From: Patiria pectinifera
Lineage: Eukaryota; Echinodermata; Asteroidea; Valvatida; Asterinidae
Assembly: GCA_029964075.1 (NCBI GenBank)
Contig: CM057138.1
Location: 13,138,932 to 13,202,931 of the forward strand
Reading direction: 5' to 3'
DNA length: 64,000 bases
The notes under the pieces were generated by a model. It was not told the DNA's origin. It made no database searches and saw nothing but the letters and a program-made list of their open reading frames with translations. Made by a program: the position numbers and the translations under genes. Shown here piece after piece: positions 1-64,000 of this stretch. Position 1 is the stretch's first letter. Every line of letters starts with the position of its first letter.

Positions 1-815
1 ATGTTTTATCCCACGATCCTTTGGCCAATAATTGCTCCCACTAATTCATCTCATCTCATATTTCTAAATCTATCATATTGTATATCGGGATTAATTAAAT
101 CAAACAACACAAAAGACAAAACTTACCACCTGTGTGGGAGCTTCCAGAACTGGTTCAAACTACAACCGTCGTACTGCATGCACAGAATACGTTGCATCTG
201 AGTACTCTTGCTGACTTGGCAATATGCATACCAAACTTGACCTCTAGCCTAGGTCATGACCAACTGTTAGTACCTTCTGTGAGACTACATCATACATGTA
301 TATTGTTTCATTCCCCGATGCAAATTTTGTTACCACGAATGACGATACTAATTCTCGCCATTACATTATTCTATTAGTGTGCCCAGATTATTGTCAGAAA
401 AATGGCGGTTGTCTTTGTGCCGCGTAATTAACTGGCCCGATTATGCCGCGCCAGCACGCAATCAGATTTAATCCTATTGGTTAAGACCTAACATCACGTG
501 CTCATATTTAAACATCGTGACGTGTACCGTGTTTATTAGGTGTTGAACACAAACAGCTAAATTAATAACTTGAGTTATTATTAGTTTCTTAATTAGTTAA
601 TAAGCCTTTTTTAAACAAAGTGTTATTCTTTGGGAATAAACAAAATGCTAACTAGTGAAATTGAACAGTTAAAACATTTTCTAAAACCGATCTCATAATA
701 AACACCCTATAGCACTGTTGACATTAAACGCTAACTGTTTTGTTTAAAAACACATGATGTGTTTAATTTTGTCACATAGTGTTTAAATCTAAAACACTGC
801 GTTTATTTTATAAAC
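1..815. other. No gene recognised
   Basis: AT-rich sequence with only short open stretches and no recognisable domain. Around 475-520 there is an inverted CCAAT-like box followed about 35 bases later by an ATATTTAAA stretch. This looks promoter-like, but no gene follows, so I do not call a promoter. 620-830 is rich in GTGTTT/AAACAC words that look like decayed repeat sequence. Confidence 0.4.
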
Positions 816-1186
816 GTGTCACATGTTCTCGCGTTTTACAGTGTGGAGATCACTGTTGACGGTGTAGAGAAACTACTCTCCTTCCTCAAAGTCAACAAGG
901 CTGTTGGACACGACGAGATACCAAATGCTGCCCTAAAAACTGCCTCAGTCCAATGGGCACCCGTCTTGCAGTTTATTTTCAGCCAAAGTTTAGACCAGAG
1001 TGAACTCCCAGACGACTGGACGATACCAAATATTTCGCCCATCCTCAAAAAAGATTCGAAATCCGACCCAGCTAACTACCGTCCTATCTTACTGACGTGT
1101 GTCTGTTGCAAACTTATGGAACACATCATTGATAGTCAAAAGAAGAGCCAAATCTCTCAGCTAAATATGAATCTATTTGAGCAAGC
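816..1186 (+). mobile_element. LINE fragment, reverse transcriptase N-terminal part
   Basis: The frame encodes the start of a non-LTR reverse transcriptase: a segment ending VGHDEIPNAALK (counterpart of the usual PGPDGI motif), then DDWTIPNISPILKKDSKSDP and ANYRPILLTCVCCKLMEHII. This order is typical of the CR1/Jockey group. Both ends are missing. It abuts a second LINE at about 1187, where the sequence switches from RT to endonuclease, so it is a dead fragment joined to another copy. The exact family is not determinable here. Confidence 0.75.
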
Positions 1187-3920
1187 ATCTACATCAAAGG
1201 AAGTCAAGCTGTCTATTTAGGTGTCTTTTATAGATCTGATACAGGATGTAAGACTACTGACCAGGAATGTATCAATCAGCTGGAGCAAATTCTTCTCAAG
1301 CTTCCAAAGAACACTCATATTTGGCTTGCTAGGGATTTTATCCTCCCTGACGTAGGCTGGGACAGAAATAGCTTTATAAGTGGTGACAGGTATCCAGCAG
1401 TAAGCAAACAGTTGGTAACAGACCCAACTAGAGATGGTAATGTTTTGGATCTGTAAGATTTGAGGCTTTGCATGGTGGAGATACTAAATAATGAAGGGTT
1501 TGCGGAAACACCATGTGCGAATGGTTTCTCAACGAATGGTTTCTCAACTAAGAGAATGGTTCTGAAGAGAACCAGAGGTATAAACTCGACGTTCCGGTCA
1601 GTATGCTCTGACCGTCTTCAGGTCAGACGGTCAGAGCATACTGACCGGAACGTCGAGTTTATACCTCTGGTTCTCTTCAGAACCATTCTCTTAGTTGAGA
1701 AACCATTCGCACATGGTGTTTCCGCAAACCCTTCATTATTGTTTTGGATCTGCTTTCGTTCAATACACACATATTCTCCCAGGACTTAGTGACCACGACA
1801 TAGTCTCTGTTGATGTGTTACTGACTCCGCAGAGAATTCATACTCCCCACAGGGAAGTCTACTTATACAAAAAGGGCAACTTTGAACTCATCAATGAAGA
1901 TATCAATAAGTTTGCAGAGACAGTTACACCACATGTCATAAAACACTCTACTGTAGACCATTCCTGGAAAAATTAAAAAACTGTAATAATCTCCTCAGAG
2001 CTGAAAAACACATACCGAGCAGGCTGTCCAAGAGTAGTACTCAACTTCCATGGGTTAATCGCTCACACTTTAAGATGATTCGCCGTGAACAGCGTTTGTA
2101 TAACAAAGCTAAACGCTCAAATCCAATCAAGGACTGGGATGACTTCAAAAACTTTCGTCGTATCACTGACCGCACTATCGGAAAAGCAAGATCTGAGTAC
2201 TTGTTTGAAGTTCGAGAAAGTCTAAAAACTGGGGACACAAAACCGTTCTGGAGGTTCATCAAAAACACCCGCCAGCATTTTTCAGGTGTTGAGGTATTGA
2301 ATACTGCCAGAGGATTTGTTACATCAGCTTTCGAGAAAGCCAATGCTTTAAATGAACAATTTCAATCTGTATTCACGGAAGAAGATCGCAACAGTGTTCC
2401 GAAAATAGCATCCGAGTTTCCAGACATGCCACCTATTCACATATCTACTCAAGGCGTGGAGAAGCTCCTTAAGCAATTAAACGTTCAGAAAGCACCAGGA
2501 CCAGATGGGATAACTCCAAGGTTACTCAAAGAATGTGCCAGCAGTATTGCTCCTCTCCTGACTATTTTTATACCAGAAGTCCTTGTACAGTTGAACTTCC
2601 GGCTGATTGGCTGAGGGAGAATGACACTCCTTTGTTCAAAAAAGGAAATCCCTCAGAGCCAGGGAATTATCGTCCAGTCTCACTAAAATCCAAACCTTGT
2701 AAATTACTGGAACACATCATCCATTCAAACAAAATGTATCATCTGGAAAAACATGGATACCTGAATGATCAGCAGCACGGATTCCGCAAGAACCGGTCAT
2801 GCGAATCTCAACTTGCATTGACCATTGATGACCTTACTAAGATCCTCAACACAAAGCAACAAGGGCCAAGTAGATGTAATTATTATGGACCTTAGCGAGG
2901 CATTCGACTGCGTTCCGCACGAAAGACTCTTAGCTAAGCTTAGCCATTCCGGAATAAATGGTTCACTCCATACTCGGATTAGGACATTTCTTACCCAGAG
3001 ATCTCAACAAGTTGTCCTACAGGATGAAACTTCATCTTCCGTTCATGTAACATCTGGTGTCCCACACCAGATGTTGCCTTACGTGAATGACATCTCAAAT
3101 GGAATTACATCAAAAGTACGGCTATTTGCAGACGACTGTATCCTTTACAGAGAAATAGACAACATCAACGATAGCCAGGATCTTCAAAATGATATTGACC
3201 ACCGTCCTCTGCACATGGGAACAACGATGGCAAATGAAGTTCAACAAGTCTAAATGTTACACCATGCAAACTACTCACAAAGAGAAGCCAATTCTAGCAG
3301 ATTACAAACTGGGGGGACGTGACACTACAAGTAACCAACCACACTTAGGAGTCGAAATCAACAACAAATTAAGCTGGACAACTCATATTTAAAGTATCAC
3401 TGCAAGAGCTAACCAAATTCTGGACTGCTACGTAGAAATCTGTACAGCTGTTCTTCTAAAGTAAAAGCGAGGGCTTATAAAACGCTAGTCAGACCTCGTC
3501 TAGAGTACTGTTCATCAGTCTGGGATCCCCATCATAAGGAACATAGATTACAGCTGGAAGGGGTTTAACGACGATCTGCCAGATTTGTCCTCAACAACAA
3601 CACAAAGAGGGAGAGCGTCTCCAAAATGCTGTCTAAACTGGAATGGGAGCCCTTGGAACATCGTAGAGCTGCCCAGAGATTGACCCTCCTCTACAAATCT
3701 GTCAACAAAATCGTTGCCATCAATACGGACTCATACCAGGCCAAACCTAACCATTCTACAACACAACATGCAGCAATTTCTGTCATCAAACCATCCGCAC
3801 ATAAAGATTGCTACAAGTTCTCATTATTCCCAAGAACTTTTGAAGAATGAAATAAATTACCACCGGAAATACGTCAAGCACCAAGCAGCAAGTCAAAAAC
3901 TTCAATGTCTTAACATAGTA
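1187..3920 (+). mobile_element. CR1/Jockey-type LINE, degraded, 5'-truncated
   Basis: The copy begins inside the apurinic endonuclease domain (GSQAVYLGVFYR, then WLARDFILPDVGWD, where WLAGDFN is usual). The domain resumes after an insertion with LPGLSDHDIVSVDV at about 1780. The linker and RT follow: APGPDGITPRLLKE, EPGNYRPVSL, HGFRKNRSCESQLAL, DVIIMDLSEAFDCVPHERL and RLFADDCILYREI. The C-terminal end includes FPRTFEE and PPEIRQAPSS near 3830-3900. The ORF is broken by several frame changes and stops, and the region after VTSGVP lacks the usual GTVLGPLLFL segment, so the copy is inactive. Its endonuclease resembles the minus-strand LINE at 18895-21010, suggesting one family. Confidence 0.88.
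1454..1739. repeat. Foldback (long palindrome) insertion inside LINE
   Basis: Two arms of about 120 bases are nearly perfect reverse complements centred near 1618, from AATGAAGGGTTTGCGG at about 1488 to CCGCAAACCCTTCATT at about 1738. The 13-base host sequence TGTTTTGGATCTG occurs at 1441-1453 and again at 1740-1752, which marks the whole segment as an insertion into LINE endonuclease sequence. About 35 bases on the left lie outside the palindrome. The long duplication suggests retro-type (Penelope-like or SINE-like) integration more than a classic cut-and-paste transposon. Confidence 0.85.
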
Positions 3921-4584
3921 TAATGTTATTATGTCATTATCGCGAAATTGCATGTACATGATCAGTACGTTTGCGCAAACCTTGTTCAGGCCTGTTGCCT
4001 AATCCCAGACTGCAGGGGGGGGGGGGTCTTTAAATCCTCAAAAGTGGAATTATTTATATGGGAGCGCGAAGCCCTGAAGGTGGGGGGTCCGGGGACGCTC
4101 CGGGAAATGTTTGGATTGCAGATGCTGTGCGGCGCAAATATCAAAATTGTAGCTTGACTCTCTATCGAAATATGGCCTTGTTATTTTGAGCCGTCACGAA
4201 TAAGAATCAGCTCAATTCGTAACTGCCTGCGAGCGACAGAGCACGTGCTTGTGTTTTGCACATGCAGCTGTAGCTGTCCACGCCCGTTTATGAAGCGACT
4301 TCGCGCGGCAACTTGTGCCGAATGTACAATCTTTTGCCATGGGTTGCAGAACCTGATTTTAGCTTCGCGGAGTTTTGAGCAGCGGTGTTTATTATTTACA
4401 TTCTCCACTTTGTTCTTATTCCCTCTTCCTTTCCCCTTCCTTCTCCAATCCTCGGAACACTAGTGCCTACGAAACACTTAATCCGGGCTTGATTCCAAGC
4501 AAGCCAATGGTTCGCCTTATGCTGCAGATCATCTCATTATTATATATTATTTTTTACTACATATCGGGGAAAACAAGAACATTT
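3921..4584. other. Unassigned repeat-like DNA with G-run
   Basis: No gene seen. It contains a run of 12 or so G at 4014-4026 and a GC-rich stretch (4050-4130) with repeated GGGG words, a composition typical of interspersed MITE ends in invertebrate genomes. I cannot assign a family. Confidence 0.3.
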
Positions 4585-4865
4585 CTGTTGAATTTTGATA
4601 AGTGATAACAACATTACCATGCTTACGCCGAGCACATTTTTATCAACTTTAAAATGAGCTATTAAATGTCGCATTTGTTTTATAGGTTCGGGACCACATC
4701 TCTCTAAACATGTTGATGGAAGCCTAATTAAAAACGAGATTTTGGGTTAACGGTGTTCTCCTCGAATAAGGTGTCACATTTGACGTTTATCTCCCGGGTA
4801 AACAATTAATCTTTGAAGACAAAAACTGCACAATTCCATTTGTTATATCCCGAAGTTAAATTTTT
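4585..4865 (+). repeat. Diverged dispersed repeat, copy 1
   Basis: This stretch aligns over about 280 bases with 14462-14735. Shared words include TGATAAGTGATAAC, TCTAATTAAAAACGA (here CCTAATTAAAAACGA) and GACAAAAACTGCACAAT. The copies differ by many substitutions and small gaps, so this is an old repeat. No coding capacity. Confidence 0.7.
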
Positions 4866-5334
4866 GAACAATTTTAGAACAAGTATATCTTACATAAGGG
4901 ACAGTTTTGCTTAAAGTTTTATGATTTTCCCATTTTAGATGTTATACGAGTAACCGACAACATAGAACATTCGCGATTAAAATGCCAACCGGTAGTAAGG
5001 CCTGTTACCACGCATCCAACCAATGCATTTTGTACTAGAGCTCAGAGCATTTGTTAAATGGCATTCGTTCGTGGGGCCCTAAACGCGATGTCCACGAAAT
5101 AATAATAGATGGAAAGATAACTAAAAAGTAAAAACAATTAAACGTCGGCACAGATATATTTGACGTGAAGGTAAACGGTGGGGTAAAATAATGTTGTCGG
5201 TCCCCGTCGAAACGTTGGAGCGCTATAGTTTTTATTCAATGAAAACACGTTTCTTTTCAGTGAGGTTTCTTCAAACATAGGTGTAACAATTATTGTGGGA
5301 CTTGGTTCCTGACAGCGTGTTGTCACTTACTTTT

Positions 5335-6210
5335 TTTTGCATGACAAAGCTGCCCCAGTTTGATATTGACAACTTTTGTTTATAGTTTCATGACTTTATT
5401 GCTGGAAAAACGCATAGCTGATGTAAACAAACCAGTAAAAAATAGTTTCCCCCGCACATGAGAGACAAAGACTGGAATCCTTGCGATCCAGACCTTTGAA
5501 AATCATGTATTATTAATTAAAAATAATATAAAAAAACACCCACATTAACTTTAATACCTTCTTGTTGACACACGTTAGTCAGCGGGAGACAGATTATATT
5601 CAAGTAATTGGACATTCGCTGGGGCTGGGATAATCAAACTCAGTGCACAATTGTTAAAAAAAGGCTTTCACCCATCTGTCTTCCTGTGAACTCGAGCTCA
5701 AGGACGTTATTCGCATGACAAGGCGGCCCCAGTCAGATGTTGACAGCTTTGGTTCATATTTTCACGGCTTTGTTAACGGTTGGAAATGCGCCTAGGCGAT
5801 GTAAAGTAATATTATTTTTTTCAATTTTCATTATGAACCCTTTCCCGTTAATTTTGTCAGATACTGTTTGGGTTCCTGGTGATCCAGACATTCTAAGTAT
5901 TATTAATTAATAATTCAAAAAAAAAAAATGCAATCCGAGACGAGACGATCTTAGCTTTAGCTTTAATTGACCTATCGCCGTTTGCGAGTTTGCCAAGCCC
6001 CTTGGACAACCCTTTGGAATGCTGAACCTAAAGTTTTCTTCGTCTCAGATTTTGCGCGTTCCGCTTCCATTTGTAGATCATGTAATTGGACAGTATTTAT
6101 ACGTGCTGCGCTGACGCGAGTCTATCGCGATATTTTAACCCCCTATGGCTGACACACGTTTTGGTCAGCACAAAACAGATTCCATTCAAAGTAATCGTAT
6201 AATTCGCTCG
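5335..6210 (+). repeat. Diverged tandem duplication of ~300-bp unit
   Basis: 5335-5640 and 5712-5930 share the order GCATGACAA..GC.GCCCCAGT, GTTGACA, GATCCAGAC and TATTATTAATTAA. The ending GACACACGTT..GTCAGC at 5575 recurs at 6150 after an extra segment (about 5935-6145). The two copies are clearly diverged. No gene is seen in either. Confidence 0.6.
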
Positions 6211-7050
6211 AGTAGTCAAGATTAACCCACCATTGTTAGGAATACTACACCATTGTTAATAAGACCTTCACCTAGGTTTTTCACCCCGTGATCTCGCACT
6301 CAATGTGTTTCTTTTTACAATTTTGTTTACGTGAATCACTTTGAACAAACAAACGTGTTTACTCAAAGTACTGTGAGGGTTACCGGTGCCAGGGTGTTGG
6401 AATAGTGGAAGCTGTAATTTGGAATGGAACGCCTTAATAAGTAGGAATACCCGCTAAGTTCGCATGTACTCAACATCTAGGTTTTTTTTGTGACGGCTAC
6501 TGTGATTTACTGTGTGCATTTATATGTAACGCACATGCATATTGGCGCACTCGTGTTAACATCTAGGTTTTGTCATCGCGGTAAAAAATCCATTTATTTT
6601 CAAGTCGGGAAAATTTGAGAAGCCATTGAACGTTCATGGGGCTTTACGCGAACCTTTTGAGCCTGGAACTTGGTGTTTGTGTTGTCAAAATACCAACCAA
6701 ACAATACTACAATAAAGTAAACGGGCGGTCTCATCGCCTGAATTCCATCCTTTGGGGCGGAATCATCTGTGAAAATGGTGGCGCCAACTGTTGTAAAGAC
6801 CTGTACTTAAACAAGTCTAGTGATAACAATTATAATTATTCATACAACGTACGTCTTTCTAGTTACGGAATGCAAACAGGAGTTAAGATTCATAAATGTA
6901 TGCGTCTTAAGACTTAACCTCTTTCCCTTACACATATACATTGTTTTAGTGAAGTTCTGCGTGTAGCACTTTCAAAATCTAGGATATGAAAGCCCAATCC
7001 ATAAGCTTTCGTTTAGGACAAGAATCATTCAAAACACATGTACTTTACAT
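6211..7050. other. No gene recognised
   Basis: Short open frames only, with no domain and no good splice-flanked exon. I see nothing further that I can name. Confidence 0.3.
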
Positions 7051-7213
7051 TTCAAGTTACGGAATTTTCAACACAACCGCCGTTTTAAGGTTCTGTCCAC
7101 GGATCACACGAAAATGTAGTGTACTTTTGCCGAAAGAACACATTTTTTTTGCGATCCGTGGACAGAACTTTAAAACGGCGGATGTGTTTAAAACTCCGTA
7201 CCTTGAAAAGTAA
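7051..7213. repeat. Hairpin MITE-like inverted repeat
   Basis: Left arm 7051-7111 (TTTCAAGTTACGGA, then CCGCCGTTTTAA and TCTGTCCACGGATC) is the reverse complement, with scattered mismatches, of right arm 7148-7213. The centre is about 35 bases. It resembles a short non-autonomous DNA element, but no clear target duplication was found. Confidence 0.75.
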
Positions 7214-7895
7214 AACAGTTGGCTCTTACACATTTTTACATATATATATATCGAGAACAGTTGCAGAGACAAAATACAAATGGGTCTAAAAACGTATATG
7301 CCTACATTGTGACTATTTGTTTTTAATGCAACACGCGGGTTAGAAGATGAAGGCCTATACACTGTGTGCAAAGTATTTCAACTGAAACGCGGGAGCTATT
7401 TAGCAACAAACGTGACACGGTCCGTTGGTTTTTCAGAGGTGTCTGCAGCAATTGGCTTTTTTATCAGGTATCTGACGTTGGTCAAGTCTGCAATTTTGTA
7501 TGCTATTCACGAACACAAAAATGACACGGTCCGTGAATTTTTTTGAAAGATTTTCCACCATGACTTTGTGCAATTTTGAAGAGAGAAAAAAATTCTACCC
7601 AGCCTTTCCAGTTGGCCTCCCCCGATGACGTCGTTCCCGTTTTAAAGAAATAGTTTAACTATTCGGATTCATTTGCTCTGTGCTTACATGGTAATCGCAC
7701 TCGGAGCTGTCGATCGCAGACTGGGGAAGGGGTCGTTGGATCTAACACCTTATACGTGTTGTGTCGTCCATTGTAAATTGGTCTCAGAGCAGTGTGTTGC
7801 CTGTCCGCAGCTCGACCGTATATCGACAGGGATACAGCGGGATACCTGGGCGAGTTTCAAGGCAGGGCCATCGCCGGCCAACCCAGGCGAGCAAG

Positions 7896-7983
7896 ATGCG
7901 TCAACGACGGTGTTCAGAGGCGCTCTTCGGGGCCATTTTGTTTCTTCTCGTTGCAGTCCCAGCGTCATTAGTACCAGCTATGG
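7896..7983 (+). CDS. Exon 1: signal peptide
   Basis: ATG at 7896 (A at -3) opens MRQRRCSEALFGAILFLLVA, then VPASLVPAM: a basic N-terminus, a hydrophobic core and small residues near the end, a good secretory signal. The exon ends at a strong donor (G|GTAAGT) in phase 1. Joining its last G to the exon at 25429 gives a GAT codon, so the mature protein would begin close to DTENPNITCP. The frame is open upstream to about 7761, but only this ATG places the hydrophobic stretch at the N-terminus. That it belongs to the downstream gene is inferred from phase and from the absence of any better partner. Confidence 0.62.
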
Positions 7984-10900
7984 GTAAGTTCAGACCTGTG
8001 TGTCTAATATCCAGTGGCGTAACCTTGTCGCCCCCCCCCCCCCCGACGCTCCCCATGAAATGTTCCAGCCCTCCAGCGCCCCCCACTGAAAAATTCCTGG
8101 CAAAAAAGTAAACTGCATCCCGGCCAGGACCGTATCATAAGTCCGACGCCTTATAGGTCCGACGCCTCATAAGTCCGAAATTTCGGACTTATGAGGCGTC
8201 GGACTAATGAGTCATAACATTTATTTTATTCCGCCTCATAGGTCCGACGCCTCATAAGTCCGACGCCTCATAAGTCCGACGGCGGAAAAACGAGGCGTTT
8301 AATTTGTCGATCTTACGAGGCGTCGGAGCTATGAGGCGTCGGACCTATGAGGAGTCGGACTTATGAGGCGTCGGTCTTATGAGCGGACCCATTCCGTCCG
8401 ACACCACCAGGACGCCATGTGTCCCGATGTAACTATGCGGGGCAAACTAACTCCTTAAGGCAATTTGCGGACTTGTTGAGGTGACTTCAATTAACGTTTA
8501 ATTTCAGTATGACTTAAATCGTTTAGCAAGGACAATTACGTCTTCAAGAGAATGGCAGGTTCACTTTGATAAATCATACATAAATCTAACAGTTTAAAGA
8601 CATCTATTTGGGTTGAAAAATCTAAATTTATTCAAATAAAAAAAACCCAACCGTTTTGCGGCTCAATTAAAGTGTATTTTCAATTGACGTTTTTTAATGC
8701 AAAGTGTAATACAGGTACTTTTCAAAATGTGGGCATTGTTTCAACTGGACAATGATCAAGCAAACTGATCCCCGTTTAACTCGCCCCGCGTCACACTCGC
8801 GTCATGGCGTGGTTATCGTCGCGGTCCTCGACTCGCCGCTACCACTCGATTTATACAGATTGCTATTATCTTCGCGGTAAAATTACTCCCAACATTGCCC
8901 CTCATATTTTGCGGGTAATACTTTCAGAAGCTTACGTGAAGGCCACTGTAGCTTGAAACGAAACGTAGGGTTAAATTTTACACCACTTTAAACATAATAA
9001 CCAGGGCCAGGTTGCACCAACACTCTTAAGTGCTGTCGTAAAGTTACGAACGAAAATGGGTTGCACCATCGATGTATTACGACATGTATTAATTTCTTAC
9101 TTATTATTTCATTTCTTACATAGGGCGTAAGACAAGTTTGGTGCAACCGAAAGAAATGAGAAAAACCTGTTGCACCATCACAACTTTCGCACTCCTAGGA
9201 CATGGATTTACGGTTAAAAAACTACGTCTACTGGGGAGGTGACTTACGATAGTCATACGCGCCAGTATGTCCAGTTGAAATACAGTGTCACTTTTTGTTT
9301 CATTATGCTAATATTGAAAACAATATATCTGCATTTTTTGGGGGATTTTTGTGTTGGTCATTGTGTTCGTGGAATCTTTTTAATTCCTTGTACTTCGAAC
9401 GCTCCTTATTAAAAATTAAATTCAATTAATTAAAGTTAGTGTGTCCGTGATTGATCTTTACTAATGAATTACAGTTTAATTAAGATAGACTTCTAATAAA
9501 CAACTTTGAATTAGCAAAGAATAAAGCATACGTTACTTGACAATGCATCAATTTCTTAAATCCATAACTAAAAACTAGTCGAAAAGGTGTTTTGAAAAAA
9601 TGATTAACTTCAAAGGCGATTATCTGGGAATTCCCTTCTTGTATAATATTGAAGTTTTGTCACTTTGTGAAAACACCGTCGAAATGTTTAATGATTTATA
9701 TGATATTATTTTGTTGCAAAAAAAATAATGGCGCCTGGTACAACGTCAAGTGTCTGAAGTTTTTCTATTGGCGAAGTAGGTTTTTTATGTCCGTACAGTC
9801 GCTTGAAGAACTCTCCTTTGAGTCGTACTAATTAAAAGTCTGTCTGTCACAGGTCGGCGTAATGGTACTTTGCTCTTTTCGCTGTGACCGGGGTCGAATC
9901 CCACCTGGGTCGACATGTGCATTGGGGGTTTTCAGTTCCTTCCTGATTCCGTGGGGTTTCCCTGTTACGTATAATTCATGCCAATGCACTTATTACCACT
10001 TAGTTTATCTGGTTCCCGGACCAAAAGATTTCGACTATTCTGACAAATCTTTACAGACGACGTATTACGCCATTCCGCACCCGTTGATCAGCCGGGAAAA
10101 AAAATACATAATTTGCACAAATTACAGACAGCCTTAACTCATAAAATCTTGGAGAACATAACAACTGAATTTTACAATAATATTATGAGCTGAGATTGTC
10201 CAATTTTGAAAACCTTTCTGCGAAAAAAAGACATCAAAAACCATTTTCCCAATAAAAAATCTTCAAAATTAGCGTAAATCAATCCACTTTTAAAACTATT
10301 TCTGCAGTTTCCATGAATAATTGAAAGATACTGCCATGTTAAGACTATATAAACGTAATGATGTCATCTTCGAGTTATTTCGAATATAGGACAGTTCCAG
10401 AACGAACGACTTATTCATCGACGTTTATTGTCAGTGCAACAGCGTATAAGCCGTGCCCCAACACACGTACCTGCCCGATAACATATTTAGACAGCCAATG
10501 CATGGGTCAACTCATACCCGAGTCAAATCTTACCTATCAAATCGTACCCAGGTTTACTCAACCCTAAGCCATGTCGTACCTACCTGTACAAATTAATAAC
10601 AAAAAACTAGCTATCATTTTTCAAATATTTGGGATGGTAATAACCCAAACATTTCAGCGGTAGAAATTGTGAATGTGAGCGTTTTGCTGCCGCTAACTGG
10701 CATTTAACGCAGCGTGATTTTCCGCATGGCGGAAGCTGGGCCTGTGCCTCAAATGGACGGGCCAACGTGGCCGCCCGTTCAAGTTGACATCGTTTTTTGC
10801 CAGCGCGCGGTTCGTACCGTTTGCCATTTTTTTCACGGTTAAATTGTTGTTCATCCTTTTATTCTATTTTCGACACAAAGTATGCATTACTATTCTACTT

Positions 10901-13900
10901 TTGTAATTTCCATTATTATTTCAGATTCAATGTTTTTTTCCCAGTACGCAAAGGCCGTCAGGCCGACCATAACGCGAATAAAATGTGTACATGTACACAC
11001 ATGTACATAATTTTAAAAACATGTATGGGTGTACGCACGCACGGTTGTTCGAAGGATTGCAAGCTACAAAAATAAAACACACCCAAGGAACGCAAACGTA
11101 TTCGCAATAACTCGTCAACCCCACGATACATTTGTTTATATATCATGCAAATGCTGTGATGAGTGGTATGTTTGGGGAAACTGCAGAACATTTAAAAAAT
11201 GCAAACACAGTTGTCCCTCTTTTACCGATCATGGAAAGGGAAAGAAAGTAACTATCTAAAACGACATTTTCTCGAAAACATTGAATTTAAATTGAATTCC
11301 CCAATAAAAAAATGCTGAATACAATTAACATACAGTTATTTCATTTCAACAGGTAGCATGTATTTCACTTAAAGTTGGCATATAAATGTTTTTTGAAACT
11401 TTTAAATATCTGTTCCTAATGAAATTTGAAGGAATTTAATGTTAATACCCTGTAACAAATACATGAGCTTGTTCGCATTTACAGGCCTTTATACAGTTTT
11501 AAAAAGGGATTTTACACAGCGCACTCTGTTTAGAAAGTTTCAGCGAAACGCCATAAATATTCATATCTAGTGACGTAGGCATGTACTCATGTATGTTAAT
11601 TTTGGAATCACACGTCTTGCATTAGCCTGAACCGATCCTTACGTGATGATCGCAGTCGTTCTGGGACAAGTTGCGCGATCATGGTAAGCCTACTGCATGC
11701 CAGGCCGGCCGTGATTTTTTCTCCTAAACGACATCCGCATACGGCTGTACGCTTTGGCGTTTTTGGACTTAACTTTTCTAAAAACATGAGAAGAAAATAT
11801 AAAATTAGAAAAAAAATATGAATTCGAACGTTTTGTAAATCGGACTTTGTTTCCCTTTAAAAAAAAATCTCCGAAGCCTCAGGTTTGAAAAAAAAAAGGT
11901 TTACAGTGCAAAACCCTGCTTCGAACTTGCAACCTCGCGGGGCAATATCACGATCCTGTATCGACTGAGCTATCGCACTGCACGCCAAAACGTGGGGGGA
12001 AAATAATTATATACCTGCGTACGTATCATAAAAATATCATAGAGAGTGCTAAATAGCAATGTATGCGGATGTCAAAGAAAATTGGCAGGCCGGCCTGGCT
12101 GCACCACAGATCCTTCGTTCTATCCGAATCTCTGCTGGATTCTGCTGGATTGCAAAACCCGTATTTTTCCAAGTCTAGTTTTACGTGGTCGCTTTTAATG
12201 GCATACACATGCACATTATGCACAGCTCACACGTCGCCCAAGTACAGTGCCTTACTTGGAAGGTGTGGTTTATTATTATTCATAAACTGCACTGTCCATG
12301 GGAGTCGCCAGCATTTGTTTCCAGAGGGGGGGGGGGGGGAGCAACTGACTTGCCCCAAAATTCCTTAACTTTTTCATTATATTCTCAATTTTTCATTCTA
12401 CCCGGCGTGAGCAGGGGGGGATTCCCCCCCCCCCCCCACCCATCAAATTAAGAGCAATGTAGAATTGGTGCCAAGTCGGCTATTGTTCACGTACGTACGG
12501 TACCGGTTACTGCATGGTTCCACGCACGCAAAATATCACTGCAGTGCACGTAGCCTGGTACCCAGGCCAAATGATGCTGGTTGTTGATAAGGGAATAAAT
12601 GTGTGCTCCGGAGGTTTTTATCACTCTGTTTAAGAGCACTTAGAGTCTGGATGCTGATAATTACCTGAGCCGGATTAATACCTTTTCGGTAAAAAAGAAA
12701 AAAATCATATAATTCGTTCAAAACATCCCGATTTTGTTCAACAAATTCACTTTATGCTTTTTGAAACATCCCTCTTGCAAAATAATGGAGTGTTCAGCAT
12801 ATGTATTCCTTTTATCCTCTTTTCTAAAGATTTCACATCCGGGTGATGTTTTTTAAATTATTATTCATAAACTGCACTGTCCAAAACTTGGATCTACCAA
12901 TTCCTGTTAAAGGTAAATATATATTATTTGCGTGCTTCAAAATTTAGATAAGCAAAGGTTATCTGGAAAGTTGCAAATCGTACGGAAGGATAAATGGATC
13001 AGATAGAAACATATTTCCAAGGGTTTGAATTGTAATTAAATTTGAATGGTTCTAGTTCTTGTTTTGTCTTCATTTCTCTTCCTATTTTCTCCACTAGTTT
13101 CCTTCTTCTCAAGTTAGACATGTTTTTTCTCTTCACCAGACTTGCGTGACAGTCGGTGATTTGTCATGACTCAACACGTACGAGGTTCATTGTACTTTTT
13201 TTTTTCTGGATAACTAGTTATACACGTTCCGCTGTGATTTCAATTTGTACGACCTTGGCGAAGCACAGTACAAGGGGGGGGGGGGGGGGGAAAGTGCACG
13301 TATCATCGTTTCGATATTAAAACCCTTCTTCGATCGCCTGATCCGCCTGATCCGTGCGGCGACGCGTTTTTTTTTTTACCTGATTTTTTTGGCTTTAAAT
13401 CATTGAAATGTCGGCTGATGACTGCAAATGGTGCCCGACTAAACTTTGTGCAAATAGATGGGATTATGCACAGCTCACACGTAGCCCACGTACAGTGCCT
13501 TACTTGGAAGGTGTGGTTTATTATTATTCATAAACTGCACTGTCCATGGGAGTCGCCAGCATTTGTTTCCAGAGGGGGGGGGGGGGAGCAACTGACTTGC
13601 CCCAAAATTCCTTAACTTTTTCATTATATTCTCAATTTATCATTCTACCGAGCGTGAGCAGGGGAGCATTCCCCCCCCCCCCCATCAAATTAAGAGCAAT
13701 GTAGAATTGGTGCCAAGTCGGCTATTGTTCACGTACGTACGGTACCGGTTACTGCATGGTTCCACGCACGCAAAATATCACTGCAATGCACGTAGCCTGG
13801 TACCCAGGCCAAATGATGCTGGCTGTTGATAAGGGAATAAATGTGTGCTCCGGAGGTTTTTGTCACTCTGTTTAAGAGCACTTAGAGTCTGGGTGCTGAT

Positions 13901-16900
13901 AATTACCCGAGCCGGAGGCGAGGGTGATTATCAGCATCCAGACTCTAAGTGGTCTTAAACAGAGTGATAAATACCGACGGAGCACATATTTATTCCCATT
14001 CATAAATACATTTTCGGTAAAAAAAAATCATATAATTCGTTTAAACATCCCGATTTTGTCAACAAATTCACTTTATGCTTTTTGAAACATCCCTCTTGCA
14101 AAATAATGGAGTGTTCAGCATATGTATTTCTTTTACCCTTTTTTTTCTAAAGATTTCACATCCGGGTGATGTTTTTCTATAGATTTCATATGTGGGGTGA
14201 TGTCCATGGAAGAAAATCATCCCACATGTGAGATATGGTTAGCGCGGCCAAACTATTTGGTTAGACCATGGTTAGACCACGGATCCTACACAGAAGGATC
14301 AACGGCCCGTACTGGTGGCAAATACCACGAATACTTGTCAACAAAGACTCCCTGCGCGCGGTGGCTTTAAGATTTGCAGGGCTCTGCGCCCGATCTGGTG
14401 TCAAAGACAGTCAAGCCAGCTCATTATATTTTTGAATATTCATGAGTCTACGTTTTTGGTCTTTATTATTGAATTCTGATAAGTGATAACTGCATACTCC
14501 TGTTAATACCGAGCACAATGTCTTAAGCTTTAAAATATACAATGAAATGTCGCTCTTGTTTCTTCGGTTCGGGATCACATCTGTCTAAAACTTCTTAATG
14601 AAAGTCTAATTAAAAACGAAATTTGGGTAAAGGTATTCTCTTCGAAATCTGACGCTTATTTTCTGGGTACATACTTCATCTATGACGACAAAAACTGCAC
14701 AATACCATCTGCTACATCCTGAAGTATATATTTTGTGTAGGATCCGTGCTAAGACGCCTGCTAATGGCCCACTTGACTGAACGACTTGACAGCGTGCCCG
14801 AATCGAGCCTCAGTGGCCTAAACGCACCTAAATTGTTCATATAATGTCATAGATCTCATTTCTTGCAGGGTCTGTGGAGTGCAGTATGTAGGTGAGACTA
14901 AGAATACGCTCAAGAAGCGTTTCTATGCCCACCGGTCAACGGTCAACACCAAGAAACTAGACACCCCTGTTGGTCATCATTCAACCTGCCTAACCACTCC
15001 ATTTCTGATATGATTTTGCAGGGCATTGAATCTCTTGGCCATCGCAAGGACTCAGTTCGCCTCAGCAGAGAGAAAGTGTGGATGAATCGTCTTCGAACTA
15101 TTCAACCACATGGTCTCAACATCCAACTTGGAAATGATTAATCCTTTTCTTCCTTTTCTTCCTCCATTGTCTTCTGTTACAGATAATCCACCTGGTCTTC
15201 CTTGTTTGTGTTTACCCATCTTTCCCCATCTTTCATCCCTTTCCACCTCCATACTGTCCCCCCGCGTCATCCCCCTTCACTTTCACACTCTTTTGTCCGT
15301 TCCCACTCCCTGTGACCTTTGATCCTTCCCCTTTCTGGTCCCTCCCCTGTTCACACCAAACCCCTTGTGATTTGCCATCTCCTTTTGTTTCTTTGTTCTC
15401 TCATCCACCCTCCCCTGCATCTTTCCACACCTTTCCCACCTAATCCTCCTTTTGTGTTTCTTCTTTCAGCCCTGCATGTTTGTGTGCACCCCCATGTTAA
15501 TGTATGTACCTCTGTCATTTCTGTTTTAGCCTCTGAAGAAGAACTTGCTAAGTTCGCAACGTCAGGCCACATTAATTTTTAAATTTTTCACGAATTAAAT
15601 ATCCAACGTAATATTCTTTTTTTGTCCAGTAATGAAACCATGTTTTCTTTTTTCGATCATTGAAATTGATGCACAAACAACGGAAATAAGCACCATTTGG
15701 ACTTGCCTCCTGCGGTGCAACTAATTACCATTAGGGATTAACCAAATAATGTTACACTGGACTCAGTGAAAGATAAACATCGAAAGCCTGGTAGGAAAAT
15801 GCCTAGGTTTTTAAAAGGGAACATCAGCTCTTGAAACATAAATTCTTTTGTTTTGTTTTTGGTCATTCATTTGAACGCTTTGGTAATTTTAATTCCAATT
15901 GAAGGCCTATACAGGGTAAGTCAAAAACAAAGTGACCGCAGTAAAAAAATAATAAGCAGAAAATGAGGCTCACTCCGTTTTCATAAAAATATGATGGGGA
16001 TGAAGTTCATCTTATTTACTAGTAACTGCATGTGATCATTTCACGTAATTTTTAATCTCTATTACCAAGTTATGTCTATTTCAATGAAAGAGTTGACAAA
16101 GTTCAGCTGTCTACAACCGATCGTTTTTTGCTCCTGGCGAACCAGGGCTTTTACTCTTAAACAATTGTCAAATCTTAGATCTACCAATTCCTGTTAAAGG
16201 TAAATATATATTATTTGCGTGCTTCAAAATTTAGATTAGCAGAGATTATCTGAAAAGTTGCAAATCGTACGGAAGGGTAAACGGATCAGATCGAAACATA
16301 TTTCCGAGGGCTGGAATTGTAATTAAATTTAAATGGTTCTAGCTCTTGTTTAGTCTTCATTTCTCTTCCTATTTTCTCCACTAGTTTCCTCCTTCCCAAG
16401 TTAGAAATGTTTTTTTTTCTCACCAGACTTGCGTGACAGTCGGTGATTTGTCATGACACAACACGTATGAGGTTCATTGTACTTTTTTTCTGGATTACCA
16501 GTTATACACGTTCCGCTGTGTTTTCAATTTGTACGACCTTGGCGAAGCACAGTACAAAGGGGGGAAGGGGGAGTGCACGTATCATCGTTCCCGATATTAA
16601 AACCCTTGTTCGATCGCCTGATCCGCGCTTGGATGCACATCAGGCCATCAGCCTGGGGGAGGGGGGGGGGGGTCTGGTCGGTACACGTATTAAATGAGGT
16701 GAATAATGGTCATTGTGAATTTTGGCAAGGTATGCACCCCAATAGTTGGAAATTAGCATCGCAGCGGTGGCAGCTTTTTGGGTGCTATCACTTTTTTTGA
16801 AAAAAAGTGGCGGCCAAAACATGCTTTTTAATCACACAATTAAGCGGTAACAAGCATAATGGCGGCCATTTTGAAGAATAACAATTGAAAGTAATAACAC

Positions 16901-19900
16901 CCACAAAACTGTCACCGCTCACCCTGCAAAGCTATCACACATTTTCCAATTAAAGATGTGTATACCTTGCCAAAAATCGCAATGAGCAGAGGCCTTTCGA
17001 TCATTTGATACCGGTGGCCCACTGTTTTGACCGAAGCTAGCTGATAGCCTACATGGTCTGAAGTCACCGACATTGTGTTTGCTGCTCGTGGGCGTTATTA
17101 TTTCCAGTTCAGTTTGGGTATAATGGATGGTTGACACGAGGACTATACACCTACGCACGAATGGTGGGCGTGAATTTAGGACACTCGGAATCGCTAACAA
17201 CAGCCATTAGGAGATAATTGTCCTACACCTACGTGCAAGAGTTGGATGCGTTTCGCTTGAAAACCCAAGCGAGCAGGAAGGACACCATTCTAACCGTTCC
17301 AACCATGCATTTATTTTTCATCGCCTCGATGTCTAAGTCGCCCACAGTCGCGGCCTTTGTAATATCGAACTAAGGCCAAAAAAAGTCTCCGGTTTCTGGT
17401 ATGGAGCTTGCCCAACAAGTGGTGCGGCGACGCGTTTCTTTTTTTTTTTTTAACCTGATTTTTTTTGCTTTAAATCATTGAAATGTCGGCTGATGACTGC
17501 AAATGGTGCCCGACTAAACTTTGTGCAAATAGATGGGAGTCCAGAGAGGCCACATAAAGCTTATTCTCGACCATAATCCGATCTAAAAACACGTTAAAAT
17601 TGTGCAGCAGCAGGATTCCAGTCAAACCAGTGAGTTTGGCGGTTTTGAGACCTCATCTTTCATTGGAAAAAAAACTTTTTCATTTTGCCGACGCGCATGG
17701 CTACGGCGACGCGCGCGCATACCAGAAACCGGAGACTTTTTTTTTTGGCCTAAACTTGCAATACAAACTGCTGTTAGTGTTGTAGGACTAGTTACGACTG
17801 GTTGGTAATTGGCTTTTCCGAAACGTGCGCACAAGCAATATTTTTTATTTCTGTTTTCCCCCTTCTTTTTCTTCTTTCTTTTCTCTTGTTCTATCCAAGA
17901 TCCCATTGACCTTGTCCGCGACTTTGCGGCACTTTTGATAGTTCTCATGTTTATATCTTAATCAAACTTTACACAATCAACGCCCACATAACAAAGAGAG
18001 CCTGTGTTGATGGACGTAATGATGGCATCTTCATGTGTCCAATTTGGCAATGGTTTACATCGAAATAACTCCTGGGCCGATTGGGCTAAAATGTTATATC
18101 AACAGTACGTTCAATTACTTTCCCTGCACTTACTCGTGCAAGCCCGACAGCTTTCGAATTACATCTCACGTGACTTCTCGAGCTAACTCGCGCCTGACCC
18201 ACTCGCCGATTAGCCATGGTCAAGGCATTCGTCATTATTCGTCCGTATACGCGGTAAACGATCGGCAGCATAACCTCGCTATACAGTGCATTAAAAATAC
18301 ACCGCGAACAGCGACCCCATGCGTCCACTATTCTATGCAAATCATTTGGATCCAGACGAACGCCTTGGCCTATTCGTCCATGTGCGGCTTTGGATGGTGC
18401 TCATTATTCTATCAAAAGGCGTTTTATTATTAGTCGATCGTTGCGTGGAAACTTGCATATATAGTTAGCGGTATAATGGCGAGACATGTTCTGTTACTAC
18501 TGTATACATACATATGTACACACACGTTCTGTGTGAATGTCTTACATTACACAAAGCACCAATGCACAACAAAAATGTGGTTTCTGACACGTCTGCATAG
18601 GGCGAATAGTTGCAAATGATTTGATGACGTCGAGATTTACCACAGTGTGATTACATTAGCCCCGCCTACACTTATCTGTATTTGCATATGAGGTACGTGG
18701 TGTGATGGAAATCTAGCGCAAAATAAAGAAAAACTTAAGCTTTCGCGAACGATTGGACCAAGGCGTTAGTCTGGATCCAAATGAATTGCATAAAATAGTG
18801 GCCGTATTAGGTCGCTGTTGGCGCTATATCTGTATCTGTATCTGTAGCGTACTGCTGTAGTGTATTGCATGCGCGTGGTGGCTAGCGGAATCCCTATACA
18901 ATTTTGTTAGTAGGCCCCCTTAGTCTAGAAGACAACTGCATCTCATGGAGCCTTGACTTAAAGGACTCCACCGAAGTAGCTTCCCTGACGTCTGTAGGAA
19001 GTAAGTTCCACTGAGCTGTTGTTCTTGGTAGGAAAAACTATCTGTTGCGAATTGCGGTCGTTTTTAGATGTACAGTGAACAAAGGATCATGCAGATGATT
19101 TTCAAATTTTGTCCCGTTTTGAATCAACTTGGTACTGATCAACATCAATTGCGATTTTATGATGAATGAATTTGTAGAGCAAGGTTAGTCTACATATGGT
19201 TCTGCGTTCCTCCAATGAATTCCACCCGATGTTGGTGATCATGGGTGAGACACTACTTGTGCGCCTGAAGTCCTTACAGACGAATCTGGCCGCTCTGCGT
19301 TGGACAGCTTCACGTTTATTTTTGTGTTCCTGATGGTATGGATCCCATATGCTGGCGCAATATTCTAACTTCGGTCTGACCAGGGTCTTATATGCAGTTT
19401 CTTTAACTTTGGTGGAGCAGCTGAATAGATTCCGGCGCAGGAGTCCAAGAACTTTGTTTGCTTTAGAAGTAGAGTAATACTTATGTGTTCAGCCCAGTTC
19501 AGTTTGTTGTTCAATTCTACTCCAAGGTAGATGTATTTAGTGACTGTTTGGAAAGGATTGTTGTTTATCTTATAAGACGACAGAAGAGATTTCCTTTTGT
19601 GGGTCAAGTGCATGGCATATTATTTGGTGACGTTGAATCGCATCTGCCACTTGGACTCCCAGTTACAAAGGGCATCGATGTCGTTTTAGTCTCCGGTTGT
19701 CTTCCGTAGTTTGGATAACATATGCAGTTGTCTGCCAGAATTCTCACTTGAGATGAAATTCTTTTCGGAAGGTCGTTGAGATGCAAAATGAAGAGTATCG
19801 GGCCAAGAAAAGTGCACTGGGGCACACCTGATGTCAAAGTTATTGAATTGGATGAACCGCCCGCTAGAACTACTTGTTGCGATCTTTTTTGTAATGAAAC

Positions 19901-22900
19901 TATTGATACAGTCGTGCAGAGAGCCAGAGATTCCATCATGTTTCAGCTTTGTCAATAATCTCTGATTCGGAACAAGGTCAAACGCTTTGCTGAAATCCAT
20001 GATGATTACATCGGCTTGCCCTTGGTTATCTAAGATCTTAGCAAGGTCATTCACGGTCAGAGCGAGCTGTGTTTCACACGATCGACCTTTGCGGAACCCA
20101 TGCTGTTCATTGTTGAGAACGTTGTACTTATCAATGTGACACATGATGTTAGAGTGGATACTATGTTCGAGCAACTTGCAAGGGATGGATGTAAGTGAAA
20201 TTGACCTGTAGCTTGTTTTGAAGATAGGTGAGACGTAAGCCCTGAAGATTTTCCAGTCAGAGGTAGCACCTGTGCTTCTGGCTTTATCGTATAGGCTTTA
20301 CGCTTAGGTCTCATGATGCGTTTGTGGGGCTGTTTAAACCAAAGAAGGCTGCTGTTGGCACTTGTCATCTTTAAGAGTGGGTATGTGTCTTTCCATTGCA
20401 GTTGGTAATGCGTGTCTGAATCCCATCCAGAGTGTCTGCGGACTGGGCGGAATTGACTTCGTTGGTGATGGAGTCGGCATATTAATTCATGTCATCATTG
20501 ATTTTTTATCGAAGTTTGCCTTCTTGAATAAGAATATCTTCCTACGTGGTTGTCTGGTTGTTCGGGAAGAAGTAATAATCTCCAGAGACACGATGTCGTG
20601 ATCAGACATACCAATCAGGATGTTGACATTCTGGACGAGTGAAGGAATATTTGTGAAGACCAGATCTAAAATGTTATCTTCCCTTGTAGGGATAGTCACA
20701 ACCTGATACAGATTATGGTTTTGAGCGATGTCGATCATTTGCTTGCTAAGAGCTGGGTATCGGCCCCCGGTAATGAAACATGTTTTCACCCAATCCACGT
20801 CAGGGAGGTTGAAATCTCCGGTTTAGATAATTTTGCAGTTATTTTTGAGTTTTGAAATAGCAACGTCAGGTAGACCTAGTTGGGTGCGGTAGATCTATAA
20901 AAGGCGCCGCAGTATAAGTCTTGATGTGGATACTGGCCCATACAGACAGATTTACAGTTTGTGTTCAGATCAGGTTCTTCTTTAACCATAAGATTTGATT
21001 TAATGGCTACACTCTAAAAAAGAAGTGTTCATTTCTGCCCAATATTGAGCAAAATGAAAATTTCGCTTACAAGTACCTTCTACTTGTGTCAAACGTGTTA
21101 CACATGAAAATGGTAAAATGTTACCCAACATTGACTACAAGTCCCAGCAGCACAGGAAAAAAAGGTTACAATCTTGGTCTTATTACCCAAGTGATGGGTT
21201 AAAGAAACCTGATTTACCCTACCACTGTGTAACAATTCTTTAATTGTACACGTCGAAGAGTAGAATTTACCACGACATTAGTAAAATGTTACCACTGTGT
21301 GGGGTAAACTGACGCACGTGACAACGTTTACCCAATATTGTGCACGCGTCATCACTCGTGTACAAGATGGCCGCCGCTTGTGAGACCTTCAACAATTTTG
21401 GAATTTTGAAGACATGATTTCTTTGTTCCAGGTAAGTCAGTGAAATGAATTTCAGTGTTGTTTTCTCCAAATGGGATGCTGATGTATGACGATTAATATT
21501 GGGGAGTTTGGATAAGTGACATGCCTATTATTTAGACATTTATTTGCAACTTGGACGTCACGGCTCTGCCAACCATCACGATTCCATGCACATGACGCAT
21601 GCGTTTCATGTATCGTATAGTGAGTGATCTCAGATCTAGAAACACGGAGTAAAGTGACCGACATTTGGGGAATTGTTTTTGAATGAGTTGATTGAGGGAA
21701 ATTCTAAGGCGGGCGGGCTAAATACCCCTGGTTCATTTACCGGGAGACGGTATTGTTATCGAGGGAGTGTGGGACCCTTCAAGCCAAAGCGGGAGACGGT
21801 CCACGCATGAACGCCCACGGTATGGTATTTTATATGGTGACTAATAGTTCGGGGCTCAATGGTGGCCTTATGTACAGTGGGCTCGCATACGCTGGCGAAC
21901 AAAGGGTGGGGATAGCAATAGCCTATTGTTGGGATTACAGGAATCTGTGAGTTTACGTTCACGGTCGCCTGGTACGGAAAAGTAGAAGCGCGAAGAGAAA
22001 TTGAGGAAAATTTAGTTCCTATTTCGCCACAGCGAATTATTATCTCGCCGCGGCGAATTAATTTTTCGCCGCGGCGAATAACTATCTTGCCTCGGCGAAT
22101 TACCATCTCGCCACGGCGAATTACCATCTCACCGCTGACTTGACTTTTAGAATTCGTTATAATATTTAACTTTTGATCATACTGAGTATATTTTCTGAGA
22201 AAAATAACGTTCAAAAGGGCCATATTTTTTTGGATTTACGAATTTTACTGCTCTGTTACAGCGTCTTAGTACGTAATCTATTAGCTTCGCCGGACAACCG
22301 GCACGCTTCACGGTTGCAACCATACGGCTGCCTGATCCGACCACACTATAGGCCCGACAATAACGCGGGACGGGATTTCGTTAACATTGAAAGCTTGCGC
22401 ATGTAGATCACGAAGTGCATGTAACATTAAAACTATTGAGGAACAAGGAATAGGTAAACGCCGTGTGCATTGAACAATCATGGCCTGATTTCACCATGCA
22501 CATCAGTTTCAAAAAGCAACGAAAGACTTGTCATCCGAAATATCCAGCACTTTTGGTTGGCTGGCGATAAAAACCTACCGGTCGCCGGGTGGTTAAGAGC
22601 TGACAATGTAGTTACCAACGAATAACTATCACCAGGCGATAATGTCATACAAATTGACCGATGTTGTATTGCTAACCGATCATGTAGAGCAACTTGACTT
22701 ATAGTTATAGTAGTTATAGTACAATTTCTATTCGATAATGTATTATGTGTCGACGGAAAATGTGATAAAAAAGTAATCACCACAGAACGGATACTTTCTC
22801 TACATTTGCAACGGTATTAGTCAATTGTTACGTTATCGGTAAGTGATACAGTAGGCCTATTATTTTAATGTTTGAGACGTGATCGGTTGGTGATACGTTA

Positions 22901-25900
22901 TCAATTCATTTTGTTACTTTATTAACACGATAGTGGATATTTTGCCGGAGGTAATGACGGCAAACTAACGTTTACTAAAGGTTTGCCGTCTCCGGCAAAA
23001 TATCCACTGCCTATTAACGAATGTAACAAGCTTTCTGGTCAACATGTTAGATGTCTTATCTTTTCAACTGTCTCATCCACAGTCTACATCTAAAAACAAT
23101 ATATGTTCACAGTGTTACGCCGATGAGAAAATTATCCACGGTCAATTTCAACTCATTTTTTTCATGTTATAAATATCAGCGGGAACAAAAAAATATACTT
23201 CTAAAAGAAAAGTGAATTACATAATGTATATGACACCGTGGCTCTAGGCCTACTTGTATAACTGAGCCGCTCCTTTACTTGAGCAACACCAAAACATCCC
23301 AAAATCGAAAACCTGTTGCCCTTCAGTAATGCAAAATTAATTTCTCGTGTCATAATGAATTCGCAAAAAAATTGTTCTCCTTCAGTGGGGGGTCAACTTG
23401 AGTTCAGTCCATCAGGTTATTGCGAACAAAAGAGGCAGGTTGAATGGGGCAATTTGGTGTACAAATGCATGCATTCAATTTTTGATCACTACTATATAAG
23501 TAGGGAATTACTGCATAAGTGGTCACAGTTGAGGGGTTTTGATAAATACTAGGCTTGAAATTTCTGCCCGAAGTTTAAAGAAAGAACGAAAATGCTTGGA
23601 ATTAGTTATATGTTTCAATGTAATTTTCCTTTTTTTCTGAACGGTTACATTTGGCACAGGGACAACCGATCACTTATCTCTATAATACTGACTGGATCGT
23701 CCTTCGACTTATAAATGCGTGTGCACACCCACCGTGTCGCCGTCGCACACACGCGGCCATGGCCAAAAAGAGCGTCAAAATGGCGTCAAGTGACTTCGTC
23801 CCAAACGGCCCTAAGCGCTATTTAGTCAGTATTAGTAGTCACTGCGTCCAATACTTATTTTATATGGTGACTAATAGTTCAGGGCTCGATGTCGGCCTTG
23901 TGTGCAGTTGGCTGGCATACGCTGGCGAACAAAAGCTTTTGGGTGGAGATAATAGTGATAGCCCATTGCTGGGATTACAGTAATCTGTGAGTCTACGTTC
24001 ACTGTCGCCTGGAATGGTTTTCAAAGAAAGTCTTTGTTTGAACCATGGGGTACATTAAACCTATGGTTTGGCTATCACGTGTGATGTTTACTAAAGGAAT
24101 AAAACTGTTCACCGTTCAGTTATTCTATTCGTAAATTACATTATTATATTTTCTTCTCCTCCTCCCAAGAGAGGCAAATCCCCAGTTGGACAGACATGGA
24201 TACACCGATCCTCATTCTCGATTTATTGAGTTTCATAATGTTACAAATGTATTGAATAACAACACTATGTATTTACAAATATACATGCACGGGCTCCGTC
24301 GCCAACAAAGAAGGCGCGTGTTTACCACTTCCGAGAGCCTCTTTGCCATAGACATAAAGTCTATGCCCTTGGACGGGAGACCGCGTGGGCGTATACCGTA
24401 CTGGTTCGCGCTAGAAATATGAACGATTTTTTTATCCTTATTGTGCACAAAGCTAATTTCGTTCGATTACGTTCGAATTTAACTTGTGGTGGTCTCCCAG
24501 ACTAATCCCCGCTCCCAATAACTTTGGATCACTCGAAATACGATGTGGATGGACGAGGGGCCCAGTCTAGGTCTCTCCCAACTGTCCATTTCTGGTCCCT
24601 GAAGGGGTACTCGTGCTCGGAGCCCATACAGCTAAACAGTTGAATTAAAGTTTGAATCGAAAGGTCTATTAATGTTCTGGCACCGAAAAACTCCAAATAA
24701 TTCTAACAAAGGCATTTCAAATTTCAAATTTATAGTTTTGCATTCTTTGTCGATTGTTTGTGGACAATGGTCACTGGTATCACTATCTATGTGGCGGGAA
24801 TCGCTATCACTGCTCATTATTGAACTTTTATGGAGGTTAGGTGTATCGGGTAATGTTTCCGGTTTGCCCAACTTTTTTAGTGCTCCGGTAAACTTTCAAA
24901 AAACAACTTCTGCCGTTGGAGGTTTGTGGTCATGGGCTACTCTATCTAAATACATTGACAATGAAGTGGTAAGAGATGTCACTTTTCATTGCTGATTTAC
25001 CGTGGTCATTCCGGTTTGCTCTTCTTGTTGGTATTTCGGTTAAGTTTCCTTAATGAAACGTAATACTATGGCACTCACACGCGCTTCTTGTGTGTCCTTA
25101 TTGGAGTTTGAGTATAAGTAACCATATAACCAAGTGTTTTAAAATTGTAAAAAAAAAATACCCCAAATAATTAGCCCGTTTACAAGCTGGACACTGTTTT
25201 TGTTATGTTTACTTCCATTACTTTTTTTGATAGCGAAACAGTCGAACCAGTTATTGGTAACGACCACCAAAACATACCCCTGTTTTTTAATTTCAGGACT
25301 ACCAAATTGTTTTCAAAGCTCCCTTTAAAGGTGCTGAATGGTGTGTTTTATGTACTTACAAAAGAGGCATATTTGTTTTTTTGCATTCAGCTTATTCACC
25401 ATAAGTTTCGTTTCATGCTTCCTTACAGATACTGAAAACCCTAACATCACATGTCCTAACTCAGTCATGGGCATGTCCACGGACGCTGGAGTTTCGACTG
25501 CGTCAGTTACGTGGTCACCAGTTCCGTCGGCTACGGATAATGTGGACACCTTAACTGCAAGTAACATCAGTTGTAGAGATGGTGACAGCAATCAGGTGAT
25601 GTCAGGTGGCACATTCGATTTAGGCACAACGACAGTTACCTGTAATGTATCCGATGCCGCTGGGAACTCAGACACGTGCATGTTCACCATCGAAATCATC
25701 GGTAAGACTGAGTAGTGGCTCTACATTTTTTTTTCTGGCTATGGCAAATCTAAGAAAGTCAGATTCACCTGTCAACTTTCTGATTGCATGTTTATTAAAA
25801 TTAAAGTTTCCAGACCTCATGAATGCACATACTCTGATTATTAAGTTGTTATTGAAAATATATACATGCTGTTAATACTGACATTACGGCACCTAACCAT

Positions 25901-28900
25901 ATAGCAACATATTTTAAAGTTCAATACAAAAGAAAGTAATACGCCTTTTTACAAGCTGGAAATTGCTTTTCTTATTTTTTTATTTTCACTGGTAAAGTTT
26001 ATTGTTTGTTTTCTCGATAGCTTTAATAGTATTGAAATATTTGTTGTGAAGTGCATAACCGCACTATTTGCAAACATTTGCTAAAATGCTAGACCAATGA
26101 GAAACAATCGCTCATGCTTTTTGGTTACACAAACACATAAAAACACATGTTATTAGCCCTTTTATAAACTGTACATTGCTTTTCTGATTTTTACTTTCAA
26201 TTCTTAAGTTTTCGTTCATTTTTGATAGTTTTGTTAGATAGTTTAGAACACTTGGTTGTGAAATAATAAAAAGCGAATTACTGCAATGCGCAAATTACTC
26301 AAATGATAAACCAATGCAACCACCAAAACCTTCCCCTGTCTACAGTTATATAAGGACTACCAAAATTGTTGTCAAAGCTTCCTAAAAGGTACTGAATTGT
26401 GTATTTATTTACTTAAAAATAGAGGCAGCTTTGTTGTTTTGGCATCCTGCTTATTCACCCTCTTATTCACCCTGCTTTACAGATACTAAGACCACTACCA
26501 CTCCAGCAGACACCACCATTTCAGGAGACACCACCCCTCCAGACACCACCCCTCCAGACACCAACACTTCAGACACCACCCCTCCAGACACCACCCCTCC
26601 AGACACCACCCCTCCAGACACCACCCCTCCAGACACCACCCCTCCAGACACCACCCCTCCAGACACCACCCCTCCAGACACCACCCCTCCAGACACCAAC
26701 ACTTCAGACACCACCCCTCCAGACACCACCCCTCCAGACACCACCCCTCCAGACACCACCCCTCCAGACACCACCCCTCCAGACACCACTCCTCCAGACA
26801 CCACTCCTCCAGACACCACCCCTCCAGACACCACCCCTCCAGACACTCCTACTCGAGACACCACCCCTCCAGACACCACCCCTCCAGACACCATCCCTCC
26901 AGACACCATCCCTCCAGTCACCAACACTTCAGACACCACCCCTCCAGACACCATTCCTCCAGACACCACCCCTCCAGACACTAACACTTCAGACACCAGC
27001 CCTCCAGACACCAGTCATCAAGACACCACCCCTCCTGACACCAACACTTCAGACACCACCCCTCGAGACACCACCCCTCCAGACACCACCTCTCCAGACA
27101 CCACCCCTGCAGGCACCACCCCTCCAGACACCAACCCTCCAGACACCACTCCTCCAGGCACCATCCCTCCAGACACAAACACTTCAGACACCACCCCTCC
27201 GGACACCATTCATCCAGACACAACTCCTCCAGACACCACCCCTCCAGACACCACCACTTCAGACACCAGCCCTCCAGACACCAGTCATCAAGACACCACC
27301 CCTCCAGACACCACCCCTCTAGACACAAGCACTTCAGACACCACCCATCCAGACACCACCCCTCCAGACACCAACACTTCATACACCACCCCTCCAGACA
27401 CCACCCCTCCAGACACCACCCCTCCAGACACCAACACTTCAGACACCACCCCTCCAGACACCACCCCTCCAGGCACCACCCCTCCAGACACAAACACTTC
27501 AGACACCACCCTTCCGGACACCATTCATCCAGACACAACTCCTCCAGACACCAACCCTCAAAACACCACCCCTCCAGACACCACTCCCCCAGACATCAAC
27601 ACTTCAGACACCAACCCTCCAGACACCTATCCTCCAGACACCACCCCTAAAGACACCACTCCTCCAGACACCACCCCTCCAGACACCACCCCTCTAGACA
27701 CAAGCACTTCAGACACCACCCATCCAGACACCACTCCTCCAGACACCACTCCTCCAGACACCACTCCTCCAGACACCACTCCTCCAGACACCACTCCTCC
27801 AGACACCACTCCTCCAGACACCAATTCTCCAGACACCACTCCTCCAGACACTACCCTTCCAGACACCACCCTTAAAGACACCACTCCTCCAGACACCACC
27901 CCTCCAGACACCACTCCTCCAGACACCACACAACAAGACACCACCCCTTTAAACACCACCCCTAAAAACACCACTCCTCCAGAAACCACTCCTTCAGACA
28001 CCACCCCGAAAAACACCACTCCTCCAGACACCACCCCTCCAGACACCACCCCAACAGACACCACTCCTCCAGACACCACTCCTCCAGACACCACTCCTCC
28101 AGACACCACCCCTCCAGACACCACTCCTCCAGACACCACTCCTCCAGACACCACTCCTCCAGACACCACTCCTCCAGACACCACCCCTACAGACACCACT
28201 CCTCCAGACATCAACCCTCCAGACACCACTCCTCCAGACACCACACCTCCAGAACCCAGCCCTACAGACAGCACTTGTGGAGACTACACTACTCCAGACA
28301 ACACTCCTCCAGACACTACCCCTCCAGACACTACTCCTCCAGACACCACTCCTCCAGACACCACCCCTACAGACACCACTCGTCCAGACACCACTCCTCC
28401 ACACACTACTCCTCCAGACACCAACCCTCCAGACACCAACCCTCCAGACACCACCGCTCCAGACACCAACCCTCCAGAAACCACTCCTCCAGACATCCGC
28501 CCTCGAGACACCACTGCTCCAGACACCACTCCTGCAGACACCACCCCTAAAGACACCACTCCTCCAGACACCACTCCTCCATACACCACCCCTCCAGAAC
28601 CCAGCCCTACAGACAGCACTTGTCGAGACTACACTCCTCCAGACAACACTCCTCCAGACGCCACCCCTCCAGACACTACCCCTCGAGACACCACTCCTCC
28701 AGACACCACTCCTCCAGACACTTGCCCTCCAGACACCACCCCTGAAGACACCGCTCCTCCTGACACCACCCCTCCAGACAGCACTCCTCCAGACACCATT
28801 CCTCCAGACACCACTCCACCAGACGCCACCCCTCCAGACACCACCCCTCCAGACACCACTCCTCCAGAAACCACTCCTTCAGATACCTCCCCTCCAGACA

Positions 28901-31900
28901 CCACTCATCCAGATACCACTCCTTTAGACAGCACTCCTCCAGACACCACCCCTAAAGACACCACTCCTCCATATACCACACCTCGAGACACCACCCCTCC
29001 AGACACCACCCCTCAGGACTCCACTCCTCCAGACACCACCCCTCCGGGCACAACCTCTCAGGACACCAGTCTTCCAGATACCACCTCTCAAGACACTACC
29101 CCTCCAGACACAACTCCTCCAGACACCACTCACCCAGACACCACCCCTCCAGACACCACTCCTCCAGACAACACCCCTCCAGACTCCACCCCTACATACA
29201 CTACCCCTCCAGACACCATCCCTCCAGACACCACCCCTCCAGACACCACTCCTCCAGACACTAACCCTCCACACACCACCACTCCAGACACCAATCCTCA
29301 AGACACTACCCCTCCATACACCACCTCTAAAGACACTCCCCCTCCAGGCACAATTCCTCTAGACACCACTCCTCCAGACACCACCCCTCCAGAAACCACC
29401 CCTCCAAACACCACACCTCCAGACACCACTCCTCCAGGCACCACTGCTCCAGGCACCACTCCTCCAGACACCACTCCTTCAGACACCACCCCTCCAGACA
29501 CCACCCGTCAAGACACCACCCCTCCAGACACCACCCCTCCAGACACCACCCCTCCAGACACCACCCCTCCAGACACCACCCCTCCAGACACCACCCCTCC
29601 AGACACCATCCCTCCGGACACCACCCCTCCAGACACCACTCCTCCAGACACTACCTCTCCAGACACAACCTCTCCAGAGACCACCCCTCCAGACGCCTCT
29701 CTTCCAGACAGCACTCCTCTTGACACCACCCGTCCAGACACCACCCCTCCAGACACCACCCATTCAGGAAACACCACCTCTCTTGGAAACGCCTCCCCTC
29801 CAGACACCACCCCTTCAGGAAGCACCACCTCTCTAGGAGACACCTCCCCTCCAGACACCACCCCTTTAGGAAACACCACTTCTCTAGGAGACACAATCCC
29901 TCCAAGAGACATCACCACCAATCAAGTAACATTTTCCACTGCAGGATCAACTAGTACTGCAATGTCAACCACCGTCTGCCAATGTGGTTAGTTACCATTT
30001 AATTAAGTAATGTCAAGTAACCCGGTATGACCCAAGACCATACAGCAGTTGGGGTACTTTCTAATTCTCTATTTTTTGAGACCCTTTGGGGGTAATCTTT
30101 TTTTGGAATTGTTTTAATCATTGACAATTTTAAATAAAGAACATAGCACAAATGATATAGAAGGTGATTACGACTTTCAATGTACATTAACAATGGCTGC
30201 CACGTGCATGTACATTGCACATGGTACATTGCACATGGTACATTGCACATGTACACCCGCGTTTGCATACGTAACATATGTACAAATACTAACACTGTCA
30301 GCTACATCACATTTGAAAGAAAATTAGTTCAGTTAAATTCGTTATTGTTCAAAATGCAGGGCATATATTAATCTACTAGCATTTATGGACGACATAAACA
30401 AAGGCATGTTCATCTTTACTTCAACTCCAGCATTTCACGCCCTTTTCAAACACAAGAGGTTTTTCTAGCATCTAATAACACAGTCCACCGTCATCTTGAT
30501 TCTTCATCTAACATCTTCCACTAATTAGGAATGATCAAAATGGGGGTTATTTCACCTTGGCTATTTCACTTAAAAAGGCTTAGCAGATGTGCTACAAACA
30601 GACACAAATGATGGATTTGGAACTTCATTGGTTCAAAAAATTGCGGAAGTCCGTGTAGCATATATGCTATAATGGTGCATAGCGGGATAAAGGTGTGATA
30701 GTCACGATCGCAGTGTCGCTTTTTCCCCTGGACTGTCATGAAGTATTCTTAACAAGAAACTTGAATACTTCTTATGCTGAAAAAAACGCATTGATATTAA
30801 GTCGAACCAGTATTGATCTGCTAATTTCAATGTGAAGGAAATATATAATTCAGTGGTAAACAGCCTTACGCAAGCTGAGAAGAAATTATGATTTTTGTAT
30901 TGATGATAGCTCTGATTATCTGCCCAATGAAAATACTCTTCACGAAGAACAATTTATTTCAGCAATTATGAAATATTAAGTCACCAAAGTTCCCTCGATT
31001 GTGGAGATTAGCAGGTAGATTCAGGAAATATGTTAATATTTTCCTGTCACAACTGCAGTTTTAAGGCTCACTTTAAAGTCACAAACTACCTTTATCAGTT
31101 GCGTGTGGTGCAAAACATAAATGTCCCAAAATTCATTGGGGAAAGTTAAGTGGAAATTGGGGTGAGGTGTCATTAATAGTAAAGATTGTGTGCACATTTT
31201 TATGGGAATTTCTTCATACAAAAGGTACAATTTTCCGTGATTATCACTACCACAAGTATAACGTTTGGGAGATACTTTAGCCTCAAAAGTTAAACCATAA
31301 GGAGACATGTCGAATAAGGGAGAAATCTCAATGTCTCCCCGATGCCACAGGTCCTATTTAGACGCAAAATTTTATTGTGAGATTAGCCTAGTTCGGTTAC
31401 ACGAAAATCCATATTTGCGAGTTTCTCTTCCCAGCTTTTTTTTCAACAAAACATTCCTTCTCCAATTAACAGTAGTTAAAACAACACGGGGAAATCAAAT
31501 TGTCATTCTTATGGTTGGTGTTGCCCTCTTATAGAAACTTTAAGGATAAAGTTTCACCCTAACATCGAAACGAGGAGAATATTACTAGTGATTATTATCA
31601 CTTTGGTCGAACAAATATTTGTATTCTCAATTCAAAAGAAATAAAGGAACAGCTAGATGTATTTCTCCCTGTAACAAACACATTAGGGACCGTGACCATT
31701 CAGCCCTGTTATGAAAAGGGCCCCCCGGTACCTCGTCCGGTCCAAAGCCAGTCCGGTCTTCAGCCCAGTCTCGTCCGGTACATGGTCCTGTCTGAACATA
31801 AGTTTTGAAGTCAGTCAGGCGCATCAATTTATTGCCCTTCAGAGAACGTCCAGAGCAGAACAATAGCAGACTTACCGGATTAAAGATAAAATCCTGCCAT

Positions 31901-34900
31901 AATGCCGTGGTAATTTACGGTCCCATTGTGCGCGAAACCCAACGGCAGGGGTTTTGATCTGTGCTGACGAAAGTGTTCTATTGTTTCGCGCTGAGAGATG
32001 AAAACCACAAGCGGGTTTCTTCTGAGATATTATTACATGTGTCAATACTTGCTCCTGGGCCGGTAGCTGGGACGGTACGAGAGGACCTCTTGGGAGGGGA
32101 CGAGCTTACGGGGGGGGGGGGGGCCTTTTCATACCGGGGCTGAATGGTCATGGGCCCTTACATCATGCTTAGAGAATGAAGTAATTCAAAGGTCATTGCA
32201 AAGTCGAGCTTAAAATTGGATGACTGAAATACTAAGACTCACCTTTTTAGTCTTTCATTTGAGCTAAGTGATGAACTAGTGACTGGCGCCTTTGAATGAT
32301 CATCCAGATACCGTGCGCTTTATATAATGTTCTGTTAATTGTTATTATTATTATTACAATGAAGCTGACAGACTCATTTTATTTTTGTTGAAGATGGAGA
32401 ATCGCCAGTTGTCACTGTTCCAACTGTTGAAGATCAATGCATTGATGCAGCTCAAGCTCCAGCTTCTGTCACATGGGACGAAGTCACTGCCACAAACATT
32501 TCTGCTGAGAACATCAGTTGCACGGACGCTGAAGGAAACGTGGTGTCTCTGACAGGAGGGTCATTTGAAGTAGAATGTCACACAGTGACCTGCGTTATTA
32601 CTCTCCCTTGTGGATGCAAGATAGAAGAATCGTTCTATTTCTATATTATAGGTACGACAATCTTTTGATCTGTGTATAAATGGGACTGACATGACAACTA
32701 AAAAGTATTTTATTAAAATAAAAAATAACCTTGGGTGTCACACTGATAATGCCCTGCAGTAAATACACCCTCCCCCAAGAAATTATGGATGCTAAAATTC
32801 ATATTGCGAAGCGAACTTGTCCATCTGTCTATATCAACGACTTAAACACGTTAATATTGGGCGAATTGCAACAACCTCTGCAAATGTTATAACTGGATAC
32901 ATTTTAAGGTGTATTTGAGAAAACCTTATCAAACGCAACTTTTACATATTTTATCATGTTATATATGCAATACTGGTTGGTCGATGGAGTATGATTGAAA
33001 AAAAAATACTTAAGATTGTATATTTTGCCTTACAGCAATTCCGATATTTACCGTACCAACTGTTGATGATCAGTACATTGCACCTGGCCAAGCATCCATT
33101 CAAGTGACATGGGATAAAGTGAACGCAACCAACTCGGATGGTCAGGCAATAACGTGTACGGATGATGCAGGAGGAACCAATGTGACAGTCACAGGAGGAG
33201 ACTTTCCAGCAGGGTCTCATAATGTAACCTGCACTGTGACCAATAATGGTGGTTGCACGGCATCAACATACTTCACATTCGATGTGATCGGTAAGATTTG
33301 ATTTAAACTCCCATGCTTTAATATATGACATATGGGAGAAGAAATATTAGGGGTAAACCAGTTGGTGTTATTTTTTTGTGGTCTGCTTCGATTGACAGCC
33401 ACATGCATGTATTCTGAGAAGCACTCTGCGAGGTGGAGGAGTGTTCAGGTCTCATGGACAAAACAGTGACCAGTGACCAATACAATCTTGAAATAAAGAA
33501 ATTAATTGAGATCCTTTCACAAATTCAGTCAGTTATAGCAAAGAATCACCAGTGTCAAGAAATCAAAAATACGAAGTGTCATATTTAAGGCTTTATTAAG
33601 AACTTAGTCGTTGAGATGTCTTGCCTAATGAGAAAAAAAAACACCTTTTTTTTCTGAAGAACTGACCGAAACGACAGTTTCAAGCACGACTGAAACACTG
33701 TCTGATACAACAGTATCAAGCACCAATCCAGTAACATCCAAAACTTCAGTATCAAGCACCAATTCAGGATCAACCACCATTCCAACAACTTCCACCTCAG
33801 ATGGACCTCCTTCAACTACAACCCTGGACACCACTTTAGGTAATATCACCTCAAACTTTTCTCTCATTTGTTTTGCATCGAAACAAAGAACTACCATTCC
33901 AGAGACAAGTATTGTACTTTATGGAGCTCGCGTTCAATAACCAAAATGCAATGCAAGATTTGCAATATATAAGAACAAACCGATGTTGCTGAAAACGTCA
34001 TCACTCCTAAACTCCTTGCCTAATGAGGAATAACTATTTTTTTCTGAAGAACTGACCGAAGCGACAGTTTCAAGTACGACTGAAACACTGCCCGATACAA
34101 CAGTATTAAACCCCCCTCCATTAACATCCACAACTCCTGTATCAAGCACCACTTCAGGACCAACCACCATTCGTACGACTACCGCCGTAGATGGACCTCC
34201 CACAGCAACACCAGGCAATACTTCAGGTAAAATCACCTCAGACACATTTTCTCTCATAGGTTTTGTAACTGATTCCCGGGGGTTTTCCTCAGAATATTCT
34301 TTTGGGCTTTTCCTCCCACCTCTAAAACTGTATTTTCTTCTCATTGGCTTCTCTCTACAGTTTTTTTCCCCAGACTTTCGAGCTACAGTGCTTACAAATC
34401 CTTTGTTTCATTACCAGAAATAAAAAAAACAAAAAAAAGTGTTGATTTGTTGTCCAAGCACACTAGTGTTGACAGTAATTCTGGCCCTTGGATCTCCTCC
34501 TATAGCCTTCCAGTGTTGCACATGTACTTGAGTCAGTACCAACCTTGAGTCAGTACCAAACTAATGACAAACTGGCATATTGTTAAATCTTTTTATGTGT
34601 GAACTCTCGGCAAATTCTGTATGCCCCTAGAATCAACCACCGCTCCAGGATCAACCAACGCTCCCGTATCAACTATCCCCCCAGTAACATCCACCACTTT
34701 GGGATCAACTCCTACTGTGGTATCAACCACAGTTTCAACATCCATCCTAGATGGACCTCGCACTACAGTACCAACCACCGCTGCAGTAACAACCATCTGC
34801 CAATGTGGTAAGTGATACATTAACATCCTTTATTGAATCAATTGTAAATAGAGTTGTGAGCGTCAGGATAATAATAATAACTGGATTTGTCTAGGATAGC

Positions 34901-37900
34901 AGTCCATGTGGAAAAGGATGCATATGAGGAAGTTTGAAGGCGTGAGAAATACATTAAATTATATCATCCCTGAAAAGAGTGAACATTATCTGTACCTGGT
35001 GTCTTTGTCTGGAAAGTCATTTGTGTATTCTTAACACGAAATTTGAGGTACTTCTTATGCTTAAAAAAAAACCACCCGAAATGTTTATCGTGTCGAACCA
35101 GCGTCAATCACTTAATTGGATAATTGATGATAACTCGGGTTATCTGACGCACGCAACATTTTAATGGCTTTTAAACTGGAATGGGCCATGCGATGAAGTT
35201 TTCTGAGGAACACAATGTGTGTAACTTTCTAATTCTCTTGAATACATGAAAACAAAAATGATTTCCTTTTTTCTTTTGTTTTTAATGTGTACTTCTTTAA
35301 ACATTTAAAATTTGCAATGCTTTTAATGTGTACTTCTTTAAATATTTAAAATTGGCAATTCTTTCCTAACAATTGCGGGTGCTGTTGCATTGACGTCAGT
35401 CCGGGAAGACGCTGTTTCGTTAAAGGATTTTCTGATCAAATCGTGAACCCCAAATTTGCTCATTGAGAACAAATGCGAGAAAATGTTGCTCATAGGCCAT
35501 GTAGTTACACAACAACAAATCACAAATGTAAAGAAAATTGATGACAGCAAAATATCCTAAATTCGTGTTTCTTTTGTGCTGTAATAGTTGTAGCATTGAG
35601 TTTTCTGTCTTTCATGCATTTTTTATATAAATTCGTATTAGCGTAAAAAAAACCCTCAAAAACCCCAAAAAACAAAATACCCTTCAAAATGGCAAAACGA
35701 AAATTGAAAATAAGGTTAAATGGGACACAAAGGTACATTATTAAGGTTAGCAATAAAACTTATTTTTCATGGGGCCTTTACTATTAAGAAAAAAAAAAGA
35801 CTTTATATTTCAGCAATTGGATTTTAAACAAATAGTCTCTGAATCAGCAGAGCCACATGTGATTGACTTTTGGAACTTGTGGTTATCATCTCATAATCAA
35901 CCCTCACTTACTTCTATTGAAGTTGTGTTTTTTTGTGATAACAATATTCAGTCTCAAACGGAGATAAGGAAGAGCTGTGTGTTTGTCCCTGTAATACCCA
36001 ATGCTACAAATATAGTGGGGATGTTGCGCACGTTGTGCTTGAAAGTGAATAATTGAAAAAAAACCCACAAAAACAATTCGTTAACTTTATGAATCTGAAA
36101 GCGTGATGTGGTTATTTTTTAACAGATGGAGAACCGCCAGTTGTCACTGTTCCAACTGTTGAAGATCAATGCATTCATCCATCTCAAGCTCCGGTTAAAG
36201 TGACATGGGATGAAGTCACTGCCACAAACGTTTCTGCTGAGAACATCAGTTGTACAGACACTGCCGGAAACATAGTGTCTCTGACTGGAGCTTCCTTTGG
36301 AGTAGAATGTCACACAGTGACCTGCGTTATTACTCTCCCTTGTGGATGCAAAATAGAAGAATCCTTCTATTTCTATATTACAGGTAACAATGTCATTCGT
36401 CTTGAACCGACATGAACCGACATAACAAACTAAACACGTCTATTATTGACACGGAAATTAGCCTTGGGTGCCATATTGATTGTAGATTAAATGACAGTGA
36501 ATATTTTCCTTAAAAAAAGTAACTATGGACATTGTTATGCTACACATTCCTGTTGTTAACTGTTAGTAGCTTGCCTCTCTGTCTAAACCGAATGAATTAT
36601 AAATGATAAAACCTGAAAACAAATGGAATCATTTGATCAAATGCTACCAGGGGCGTAGCACGAAAAGTTTTATTGGGGGAGGGGTTACAATTTTGTGAAA
36701 AGGGCACTTGCACATCCCTGGTGAAATGTAAACAGGGTTTTTTTCTCCGGACTCTTGGCCTCCGTAAAATCTCAATACATGTGCGATCTTCTGCAAAAGG
36801 CAGCTTAAACGGCAGGTGCCACAAAAAGGGCACCACTTTTTTTTTTTAAAGTGCACTTTATCAGGAAAAGGGCACTTCTTAACAAAAAAGGCACTCTTTA
36901 CAAATTATTGGGGGGTCAAACCCAATGAAAAAAGGGCATTTGAATGGCAAAAGGCAGTCTTTACAAAATATTGGGCTGGGTGTAAATACCCCCCTTACCC
37001 AGCCGCTGGCTACGCCAATTGTTATCCTGGATTATTTGACAGAGCCGTGTCAATCATATTTTAAATATTTGTCAAATGAATACACTTGATGATTTTTCTT
37101 AGTAGGAACATTTAATATTTCGATTTGTTCGATAAGTTGGAGTATAAATAAATGAATGAAATTCTGTATAAAAGTGCGTTTGTTCCATTACAGCAATACC
37201 GATAGTTACTGTGCCAACTGTTGATGATCATTACATTGAGCCTGGCCAAGCATTACTTCCAGTGACATGGGATAAAGTGAACGCAACCTACGCAGATGGC
37301 CAAGCAATCAATTGTACGGATGATGCAGGGGGAACCAGTGTGACAATCACAGGAGGAGCCTTTCCAGCAGGGTCTCATAATATAACCTGCACTGTGACCA
37401 ATAATGGTGATTGCACGTCATCAGCACACTTCACATTCGATGTAATCGGTAAGATTTAATTGGAAATTCACACGTTGGAATGTAAGACATACGGGGGAAG
37501 AAACACAAGCTGTATTATTTGTTATTACTTCTGTCTGCTGATTAATGGCATACGTGTATTCCTAAAACCACTAAGGTTAAAGAGTTTAAATTTCATGGAA
37601 AGCCAAGTGGCCAGTGTACTCAAAATCAAGCTCCTCTAAAAATATTCCAAATTATATTTAAAAAACATGGAAACCTAGGGTTAGATTGTGATCCCTTTAC
37701 GAACTGAGTCTCTGAAAACGAGAACAAGTGTCAGAAAAGCACGCCTTTGAGGTGCCCAATTAAGGCCCTGTAAATGATTCATTTATTGTTAAGTCTTATC
37801 TAATAAAATTATTTTGTCTTCCGAAGAACTGACTGAAGCATCAATGTCTTTATTAACCATCACTGAAACAATGTTTGTCTGATTTAACAGTGTCAAGCAC

Positions 37901-40900
37901 CCCTCTAGTAACATCCTCCTCGCCTGTATCAAGCACCACTTCAGGATCAACCACCATTCAAACAACTACCACCGGAGATGGACCTCCCTCAACAACGACA
38001 GTCACCACTTCAGGTAAGATTACATCAATCCCTTTTCTTTAAAAAAAATTTTGCCACGGGTCAGCCACCTACCGTTCCAGAAACAGCCAGAATTCATCAT
38101 GTAAATTCCATTGGATATTTTCTAAAAGCAATGTAAGATTAACAACTAACGGAAACCAACTTCATATTCTGAAAAGGTCGTCTCTTCTAAACTGACCTCA
38201 CCCTTTACAAAAAAAATGATTCCAGAATCAAGACCGATTCACCCCTTGACACCCAACACCCAACTGTCATTGAATTGTCACAAATAGATGATCTCCCTCT
38301 GAGGTAATTGTTCTAGAGTAAGTAGTAGGCATATTGTGGAAATAGTTATTGAGTGACCTCTCGGCACATTCTATATAAGCCTAGAATCAGTAAGATTTAA
38401 TTTGTACCTCGTTTCAGAAACACAGGAATAGAAACACATTATAAACAACTTTTGATTTTTTGGTTGATCTCTTCGGATTGAGGATAAAAAAGAAATATGC
38501 ACTCTACCATGGGGAATCTTTGAAAATCGAGAAATCTTGCCCGAAGATCGCCTTCTTGTGGCCTTCCAATGGTGTACATGTATTTGAGTTAGTACTAGGC
38601 TCGAGTCAGTTCCAAAATAATTGCAAATTAGCATATTGTTAAAATCGTTGCACTGAACTCTCGGCACATTACATATGCCCCTAGAATCAACCACCACACC
38701 AGGATCAACCACTGCTCCAGTATCAACCAACCCTCAGGTATCAACTATCCCTCCAGTAGCATCCACCGCTTCGGGGTCAACTACTCCTCTAGTATCCACT
38801 ACAATTTCAACATCTTCCATCCCAGATGGACCTCCCACTTCATCACCAACCACCGCTCCAGTAACAACCATCTGCCAATGTGGTGAGTGATAATTTGACA
38901 TCCTTTCTTAATAAAATGACAATTAAATCATGAGCATAACTATAGCAGGACACGTCCAAAAGGATGTACTACTCAGTTGGGTTTTGATGGTGTTAGAAAA
39001 GAATGAAATGCTAGCTTGGCAACGAAAAGTGAATACTATCAATCCATGTGTGTCTTTTCCTGGTGTGTCATTGATGTATTTTTAACACAAAACTTGAAGT
39101 TAGGTCAACTCTTCTTAATACGAGCTTGGCCAGCATTAAAATAACAAATAACGCACATGCTCATTTAAATGTACTGTCTTGAAGAAAACAACACCAATTC
39201 CTTGTAAGGATGATTCTGAAAAACCCGTTAATTTTTTTTTCGCAGATGGAGAACCCCCAGTTGTCACTGTTCCAACTGTTGCAGATCAATGCATTCATGA
39301 ATCTCAAGCTCCTGTGTCTGTCACATGGGATGAAGTCACTGCAACAAACATTTCTGCTGAAAACATCAGTTGTACAGACGCTGAGGGAAACGTGGTTTCT
39401 CTGACTGGAGCCTCATTTGGAGTAGAATGTCACACAGTGACCTGCATTATTACTCTCCCTTGTGGATGCAAAATAGAAGAATCCTTCTATTTCTATATAA
39501 CAGGTAACAATTTCATTCGATTTAGGTATAAACTGAACCAGCATGACCAACTAAACATGTATGATTTGTATCATTGACTAAGGTATCATCTTTGGGTGTT
39601 ATTTTGAACATATGATTACATGGGAGTAGATATGTTCAATGAAAAAAATAACAACAAACAGTTGGATGTTACAGTTTCTTTTATGAACTGTATAGCATGT
39701 CTCTGTATCTCATCTGCATGATATAAAAGAAGCAATAGTAGGCCAACACATTCTGAGATCAAACGAAATCAGTGGATACAATGTATCCCACGATTATATG
39801 AGAGAACCTTGTCAATCACATTTTTACATACTGGAACATGTATACGTAAAATTGTCTTTATAAGAGTGCATTATGTTGCTTAACAGCAATACCTGCAATA
39901 ACTGTGCCAACTGTTGACGATCAGTACATTGAGCCTGGACAAGCATTACTACCAGTGACATGGGATCAAGTGAACGCAACCAGCACAGATGGTCAAGCAA
40001 TCAATTGTACGGATGATGCAGGAGGAAGCAATGTTACAGTCACAGGAGGAGCCTTTCCAGCAGGGTCTCATAATATAACCTGCACTGTGACCAATAATGG
40101 TGATTGCACGTCATCAGCACACTTCACATTTGATGTAATCGGTAAGATTTAATTGGAAATTCACACGTTGGAATGTAAGACATATGGGGGAAGAAACACA
40201 AGCTGTATTATTTGTTATTACTTCTGTCTGCTGATTGATGGCATACGTGTATTCCTAAAACCACTCTAAGGTTAAAGAGTCCAAGTTTCATGGAAAGGCC
40301 AGTGACCAGAGTACTCAAAATCCAGCTCCTATAAAAATAGTCCAAATTATATAAAAAAAAAAAATGGAAACATAGGGTTAGATTGTGATCCCTTTACGAA
40401 CTGAGTCTCTGAAAACGAGAACAAGTGTCAGAAAAGCACGCCTTTGAGGTGCCCAATTAAGGCCCTCTAAATGATTCATTTATTGTTAAGTCTTATCTAA
40501 TAAAATTATTTTGTCTTCCGAAGAACTGACTGAAGCATCAATGTCTTTATTAACCATCACTGAAACAATGTTTGTCTGATTTAACAGTGTCAAGCACCCC
40601 TCTAGTAACATCCTCCTCGCCTGTATCAAGCACCACTTCAGGATCAACCACCATTCAAACAACTACCACCGGAGATGGACCTCCCTCAACAACGACAGTC
40701 ACCACTTCAGGTAAGATTACATCAATCCCTTTTCTTTAAAAATTTTTTTTGCCACGGGTCAGCCACCTACCGTTCCAGAAACAGCCAGAATTCATCATGT
40801 AAATTCCATTGGATATTTTCTAAAAGCAATGTAAGATTAACAACTAACGGAAACCAACTTCATATTCTGAAAATGTCGTCTCTTCTAAACTGACCTCACC

Positions 40901-43900
40901 CTTTACAAAAAATATGATTCCAGAATCAAGACCTATTCACCCCTTGACACCCAACTGTCATTGAATTGTCACAAATAGATGATCTCCCTCTGAGGTACTT
41001 GTTCTAGAGTAAGTAGTAGGCATATTGTGGAAATAGTTATTGAGTGAACTCTCGGCACATTCTATATAAGCCTAGAATCAGTAAGATTTAATTTGTACCT
41101 CGTTTCAGAAACACAGGAATAGAAACACATTATAAACAACTTTTGATTTTTTGGTTGATCTCTTCGGATTGAGGATAAAAAAGAAATATGCACTCTACCA
41201 TGGGGAAACTTTGAAAATCGAGAAATCTTGCCCGAAGATCGCCTTCTTGTGGCCTTCCAATGGTGTACATGTATTTGAGTTAGTACTAGGCTCGAGTCAG
41301 TTCCAAAATAATTGCAAATTAACATATTGTTAAAATCGTTGCACTGAACTCTCGGCACATTACATTTGCCCCTAGAATCAACCACCACACCAGGATCAAC
41401 CACTGCTCCAGTATCAACCAACCCTCAGGTATCAACTATCCCTCCAGTAGCATCCACCGCTTCGGGGTCAACTACTCCTCTAGTATCCACTACAATTTCA
41501 ACATCTTCCATCCCAGATGGACCTCCCACTTCATCACCAACCACCGCTCCAGTAACAACCATCTGCCAATGTGGTGAGTGATAATTTGACATCCTTTCTT
41601 AATAAAATGACAATTAAATCATGAGCATAACTATAGCAGGACACGTCCAAAAGGATGTACTACTCAGTTGGGTTTTGATGGTGTTAGAAAAGAATGAAAT
41701 GCTAGCTTGGCAACGAAAAGTGAATTCTATCAATCCATGTGTGTCTTTACTGGTGTGTCATTGATGTATTTTTAACACAAAACTTGAAGTTAAGTCAACT
41801 CTTCTTAATACGAGCTTGGCCAGCATTAAAATAACAAATAACGCACATGCTCATTTAAATGTACTGTCTTGAAGAAAACAACACCAATTCCTTGTAAGGA
41901 TGATTCTGAAAAACCCGTTAATTTTTTTTCGCAGATGGAGAACCCCCAGTTGTCACTGTTCCAACTGTTGCAGATCAATGCATTCATGAATCTCAAGTTC
42001 CTTTGTCTGTCACATGGGATGAAGTCACTGCAACAAATATTTCTGCTGAAAACATCAGTTGTACAGACGCTGAGGGAATCGTGGTTTCTCTGACTGGAGC
42101 CTCATTTGGAGTAGAATGTCACACAGTGACCTGCATCATTACTCTCCCTTGTGGATGCAAAATAGAAGAATCCTTCTATTTCTATATAACAGGTAACATT
42201 TTTATTCGATTTAGGTATAAACTGAACCAGCATGACCAACTAAACATGTATGATTTGTATCATTGACGAAGGTATCATCTTTGGGTGTTATTTTGAACAT
42301 ATGATTACATGGGAGTAGATATGTTCAATGAAAAAAATAACAACAAACAGTTGGATGTTACAGTTTCTTTTATGAACTGTATAGCATGTCTCTGTATCTC
42401 ATCTGCATGATATAAAGGAAGCAATAGTAGGCCAACACATTCTGAGATCAAACGAAATCAGTGGATACAATTTATCCCACGATTATATGAGAGAACCTTG
42501 TCAATCACATTTTTACATCCTGGAACATGTATACGTACAATTGTCTTTATAAGAGTGCATTATGTTGCTTAACAGCAATACCTACAATAACTGTGCCAAC
42601 TGTTGACGATCAGTACATTGAGCCTGGACAAGCATTACTACCAGTGACATGGGATCAAGTGAACGCAACCAGCACAGATGGTCAAGCAATCAACTGTACG
42701 GATGATGCAGGAGGAAGCAATGTTACAGTCACAGGAGGAGCCTTTCCAGCAGGGTCTCATAATATAACCTGCACTGTGACCAATAATGGTGATTGCACGT
42801 CATCAGCACACTTCACATTCGATGTAATCGGTAAGATTTAATTGGAAATTCACACGTTGGAATGTAAGACATATGGGGGAAGAAACACAAGCTGTATTAT
42901 TTGTTATTACTTCTGTCTGCTGATTGATGGCATACGTGTATTCCTAAAACCACTCTAAGGTTAAAGAGTCCAAGTTTCATGGAAAGGCCAGTGACCAGAG
43001 TACTCAAAATCCAGCTCCTATAAAAATAGTCAAAATTATATTTAAAAAAATGGAAACATAGGGTTAGATTGTGATCCCTTTACGAACTGAGTCTCTGAAA
43101 ACGAGAACAAGTGTCAGAAAAGCACGCCTTTGAGGTGCCCAATTAAGGCCCTGTAAATGATTCATTTATTGTTAAGTCTTATCTAATACAATTATTTTGT
43201 CTTCCGAAGAACTGACTGAAGCATCAATGTCTTTATTAACCATCATTGAAACAATGTTTGTCTGATTTAACAGTGTCAAGCACCCCTCTAGTAACATCCA
43301 CCACGCCTGTATCAAGCACCACTTCAGGATCAACCACCATTCAAACAACTACCACCGGAGATGGACCTCCCTCAACAACGACAGTCACCACTTCAGGTAA
43401 GATTACATCAATCCCTTTTCTTTAAAAAAAATTTTGCCACGGGTCAGCCACCTACCGTTCCAGAAACAGCCAGAATTCATCATGTAAATTCCATTGGATA
43501 TTTTCTAAAAGCAATGTAAGATTAACAACTAACGGAAACCAACTTCATATTCTGAAAATGTCGTCTCTTCTAAACTGACCTCACCCTTTACAAAAAATAT
43601 TATTCTAGAATCAAGACCTATTCACCCCTTGACACCCAACTGTCATTGAATTGTCACAAATAGATGATCTCCCTCTGAGGTACTTGTTCTAGAGTAAGTA
43701 GTAGGCATATTGTGGAAATAGTTATTGAGTGAACTCTCGGCACATTCTATATCAGCCTAGAATCAGTAAGATTTAATTTGTACCTCGTTTCAGAAACACA
43801 GGAATAGAAACACATTATAAACAACTTTTGATTTTTTTAAAAAAGGTTGATCTCTTCGGATTGAGGATAAAAAAGAAATATGCACTCTACCATGGGGAAA

Positions 43901-46900
43901 CTTTGAAAATCGAGAAATTCTGCCCGAAGATCGCCTTCTTGTGGCCTTCCAATGGTGTACATGTATTTGAGTTAGTACTAGGCTCGAGTCAGTTCCAAAA
44001 TAATTGCAAATTAGCATATTGTTAAAATCTTTGCACTGAACTCTCGGCACATTACATATGCCCCTAGAATCAACCACCACACCAGGATCAACCACTGCAC
44101 CAGTATCAACCAACCCTCAGGTATCAACTATCCCTCCAGTAGCATCCACCGCTTCGGCGTCAACTACTCCTCTAGTATCTACTACAATTTCAACATCTTC
44201 CATCCCAGATGGACCTCCCACTTCATCGCCAACCACCGCTCCAGTAACAACCATCTGCCAATGTGGTGAGTGATGATTTGACATCCTTTCTTAATAAAAT
44301 GACAATTAAATCATGAGCATAACTATAGCAGGACACGTCCAAAAGGATGCACTACTCAGTTGGGTTTTGATGGTGTTAGAAAAGAATGAAATGCTAGCTT
44401 GGCAACGAAAAGTGAATACTATCAATCCATGTGTGTCTTTTCCTGGTGTGTCATTGATGTATTTTTAACACAAAACTTGAAGTTAGGTCAACTCTTCTTA
44501 ATACGAGCTTGGCCAGCATTAAAATAACAAATAACGCACATGCTCATTTGTACTGTCTTGAAGAAAACAACACCAATTCCTTGTAAGGATGATTCTGAAA
44601 AACCCGTTAATTTTTTTTTCGCAGATGGAGAACCCCCAGTTGTCACTGTTCCAACTGTTGCAGATCAATGCATTCATGAATCTCAAGCTCCTATGTCTGT
44701 CACATGGGATGAAGTCACTGCAACAAACATTTCTGCTGAAAACATCAGTTGTACAGACGCTGAGGGAAACGTGGTTTCTCTGACTGGAGCCTCATTTGGA
44801 GTAGAATGTCACACAGTGACCTGCATTATTACTCTCCCTTGTGGATGCAAAATAGAAGAATCCTTCTATTTCTATATAACAGGTAACAATTTCATTCGAT
44901 TTAGGTATAAACTGAACCAGCATGACCAACTAAATATGTCTGATCTGTATCATTGACTAAGGTATTATCTTTGGGTGTTATTTGGAGCATATGTTATATG
45001 GGAGTAGATATGTTCAATGAAAACAACAGAATTTTGGATGTTACAGTTTCTGTTATGAACTGTATAGCATGTCTCTCTACCTCATCTGCATAATATAAAA
45101 ATAGCAATAGTAGGCCAACAAATCCTGAGAACAAATGGAATCAGTGGGTACAATGTAACTCACGATTATTTGAGAGAACACATCGTGGAACATGTATACG
45201 TGATATTGTCTATATAAGATTGCATTATGTTGCTTTATAGCAATACCGACAATAACTGTGCCAACTGTTGACGATCTGTACATTGAGCCTGGACAAGCAT
45301 TACTACCAGTGACATGGGATCAAGTGAACGCAACCAGCACAGATGGTCAAGCAATCAACTGTACGGATGATGCAGGAGGAAGCAATGTTACAGTCACAGG
45401 AGGAGCCTTTCCAGCAGGGTCTCATAATATAACCTGCACTGTGACCAATAATGGTGATTGCACGTCATCAGCACACTTCACATTCGATGTAATCGGTAAG
45501 ATTTAATTGGAAATTCACACGTTGGAATGTAAGACATATGGGGGAGGAAACACAAGCTGTATTATTTGTTATTACTTCTGTCTGCTGATTGATGGCATAC
45601 GTGTATTCCTAAAACCACTCTAAGGTTGAAGAGTCCAAGTTTCATGGAAAGGCCAGTGACCAGAGTACTCAAATTCCAGCTCCTATAAAAATAGTCAAAA
45701 TTATATTAAAAAAAAATGGAAACATAGGGTTAGATTGTGATCCCTTTACGAACTGAGTCTCTGAAAACGAAAACAAGTGTCAGAAAAGCACGTCTTTGAG
45801 GTGCCTTATTAAGGCCCTCTAAATGATTCATTTATTGTTAAGTCTTATCTAATAAAATAATTTTGTCTTCCGAAGAACTGACTGAAGCATCAATGTCTTT
45901 ATTAACCATCACTGAAACAATGTTTGTCTGATTTAACAGTGTCAAGCACCCCTCTAGTAACACCCTCCACGCCTGTATCAAGCACCACTTCAGGATCAAC
46001 CACCATTCAAACAACTACCACCGGAGATGGACCTCCCTCAACAACGACAGTCACCACTTCAGGTAAGATTACATTAATCCCTTTTGTTTAAAAAAAAATT
46101 TGCCACGGGTCAGCCACCTACCGTTCCAGAAACAGCCAGAATTCATCATGTAAATTCCATTGGATATTTTCTAAAAGCAATGTAAGATTAACAACTAACG
46201 GACACCAACTTCATATTCTGAAAATGTCGTCTCTTCTAAACTGACCTCACCCTTTACAAAAAATATGATTCCAGAATCAAGACCTATTCACCCCTTGACA
46301 CCCAACTGTCATTGAATTGTCACAAATAGATGATCTCCCTCTGAGGTACTTGTTCTAAAGTAAGTAGTAGGCATATTGTGGAAATAGTTATTGAGTCAAC
46401 TCTCGGCACATTCTAAATAAGCCTAGAATCAGTAAGATTTAATTTGTACCTCGTTTCAGAAACACAGGAATAGAAACACGTTATAAAAAACTTTTGATTT
46501 TTTGGTTGATCTCTTCGGATTGAGGATAAAAAAGAAATATGCACTCTACCATGGGGAAACTTTGAAAATCGGGAAATCTTGCCCGAAGATCGCCTTCTTG
46601 TGGCCTTCCAATGGTGTACATGTATTTGAGTTAGTACTAGGCTCGAGTCAGTTCCAAAATAATTGCAAATTAGCATATTGTTAAAATCGTTGCACTGAAC
46701 TCTCGGCACATTACATATGCCCCTAGAATCAACCACCACACCAGGATCATCCACTGCTCCAGTATCAACCAACCCTCAGGTATCAACCAACCCTCCAGTA
46801 GCATCCACCGCTTCGGGGTCAACTACTCCTCTAGTATCCACTACAATTTCAACATCTTCCATCCCAGATGGACCTCCCACTTCATCACCAACCACCGCTC

Positions 46901-49900
46901 CAGTAACAACCATCTGCCAATGTGGTGAGTGATAATTTGACATCCTTTCTGAATAAAATCACAATTAAATCATGAGCATAACTATTGCAGGACACGTCCA
47001 AAAGGATGTACTACTCAGTTGGGTTTTGATGGTGTTAGAAAAGAATGAAATGCTAGCTTGGCAACGAAAAGTGAATACTATCAATCCATGTGCGTCTTTT
47101 CCTGGTGTGTCATTGATGTATTTTTAACACAAAACCTGAAGTTAAGTCAACTCTTCTTAATACGAGCTTGGCCAGCATTAAAATAACAAATAACGCACAT
47201 GCTCATTTAAATGTACTGTCTTGAAGAAAACAACACCAATTCCTTGTAAGGATGATTCTGAAAAACCCGTTAATTTTTTTTTCGCAGATGGAGAACCCCC
47301 AGTTGTCACTGTTCCAACTGTTGCAGATCAATGCATTCATGAATCTCAAGCTCCTGCGTCTGTCACATGGGATGAAGTCACTGCAACAAACATTTCTGCT
47401 GAAAACATCAGTTGTACAGACGCTGAGGGAAACGTGGTTTCTCTGACTGGAGCCTTATTTGGAGTAGAATGTCACACAGTGACCTGCATTATTACTCTCC
47501 CTTGTGGATGCAAAATAGAAGAATCCTTCTATTTTTATATAACAGGTAACAATTTTATTCGATTTAGGTATAAACTGAACCAGCATGACCAACTAAACAT
47601 GTATGATCAGTATCATGACTAAGGTATCATCTTTGGCTGTTATTTTGAACATATGTTATATGGGAGTAGATATGTTCAATGAAAAAAAGTACCAACAGAA
47701 ATTTGGATGTTACAGTTTCTGTTATGAACTGTATAGCATGTCTCTCTACCTCATCTGCATAATATAAAAATAGCAATAGTAGGCCAACAAATCCTGAGAA
47801 CAAATGGAATCAGTGGGTACAATGTAACTCACGATTATTTGAAAGAACACATTTTACATCGTGGAACATGTATACGTGAAATTGTCTATATAAGAGTGCA
47901 TTTTGTTGCTTTGTAGCAATACCGACAATGACTGTGCCAACTATTGACGATCAGTACATTGAGCCTGGACAAGCATTACTACCTGTGACATGGGATCAAG
48001 TGAACGCAACCAGCACAGATGGTCAGACAATAACGTGTACGGATGATGCAGGAGGAAGCAATGTTACAGTCAGAGGAGGAGTCTTTCCAGCAGGGTCTCA
48101 TAATATAACCTGCACTGTGACCAATGCTGGTGATTGCTCAACATCAGCATACATCACATTTGATGTAATCGGTAAGATTGAATGTGTTATTGACATTGTA
48201 TTACAATAAAAAAACGTTGAAGAGGCGAGACAGTGTCGAACACTTTTTACTTCTTTTGCCTGCATTTTCATCACTGGTTCTTTTCTCAACTTGTTCTAGA
48301 TCACCGCTTACTTACGTTTAGACAAATGTTCTGCTGGTTCAACAAAGATTCGAATAACACTTCAGGAACTTCAGCTTGTTTGAACCCAGAGCAAGTTCTA
48401 GAATTCATAAAAAAACATTACTATCACAGAACAGACAAGTCACACCATACGTGCTATAACGATGAAACCTGGACAATAAATTTCAAAGTCAGAATAAATT
48501 TCGTTACTTTATTCTTTGCATCATCTTCATGAGACGTCCAAAAATTCCCGACATGACAGAAAAGGTGGGTTCAAATAGATGCTAACTAACTCTTGAAAAA
48601 CAGTATGACTTAAAATTGGTCCAAATCACATCATAACACTTACTCAATCAGCCCATCAATAAATTATTGTCGTATTGATGTTTAATTTTAACATTTAAGG
48701 TAATTCAACCAATCTACCAACAATTAGGGACTCAAGGCGCTGGTAATTATTTCCATTTTTAAAGACAGGTAAATGAAGGTTATGTACCACCTGTATAAAG
48801 GTGCTGCGGCACATAATTATTGCAGCCACCGTGTCAGAAACACCGGTGCATACCCCTTCTCCTAGCGATAACTGTTACTGGGTTCTACATGCATTACACA
48901 ACACACAGGACCTACGGCTTTACTTCGCATCATAATAGGCGCCTTGCTCAAGAGTACAAGCACCACGTTACCTGTCAGGATTCGAACCAACGCACCACGG
49001 CACACGAACCGAAAAGCGTAACCATTGGACCACATTACCCCAATTTTGCTCTCATTTGTTTTGTCACTGAACTTCAAACAACCATTCCAGAAACAAACAA
49101 CCTATTTTATGTAACTTGATATATTTTTTTACCGGATGTTATTTATGAATGCAAACAAAATATGTGTTTGCCCACGTTTAGGTACATACGTTTAAAGACC
49201 AATTAGTGCCTGGAAATAGTCATCAGTATAGATCTAATTTCATATTTCCCGTTCAACCCCCACCAGAAACACCAAATACAGAAGCAGCACGACTTACCTC
49301 CACTCAAGGAACATCCACCTGTGGTAATTGTAACATCTGTCTTTGTTTCTTTTTAAAGTTCTGCCACGAAGTCATTTTGTCAAGTGTGATTTAGCGTAGT
49401 TTCTGAAAGGTTGGCTTCGTACGCCAATATGCTATTTTTCGATGTATGCATAATTTACATTTTTATTCGATACATAACACTTAAATGTACAACTCGGCCA
49501 TGAAGACGGGAACAGGACCATTTGTTCTTTTGAAGTATGAATTATTGTATCAAAAGCAATTTCATCCTCAACGCAAATCTTTTCATGGCATAATGTCTTG
49601 TAATTTTCAAAATTGAAACTGATTGATGTTGATCAATAATCCTCATTTACACAGCGACACCTATTGTGAATGTGCCAACGGTGAGTTCTACGTGTGTAGC
49701 TGTTAGTGGATCTACAGCCTCTGTTACTTGGCCAGCCGTAACTGCCACCAATGCTGCGGGAGGGAGCATCTCTTGCAGTGATTCTGGAGATGGAGCCAGT
49801 GTGACAACAACTGGTGGAACCTTTGGAGTAGGATCGCATACAGTCACGTGCGCTGTAACTAATTCTGGCAGTTGCACAGGCTCCAATAGCTTCACGTTTG

Positions 49901-52900
49901 TTGTAGCAGGTATTGAGCATGTCTGTATTCAAGTCAATTGGCCAAAGTGCTGTGAAAATAGATCGCGTCGTCGTCTGAAAATTTTGGCAGCATAGCGAAG
50001 ACATTAGGATACTGCCACCATAGGGTTTGATAGCTAAGTAGCTGGCTAAGCACCAGTTAAGGTTTATGGATGTTTGAGTCCCGCTTCAGTCCATTCGTAT
50101 ACACACAACCTAATATGTATTATATTGGCTCCTCTTGCGTTCCCTTTTACTGATAAAAAAACAACATTATCCTTCATGAGTGATCCCTGTTCGCCTTACC
50201 CAAGTCAAGACATCGACAAATTAGAAGACTGTAAAGAGAGATATCAAAAGTCCAGTTGAAAGAGCACCTGTGCAGTATTCCAGAGACCACAGTTCTAGTT
50301 CCAATAGTCTTTTCTTTCAAGCTTTTCGTGTATCACATTTTGAAAATAATACATATTGGACACATTGTGATTGACACAGTTTCTCCGTCTGTGACCGTGC
50401 CAACGGTGGGTCAGCAGTGTACCGATGAAGGCTCCACTACAAAAACTGTGGCATGGACCACTGTGACTGCCACCGATGCTGTGGGTGCAAGCATCACTTG
50501 TTCTGATTCTGGAGATGGAACTGGAGTGTCGACCTCTAGTGGAACCTTTGGAGTAGGATCACATATAATCACCTGTAGTGTAACCAATTCCAATGGCTGC
50601 TCAGGCTCAAGAAGCTTTACTTTCTTTGTGTCAGGTATAAAACATTATGTTCTGTAGTTGGTGCATATTTTTCATGTCGTTGGCTAAAAAAAATACATCT
50701 CTTACAGTTCATGGAAGAATTTGCTTCTCACAGGATATAACCTTAAACAGTGGGTGAAGACATCCTTCTATCATAAGTAAAACAGTTAAGAGGTGACTGT
50801 TTGATTTTGGATTATTTATTGCATCAGGTGTGATGACATTAAACAGTGTGCTACAATATCCATGCCCATTTTACTACTTGTCTTTACGCTTCCATCTTAC
50901 CTGATAAACAACCTCAACTAAATGTGTAAAACACACAAAACACCCGCATCTAAGTGTTTTTGAATTTAAAGTTGCACTCTGTTTGTGTTGTTCTTTTCTC
51001 CCAATAGCTTCACCATCAATTTCAGTGCCCGTGGTCCCTGTTCATTGCACCATTCCAAATCAGGTGACAACTACAGTGTCATGGGTTTCAGTTACTGGCA
51101 CCAACACCAACGGTCAAACCATTCAGTGTACATCAGGTGGATTGCCTGTGCTTCTGGTTGGAAGTAACTTCCCGGTAGGAAGTCACACCGTAACCTGCAC
51201 AGTTACCAATAACGGTGGTTGCATGGCATCAAAAAGCTTCGCAGTTGATGTTGTAGGTGAGACTTGCATCTCTGTTATCTTAGTCTTTGAGGAAGACGGG
51301 TACTCCAAGCAATTAAAGAAGGGAGCAAAACCGCTTATTTACGTTGTATTAGAACACAACATGTCATCAACTACAAATTTTGGGTCCAGCTAGTCCAGGA
51401 AAGCCTTATGATATGTTGTACTCCCCTTTAAGTATGCTATTTGTGTGGAATCAGCAGTGTTGTAGTCGAGTACTTTTTTTCGAGTACCGAGTACTGCCGA
51501 GTACTTAGGTAGCCGAGGACGAGTACGAGTACGAGTACGAGTAGTTGTACCTCCGAGTACAAGAACAGGTCTCCGAGTACGAGTACTCTTACTTTCGAGT
51601 ACGAGTAGAGTACGACTACCTTACTTCCGAGTACGATTTCTCCACAAGCCAATCAACCATTTCAAACTGAAAGTATCGATAAAATAAGGCCATGGTGTAT
51701 AAAGCCAGGCCATTTCCCACGAGTACTGCTATTCGAGTACGAGAACTTTGCTACCCAAGTACGAGTACCGTCATTTCCAGTACGAGTACTTTGACATTTG
51801 AGTACGAGTACGAGTACGAGTGCTCAAAAAAAAGTACTCGAGTAGTACTCGAGTACGAGTACTACAACACTGGGAATCAGTTCGCTTTGACAGTTGGCCA
51901 CAGAACGTGCAGTTCAATTAACACGTGTACTACATTGTAATTACATTGTATTTATTCCCTGATGATCAGGCTTTAAAAACAAGCAGTGGCGGAGTGCAGG
52001 GAATAACAGACATGGCGGTTGAGGATGGAGCCTGGAAACATGTAAAGGATTAAACTTCATCTAGATCCGCATTGCGAGTACTTTTGATTTGTATTATTTG
52101 TTGTGTCCGCAGCATCTCCATTTCTAACAGTGCCCAATGTGGGCGACCAGTGCACTGATTTCGGTGTAGCTACCGCCACTGTGAGCTGGCCTGCAGTCTC
52201 TGGCACCAACCTGGGTGGACAAGCCATCTCATGCAGTGAAGGAGGAATTGCCGTGCCTCTCAGTGGCGGTATCGCCTTTCCTGTGGGCGCTCACACCGTG
52301 ACCTGTCAGGTCTCCAACAATGGTTGTGCCGTTTCGGAAAGCTTCTCGTTCACTGTCCGACGTAAGTAAGAAAGCATATTAAAATTCTCGTTCACTGTTC
52401 GACGTAAGTGAGAAAGTACACTAAAATTGTATGTGGAGTGCCTTGACTTACTGTGAGGGCAGCCATGGTTCTTGTGGTTTATTTAAGCTACTTTGCTCGA
52501 AAAAATGCGAAGATGTTTTGTGGAATGGTTTATTTGCCCTATGAGCAGGGGTAGTAATAATAATGATGTAGCACCTTGAGCACCAAGGCTGGTGCAGATG
52601 CGCGCTATACAAATACACATGAATATTGCTTTGAGGGTTACATTACCATCTGATAGCAATGCAACATATTTTCAAACCTCTATAGTACACCCCTCAACAG
52701 TGAAAGAGGAGGCAATGAAAACATTTGAGTACCACACTTTCATTCTAGCACTATACTGTGGGAAGAATATTCGGATATGTGCCTTATCAAATGAAATCGG
52801 TCATCCTGGACGTTTGTTCACTTTTCTAACCACTCAGGATCTCCGATTCTTAACCTGCCAACCGTCGCCGATCGTTGTGCAGTCTCGTGGTGGGTGTATG

Positions 52901-55900
52901 CCCAGGTGTCATGGCCCCAAGTGACCGCCATGCACAGCGACAACAACCAAATCGTCTGCATAGCGTGGGGAATCTCCATGCCTCTCACAGGGGGTTGGTG
53001 GTACTTGCAGGACTACACGCACCCACACACTTGCTTTGTCGCCAATAATGCAGGATGCACAGCACAAGGAACCTTTGATTTCCATGTATTCGGTAAGAAC
53101 TAGTCCCAGGATAAAGGACACGGCCAAAACCTGGAAATGTGACCTATATAACACACATTTTTTTTTCTATTTTGTTAAAACCAGTGTTGTGAATTCGGCA
53201 GTTCGCACTAGCGAAATTATGACAGTTTGTGCCTTCCGATTACTTGCCACCGTTTTATGCTCTGGTAAGAAAAAAAAAAATTATTAAAAGGACTCTCTGA
53301 CATTAGAGGACCGTTCAATTCGAATGTATTACTCAAGCTTTGACATAGGTTTTGCAGAGGGCATATGTACTAGGTACATTGAGAGTGAGCCTTTGGATTC
53401 ATGACTCATGCCCACAGCTTGCATAAGTTAACAGTGAAGGTTTCTGAGTAATGCTGGTAAAACAATTGATGTTGACAAATAAATATACCAAGTGACTCAA
53501 TTTGCAAAAATTGGCATTGATTCACTCGTAAGAAGTTTGGAATAAAAGCAATGATCCACTCGTCGATGAAAAGACTCAGACTTGTTCGATGTACTTGAAA
53601 GCCCCTCCTGGCGTTTTCATGCGGTGTACATCTCTGAATGTTTTGAAGGCTGTGATCATGCGGTCACAGGTTCTAAGCCCGCATCAGTCAAATTCTTTGC
53701 GCTACTACAACAAAATATTGAATTTGTTTAAATTAAGTCTCCCTCCTTTTTTAATTTCTTTTTTTTTCCACCTGCGGATTTATTTCAGCATTTGGAACAT
53801 TCAAAATCCTTACACGCAGTCAATACTTTTGTGTTATCTGCAGCAAAGCCCCGCATAACTGTGCCATCGGTTACTAACCAGTGTACCCTGCCCGGACAGA
53901 ATGGTGTTGTTGTTTCGTGGCCTGCAGTGACAGGCGGATACTTGGATGGCCAATCCATCAGCTGTACCGATCAGAACGGAAATGCTGTGCCTCTGAGTGG
54001 AGGCATCTCTTTTGGTCTTGGATCTCACACAGTGACCTGCGGTGTTACGGTTGAAATCTGCAGCACATCGGGGAGCTTCTCGTTCAGTGTCTATGGTAAG
54101 AAATACATAAGTAGTAGTACCTCATTTAAAAAAAAGAAAGTTTTTTTTGGAAAAGAACTAGGAAAATATTACGGAATTCATAGTTGATTTCTTTTTTTTA
54201 ACATTATTTTCTACTTAGTAATTATGTGAAATTCTGTCAATTGGTAGCCATTTTTATGGAACTTCCACATCCAACAGTTTTTAAACGAAAGAAAATGTTT
54301 GCGTTGGTAAAACCAGGTAAAAGACCAAATGCCATGCAAATGCCGTATAACATCCACGTCTGGGACTAGTTTTCGACTGCATTTTTTCCACGAACAAGTT
54401 GCTTGTCATAAATTCTGTTTACCAGCTCTTTGAAATTGCCCACTTGTATATCACCCCATTTTGAATGACATTATGTTGTTGAGAATACCCACTTATGTTT
54501 AAAAGCACATTTTCCGAGGAGGTTTGTGATTTTTTCCCCTAATTTACTAATGTTACGGTGATGCCTACTACTAATCAGAAAGATTGTGCTTGCCTTCGCA
54601 TAATCTATTGAGATTAGCATATAGACATATTGAAGTTGACAATTTCTGAGATAATTGTGTTTACCATTACTTGGACGCTCGAACCCCACGTGTTTCTAGC
54701 ATGTTGTGTTCCACAATATACTCAGTGAGATGATTAGAGCATAACAAGCTGCACAAGCCCTTCAAATTTCAGATTATTCATATTTCGCTCCACACACAAA
54801 CGACTCTTCTGTTACATTCATAAAAATGTTGACACTGGTCATTATAGTTTTGTGTAGGATTCGAATGCAGGAATGCACTTTTTTAAATGATCTTGCACTT
54901 TTTCAAAACAGAGGGCAATTTTGTTCCTTTTGGAGTCGCAGCTGGAGATATGCGTCTTTCACAAGAAGCACAACCAGTAAGTATAATACATCAAATAATT
55001 TAACACGGTTTCTGGATACATGTAATCAAACCTCATTCTTATAAAAACACTTGTTAATATGGAAGTAATTACCCAATCGTCACTGCACCGCCCAGTCCCC
55101 TACATTTACCTGTTACACCCTGCACCACCCAAAACTACCCCAGCACTCTTTGTGTTCATGAGTTTACCTGGGAATAAATACAATGTATTGTAAGTGTTTA
55201 TGCATAAACCAGCTTAGTTGCTGCACCTCAATGAAAAAGGAGAGAGTATGAAGATTCATGTTTTTATGGAAATCATTACGTAATTTTTGAATGTCTGTGT
55301 GAAATTTCAGACAACCTGTTTCGGTATAGAGAACATGCAATAAGTTATGGTACTGGGACATACAGAGCCCTAACGTCATACCACTAGAATTCTAGAGACT
55401 TTTTAGACGCAAGGAAAACGTAGAGAAAAAATTGTCTTTGTATTTTGTATGTAAAGTTTCTGAATAATTGAATCATATCGATCGCCCCCTGACCTCAACA
55501 TGTTCAACCCCTTTTGTCTAAACAGCCAACACAGTCGTCTAGCAAAGATTTGATCTCACGAACCATCAGCCCACCAAATTTCTTTCCTTACTGCAATGAG
55601 CTGCATGAGAAAATCTATGTAAGTATGACAGATAATACACATGAAGAATATGTATGGAACGGATCACCTGCTCTCACGTTGAAGGTATCGGCTTTTGTGT
55701 CCCCTGTTGTCACATGCCCTACTGCTGCACTATAATATTAATCAAAAACCGCAATACGTGTACCTCCAAATAATTTTGCTATAACACACATTTAATGTAT
55801 GTACAATTATACTGAGCATATTGGAAGTTGAACTTGCTTTAACAATGAAGCACTTGGTTGACAGGATTAAGGAAACACCATTTCTTGTGCTGTATTGTGA

Positions 55901-58900
55901 ATATTAAAAGGTACTCTTTGAATGAACGATTCTGTACATTTTTAGTAATGGTATAAGTAGCGTCTGTGGGTTTTTTTAAGTGACAAGACAAAACCTAGTC
56001 TCGATGCGTTTTGGACATAATATTCTTGACAATGTTTGGAACAAACCAAGTTGCGGTGTCTGCAGCAAAAAGTTAGGTTTTTCTTACTTGGTTTTTCTTA
56101 CTTGGTTTAATATAAATCGATGGTTTAAATCAGAAAATACATGTATAAGATTCGTCATTTTTTAAAAGATGGGCATTTTGGACTTGTGTGGAACGATAAA
56201 GGTCACATCACTTTTTTCCACTCTCCATGGGAAAGTTGTAAAGTGCTGCTGAACAGTAAGCACAATCATTGTGCTCAGTATAGCAAGACGAGTCAGCAAA
56301 TTCAAAAACACTTCACGGCGGATGTATGCTAACGGTTGTGTGCACATGGATAGTTCACTTATTTAAGCAGATTTTCTCCGTTTTGCTGCGTTGTGGTCTC
56401 TGTGAAATGGACAAGGGCTTTACTTATAAATAAAAAAAAGTTTGCATAGCAGTGTCATGAAATTGAAACAACGTCGAAAGCCAACAATTGAATTATTCTA
56501 CTGTCCTGATACATATCTGGCTGCTTGTTTTATCAGTTCACAGATAACGGTGTTATTATATTCTCCAATGCGCAAAGTCTGGACAAACGAAGTTACCCCG
56601 GGACCACAAATAGTTTCTTCAGTGGCCCAACGAAAATGGTAGCTCCCTTTTGGGCTGACGTCAACGGCAACAGGTTTACCGGAGTTAAGAATGTCTTCTT
56701 TCAGGTGAGTTACTTGCGGGTTTGTGCAGTCGGATCATCTTTGTAAACACCTTCAATCGTGGAACGCGACATTGGCCCTCTCTGTTTTTACTAAAACATT
56801 TATGACGACCTAACGTGTGTTTTGTACGCACACCTCAAAAGTGGACATTTGCCAAATCATCAACTCTATTGTCCTCTTTCATTCAAGGACCACTCTTTGT
56901 CCTAACCAAATACTTAATTACCACTTTATAATGCTATGACCCTATCCAATACAAACACATGCATATTCCTTTCCGCTTTAAACTACATGCGGGGTTAAAA
57001 ACCTTGAGTCACCTTTAGGAACTTTAACACAAAACCAGAACCATGCACAGGATTTCAAGTTGGGGGGGGGGGGGGGGGGGGGGTTGGCTGGTATTAAAAC
57101 TCATACATGGATACATGGATGAGTACACCCCTGCAGTACATAGTATCGAATTTACTCGAACGAACTACGGTGTATTATGTTTGTTTGATTATTTGTTGTT
57201 GATCAATTGTAGTTAACATTCCTAACAAAATTAGAGGAGGCCGGGCAAAGTTGTGAAAGTAATAGGTTAGCAAAGTTCAAAGGATGCTTGATGATTGTGG
57301 ACCTTTGCAACTGGGGGGGGGTTGATGGCTTGGTAAACTACATCATATATATATACATGGACGAAATTACCCAGTACCCTTACAGTACATACTACAGATT
57401 TACTCGAACTACGGGACGTGTATTATGTTTGAGCTATTGTATGTTGATCAATTGTAGTTAACATTCCTAACAAGGAGGGAGGCCGGCAAAGTTTAGAGTA
57501 ATAATAGGTTAGCAAAGTTCAAAGGATGCTTGATGATTGTGGACCTTTGCAACTGGGGAAGGCGTGGATCCAGAAGGGGATTGGGGGTCACCTCCCCCTC
57601 CCTGCTCCGACACGTCAAATAGTGCCTTATTACTGTCCGCAACAATCGGACATACGCATAACCTGACAGGCTTGACGCCCCCTGAAAAAAAAAAATCCTG
57701 GATCTGTCCCTTTGGCGACATTCAAATAAGCCTGGATGGCGCATCGTGACTGAAGAGATGTAAATAAGATATCAAAGATGAGCTAATGAACCACCCTTTA
57801 AGATGGAGCCGCTTGGACAGTCTGTGTTCAAGTTTATTACTTTTACATAGCAACCCATTGTTTTTGAATTACTTACTTTGATCACCATGTCAATCATTCT
57901 GCTGGCTCTCTCATCGTAATTGCGTTAAAGGGTGATGATTGTGCAGGGAGAGCCTAATCAACTTGAAAAACAGTTGGTCCATTTTTCCCCCAGGTATATG
58001 ATAACAGTGGTTCAACAATGTTATCTACTTTGAGTAGCATCGTGTCGGCCCGGTATGGCAGCTTCACTGCAGCCTGGGCCCTAGTCATTACATGGCGCTT
58101 TGTGGAAGCCATTTCACCCAATAAAGTAAGTTTTTGTTCATTTTTTCTGTCAAATTAGACAAGGATTCTGCTCACAAAATCCGTGTATAATATTCTTCTG
58201 CTCGAAAAAAAACCGGTTGATGTCAAAACTTACTTACAACAGGTGATATACATCGGCACTTTCAAGCAGTCCATTTTTAAGCTCTGTCTAGAACTGGCCG
58301 TTTACGACAGAGCACATGAATTCGCCCCTTTTCCAAAACGCATTTTGTTATCAACCTTAATAATCGGCTTATATGGCTTCAAAAGTGTGTCGATTTATTT
58401 GCTCTGTGTAATAAGAAAGCTTATGGAAATGCATAATTTTTACGTAAAGATGACAGTTTATGAGAGCGTTGAAAGTATATGCATGTTTACATTAATGCAA
58501 CGAAAAGCTTCAGCCAGCGACAACTTTTTAACACTTCATGTACAACGTTTAATTGCATATCTTGCGCAAACAGCGCAGAACTTGCGTGACAAATCATACA
58601 CTAATTCATGAAGTTAGAAGCATGTATAAAATGAGGCAAACATATTATTCATAAACGAACAAGATTAACATGATAAACTAAAGCATGATTAACTTGTATT
58701 AGTTCCTAACTTGACTGCGTGTACAATGTTTTAAAAACATGTTTTGATAATAGTTAGAACGCGTGTTTCGGGGGTAAGTGAATATAAATCGTACTGAGCT
58801 GATATATTATTCATTTGGGATTCACAAGGTATTTTCACTTTGCTGTGGTTTTGTTTTGCTGTTCAGAATACCAACTCCTTCCAAGCTGTGCTTGTGACAG

Positions 58901-61900
58901 ATTACACTCATGGCTATGTTATCTTCAACTACGAGCGCTGCGGCATGAACTGGAACGAAAACCTCCTGCCAAACGACAACGTCATCCAGGGCTTCACCTG
59001 CGGACAATCTGGCAACAAATTCTACCTGGACATACCGAGCGACTTGCGTTTCCGCCCGGGAAATATGGTTGGAAATACCGGGATGTACGGGCGCTGGGTC
59101 CAGCAACTCGACAGCCTACCAGACAATTTTGTTAATCCCCGCTTGTACTGTCGGAACTGGTACAGCAGGCAATCTGTTACTATATCTACCTTTTTCTGGC
59201 TGCTTGAGACTGCTCACACATGTCCATGCAGTTGGTTGAATGCATTTTTGGACCCAAGATGGACATACATCGGTTTCAGTTATTTCCTCCCAAATTCAGG
59301 AAGCAGCTCATCAGTCGGTGAGTAGCCTATCCACTTTCCCCCCTCATCTGAGTGCGTGTTTGAGTGCACTCATGGACAATGGTAGACGCGACTTTTTATA
59401 CAATCTTGAATGTTGAATTTGCCGGCCGTTTTAGGTAAATACCATTTAACAACACTCTCACAATTATAAAGTTAAAAAATCATAAAGTTATAAAATTAAA
59501 TTGTAATGTTTTAACAGGTAAAGCCCAAGCACTTTTTTTCGTACTGTACCTCTGAACACGATATTAGGATTCTCGAAATTGATGCCATACATCTGTAAAC
59601 ATATGTTGCTGTTTAATTTGTGAAAGTCGAAATTTCGAAAATCAACATTGAAGTCTTTTGCTTTAATTTTTACTGAAAACCTTAATAATAAACAATAATG
59701 TTATTTTCACGCAGCTGCTGTTTGCTATGCCCGGACGTTTCAGTTTCCTGATAACGCGGGCCTGCTATGCTGCTACAGTACATGGACTTGGAGTCTTCTC
59801 CGGGGCGTCAGGAATGCTGTAGTTGCTTCTGTCTTTGAGCATTATCCAGTCAGTCCCTGGTTTTCCACAGAAAGTTTTTACAACCGGCGGTACGGTAAGC
59901 AGGCCCGATTAAGTGTTTCGTAGAGTCTAGCCGCCAGTGTTATAGCCCTACTCCGCCTTATCCACCGGCACCTAATTCTGTACAAATAATGCCCATCCAA
60001 GCTGGTATAGGTCCTAGCTCTAAAAGCCTGTTGGCACCAAGGACGTAGATCACTTTTTAAGAGTATAGGGGTTGGGTTAGTACAAACATATGCATCCAGA
60101 TGAAAACTAATTCGAGTGCGAATCCTTAACGGCTCGGGGTTGGGGGCCCACTTAAGGACCCCCAGGTAAAGTGCTTTGACTACTGGTAAGGTTTTAGCTA
60201 AAGATCCTTATTTGAACATCATTTTTTTCAGTCTGGAGTAATTGAATCAGCTATTTTGAGATACAGAATTGAATATATGCCCCAATTATTTATTCAGTTA
60301 CGAAAATAGTTGGGGGCGATCATGCCCCCGCCACTGATCGACGCCCATGGTTGGCAACGTACGTCAGTTGGTAAAATCGAAAATTCTGAGAAAGACACAA
60401 GAAGTTGATAAAATATTTTCTGTGCGCGTTTGAGTGGTGTGGGTAAGCTTATTTGTGTGTTATGGCACACTGCGGTATTTTTGGTAGGCCCCTGAATTTT
60501 TTGTTGGCCGTAGCCACAGTTCCTATTTTGCCTTTTGGGTAATTCGAAACCCCCCCCCCAAAAAAAAACCAACAACAACATACGATTGAAAGTCCCCAGC
60601 AGCTATGCATCATTTCATTTGGACCACAGGCCAAATAACCTCAGACATAATCACATCTGGTTTTGTTCGACATTCACGATGGCAGCTTGGTAGGGGCAAG
60701 ACCCACCTTGTATCTCCCATTAAAACAAATTAGGTGCTTTATCGTACAGAAACTGGAAACTATTTCATAGGAAAATACAGATTTTGAGGCAAATGTTCAT
60801 GCAATGCATACTTTTTGCGGATTTGAACAGCGGCACTCATTGAATAGTATGGTAAGCCCTCCCACTATAAATTGTACCGAGAAAATAAGTCTACATTTCA
60901 GCATTGATCCGGTTACAAAACCGCAACCATCCTCATACAAATATTCCTGGACCCGCCCTGGCATGTCAGTCTGGTGATCGGTGTTTTCTGTTAATAGGAA
61001 CTCCGTGAAATTGGGCCCTAGTTTTGTGGCAGTTTCTTGACCTAGTGTGTGATATAAAACAAGAACCAAACGGGTTGGGCACGTGCAATAACTGCCATGT
61101 TGATTGAACCGCTGAGCAACCTTCGTTTTTGTCCACAGATCAGGAAGTACTGCCTCGGTATTACTGCTGTTCAGCTTCTACACTCTGCCACCTCTACGAT
61201 GACTACAGACCGGCCATGGGTTGCTGGAATTACCGACCACCATTTTGGTGTAAGTTTGTATTATTTTGTTTACTCTAAAACAAGCCATTTTTCATTTTGA
61301 CTGTGTCATGGACGAAATTGGCGGGGGGGGGGGAATTCTGCCCCTTTCAATTAAGTTCTGGGCTGTCCAATCATATATGTTCACAACGTCATCGTGTGCA
61401 AATTTGACACAAAGGGGTCTCATTAAAATAAAGGTTTGTTTAGTCCCCGAATGAGCTTTTTTGTGTAAATGAAAAAAGACGGCAGATAATTTTTTTTTAC
61501 CATGTTGCGACAAGTTTTGCCAAACTTGGTGTCGAGCTCATGACGTCCATGAGAGAGTCTGGCAGATCTTTACTGAAACCTTTGACGGCAACTGATCAGT
61601 TGTATTAAAAAACTAATGGATATGCAGACACGGATCACGTTAATAATTTGTTCATTTGGTTTTTTTTTGTTTTGTTTTTAAATGTTCAAAGTCTGGTTCT
61701 GGGGAGATCCACACATCAAATCCCTCGACGACGTTGAGTACACCTTCAATGGCCTTGGTGAATACACGGTAGCGCTCATTGAAAACGACAACGGAGCACA
61801 AATCTTTGAACTACAAGGCCGGACGCAGCGAGCTACCAATGCAGAAACTGGGGAACTCACGGATGCAACATTCTATTCTGGGTTTGCTGCAGAGTACCCT

Positions 61901-64000
61901 GGAGAAGGAAGGGTTAGTACACTGTACTTGTTATCAAAAATAAGTAGTATTAATTAGGTTCTTTTAAAAACTGAAACATTGCATTTCAGGTTTCACAGAA
62001 TTTAGGCTGCACTGGACATTCTTTGCTTTGGCTTTCTTGGCAATATGTGTGATTACTGTCTGCAGCTGATTAGCGTACGTTGATAACATGCTTATTATTT
62101 TGCACGTTGCTATTGCTTGGCAATGAATAAACACGCAACAAGCTCAATATTTTCAAGTCAACGATTCTGTTTATATCTTTTTCTATGTACTTTTATTATT
62201 TCTATGACTCTTTTAACCCGACTTTCGCCAAAGTGTCCTATGGCATCGTTGCGTCACTTGCGTGTAATTCAACTTAAGGACCCGCCCTCAGTCCCAAGAC
62301 GTATTTGGAAAGCTCACATTTTGTGTACGCAACTTTTACGCGATCAAGCATTTTCAAAACAATTTTAGTTGGAAGGAAATAATGTGAAGTTTACTTGCTG
62401 AAGATGTACATATTTATCCGCCTCTGTCATATTTTATACGAACTGGGTTCTTCCTCCAGGTTGAGGTGAAATTAAACAAAAGACAGAAAGCCGATGACCT
62501 TATAACTACTGTCAATGGGGATGTTGTCACGCCAACAACAGCAGGTACATGTGCAGTTGATGAAGTTCAAATTTGTGTCTGGTAGCCATCCCATAAGCAG
62601 TCGAGGTCTACCATCTGTGCTGATCAATCCATTCTTATCCAAGTGATTCTTCACTAAATGCAACCTGTTATGTGTCGCTCGTTCACGTTTTCAGATTATA
62701 TCATACCTCAGTTTTTTTTGTTTAGAATACAACAAGCAACCTTTATGCATGCCTTTTTTTAGAAGCCTTAACATTTCCGTGGTATTTTTCCTAGTAATTG
62801 AACAACAAAAGTTAAAACAAAGGCTTTTCTTATCATAAGTGGTGAGTTGTACTTCCACTCATTGTTTTAGGATTGCTCATTGGAAATATCACCGTCAAGA
62901 GGGATGCATCAACTAACAAAGTGGTCACCATGTTCCCTGGCGATATTCAGTTTACAGTGGGAGTAAACAACAGCATTGGAGACATTACTGTCCAGTTTGG
63001 GCAAACGTATCGTGGAAAGACCAAAGGATTACTTGGTGAGTTGCTAGACAAAATTTCAACAATGCATTATTTCTTCAATCTGATAATACACACGTCTACT
63101 ACAATTCAATCGAAAGGCGTCCAGTCCCATAACAAGTATTCAAATGAGCTGTGATTATTTTTTATTGTTCATGTACGTTATGGGGATAAACTAAAGAATA
63201 CAATGCTATGATTTATTGTATGAGAAAAAGGGGTGTGACGTTCAGCTACAGTGACATTACATTAGGGGTCTACCCAGGCCCATGAGATGTATTTTCTTTT
63301 CTATGCAATCCTTGACAATGCACATGTATCTCCCTTTTGAGCTTATTTTCATTGTTTGTTTAATAGCCATTTGAAAGTGTAGTTTGGTGCCTTCATTGGT
63401 TTCATGCCAAAGCGAATTCATAAGCAAAACTGTGATTTTTCCGTGCAGAAACCTGAATGTTACAGCTATTTCAACACAAACTATTAATAGTGGATGTTTT
63501 GTTCTTGTTCATATTCGTTTCTTTGATGTTTTGTTGTGTGAGTAATGGCAGTAGGCCAATGAACAACCCTTTCAAATAAACAAATTGAGAAGGGCGAGCC
63601 AGTTGGGTTCACAATTTGAACAGAAACCCCTGTGAACACTGTCTTCCGGGAATGACTCCCAGCAACAGCACTCTCAAGTCTCTAGAAAAGCATGAGAAAT
63701 TTGAAATGTCTTATACAATTGTACACTTTTCAAGAACATGAACCAAAAAGGCACATCAAAATGGTTATACATTTTAGGAGGACTAGAACAATTGCATACA
63801 ATGCGTTCTTTAGAAGAAATTCATCTCGTGCAAAGATCTCCAAATGTATACACATGGAGCTTTGCGTTCTATATGACATAAAAAGGGGCTTTTGAATTGG
63901 TCCATTCAGGTTACAGAGAAGCCAGCATCGTCATGGCACAAAACAACCAATCAGCAACATCAGATTTCAAAAACAAAGTGGTTGCCATTCTCAAGTACTT
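7896..64000 (+). CDS. Giant HYR/mucin/NIDO-AMOP-VWD secreted glycoprotein gene (spliced span, 3' end off window)
   Basis: Forty-three exons can be chained with consistent phases (nearly all phase 1-1 except within NIDO and VWD). They encode about 4,000 residues: signal peptide, 19 HYR modules, a 1,168-residue mucin exon, short Ser/Thr-rich linker exons, NIDO, AMOP and the start of VWD. NIDO-AMOP-VWD in that order is the core of MUC4, SUSD2 and invertebrate mucin-like proteins, which act at the cell surface or in secreted gels. HYR modules are Ig-like adhesion domains known from hyalin. The expected role is therefore extracellular adhesion or mucus scaffolding (inference). The C-terminal part (rest of VWD, any EGF, sushi or transmembrane segment) lies beyond the window. 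The linkage of exon 1 across a 17 kb intron is the weakest junction. The individual exons are listed separately. Confidence 0.8.
8130..8390. repeat. Palindromic array of 16-bp units (CATAAGTCCGACGCCT)
   Basis: Roughly a dozen variants of the 16-base word occur. Those up to 8280 read mostly in plus orientation and those after 8290 read as the reverse complement (AGGCGTCGGACTTATG), so the array folds on itself. A perfect palindrome is centred on AAATTT at about 8180. It lies about 150 bases inside intron 1. No coding sense. Confidence 0.85.
9002..9190. repeat. MITE-like repeat with GGTTGCACCA motifs
   Basis: GGTTGCACCA or GTTGCACCA occurs at about 9010, 9060 and 9170 in plus orientation, and its complement TTTGGTGCAACC at about 9139. 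Inverted and direct copies of one 10-mer within 180 bases suggest a small non-autonomous element. Exact ends are uncertain. Confidence 0.5.
9845..9990 (+). mobile_element. tRNA-derived SINE
   Basis: The head looks like a tRNA promoter: an A-box-like GGCGTAATGGTA followed 35 bases later by a B-box-like GGGGTCGAATCCC. The body then reads GGGGGTTTTCAGTTCCTTCC, then TGATTCCGTGGGG. Pol III boxes plus a non-tRNA body indicate a SINE. The 3' tail is not clear. Confidence 0.6.
9991..11903. other. Intron 1 DNA, no gene recognised
   Basis: No domain-bearing frame. 10985-11030 contains ACATGTACACACATGTACAT microsatellite-like words common in marine invertebrate DNA. Nothing else can be named. Confidence 0.35.
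11904..11980 (-). pseudogene. tRNA-like sequence (tRNA pseudogene or SINE head)
   Basis: Read on the minus strand, 77 bases begin CAGTGCGATAGCTCAGTCGA and end GTTTTGCACTG, so the first and last seven bases can pair like an acceptor stem. TAGCTCAGTCGATA resembles an A box and GGTTGCAAGTTCGAAGC a B box. The D and T stems pair poorly and no anticodon is convincing, so it is probably a decayed tRNA or SINE head, not a working gene. Confidence 0.45.
12216..12855 (+). repeat. Duplicated block X, copy 1
   Basis: Nearly identical to 13464-14177, from TTATGCACAGCTCACACGT to CATCCGGGTGATGTTTTT. The two differ in the length of G and C runs (around 12328 and 12430) and by loss in this copy of the right arm of the hairpin that copy 2 keeps at 13833-13997. 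Confidence 0.9.
12892..13342 (+). repeat. Duplicated block Y, copy 1
   Basis: Matches 16178-16626, from GGATCTACCAATTCCTGTTA to TTCGATCGCCTGATCCG, with a few percent difference. It includes a run of 17 G at 13274-13290 that is shorter and interrupted in copy 2. Confidence 0.9.
13349..13462 (+). repeat. Duplicated block Z, copy 1
   Basis: Matches 17421-17538, from GCGGCGACGCG to TTTGTGCAAATAGATGGGA. In copy 2 the block sits inside a transposon with terminal inverted repeats, so block Z is probably an internal piece of that element. Confidence 0.85.
13464..14177 (+). repeat. Duplicated block X, copy 2
   Basis: Second copy of block X (see 12216-12855), retaining the full hairpin at 13833-13997. 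Together with blocks Y and Z it forms a mosaic in the order X-Y-Z-X, then Y and Z again further right. Confidence 0.9.
13833..13997. repeat. Foldback hairpin element
   Basis: The left arm GGAATAAATGTGTGCTCCGG, then GTCACTCTGTTTAAGAGCAC and GCTGATAATTACC, is mirrored by the right arm to 13997 (GGAGCACATATTTATTCC). Arms are about 70 bases around a centre near 13911. Block X copy 1 keeps only the left arm (about 12590-12675). Confidence 0.85.
14462..14735 (+). repeat. Diverged dispersed repeat, copy 2
   Basis: Counterpart of 4585-4865. It lies between a 14-base inverted pair, ACGGATCCTACACA near 14280 and TGTGTAGGATCCGT near 14737, which may mark the ends of a larger element. The first copy shows no such pair. 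Confidence 0.65.
14868..15583 (+). mobile_element. Penelope-like element relic (GIY-YIG endonuclease and 3' tail)
   Basis: 14868-15141 encodes CGVQYVGETKNTLKKRF, AHRSTVN, DTPVGHH, LPNHSISDM, QGIESLG, DSVRLSREKVWMNRLRTI and PHGLNIQLGND then stop. This is the C-terminal GIY-YIG endonuclease of Penelope-like retroelements, with the Y-VGE core and the terminal LRTI-P-GLN signature. The reverse transcriptase part is missing, so the copy is 5'-truncated, and its frame is not intact. The untranslated tail to about 15583 is pyrimidine-rich and ends in CTGAAGA...AACGTCAGG, a structured motif usual at the 3' end of these elements. Confidence 0.85.
15584..16177. other. Intron 1 DNA; possible mariner-type end
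   Basis: No gene. ACAGGGTAAGTCAAAAA at about 15911 resembles a Tc1/mariner terminal repeat, but no matching opposite end was found. Confidence 0.25.
16178..16626 (+). repeat. Duplicated block Y, copy 2
   Basis: Second copy of block Y (12892-13342). It is followed by about 750 bases not present in the first copy. Confidence 0.9.
17373..17750. mobile_element. MITE with ~30-bp terminal inverted repeats and TA flanks
   Basis: AGGCCAAAAAAAGTCTCCGG, continuing TTTCTGGTATG, at the left is mirrored by CATACCAGAAACCGGAGAC, then a T run and GGCC, at the right. TA dinucleotides lie immediately outside both ends (17371 and 17751), as expected of a Tc1/mariner-type target duplication. It carries block Z internally and has no transposase, so it is non-autonomous. 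Confidence 0.75.
17421..17538 (+). repeat. Duplicated block Z, copy 2
   Basis: Second copy of 13349-13462, here internal to the MITE at 17373-17750. Confidence 0.85.
18302..18822. repeat. Inverted repeat, ~75-bp arms
   Basis: The left arm 18302-18379 (GCGAACAGCGACC, ATGCAAATCATTTGGATCCA, GACGAACGCCTTGG) matches the reverse complement of 18749-18822. About 370 bases lie between the arms. It could be a non-autonomous DNA element; no target duplication was established. Confidence 0.7.
18895..21010 (-). mobile_element. CR1/Jockey-type LINE, degraded, minus strand
   Basis: On the minus strand, reading from about 21010 down, there is endonuclease sequence (GRYPALSKQMI, EDNILDLVFTN, GMSDHDIVSLEII) and then RT (NEQHGFRKGRSCETQLAL, DVIIMDFSKAFDLVPNQRL, TSGVPQC, VRILADNCICY). 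The C-terminal tail is followed by a 3' end near 18895. The YADD/FADD-type catalytic motif reads LADN and several frame breaks are present, so the copy is dead. It sits antisense inside intron 1 of the mucin gene and is related to the LINE at 1187-3920. Confidence 0.88.
21011..21824. other. Intron 1 DNA, no gene recognised
   Basis: 21011-21340 is unusually rich in GTTACCC/GGGTAA words in both orientations and may be a decayed element abutting the LINE. No domain or exon seen. Confidence 0.3.
21825..21972 (+). repeat. Dispersed repeat W, copy 1
   Basis: Matches 23857-24012: TTTTATATGGTGACTAATAG, then GCATACGCTGGCGAACAAA, GGGATTACAG and ending GTCGCCTGG. About 10-15% diverged with one small length difference. 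Confidence 0.85.
22021..22140. repeat. 21-bp tandem repeat containing 12-bp palindrome
   Basis: Six units with an exact 21-base period (starting CGCC at 22025, 22046, 22067, 22088, 22109 and a decayed sixth at 22130). The core TCGCCGCGGCGA is a perfect 12-base palindrome separated by AATTA-type spacers. It is much more GC-rich than its surroundings. Confidence 0.92.
22932..23009. repeat. Short hairpin
   Basis: The left arm AGTGGATATTTTGCCGGAG, then GACGGCAAAC, pairs with GTTTGCCGTCTCCGGCAAAA, then TATCCACT, around a short loop near 22973. Confidence 0.85.
23857..24012 (+). repeat. Dispersed repeat W, copy 2
   Basis: Second copy of 21825-21972, in the same orientation about 2 kb downstream. 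Confidence 0.85.
24013..25164. other. End of intron 1, no gene recognised
   Basis: Short frames only, none with a domain or with both splice signals in phase. Confidence 0.3.
25165..25428 (+). repeat. Intron segment duplicated upstream of mucin exon, copy 1
   Basis: Shares order and words with 26150-26482: TAGCCC.TTTA.AA.CTG, GACTACCAAA, TTGTTTTCAAAGCT against TTGTTGTCAAAGCT, GCTTATTCACC, and the acceptor TTACAG followed by ATACT. A third, partial copy is at about 25945-26060. This indicates that the HYR exon at 25429 and the mucin exon were brought together by local duplication. Confidence 0.7.
25429..25701 (+). CDS. Exon 2: HYR domain 1 (canonical)
   Basis: A 91-residue phase 1-1 exon between TTCCTTACAG and G|GTAAGA. 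It reads DTENPNITCPNSVMG, then ASVTWSPVPSATDN, then GTFDLGTTTVTCNVSDAAGN and CMFTIEIIG. This is the classical HYR pattern: NITCP start, VTW, a TDN turn, G-F-LG-T-V and a DAAGN-C-F end. It is closer to textbook HYR than the later modules. HYR is an Ig-like extracellular adhesion fold. It follows the signal peptide and precedes the mucin exon. Confidence 0.88.
26150..26482 (+). repeat. Intron segment upstream of mucin exon, copy 2
   Basis: Second copy of 25165-25428, ending at the acceptor of the mucin exon. A tandem TCTTATTCACCC/GCTTATTCACCC duplication lies just before that acceptor. Confidence 0.7.
26483..29986 (+). CDS. Exon 3: giant mucin exon, ~216 pentapeptide repeats
   Basis: A single 3,504-base phase 1-1 exon (1,168 residues) between CTTTACAG and G|GTTAGT. 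It starts DTKTTTTPADTT. From about 26520 to 29760 it consists of a 15-base unit (consensus GACACCACCCCTCCA, DTTPP) with no register change over 3.2 kb; variants include DTNTS, ETTPS, GTTPP and EPSPT. Three 17-residue repeats follow (TTSLG..SPPD), and then a unique end, STTVCQCG. Thr/Pro-rich tandem repeats are the classic O-glycosylated mucin backbone, and regular Asp adds strong negative charge. The CQCG end matches the ends of the small linker exons downstream, so this is an expanded member of that exon class. Confidence 0.9.
26520..29760 (+). repeat. 15-bp minisatellite in coding frame
   Basis: About 216 tandem 15-base units, all in the same 15-base phase, with dispersed single-base variants (ACC/ACT third positions; CCTCCA to CCTAAA, CCTTCA, CATCCA). 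Higher-order similarity is visible: DTNTS-containing segments recur at about 26560, 26690, 26980, 27040, 27370 and 27430, and the EPSPTDSTC..DY segment at 28245 recurs at 28600. Confidence 0.95.
29987..31682. other. Intron 3, first part
   Basis: No exon found. Around 30195-30260 there is an ACATGTACATTGCACATGGT-type short tandem repeat. Nothing else can be named. Confidence 0.4.
31683..32160. mobile_element. MITE with ~38-bp terminal inverted repeats
   Basis: The left end TTAGGGACCGTGACCATTCA, then GCCCTGTTATGAAAAGG, mirrors the right end CCTTTTCATACCGGGGCTGA, then ATGGTCATGGGCCCTTA. The interior holds CCGGT-rich sequence and a 14-G run at 32110-32123. No transposase. Target duplication unclear. 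Confidence 0.75.
32394..32651 (+). CDS. Exon 4: HYR-A, cassette 1
   Basis: An 86-residue phase 1-1 exon: DGESPVVTVPTVEDQC, ASVTWDEVTATNISAENISC, then HTVTCVITLPCGCKIEESFY, ending YIIG. HYR-like fold with six cysteines (DQC, ISC, VEC, VTC and PCGC) and two N-glycosylation sequons (NIS twice). The acceptor is TTGTTGAAG, an unusual AAG form; the donor is G|GTACGA. Confidence 0.85.
33036..33290 (+). CDS. Exon 5: HYR-B, cassette 1
   Basis: An 85-residue phase 1-1 exon: IPIFTVPTVDDQYIAPGQAS, VTWDKVNATNSDGQAITC, NVTVTGGDFPAGSHNVTCTV, GGCTASTYFTFDVIG. The first cysteine of the usual pattern is tyrosine (DDQY), leaving three cysteines. Several N-glycosylation sequons (NAT, NVT). Confidence 0.88.
33660..33839 (+). 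CDS. Exon 6: Ser/Thr linker 1 (long form), cassette 1
   Basis: A 60-residue phase 1-1 exon beginning ELTETTVSSTTETLSDTTVS and ending DGPPSTTTLDTTL. More than half Ser/Thr, a likely O-glycosylated spacer. Acceptor TTTCTGAAG, donor G|GTAATA. It is the ancestral-length form; later cassettes use a shortened one. Confidence 0.82.
34050..34226 (+). CDS. Exon 7: second Ser/Thr linker 1, cassette 1
   Basis: A 59-residue phase 1-1 exon beginning ELTEATVSSTTETLPDTTVL, including TIRTTTAVDGPPTATPGNTS. It is a duplicate of the previous exon with its flanking intron; only cassette 1 has two. Acceptor TTTCTGAAG, donor G|GTAAAA. Confidence 0.8.
34631..34807 (+). CDS. Exon 8: Ser/Thr linker 2, cassette 1
   Basis: A 59-residue phase 1-1 exon, ESTTAPGSTNAPVSTIPPVT to DGPRTTVPTTAAVTTICQCG. 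Acceptor TGCCCCTAG, donor G|GTAAGT. The terminal CQCG is shared with the mucin exon and with every other linker 2. Confidence 0.85.
36126..36383 (+). CDS. Exon 9: HYR-A, cassette 2
   Basis: An 86-residue phase 1-1 exon, DGEPPVVTVPTVEDQCIHPS to CKIEESFYFYITG. It differs from cassette 1 at about a dozen residues (VKVTW, ATNVS, DTAGNIV). Acceptor TTTTTAACAG. Confidence 0.88.
36648..37020. mobile_element. MITE with GGCGTAGC terminal repeats
   Basis: The left end CAGGGGCGTAGC mirrors the right GGCTACGCC. The interior consists of diverged direct and inverted AAAGGGCA-type words. Present in cassette 2 only; its length explains most of why that cassette is about 430 bases longer than cassettes 3-5. 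Confidence 0.7.
37194..37448 (+). CDS. Exon 10: HYR-B, cassette 2
   Basis: An 85-residue phase 1-1 exon: IPIVTVPTVDDHYIEPGQAL, then VTWDKVNATYADGQAINC, ending HFTFDVIG. The first cysteine is replaced (DDHY). Acceptor TTCCATTACAG, donor G|GTAAGA. Confidence 0.88.
37891..38013 (+). CDS. Exon 11: Ser/Thr linker 1 (shortened), cassette 2
   Basis: A 41-residue phase 1-1 exon, VSSTPLVTSSSPVSSTTSGS then TTIQTTTTGDGPPSTTTVTTS. The ancestral exon start is still visible at 37827 (CCGAAG then AACTGACTGAAG), but that frame meets a stop before 37880. The acceptor TGTCTGATTTAACAG lies within what was coding sequence and keeps phase 1. Confidence 0.82.
38685..38882 (+). CDS. Exon 12: Ser/Thr linker 2, cassette 2
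   Basis: A 66-residue phase 1-1 exon, ESTTTPGSTTAPVSTNPQVS to SSPTTAPVTTICQCG. Acceptor TGCCCCTAG, donor G|GTGAGT. A decayed copy of its acceptor region (CTCTCGGCACATTCTATATA then AGCCTAGAATCA) lies 300 bases upstream at about 38358. Confidence 0.86.
39246..39503 (+). CDS. Exon 13: HYR-A, cassette 3
   Basis: An 86-residue phase 1-1 exon, DGEPPVVTVPTVADQC to YFYITG, with the six-cysteine HYR-A pattern. Acceptor T-run then TTTCGCAG. Cassette 3 spans 39246-41934 (2,689 bases). Confidence 0.9.
39887..40141 (+). CDS. Exon 14: HYR-B, cassette 3
   Basis: An 85-residue phase 1-1 exon, IPAITVPTVDDQYIEPGQAL to HFTFDVIG; three cysteines, with sequons NAT, NVT and NIT. Acceptor GCTTAACAG. Confidence 0.9.
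40588..40710 (+). CDS. Exon 15: Ser/Thr linker 1 (shortened), cassette 3
   Basis: A 41-residue phase 1-1 exon, identical in predicted protein to cassette 2. It uses the same internal acceptor, with the old exon start visible at 40524. Confidence 0.84.
41376..41573 (+). CDS. Exon 16: Ser/Thr linker 2, cassette 3
   Basis: A 66-residue phase 1-1 exon ending TTICQCG, identical in predicted protein to cassette 2. Confidence 0.88.
41935..42192 (+). CDS. Exon 17: HYR-A, cassette 4
   Basis: An 86-residue phase 1-1 exon. Differs from cassette 3 at five bases by my count (about 2%), changing SQAPVSV to SQVPLSV and GNVV to GIVV. Cassette 4 spans 41935-44624. Confidence 0.9.
42576..42830 (+). CDS. Exon 18: HYR-B, cassette 4
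   Basis: An 85-residue phase 1-1 exon beginning IPTITVPTVDDQY. About three base differences from cassette 3 over 255. Confidence 0.9.
43274..43396 (+). CDS. Exon 19: Ser/Thr linker 1 (shortened), cassette 4
   Basis: A 41-residue phase 1-1 exon reading VTSTTPVSS where cassettes 2 and 3 have VTSSSPVSS. Old exon start visible at 43210. Confidence 0.84.
44068..44265 (+). CDS. Exon 20: Ser/Thr linker 2, cassette 4
   Basis: A 66-residue phase 1-1 exon ending TTICQCG; one residue change (ASASTTP for ASGSTTP). Confidence 0.88.
44625..44882 (+). CDS. Exon 21: HYR-A, cassette 5
   Basis: An 86-residue phase 1-1 exon, nearly identical to cassette 3 (APMSV for APVSV). Cassette 5 spans 44625-47287. Confidence 0.9.
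45241..45495 (+). CDS. Exon 22: HYR-B, cassette 5
   Basis: An 85-residue phase 1-1 exon, IPTITVPTVDDLYIEPGQAL to HFTFDVIG. Acceptor GCTTTATAG. Confidence 0.9.
45940..46062 (+). CDS. Exon 23: Ser/Thr linker 1 (shortened), cassette 5
   Basis: A 41-residue phase 1-1 exon reading VTPSTPVSS. Old exon start visible at 45876. Confidence 0.84.
46727..46924 (+). CDS. Exon 24: Ser/Thr linker 2, cassette 5
   Basis: A 66-residue phase 1-1 exon reading PGSSTAPVSTNPQVSTNPPV, ending TTICQCG. Confidence 0.88.
47288..47545 (+). CDS. Exon 25: HYR-A, cassette 6 (partial cassette)
   Basis: An 86-residue phase 1-1 exon, like cassette 3 with APASV and TGALFG. Confidence 0.9.
47917..48171 (+). CDS. Exon 26: HYR-B, cassette 6
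   Basis: An 85-residue phase 1-1 exon: IPTMTVPTIDDQY, then QTITCTDDAGGSNVTVRGGV, ending CSTSAYITFDVIG. It is the most diverged HYR-B, as expected at the edge of the array. No linker 1 or CQCG linker follows. Confidence 0.88.
48776..49037 (-). mobile_element. tRNA-derived SINE, minus strand
   Basis: On the minus strand a tRNA-like head GTGGTCCAATGGTTACGC (A box) and GGTTCGAATCCTGAC (B box at about 48976-48989) is followed by a body with CTTGAGCAAGGCGCC and a tail AGGTGCTGCGGCAC region to about 48776. It sits where a Ser/Thr linker 1 exon would be expected in cassette 6; sequence just to its right (49045-49100) resembles the intron after linker 1 of cassette 1. Confidence 0.65.
49267..49323 (+). 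CDS. Exon 27: short Ser/Thr linker
   Basis: A 19-residue phase 1-1 exon, ETPNTEAARLTSTQGTSTC, with a pyrimidine-rich acceptor ending CCCCCACCAG and donor G|GTAATT. The short length makes it less certain, but phase, composition and position fit a reduced linker ending in one cysteine. Confidence 0.6.
49655..49909 (+). CDS. Exon 28: HYR domain 14
   Basis: An 85-residue phase 1-1 exon: TPIVNVPTVSSTC, ASVTWPAVTATNAAGGSISC, TTGGTFGVGSHTVTCAV, CTGSNSFTFVVAG. All four standard cysteines are present. First of six single HYR exons outside the cassettes. Confidence 0.9.
50380..50634 (+). CDS. Exon 29: HYR domain 15
   Basis: An 85-residue phase 1-1 exon: SPSVTVPTVGQQC, VAWTTVTATDAVGASITC, SSGTFGVGSHIITCSV, CSGSRSFTFFVSG. 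Closest to exon 28, suggesting an older pairwise duplication. Confidence 0.9.
51008..51256 (+). CDS. Exon 30: HYR domain 16
   Basis: An 83-residue phase 1-1 exon: SPSISVPVVPVHC, VSWVSVTGTNTNGQTIQC, GSNFPVGSHTVTCTV, CMASKSFAVDVVG. Acceptor TCTCCCAATAG, donor G|GTGAGA. Confidence 0.9.
51455..51872. mobile_element. hAT-type MITE built of GAGTAC repeats
   Basis: The element begins CAGTGTTGTAGTCGAGTACT and ends AGTACTACAACACTG, giving terminal inverted repeats that start CAGTGTTGTAG. The 8-base sequence GGAATCAG flanks it on both sides (51447-51454 and 51873-51880). CAGTG ends plus an 8-base duplication are diagnostic of hAT transposons. The 418-base interior is largely CGAGTA hexamers in both orientations, with no transposase. 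Confidence 0.93.
52113..52361 (+). CDS. Exon 31: HYR domain 17
   Basis: An 83-residue phase 1-1 exon: SPFLTVPNVGDQC, ATVSWPAVSGTNLGGQAISC, FPVGAHTVTCQV, CAVSESFSFTVR. The donor is C|GTAAGT, so the junction codon becomes CGA with the next exon. Confidence 0.9.
52343..52426 (+). repeat. 42-bp tandem duplication of exon end plus splice donor
   Basis: Units 52343-52384 and 52385-52426 both read TTCTCGTTCACTGT.CGACGT, then AAGT. The second unit is an extra copy of the last 19 exon bases and the donor, now intronic. Use of the second donor would run through TAA in the first unit. Confidence 0.9.
52569..52616 (+). mobile_element. SINE 3' tail fragment
   Basis: GCACCTTGAGCACCAAGG, then GATGCGCGCTATACAAATAC. 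The GCGCTATA.AAATAC ending is the conserved tail of many metazoan tRNA-derived SINEs. Only a short fragment is present. Confidence 0.45.
52838..53092 (+). CDS. Exon 32: HYR domain 18 (divergent, Trp-rich)
   Basis: An 85-residue phase 1-1 exon: SPILNLPTVADRC, then VSWWVYAQVSWPQVTAM, VCIAWGISMPLTGGWWYLQD, HTCFVANNAGC and GTFDFHVFG. The cysteines and framework are kept, but six tryptophans and extra aromatic residues replace the usual small or polar ones. The acceptor is CACTCAG. Confidence 0.85.
53844..54095 (+). CDS. Exon 33: HYR domain 19
   Basis: An 84-residue phase 1-1 exon: PRITVPSVTNQC, VVVSWPAVTGGYLDGQSISC, GISFGLGSHTVTCGV, CSTSGSFSFSVYG. Last HYR before the NIDO region. Confidence 0.9.
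54096..54911. other. Intron, nothing recognised
   Basis: AT-rich intron between the last HYR exon and the NIDO region. No exon or element recognised. Confidence 0.4.
54912..54976 (+). CDS. Exon 34: NIDO domain, part 1
   Basis: A 65-base exon, phase 1 to 0: EGNFVPFGVAAGDMRLSQEA. The FGV.AGD.RL signature opens NIDO domains (nidogen, mucin-4, SUSD2). Acceptor TTCAAAACAG, donor A|GTAAGT. Confidence 0.85.
55526..55618 (+). CDS. Exon 35: NIDO domain, part 2
   Basis: A 31-residue phase 0-0 exon: PTQSSSKDLISRTISPPNFF, then PYCNELHEKIY. Matches the S..FPF/Y......IY segment that precedes the VNDNG turn of NIDO. Confidence 0.85.
56537..56704 (+). CDS. Exon 36: NIDO domain, part 3
   Basis: A 56-residue phase 0-0 exon: FTDNGVIIFSNAQSLDKRSY, then MVAPFWADVNGN and FTGVKNVFFQ. 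FTDNGVI.F and APFWADV are hallmark NIDO motifs. Confidence 0.92.
57062..57083 (+). repeat. Poly-G run of 22
   Basis: Twenty-two consecutive G in an intron. A shorter G-run follows at 57314. Possible G-quadruplex former and also prone to sequencing error in length. Confidence 0.9.
57105..57557 (+). repeat. Tandem duplication, ~250-bp unit
   Basis: 57105-57325 and 57354-57557 share TGTTGATCAATTGTAGTTAA, CATTCCTAACAA, AGGTTAGCAAAGTTCAAAGG and GATTGTGGACCTTTGCAACT. Both begin with an ACATGGA-type sequence and end in a G-run. Confidence 0.85.
57555..57715. mobile_element. Small MITE, GGATCCAG terminal repeats
   Basis: GGCGTGGATCCAG at the left mirrors CTGGATCTGTCCC at the right. The interior has GGGGG/CCCCC-rich sequence. 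About 160 bases, inserted at the end of the second tandem copy. Confidence 0.6.
57994..58125 (+). CDS. Exon 37: NIDO domain, part 4
   Basis: A 44-residue phase 0-0 exon: VYDNSGSTMLSTLSSIVSAR, then TAAWALVITWRFVEAISPNK. Corresponds to the variable middle of NIDO that ends in the ..VTW..V region. Acceptor TTTTTCCCCCAG. Confidence 0.88.
58867..59317 (+). CDS. Exon 38: NIDO C-terminus and start of AMOP
   Basis: A 451-base exon, phase 0 to 1. NTNSFQAVLVTDYTHGYVIF, then NYERCGMNW, is the classic NIDO ending (FQ.VL.TD....Y.IFNY). QGFTCGQSGNKFYLDIPS and GRWVQQLDSLPDNF follow. AMOP begins at about residue 106 of the exon: LYCRNWYSRQ, then HTCPCSWLNAFLDPRW. AMOP is an extracellular cysteine-rich module that follows NIDO in mucin-4 and SUSD2-like proteins. 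Confidence 0.92.
59715..59894 (+). CDS. Exon 39: AMOP domain, middle
   Basis: A 60-residue phase 1-1 exon: AVCYARTFQFPDNAGLLCCY, then STWTWSLLRG and FSTESFYNRRY. The G..CCY motif is the AMOP hallmark. Confidence 0.9.
60038..60350. mobile_element. MITE-like inverted ends
   Basis: AAGGACGTAGATCACT at the left roughly mirrors GTGGCGGGGG, then ATCGACGCCCATGG, at the right end (reverse complement CCATGGGCGTCGATCAGTGG). Degenerate; boundaries approximate. Confidence 0.4.
60351..61138. other. Intron, nothing recognised
   Basis: Intron between AMOP exons with short C and A runs near 60550. No exon or clear element. Confidence 0.4.
61139..61249 (+). CDS. Exon 40: AMOP domain, end
   Basis: A 37-residue phase 1-1 exon: DQEVLPRYYCCSASTLC, then HLYDDYRPAMGCWNYRPPFW. 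The P..CC..S..C..Y...RP...C..Y.PP pattern is the characteristic end of AMOP. Confidence 0.93.
61692..61912 (+). CDS. Exon 41: VWD domain, start
   Basis: A 221-base exon, phase 1 to 0: FWFWGDPHIKSLDDVEYTFN, then GLGEYTVALIENDN and FELQGRTQRATNAETG. GDPH.....G..YTFNG.GEY is the diagnostic start of the von Willebrand D domain as found after AMOP in mucin-4. The acceptor is the weak ATGTTCAAAG after a long T run; the donor is G|GTTAGT. Confidence 0.92.
62460..62544 (+). CDS. Exon 42: VWD domain, part 2
   Basis: An 85-base exon, phase 0 to 1: VEVKLNKRQKADDLITTVNG, then DVVTPTTA. Acceptor TTCCTCCAG, donor G|GTACAT. Confidence 0.82.
62871..63035 (+). CDS. Exon 43: VWD domain, part 3
   Basis: A 55-residue phase 1-1 exon: GLLIGNITVKRDASTNKVVT, then GVNNSIGDITVQFGQTYRGK and TKGLLG. 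T.GLLG is the usual lead-in to the G-NG-..DDF segment of VWD, which must lie in a later exon. Donor G|GTGAGT. Confidence 0.85.
63036..63909. other. Intron, nothing recognised
   Basis: Intron after the third VWD exon. No exon with a recognisable VWD continuation is seen. Confidence 0.4.
63910..64000 (+). CDS. Possible next exon, cut by window edge
   Basis: After GGTCCATTCAG a phase 1 reading is open to the window end (GYREASIVMAQNNQSATSDF then KNKVVAILKY). The acceptor is weak and the sequence does not resemble the G-NG-DDF continuation expected of VWD, so it may be only intron. Confidence 0.15.

Follow-up and report, generated by a model that had tools for sequence, protein, structure and literature searches.

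The giant mucin exon in the 64,000-nucleotide stretch of Patiria pectinifera DNA that we analysed (the window) seems, from its homologies, to be a chimera with a front of HYR type, a rear of linker-2 type and an expanded 15-bp array between the two. We put the probability of the whole two-step account of its origin at roughly 0.7. In the first step, the acceptor and first bases of an HYR exon from the neighbouring HYR-exon array would have become attached to a linker-2 exon body; the resulting chimera would have kept phase 1-1, the terminal CQCG and the intron after it. In the second step, which we place after the fusion, an 18-bp Ser/Thr/Pro unit of the linker would have lost one codon, and the resulting 15-bp unit would have expanded in frame to 216 copies. 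The exon HYR0, the giant exon and those that follow it would together form one gene, whose large extracellular HYR protein would contain a Thr/Pro rod; if transcribed, the rod would probably be densely O-glycosylated and could serve as an extended spacer. Table 1 gives the coordinates.

Table 1. Features of the window on which the analysis rests
Feature	Position	Strand	Evidence or remark
Acceptor flank of HYR0	25263..25446	+	76% similarity to 26319-26500 over 189 aligned positions
HYR0 exon, phase 1-1	25429..25701	+	Pfam HYR 49.6 bits
HYR-type 5′ flank of giant exon: intron end, acceptor, first nine exon bases	26319..26491	+	
Giant mucin exon	26483..29986	+	3504 bp, 1168 codons, phase 1-1
5′ edge, 18-bp-type units TTTTPA, DTTISG	26485..26526	+	Tile scoring
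Core minisatellite, 216 x 15 bp, DTTPP	26527..29766	+	Unit count
3′ edge and non-repeat tail, linker-2-like, ending CQCG	29767..29986	+	Tile and exon scoring
Downstream intron of giant exon	29987..32393	+	Core 30669-30873 homologous to L2-to-A introns
HYR-A exon A1	32394..32651	+	HYR 20.4 bits, just below cut-off 21.7
HYR-B exon B1	33036..33290	+	HYR 26.3 bits
Linker-2 exon L2_1, 59 codons	34631..34807	+	
Linker-2 exon L2_2, 66 codons	38685..38882	+	
Linker-2 exon L2_3	41376..41573	+	
Linker-2 exon L2_4	44068..44265	+	
Linker-2 exon L2_5	46727..46924	+	
NIDO domain match, downstream same-strand exons	58864..59112	+	44.5 bits, cut-off 25

The exon itself is real, and its coordinates, open frame, phase and CQCG end are all confirmed. 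The sequence GCTTTACAG directly precedes its start, its 3′ boundary falls between TGCCAATGTG and GTTAGT, it is open throughout, and the first HYR exon on its 3′ side is of type A. Mucin PTS domains are long tandem-repeat regions rich in Ser, Thr and Pro, with Ser+Thr at about 40%, and the giant exon, a Ser/Thr/Pro-rich tandem repeat with 40.0% Ser+Thr and 29% Pro over the 1169 residues counted, is of this kind.

The rear of the exon resembles the linker-2 exons. One of these is 177 bp long and four are 198 bp long (59 and 66 codons, resting on acceptors picked among several candidates), in agreement with the 59-66 residues given by the sequence-only reading, and all five end in CQCG and in phase 1. 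As that reading also held, the giant exon shares with them phase 1-1, the terminal CQCG and the position before a type-A HYR exon, and in all six cases in the window no HYR exon separates an HYR-A exon from the preceding CQCG exon. An alignment of the tail and both flanking introns to the linker-2 exons had been proposed, and it succeeds on the 3′ side, with tail and downstream intron, and fails with the upstream intron and acceptor. The last 87 nt of the giant exon score 143 against L2_1 (reached by 0 of 500 shuffles) and 116 against L2_2 (1 of 500). Because dispersed repeats occupy part of the downstream intron (matches at 31013-31585, with 40 of 57 candidates scored), the initial intron test, a 1.1-kb alignment, was narrowed to the core. 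This core matches all five L2-to-A introns, each with a score that none of 200 background segments reaches, and it matches none of 13 other introns, whose scores are reached by 18 to 108 of 200 background segments. When the whole downstream intron is the query, the A2-to-B2 intron (1 of 100 controls) and the L1_2-to-L2_2 intron (2 of 100) are also close. A search for dispersed copies of the core found none and also missed the L2 introns, so the core could itself be a diverged dispersed repeat.

The front of the exon, in contrast, resembles HYR exons. Its flank matches 70 of the 72 units of an HYR-exon array located 68-104 kb upstream, at 68-80% identity, and 40 of the 70 matches extend to 26488 or beyond. 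At the DNA level, the HYR0 exon shares as much as 93.6% identity with members of the same 72-exon array, and its flank scores 488 against the upstream flank of the giant exon (0 of 100 controls). Used as a DNA query, the upstream flank finds nine places besides itself, five of them within or just before the HYR array, one elsewhere on C10, and three, on C1, C14 and C18, whose matches are confined to about 26230-26317. It is because the tail and downstream intron are linker-2-like while the upstream flank and about nine exon bases are HYR-like that we regard the exon as a probable chimera. The earlier proposal that a linker exon gained a minisatellite thus accounts for the rear of the exon and leaves out its HYR-type 5′ flank and first bases.

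The same mixture of flanks could also arise if a complete linker-2 exon expanded and gene conversion or local duplication later overwrote its upstream intron and acceptor with an HYR-type 5′ flank, which we consider unlikely, though it is the strongest of the alternatives. The linker-2-like tail and the L2-to-A intron homology fit this order of events equally well. Against two L1-to-L2 introns, the upstream flank scores 124 (37 of 100 controls) and 200 (3 of 100), and the second of these, a weak similarity to the L1_2-to-L2_2 intron, speaks for a late replacement; in a second test of this intron against the giant upstream intron, 9 of 200 controls reached the score. Given these somewhat raised scores, the 5′ side may hold a distant trace of linker-2 origin. 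However, the HYR similarity enters the exon as far as 26491, so that a replacement must have included at least the start of the exon, and no match to the flank lies in the 700 bp before any of the five linker-2 exons.

Under our preferred reading, the joining of an HYR front to a linker-2 body, the array would have grown inside the chimeric exon. Its core has the 15-bp consensus GACACCACCCCTCCA, which encodes DTTPP, and an estimate of about 216 units proves to be exact, the 216 units running gap-free with 48 exact copies and 101 distinct units. The 5′ end of the array is homogeneous, the first 18 units having 0.39 differences each, versus 1.17-2.00 per unit in the other segments compared. The units at the edges are of a different length. 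At the 5′ edge, a short match (27 of 35 positions) to an 18-mer tile scores 103, reached by 3 of 500 codon shuffles; the 15-mer tile scores 86 there (2 of 500), and linker-2 exons match weakly (41 and 31 of 500 shuffles reach the scores). For the last 87 nt the 18-mer tile gives a score of 166 (0 of 500), and they do not fit the 15-mer tile (46, reached by 229 of 500). Since the edge units match the 18-bp period of the linkers, the 15-bp unit probably derives from an 18-bp unit.

It is improbable that the array is untranslated, either because it is spliced out or because the gene is dead. The ratio of nonsynonymous to synonymous changes in the array is 0.78 of expectation over all units and 0.99 over distinct units; the array is nearly unconstrained at the residue level, which fits an untranslated array and is a point against our own account. 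The exon nevertheless holds a single open frame over 1168 codons, and across the array only the sense frame is free of stops, the remaining five frames having 5 to 27 each. No single change in the consensus codons yields a stop, so the absence of stops is by itself weak evidence. The core carries 340 differences from the consensus and no indels over its 216 units, none of the 14 GT dinucleotides inside the exon is a GTRAG donor, and splice-like sites in matching phase bound the exon.

The same exon class occurs at paralogous loci with 18- or 24-bp units. Our survey of HYR-A exons took the best 150 of 549 candidates, and five outside the window, at 74% identity or more, were examined together with their flanks. 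With acceptors chosen here, the exons at paralogous loci are 77, 103, 137 and 554 codons long, compared with 1168 for the giant exon. At two loci (L009 and L010), 18-bp units run into 24-bp units inside the CQCG exon, so unit length has changed elsewhere within the class. The five siblings in the window did stay small, as had been suggested, but within the gene family a related linker class includes an exon of 1662 bp built of 24-bp units. Two further candidates, L016 and L017 (on C7 and C3), were set aside because their matches were to repeats only; these repeats are not the same, and neither locus showed a CQCG pattern. In a tree of 13 A-type exons, A1, A2, A3-A6 and the 24-bp clade are not resolved, so the tree does not tell which of the events came first. 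For the L019 exon, the downstream intron exceeds all 100 controls (maximum 252) against the giant downstream intron (279), L2_1 (283) and L012 (259), high scores that shared dispersed repeats may explain. That the giant exon stands outside the linker-2 class, an unrelated Thr/Pro exon whose CQCG, phase and position arose by convergence, is very improbable, because its tail and all five L2-to-A introns are homologous, even though its 5′ flank is of HYR type and its downstream intron shows no marked likeness to the introns that follow CQCG exons at paralogous loci (scores reached by 21 to 89 of 100 controls). More tentatively, the HYR family might be a mucin nursery, in which the Ser/Thr/Pro linker slot (Cys-Gly end, phase 1-1, before an HYR exon) repeatedly seeds new mucin rods. 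The in-frame units of 15, 18 or 24 bp, a different one at each locus, would then all descend from one 18-bp ancestor, and in the window the rod would have arisen once the exon had fused to an HYR acceptor.

Mucin domains are thought to be born through in-frame repeat expansion, and the giant exon is a clean further example of this known process with its small siblings adjoining. To our knowledge, a mucin precursor standing beside its product is rarely available. Here what is probably a single gene carries the giant exon and five small siblings with a common tail and intron, and together with the lengths and units at the paralogous loci this allows the starting unit, the change in codon length and the expansion to be compared in one genome. 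It also hints that the birth of a mucin may come after, or together with, a fusion of exons. The backbone did not arise de novo, as the sequence-only reading had it, since the linkers are already rich in Ser, Thr and Pro.

Among known systems, the protein resembles the hyalin repeat (HYR) proteins in that HYR0 and B1 clear the Pfam HYR cut-off, and differs in that A1 scores just below it and has two more cysteines than HYR0. Its C-terminus appears partly MUC4-like from the domain matches. As MUC4 and MUC4-like proteins are described in the relevant part of PMC9080433, the likeness lies in a PTS-rich region with NIDO and a MUC4-type C8-3 (C8-3_MUC4 at L025:595-918, past the end of the window, 48.5 bits, cut-off 25), followed by EGF. 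Here, however, many HYR domains separate the PTS exon from NIDO, VWD is under its cut-off (16.0 versus 22.9 bits), and, in the one stretch scanned for AMOP (58798-59322 of the window), Pfam gives no match to it up to E 5. Extra domains named in that part of the source for MUC4-like proteins are CUB, ZP, FN3 and SEA, and its main text does not use the term HYR. The vertebrate mucins with a large VNTR exon, as presented in part of PMC13345508, likewise have a single large tandem-repeat exon, a likeness of form with no claim of repeat homology. Mucinization, the birth of mucins from exonic VNTRs in mammals with proline-rich precursors (Pajic and Gokcumen 2025, PMC12776774, in the portion describing Pajic et al. 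2022), shares with the present case an in-frame repeat expansion that gives a Ser/Thr/Pro-rich mucin domain and a unit length that is a multiple of three. In the present case, unlike that portion's account, the precursor would be one member of a duplicated class of Ser/Thr/Pro linker exons, and the expanded exon has a chimeric start and its unexpanded siblings adjoining.

The sequence-only reading of this 3.5-kb mucin exon held that one linker-2 exon had gained a 15-bp minisatellite, which grew to about 216 units while its siblings stayed small. The unit count is exactly that number, and the exon shares its phase with linker 2 as had been claimed: it is open throughout, and all five linker-2 exons (L2_1 to L2_5; 177, 198, 198, 198, and 198 bp, lengths that depend on the acceptors picked among candidate splice sites) end in CQCG at phase 1. 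The final 87 bases of the giant exon align to tandem copies of the linkers' 18-bp unit (the 18-mer tile) with a score of 166 and to L2_1 with 143, neither reached by any of 500 codon shuffles, and to L2_2 with 116 (1/500); against tandem copies of the exon's own 15-bp unit (the 15-mer tile), they score just 46, which 229 of 500 shuffles reach. In the downstream intron, a core at 30669–30873 is 70–76% identical to all five introns that join linker 2 to an HYR-A (hyalin-repeat type A) exon, each score being reached by 0 of 200 background segments, while none of 13 other introns stands out (scores reached by 18 to 108 of 200 controls). With the entire intron as query, the same five introns pass (0/100 controls each), and A2-to-B2 (1/100) and L1_2-to-L2_2 (2/100) are nearly as good. 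Segment 31013–31585 of this intron is dispersed sequence; a search for dispersed copies of the core yielded none, though it likewise failed to recover the linker-2 introns. By alignment, the rear end of the giant exon is linker 2.

The front is of HYR type, and here the history of one expanding linker exon is not supported, although it is for the tail and the downstream intron. No match to the giant exon's upstream flank was found within 700 bp upstream of any of the five linker-2 exons. The flank at 26319–26500 instead aligns with that of HYR0 at 25263–25446 over 189 positions with 76% identity, and the intron upstream of the giant exon reaches 488 when compared with the HYR0 flank (0/100 controls) versus 124 (37/100) and 200 (3/100) with two linker 1-to-linker 2 introns. 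The flank also matches, at 68–80% identity, the acceptor region of 70 of the 72 units of an upstream HYR array, 40 of these matches extending to 26488 or beyond, and the array's HYR exons have 80–92% protein identity to HYR0. EGF-like frames and a transmembrane segment with a tail, read by eye at window coordinates -30842 to -30474, come after the array, so its gene seems to stop short of the window. Given this ending and the matches to the array acceptors and the HYR0 flank, the front of the giant exon, together with HYR0, resembles a part of the array that has been displaced. Between the two HYR genes, we also noted by eye frames resembling reverse-transcriptase fragments (window 780–3250 and 19686–20297, minus) and, at window coordinates -36169 to -32051, a retroelement-like frame of 1373 residues. 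On the evidence of its two ends, the giant exon is a chimera, with Asp-Thr-Lys of HYR origin and the remainder of linker origin; fusion probably came before expansion.

Features of the giant-exon gene and of related loci in the 613-Mb genome (window at G000 C10:13138932-13202931; window coordinates unless stated)
Feature	Position	Strand	Description
Giant exon	26483-29986	+	open frame, phase 1-1, end TGCCAATGTG followed by GTTAGT
Core array of giant exon	26527-29766	+	216 x 15 bp exactly, no indel, consensus GACACCACCCCTCCA = DTTPP
HYR0 exon	25429-25701	+	
Tandem cassettes (A, B, linker 1, linker 2)	37163-48183		unit ~2.69 kb, 94.7-96.3% identical
Upstream HYR array	G000 C10:13061177-13097012		~78 to 42 kb before window start, 72 consecutive HYR exons, unit ~506 bp
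Second giant mucin exon of family	L019 2640-4301 (reverse-complement orientation), C10	minus	1662 bp, phase 1-1, 24-bp units

The exon order is HYR0, giant exon, HYR-A1, HYR-B1, linkers, tandem cassettes (a recent duplication of A-B-linker1-linker2), and more HYR exons up to 54 kb; from strand, order, and phase, we infer that HYR0, the giant exon, and the downstream exons are one gene. Directly before HYR0 (window 25338–25428) lies in-frame MVCFMYLQKRHICFFAFSLFTISFVSCFLT, with an ATG immediately following a stop; it resembles a signal peptide, though it may be just a polypyrimidine tract, and the gene could begin here. HYR-A exons (e.g., 32394–32651) encode six cysteines versus four in HYR0, and all six in the window follow a linker with a two-cysteine end (CQCG), and a disulfide could thus join the linker to the domain. 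The related stretch L019 (one Cys, then five) agrees with this pattern, but L033 on C7 (one Cys, then four) does not.

The repeat unit itself may be traced at the edges of the array. Two 18-bp-type units (TTTTPA, DTTISG) stand immediately 3′ of the HYR-derived bases, and the 5′ edge matches the 18-mer at 27 of 35 nt positions (score 103; 3/500 shuffles) and also the 15-mer tile (86; 2/500), with weak matches to linker-2 exons (41/500 and 31/500). For the whole 3′ edge (29767–29986), alignment to the 18-mer gives a score of 408 and alignment to the 15-mer one of 373 (0/500 each). From the scores against the 18-mer, the 15-bp unit is probably an 18-bp unit minus one codon. Among the core units, 48 are exact and 101 distinct; Ser and Thr together make up 40.0% of the exon's residues and Pro 29%. 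The 340 differences from consensus (127 synonymous, 213 nonsynonymous) include no indel, and the nonsynonymous/synonymous ratio is 0.78 of expectation, or 0.99 counting distinct units only; the frame is therefore preserved, and residues are weakly constrained. The first 18 units are closest to consensus (0.39 differences per unit), which suggests that the array has recently grown at its 5′ end.

Elsewhere in the genome, a linker-2 protein query (E up to 1) matched its own five window copies alone, and an HYR-A exon query found five close relatives outside the window (74–86% identity). Three (L009, L010, and L011) have a CQCG exon at most 700 bp ahead of the A exon and no intervening HYR; its length is 411, 231, and 309 bp, respectively, given the acceptors picked; its main part is in 24-bp units (TEPTTTVT) in all three, and its 5′ part is in 18-bp units in L009 and L010. 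In the other two (L012, L013), the nearest CQCG exon is built of 18-bp units (STTTPG) and stands 3.5 kb upstream; no HYR match falls in between. A tree of 13 A-type exons places L012 and L013 outside the remaining nine family members, which fits an 18-bp ancestral unit. The L019 giant exon, upstream of the L010 stretch, has 66.5 copies of its unit (TRF) and a terminal TTCG, followed by an A-like HYR exon. Compared with the introns upstream of the L011 and L010 exons, the one upstream of this giant exon scores 667 and 392, respectively (0/100 controls each), with no match above background to that of L009 (16/100); kinship with L011 and L010 is likely, not proven, as an intronic tandem repeat found in L011 may contribute to the match. 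Two open frames at L033, with six- and eight-residue units, likewise end in TTCG. Past the window, L027 5530–6993 (~window 89299–90762) holds an 18-bp array of ~81 copies with Thr/Pro repeats, without a single full-length open frame.

Our literature search, by titles and abstract starts of the papers listed and with subscription papers mostly outside reach, found no treatment of mucin exons within HYR genes. Cnidarians are known to have MUC4-like proteins that carry NIDO, AMOP, and VWD (PMC9080433); NIDO is common to them and the window gene, where it lies downstream of the HYR exons inside the window (44.5 bits), and C8-3_MUC4 (48.5 bits) and EGF domains lie past the window end. Mucin birth through in-frame exonic repeats has been described in mammals (PMC12776774) and is thus already known; the mucin exon in an HYR gene would be a variant of that process.
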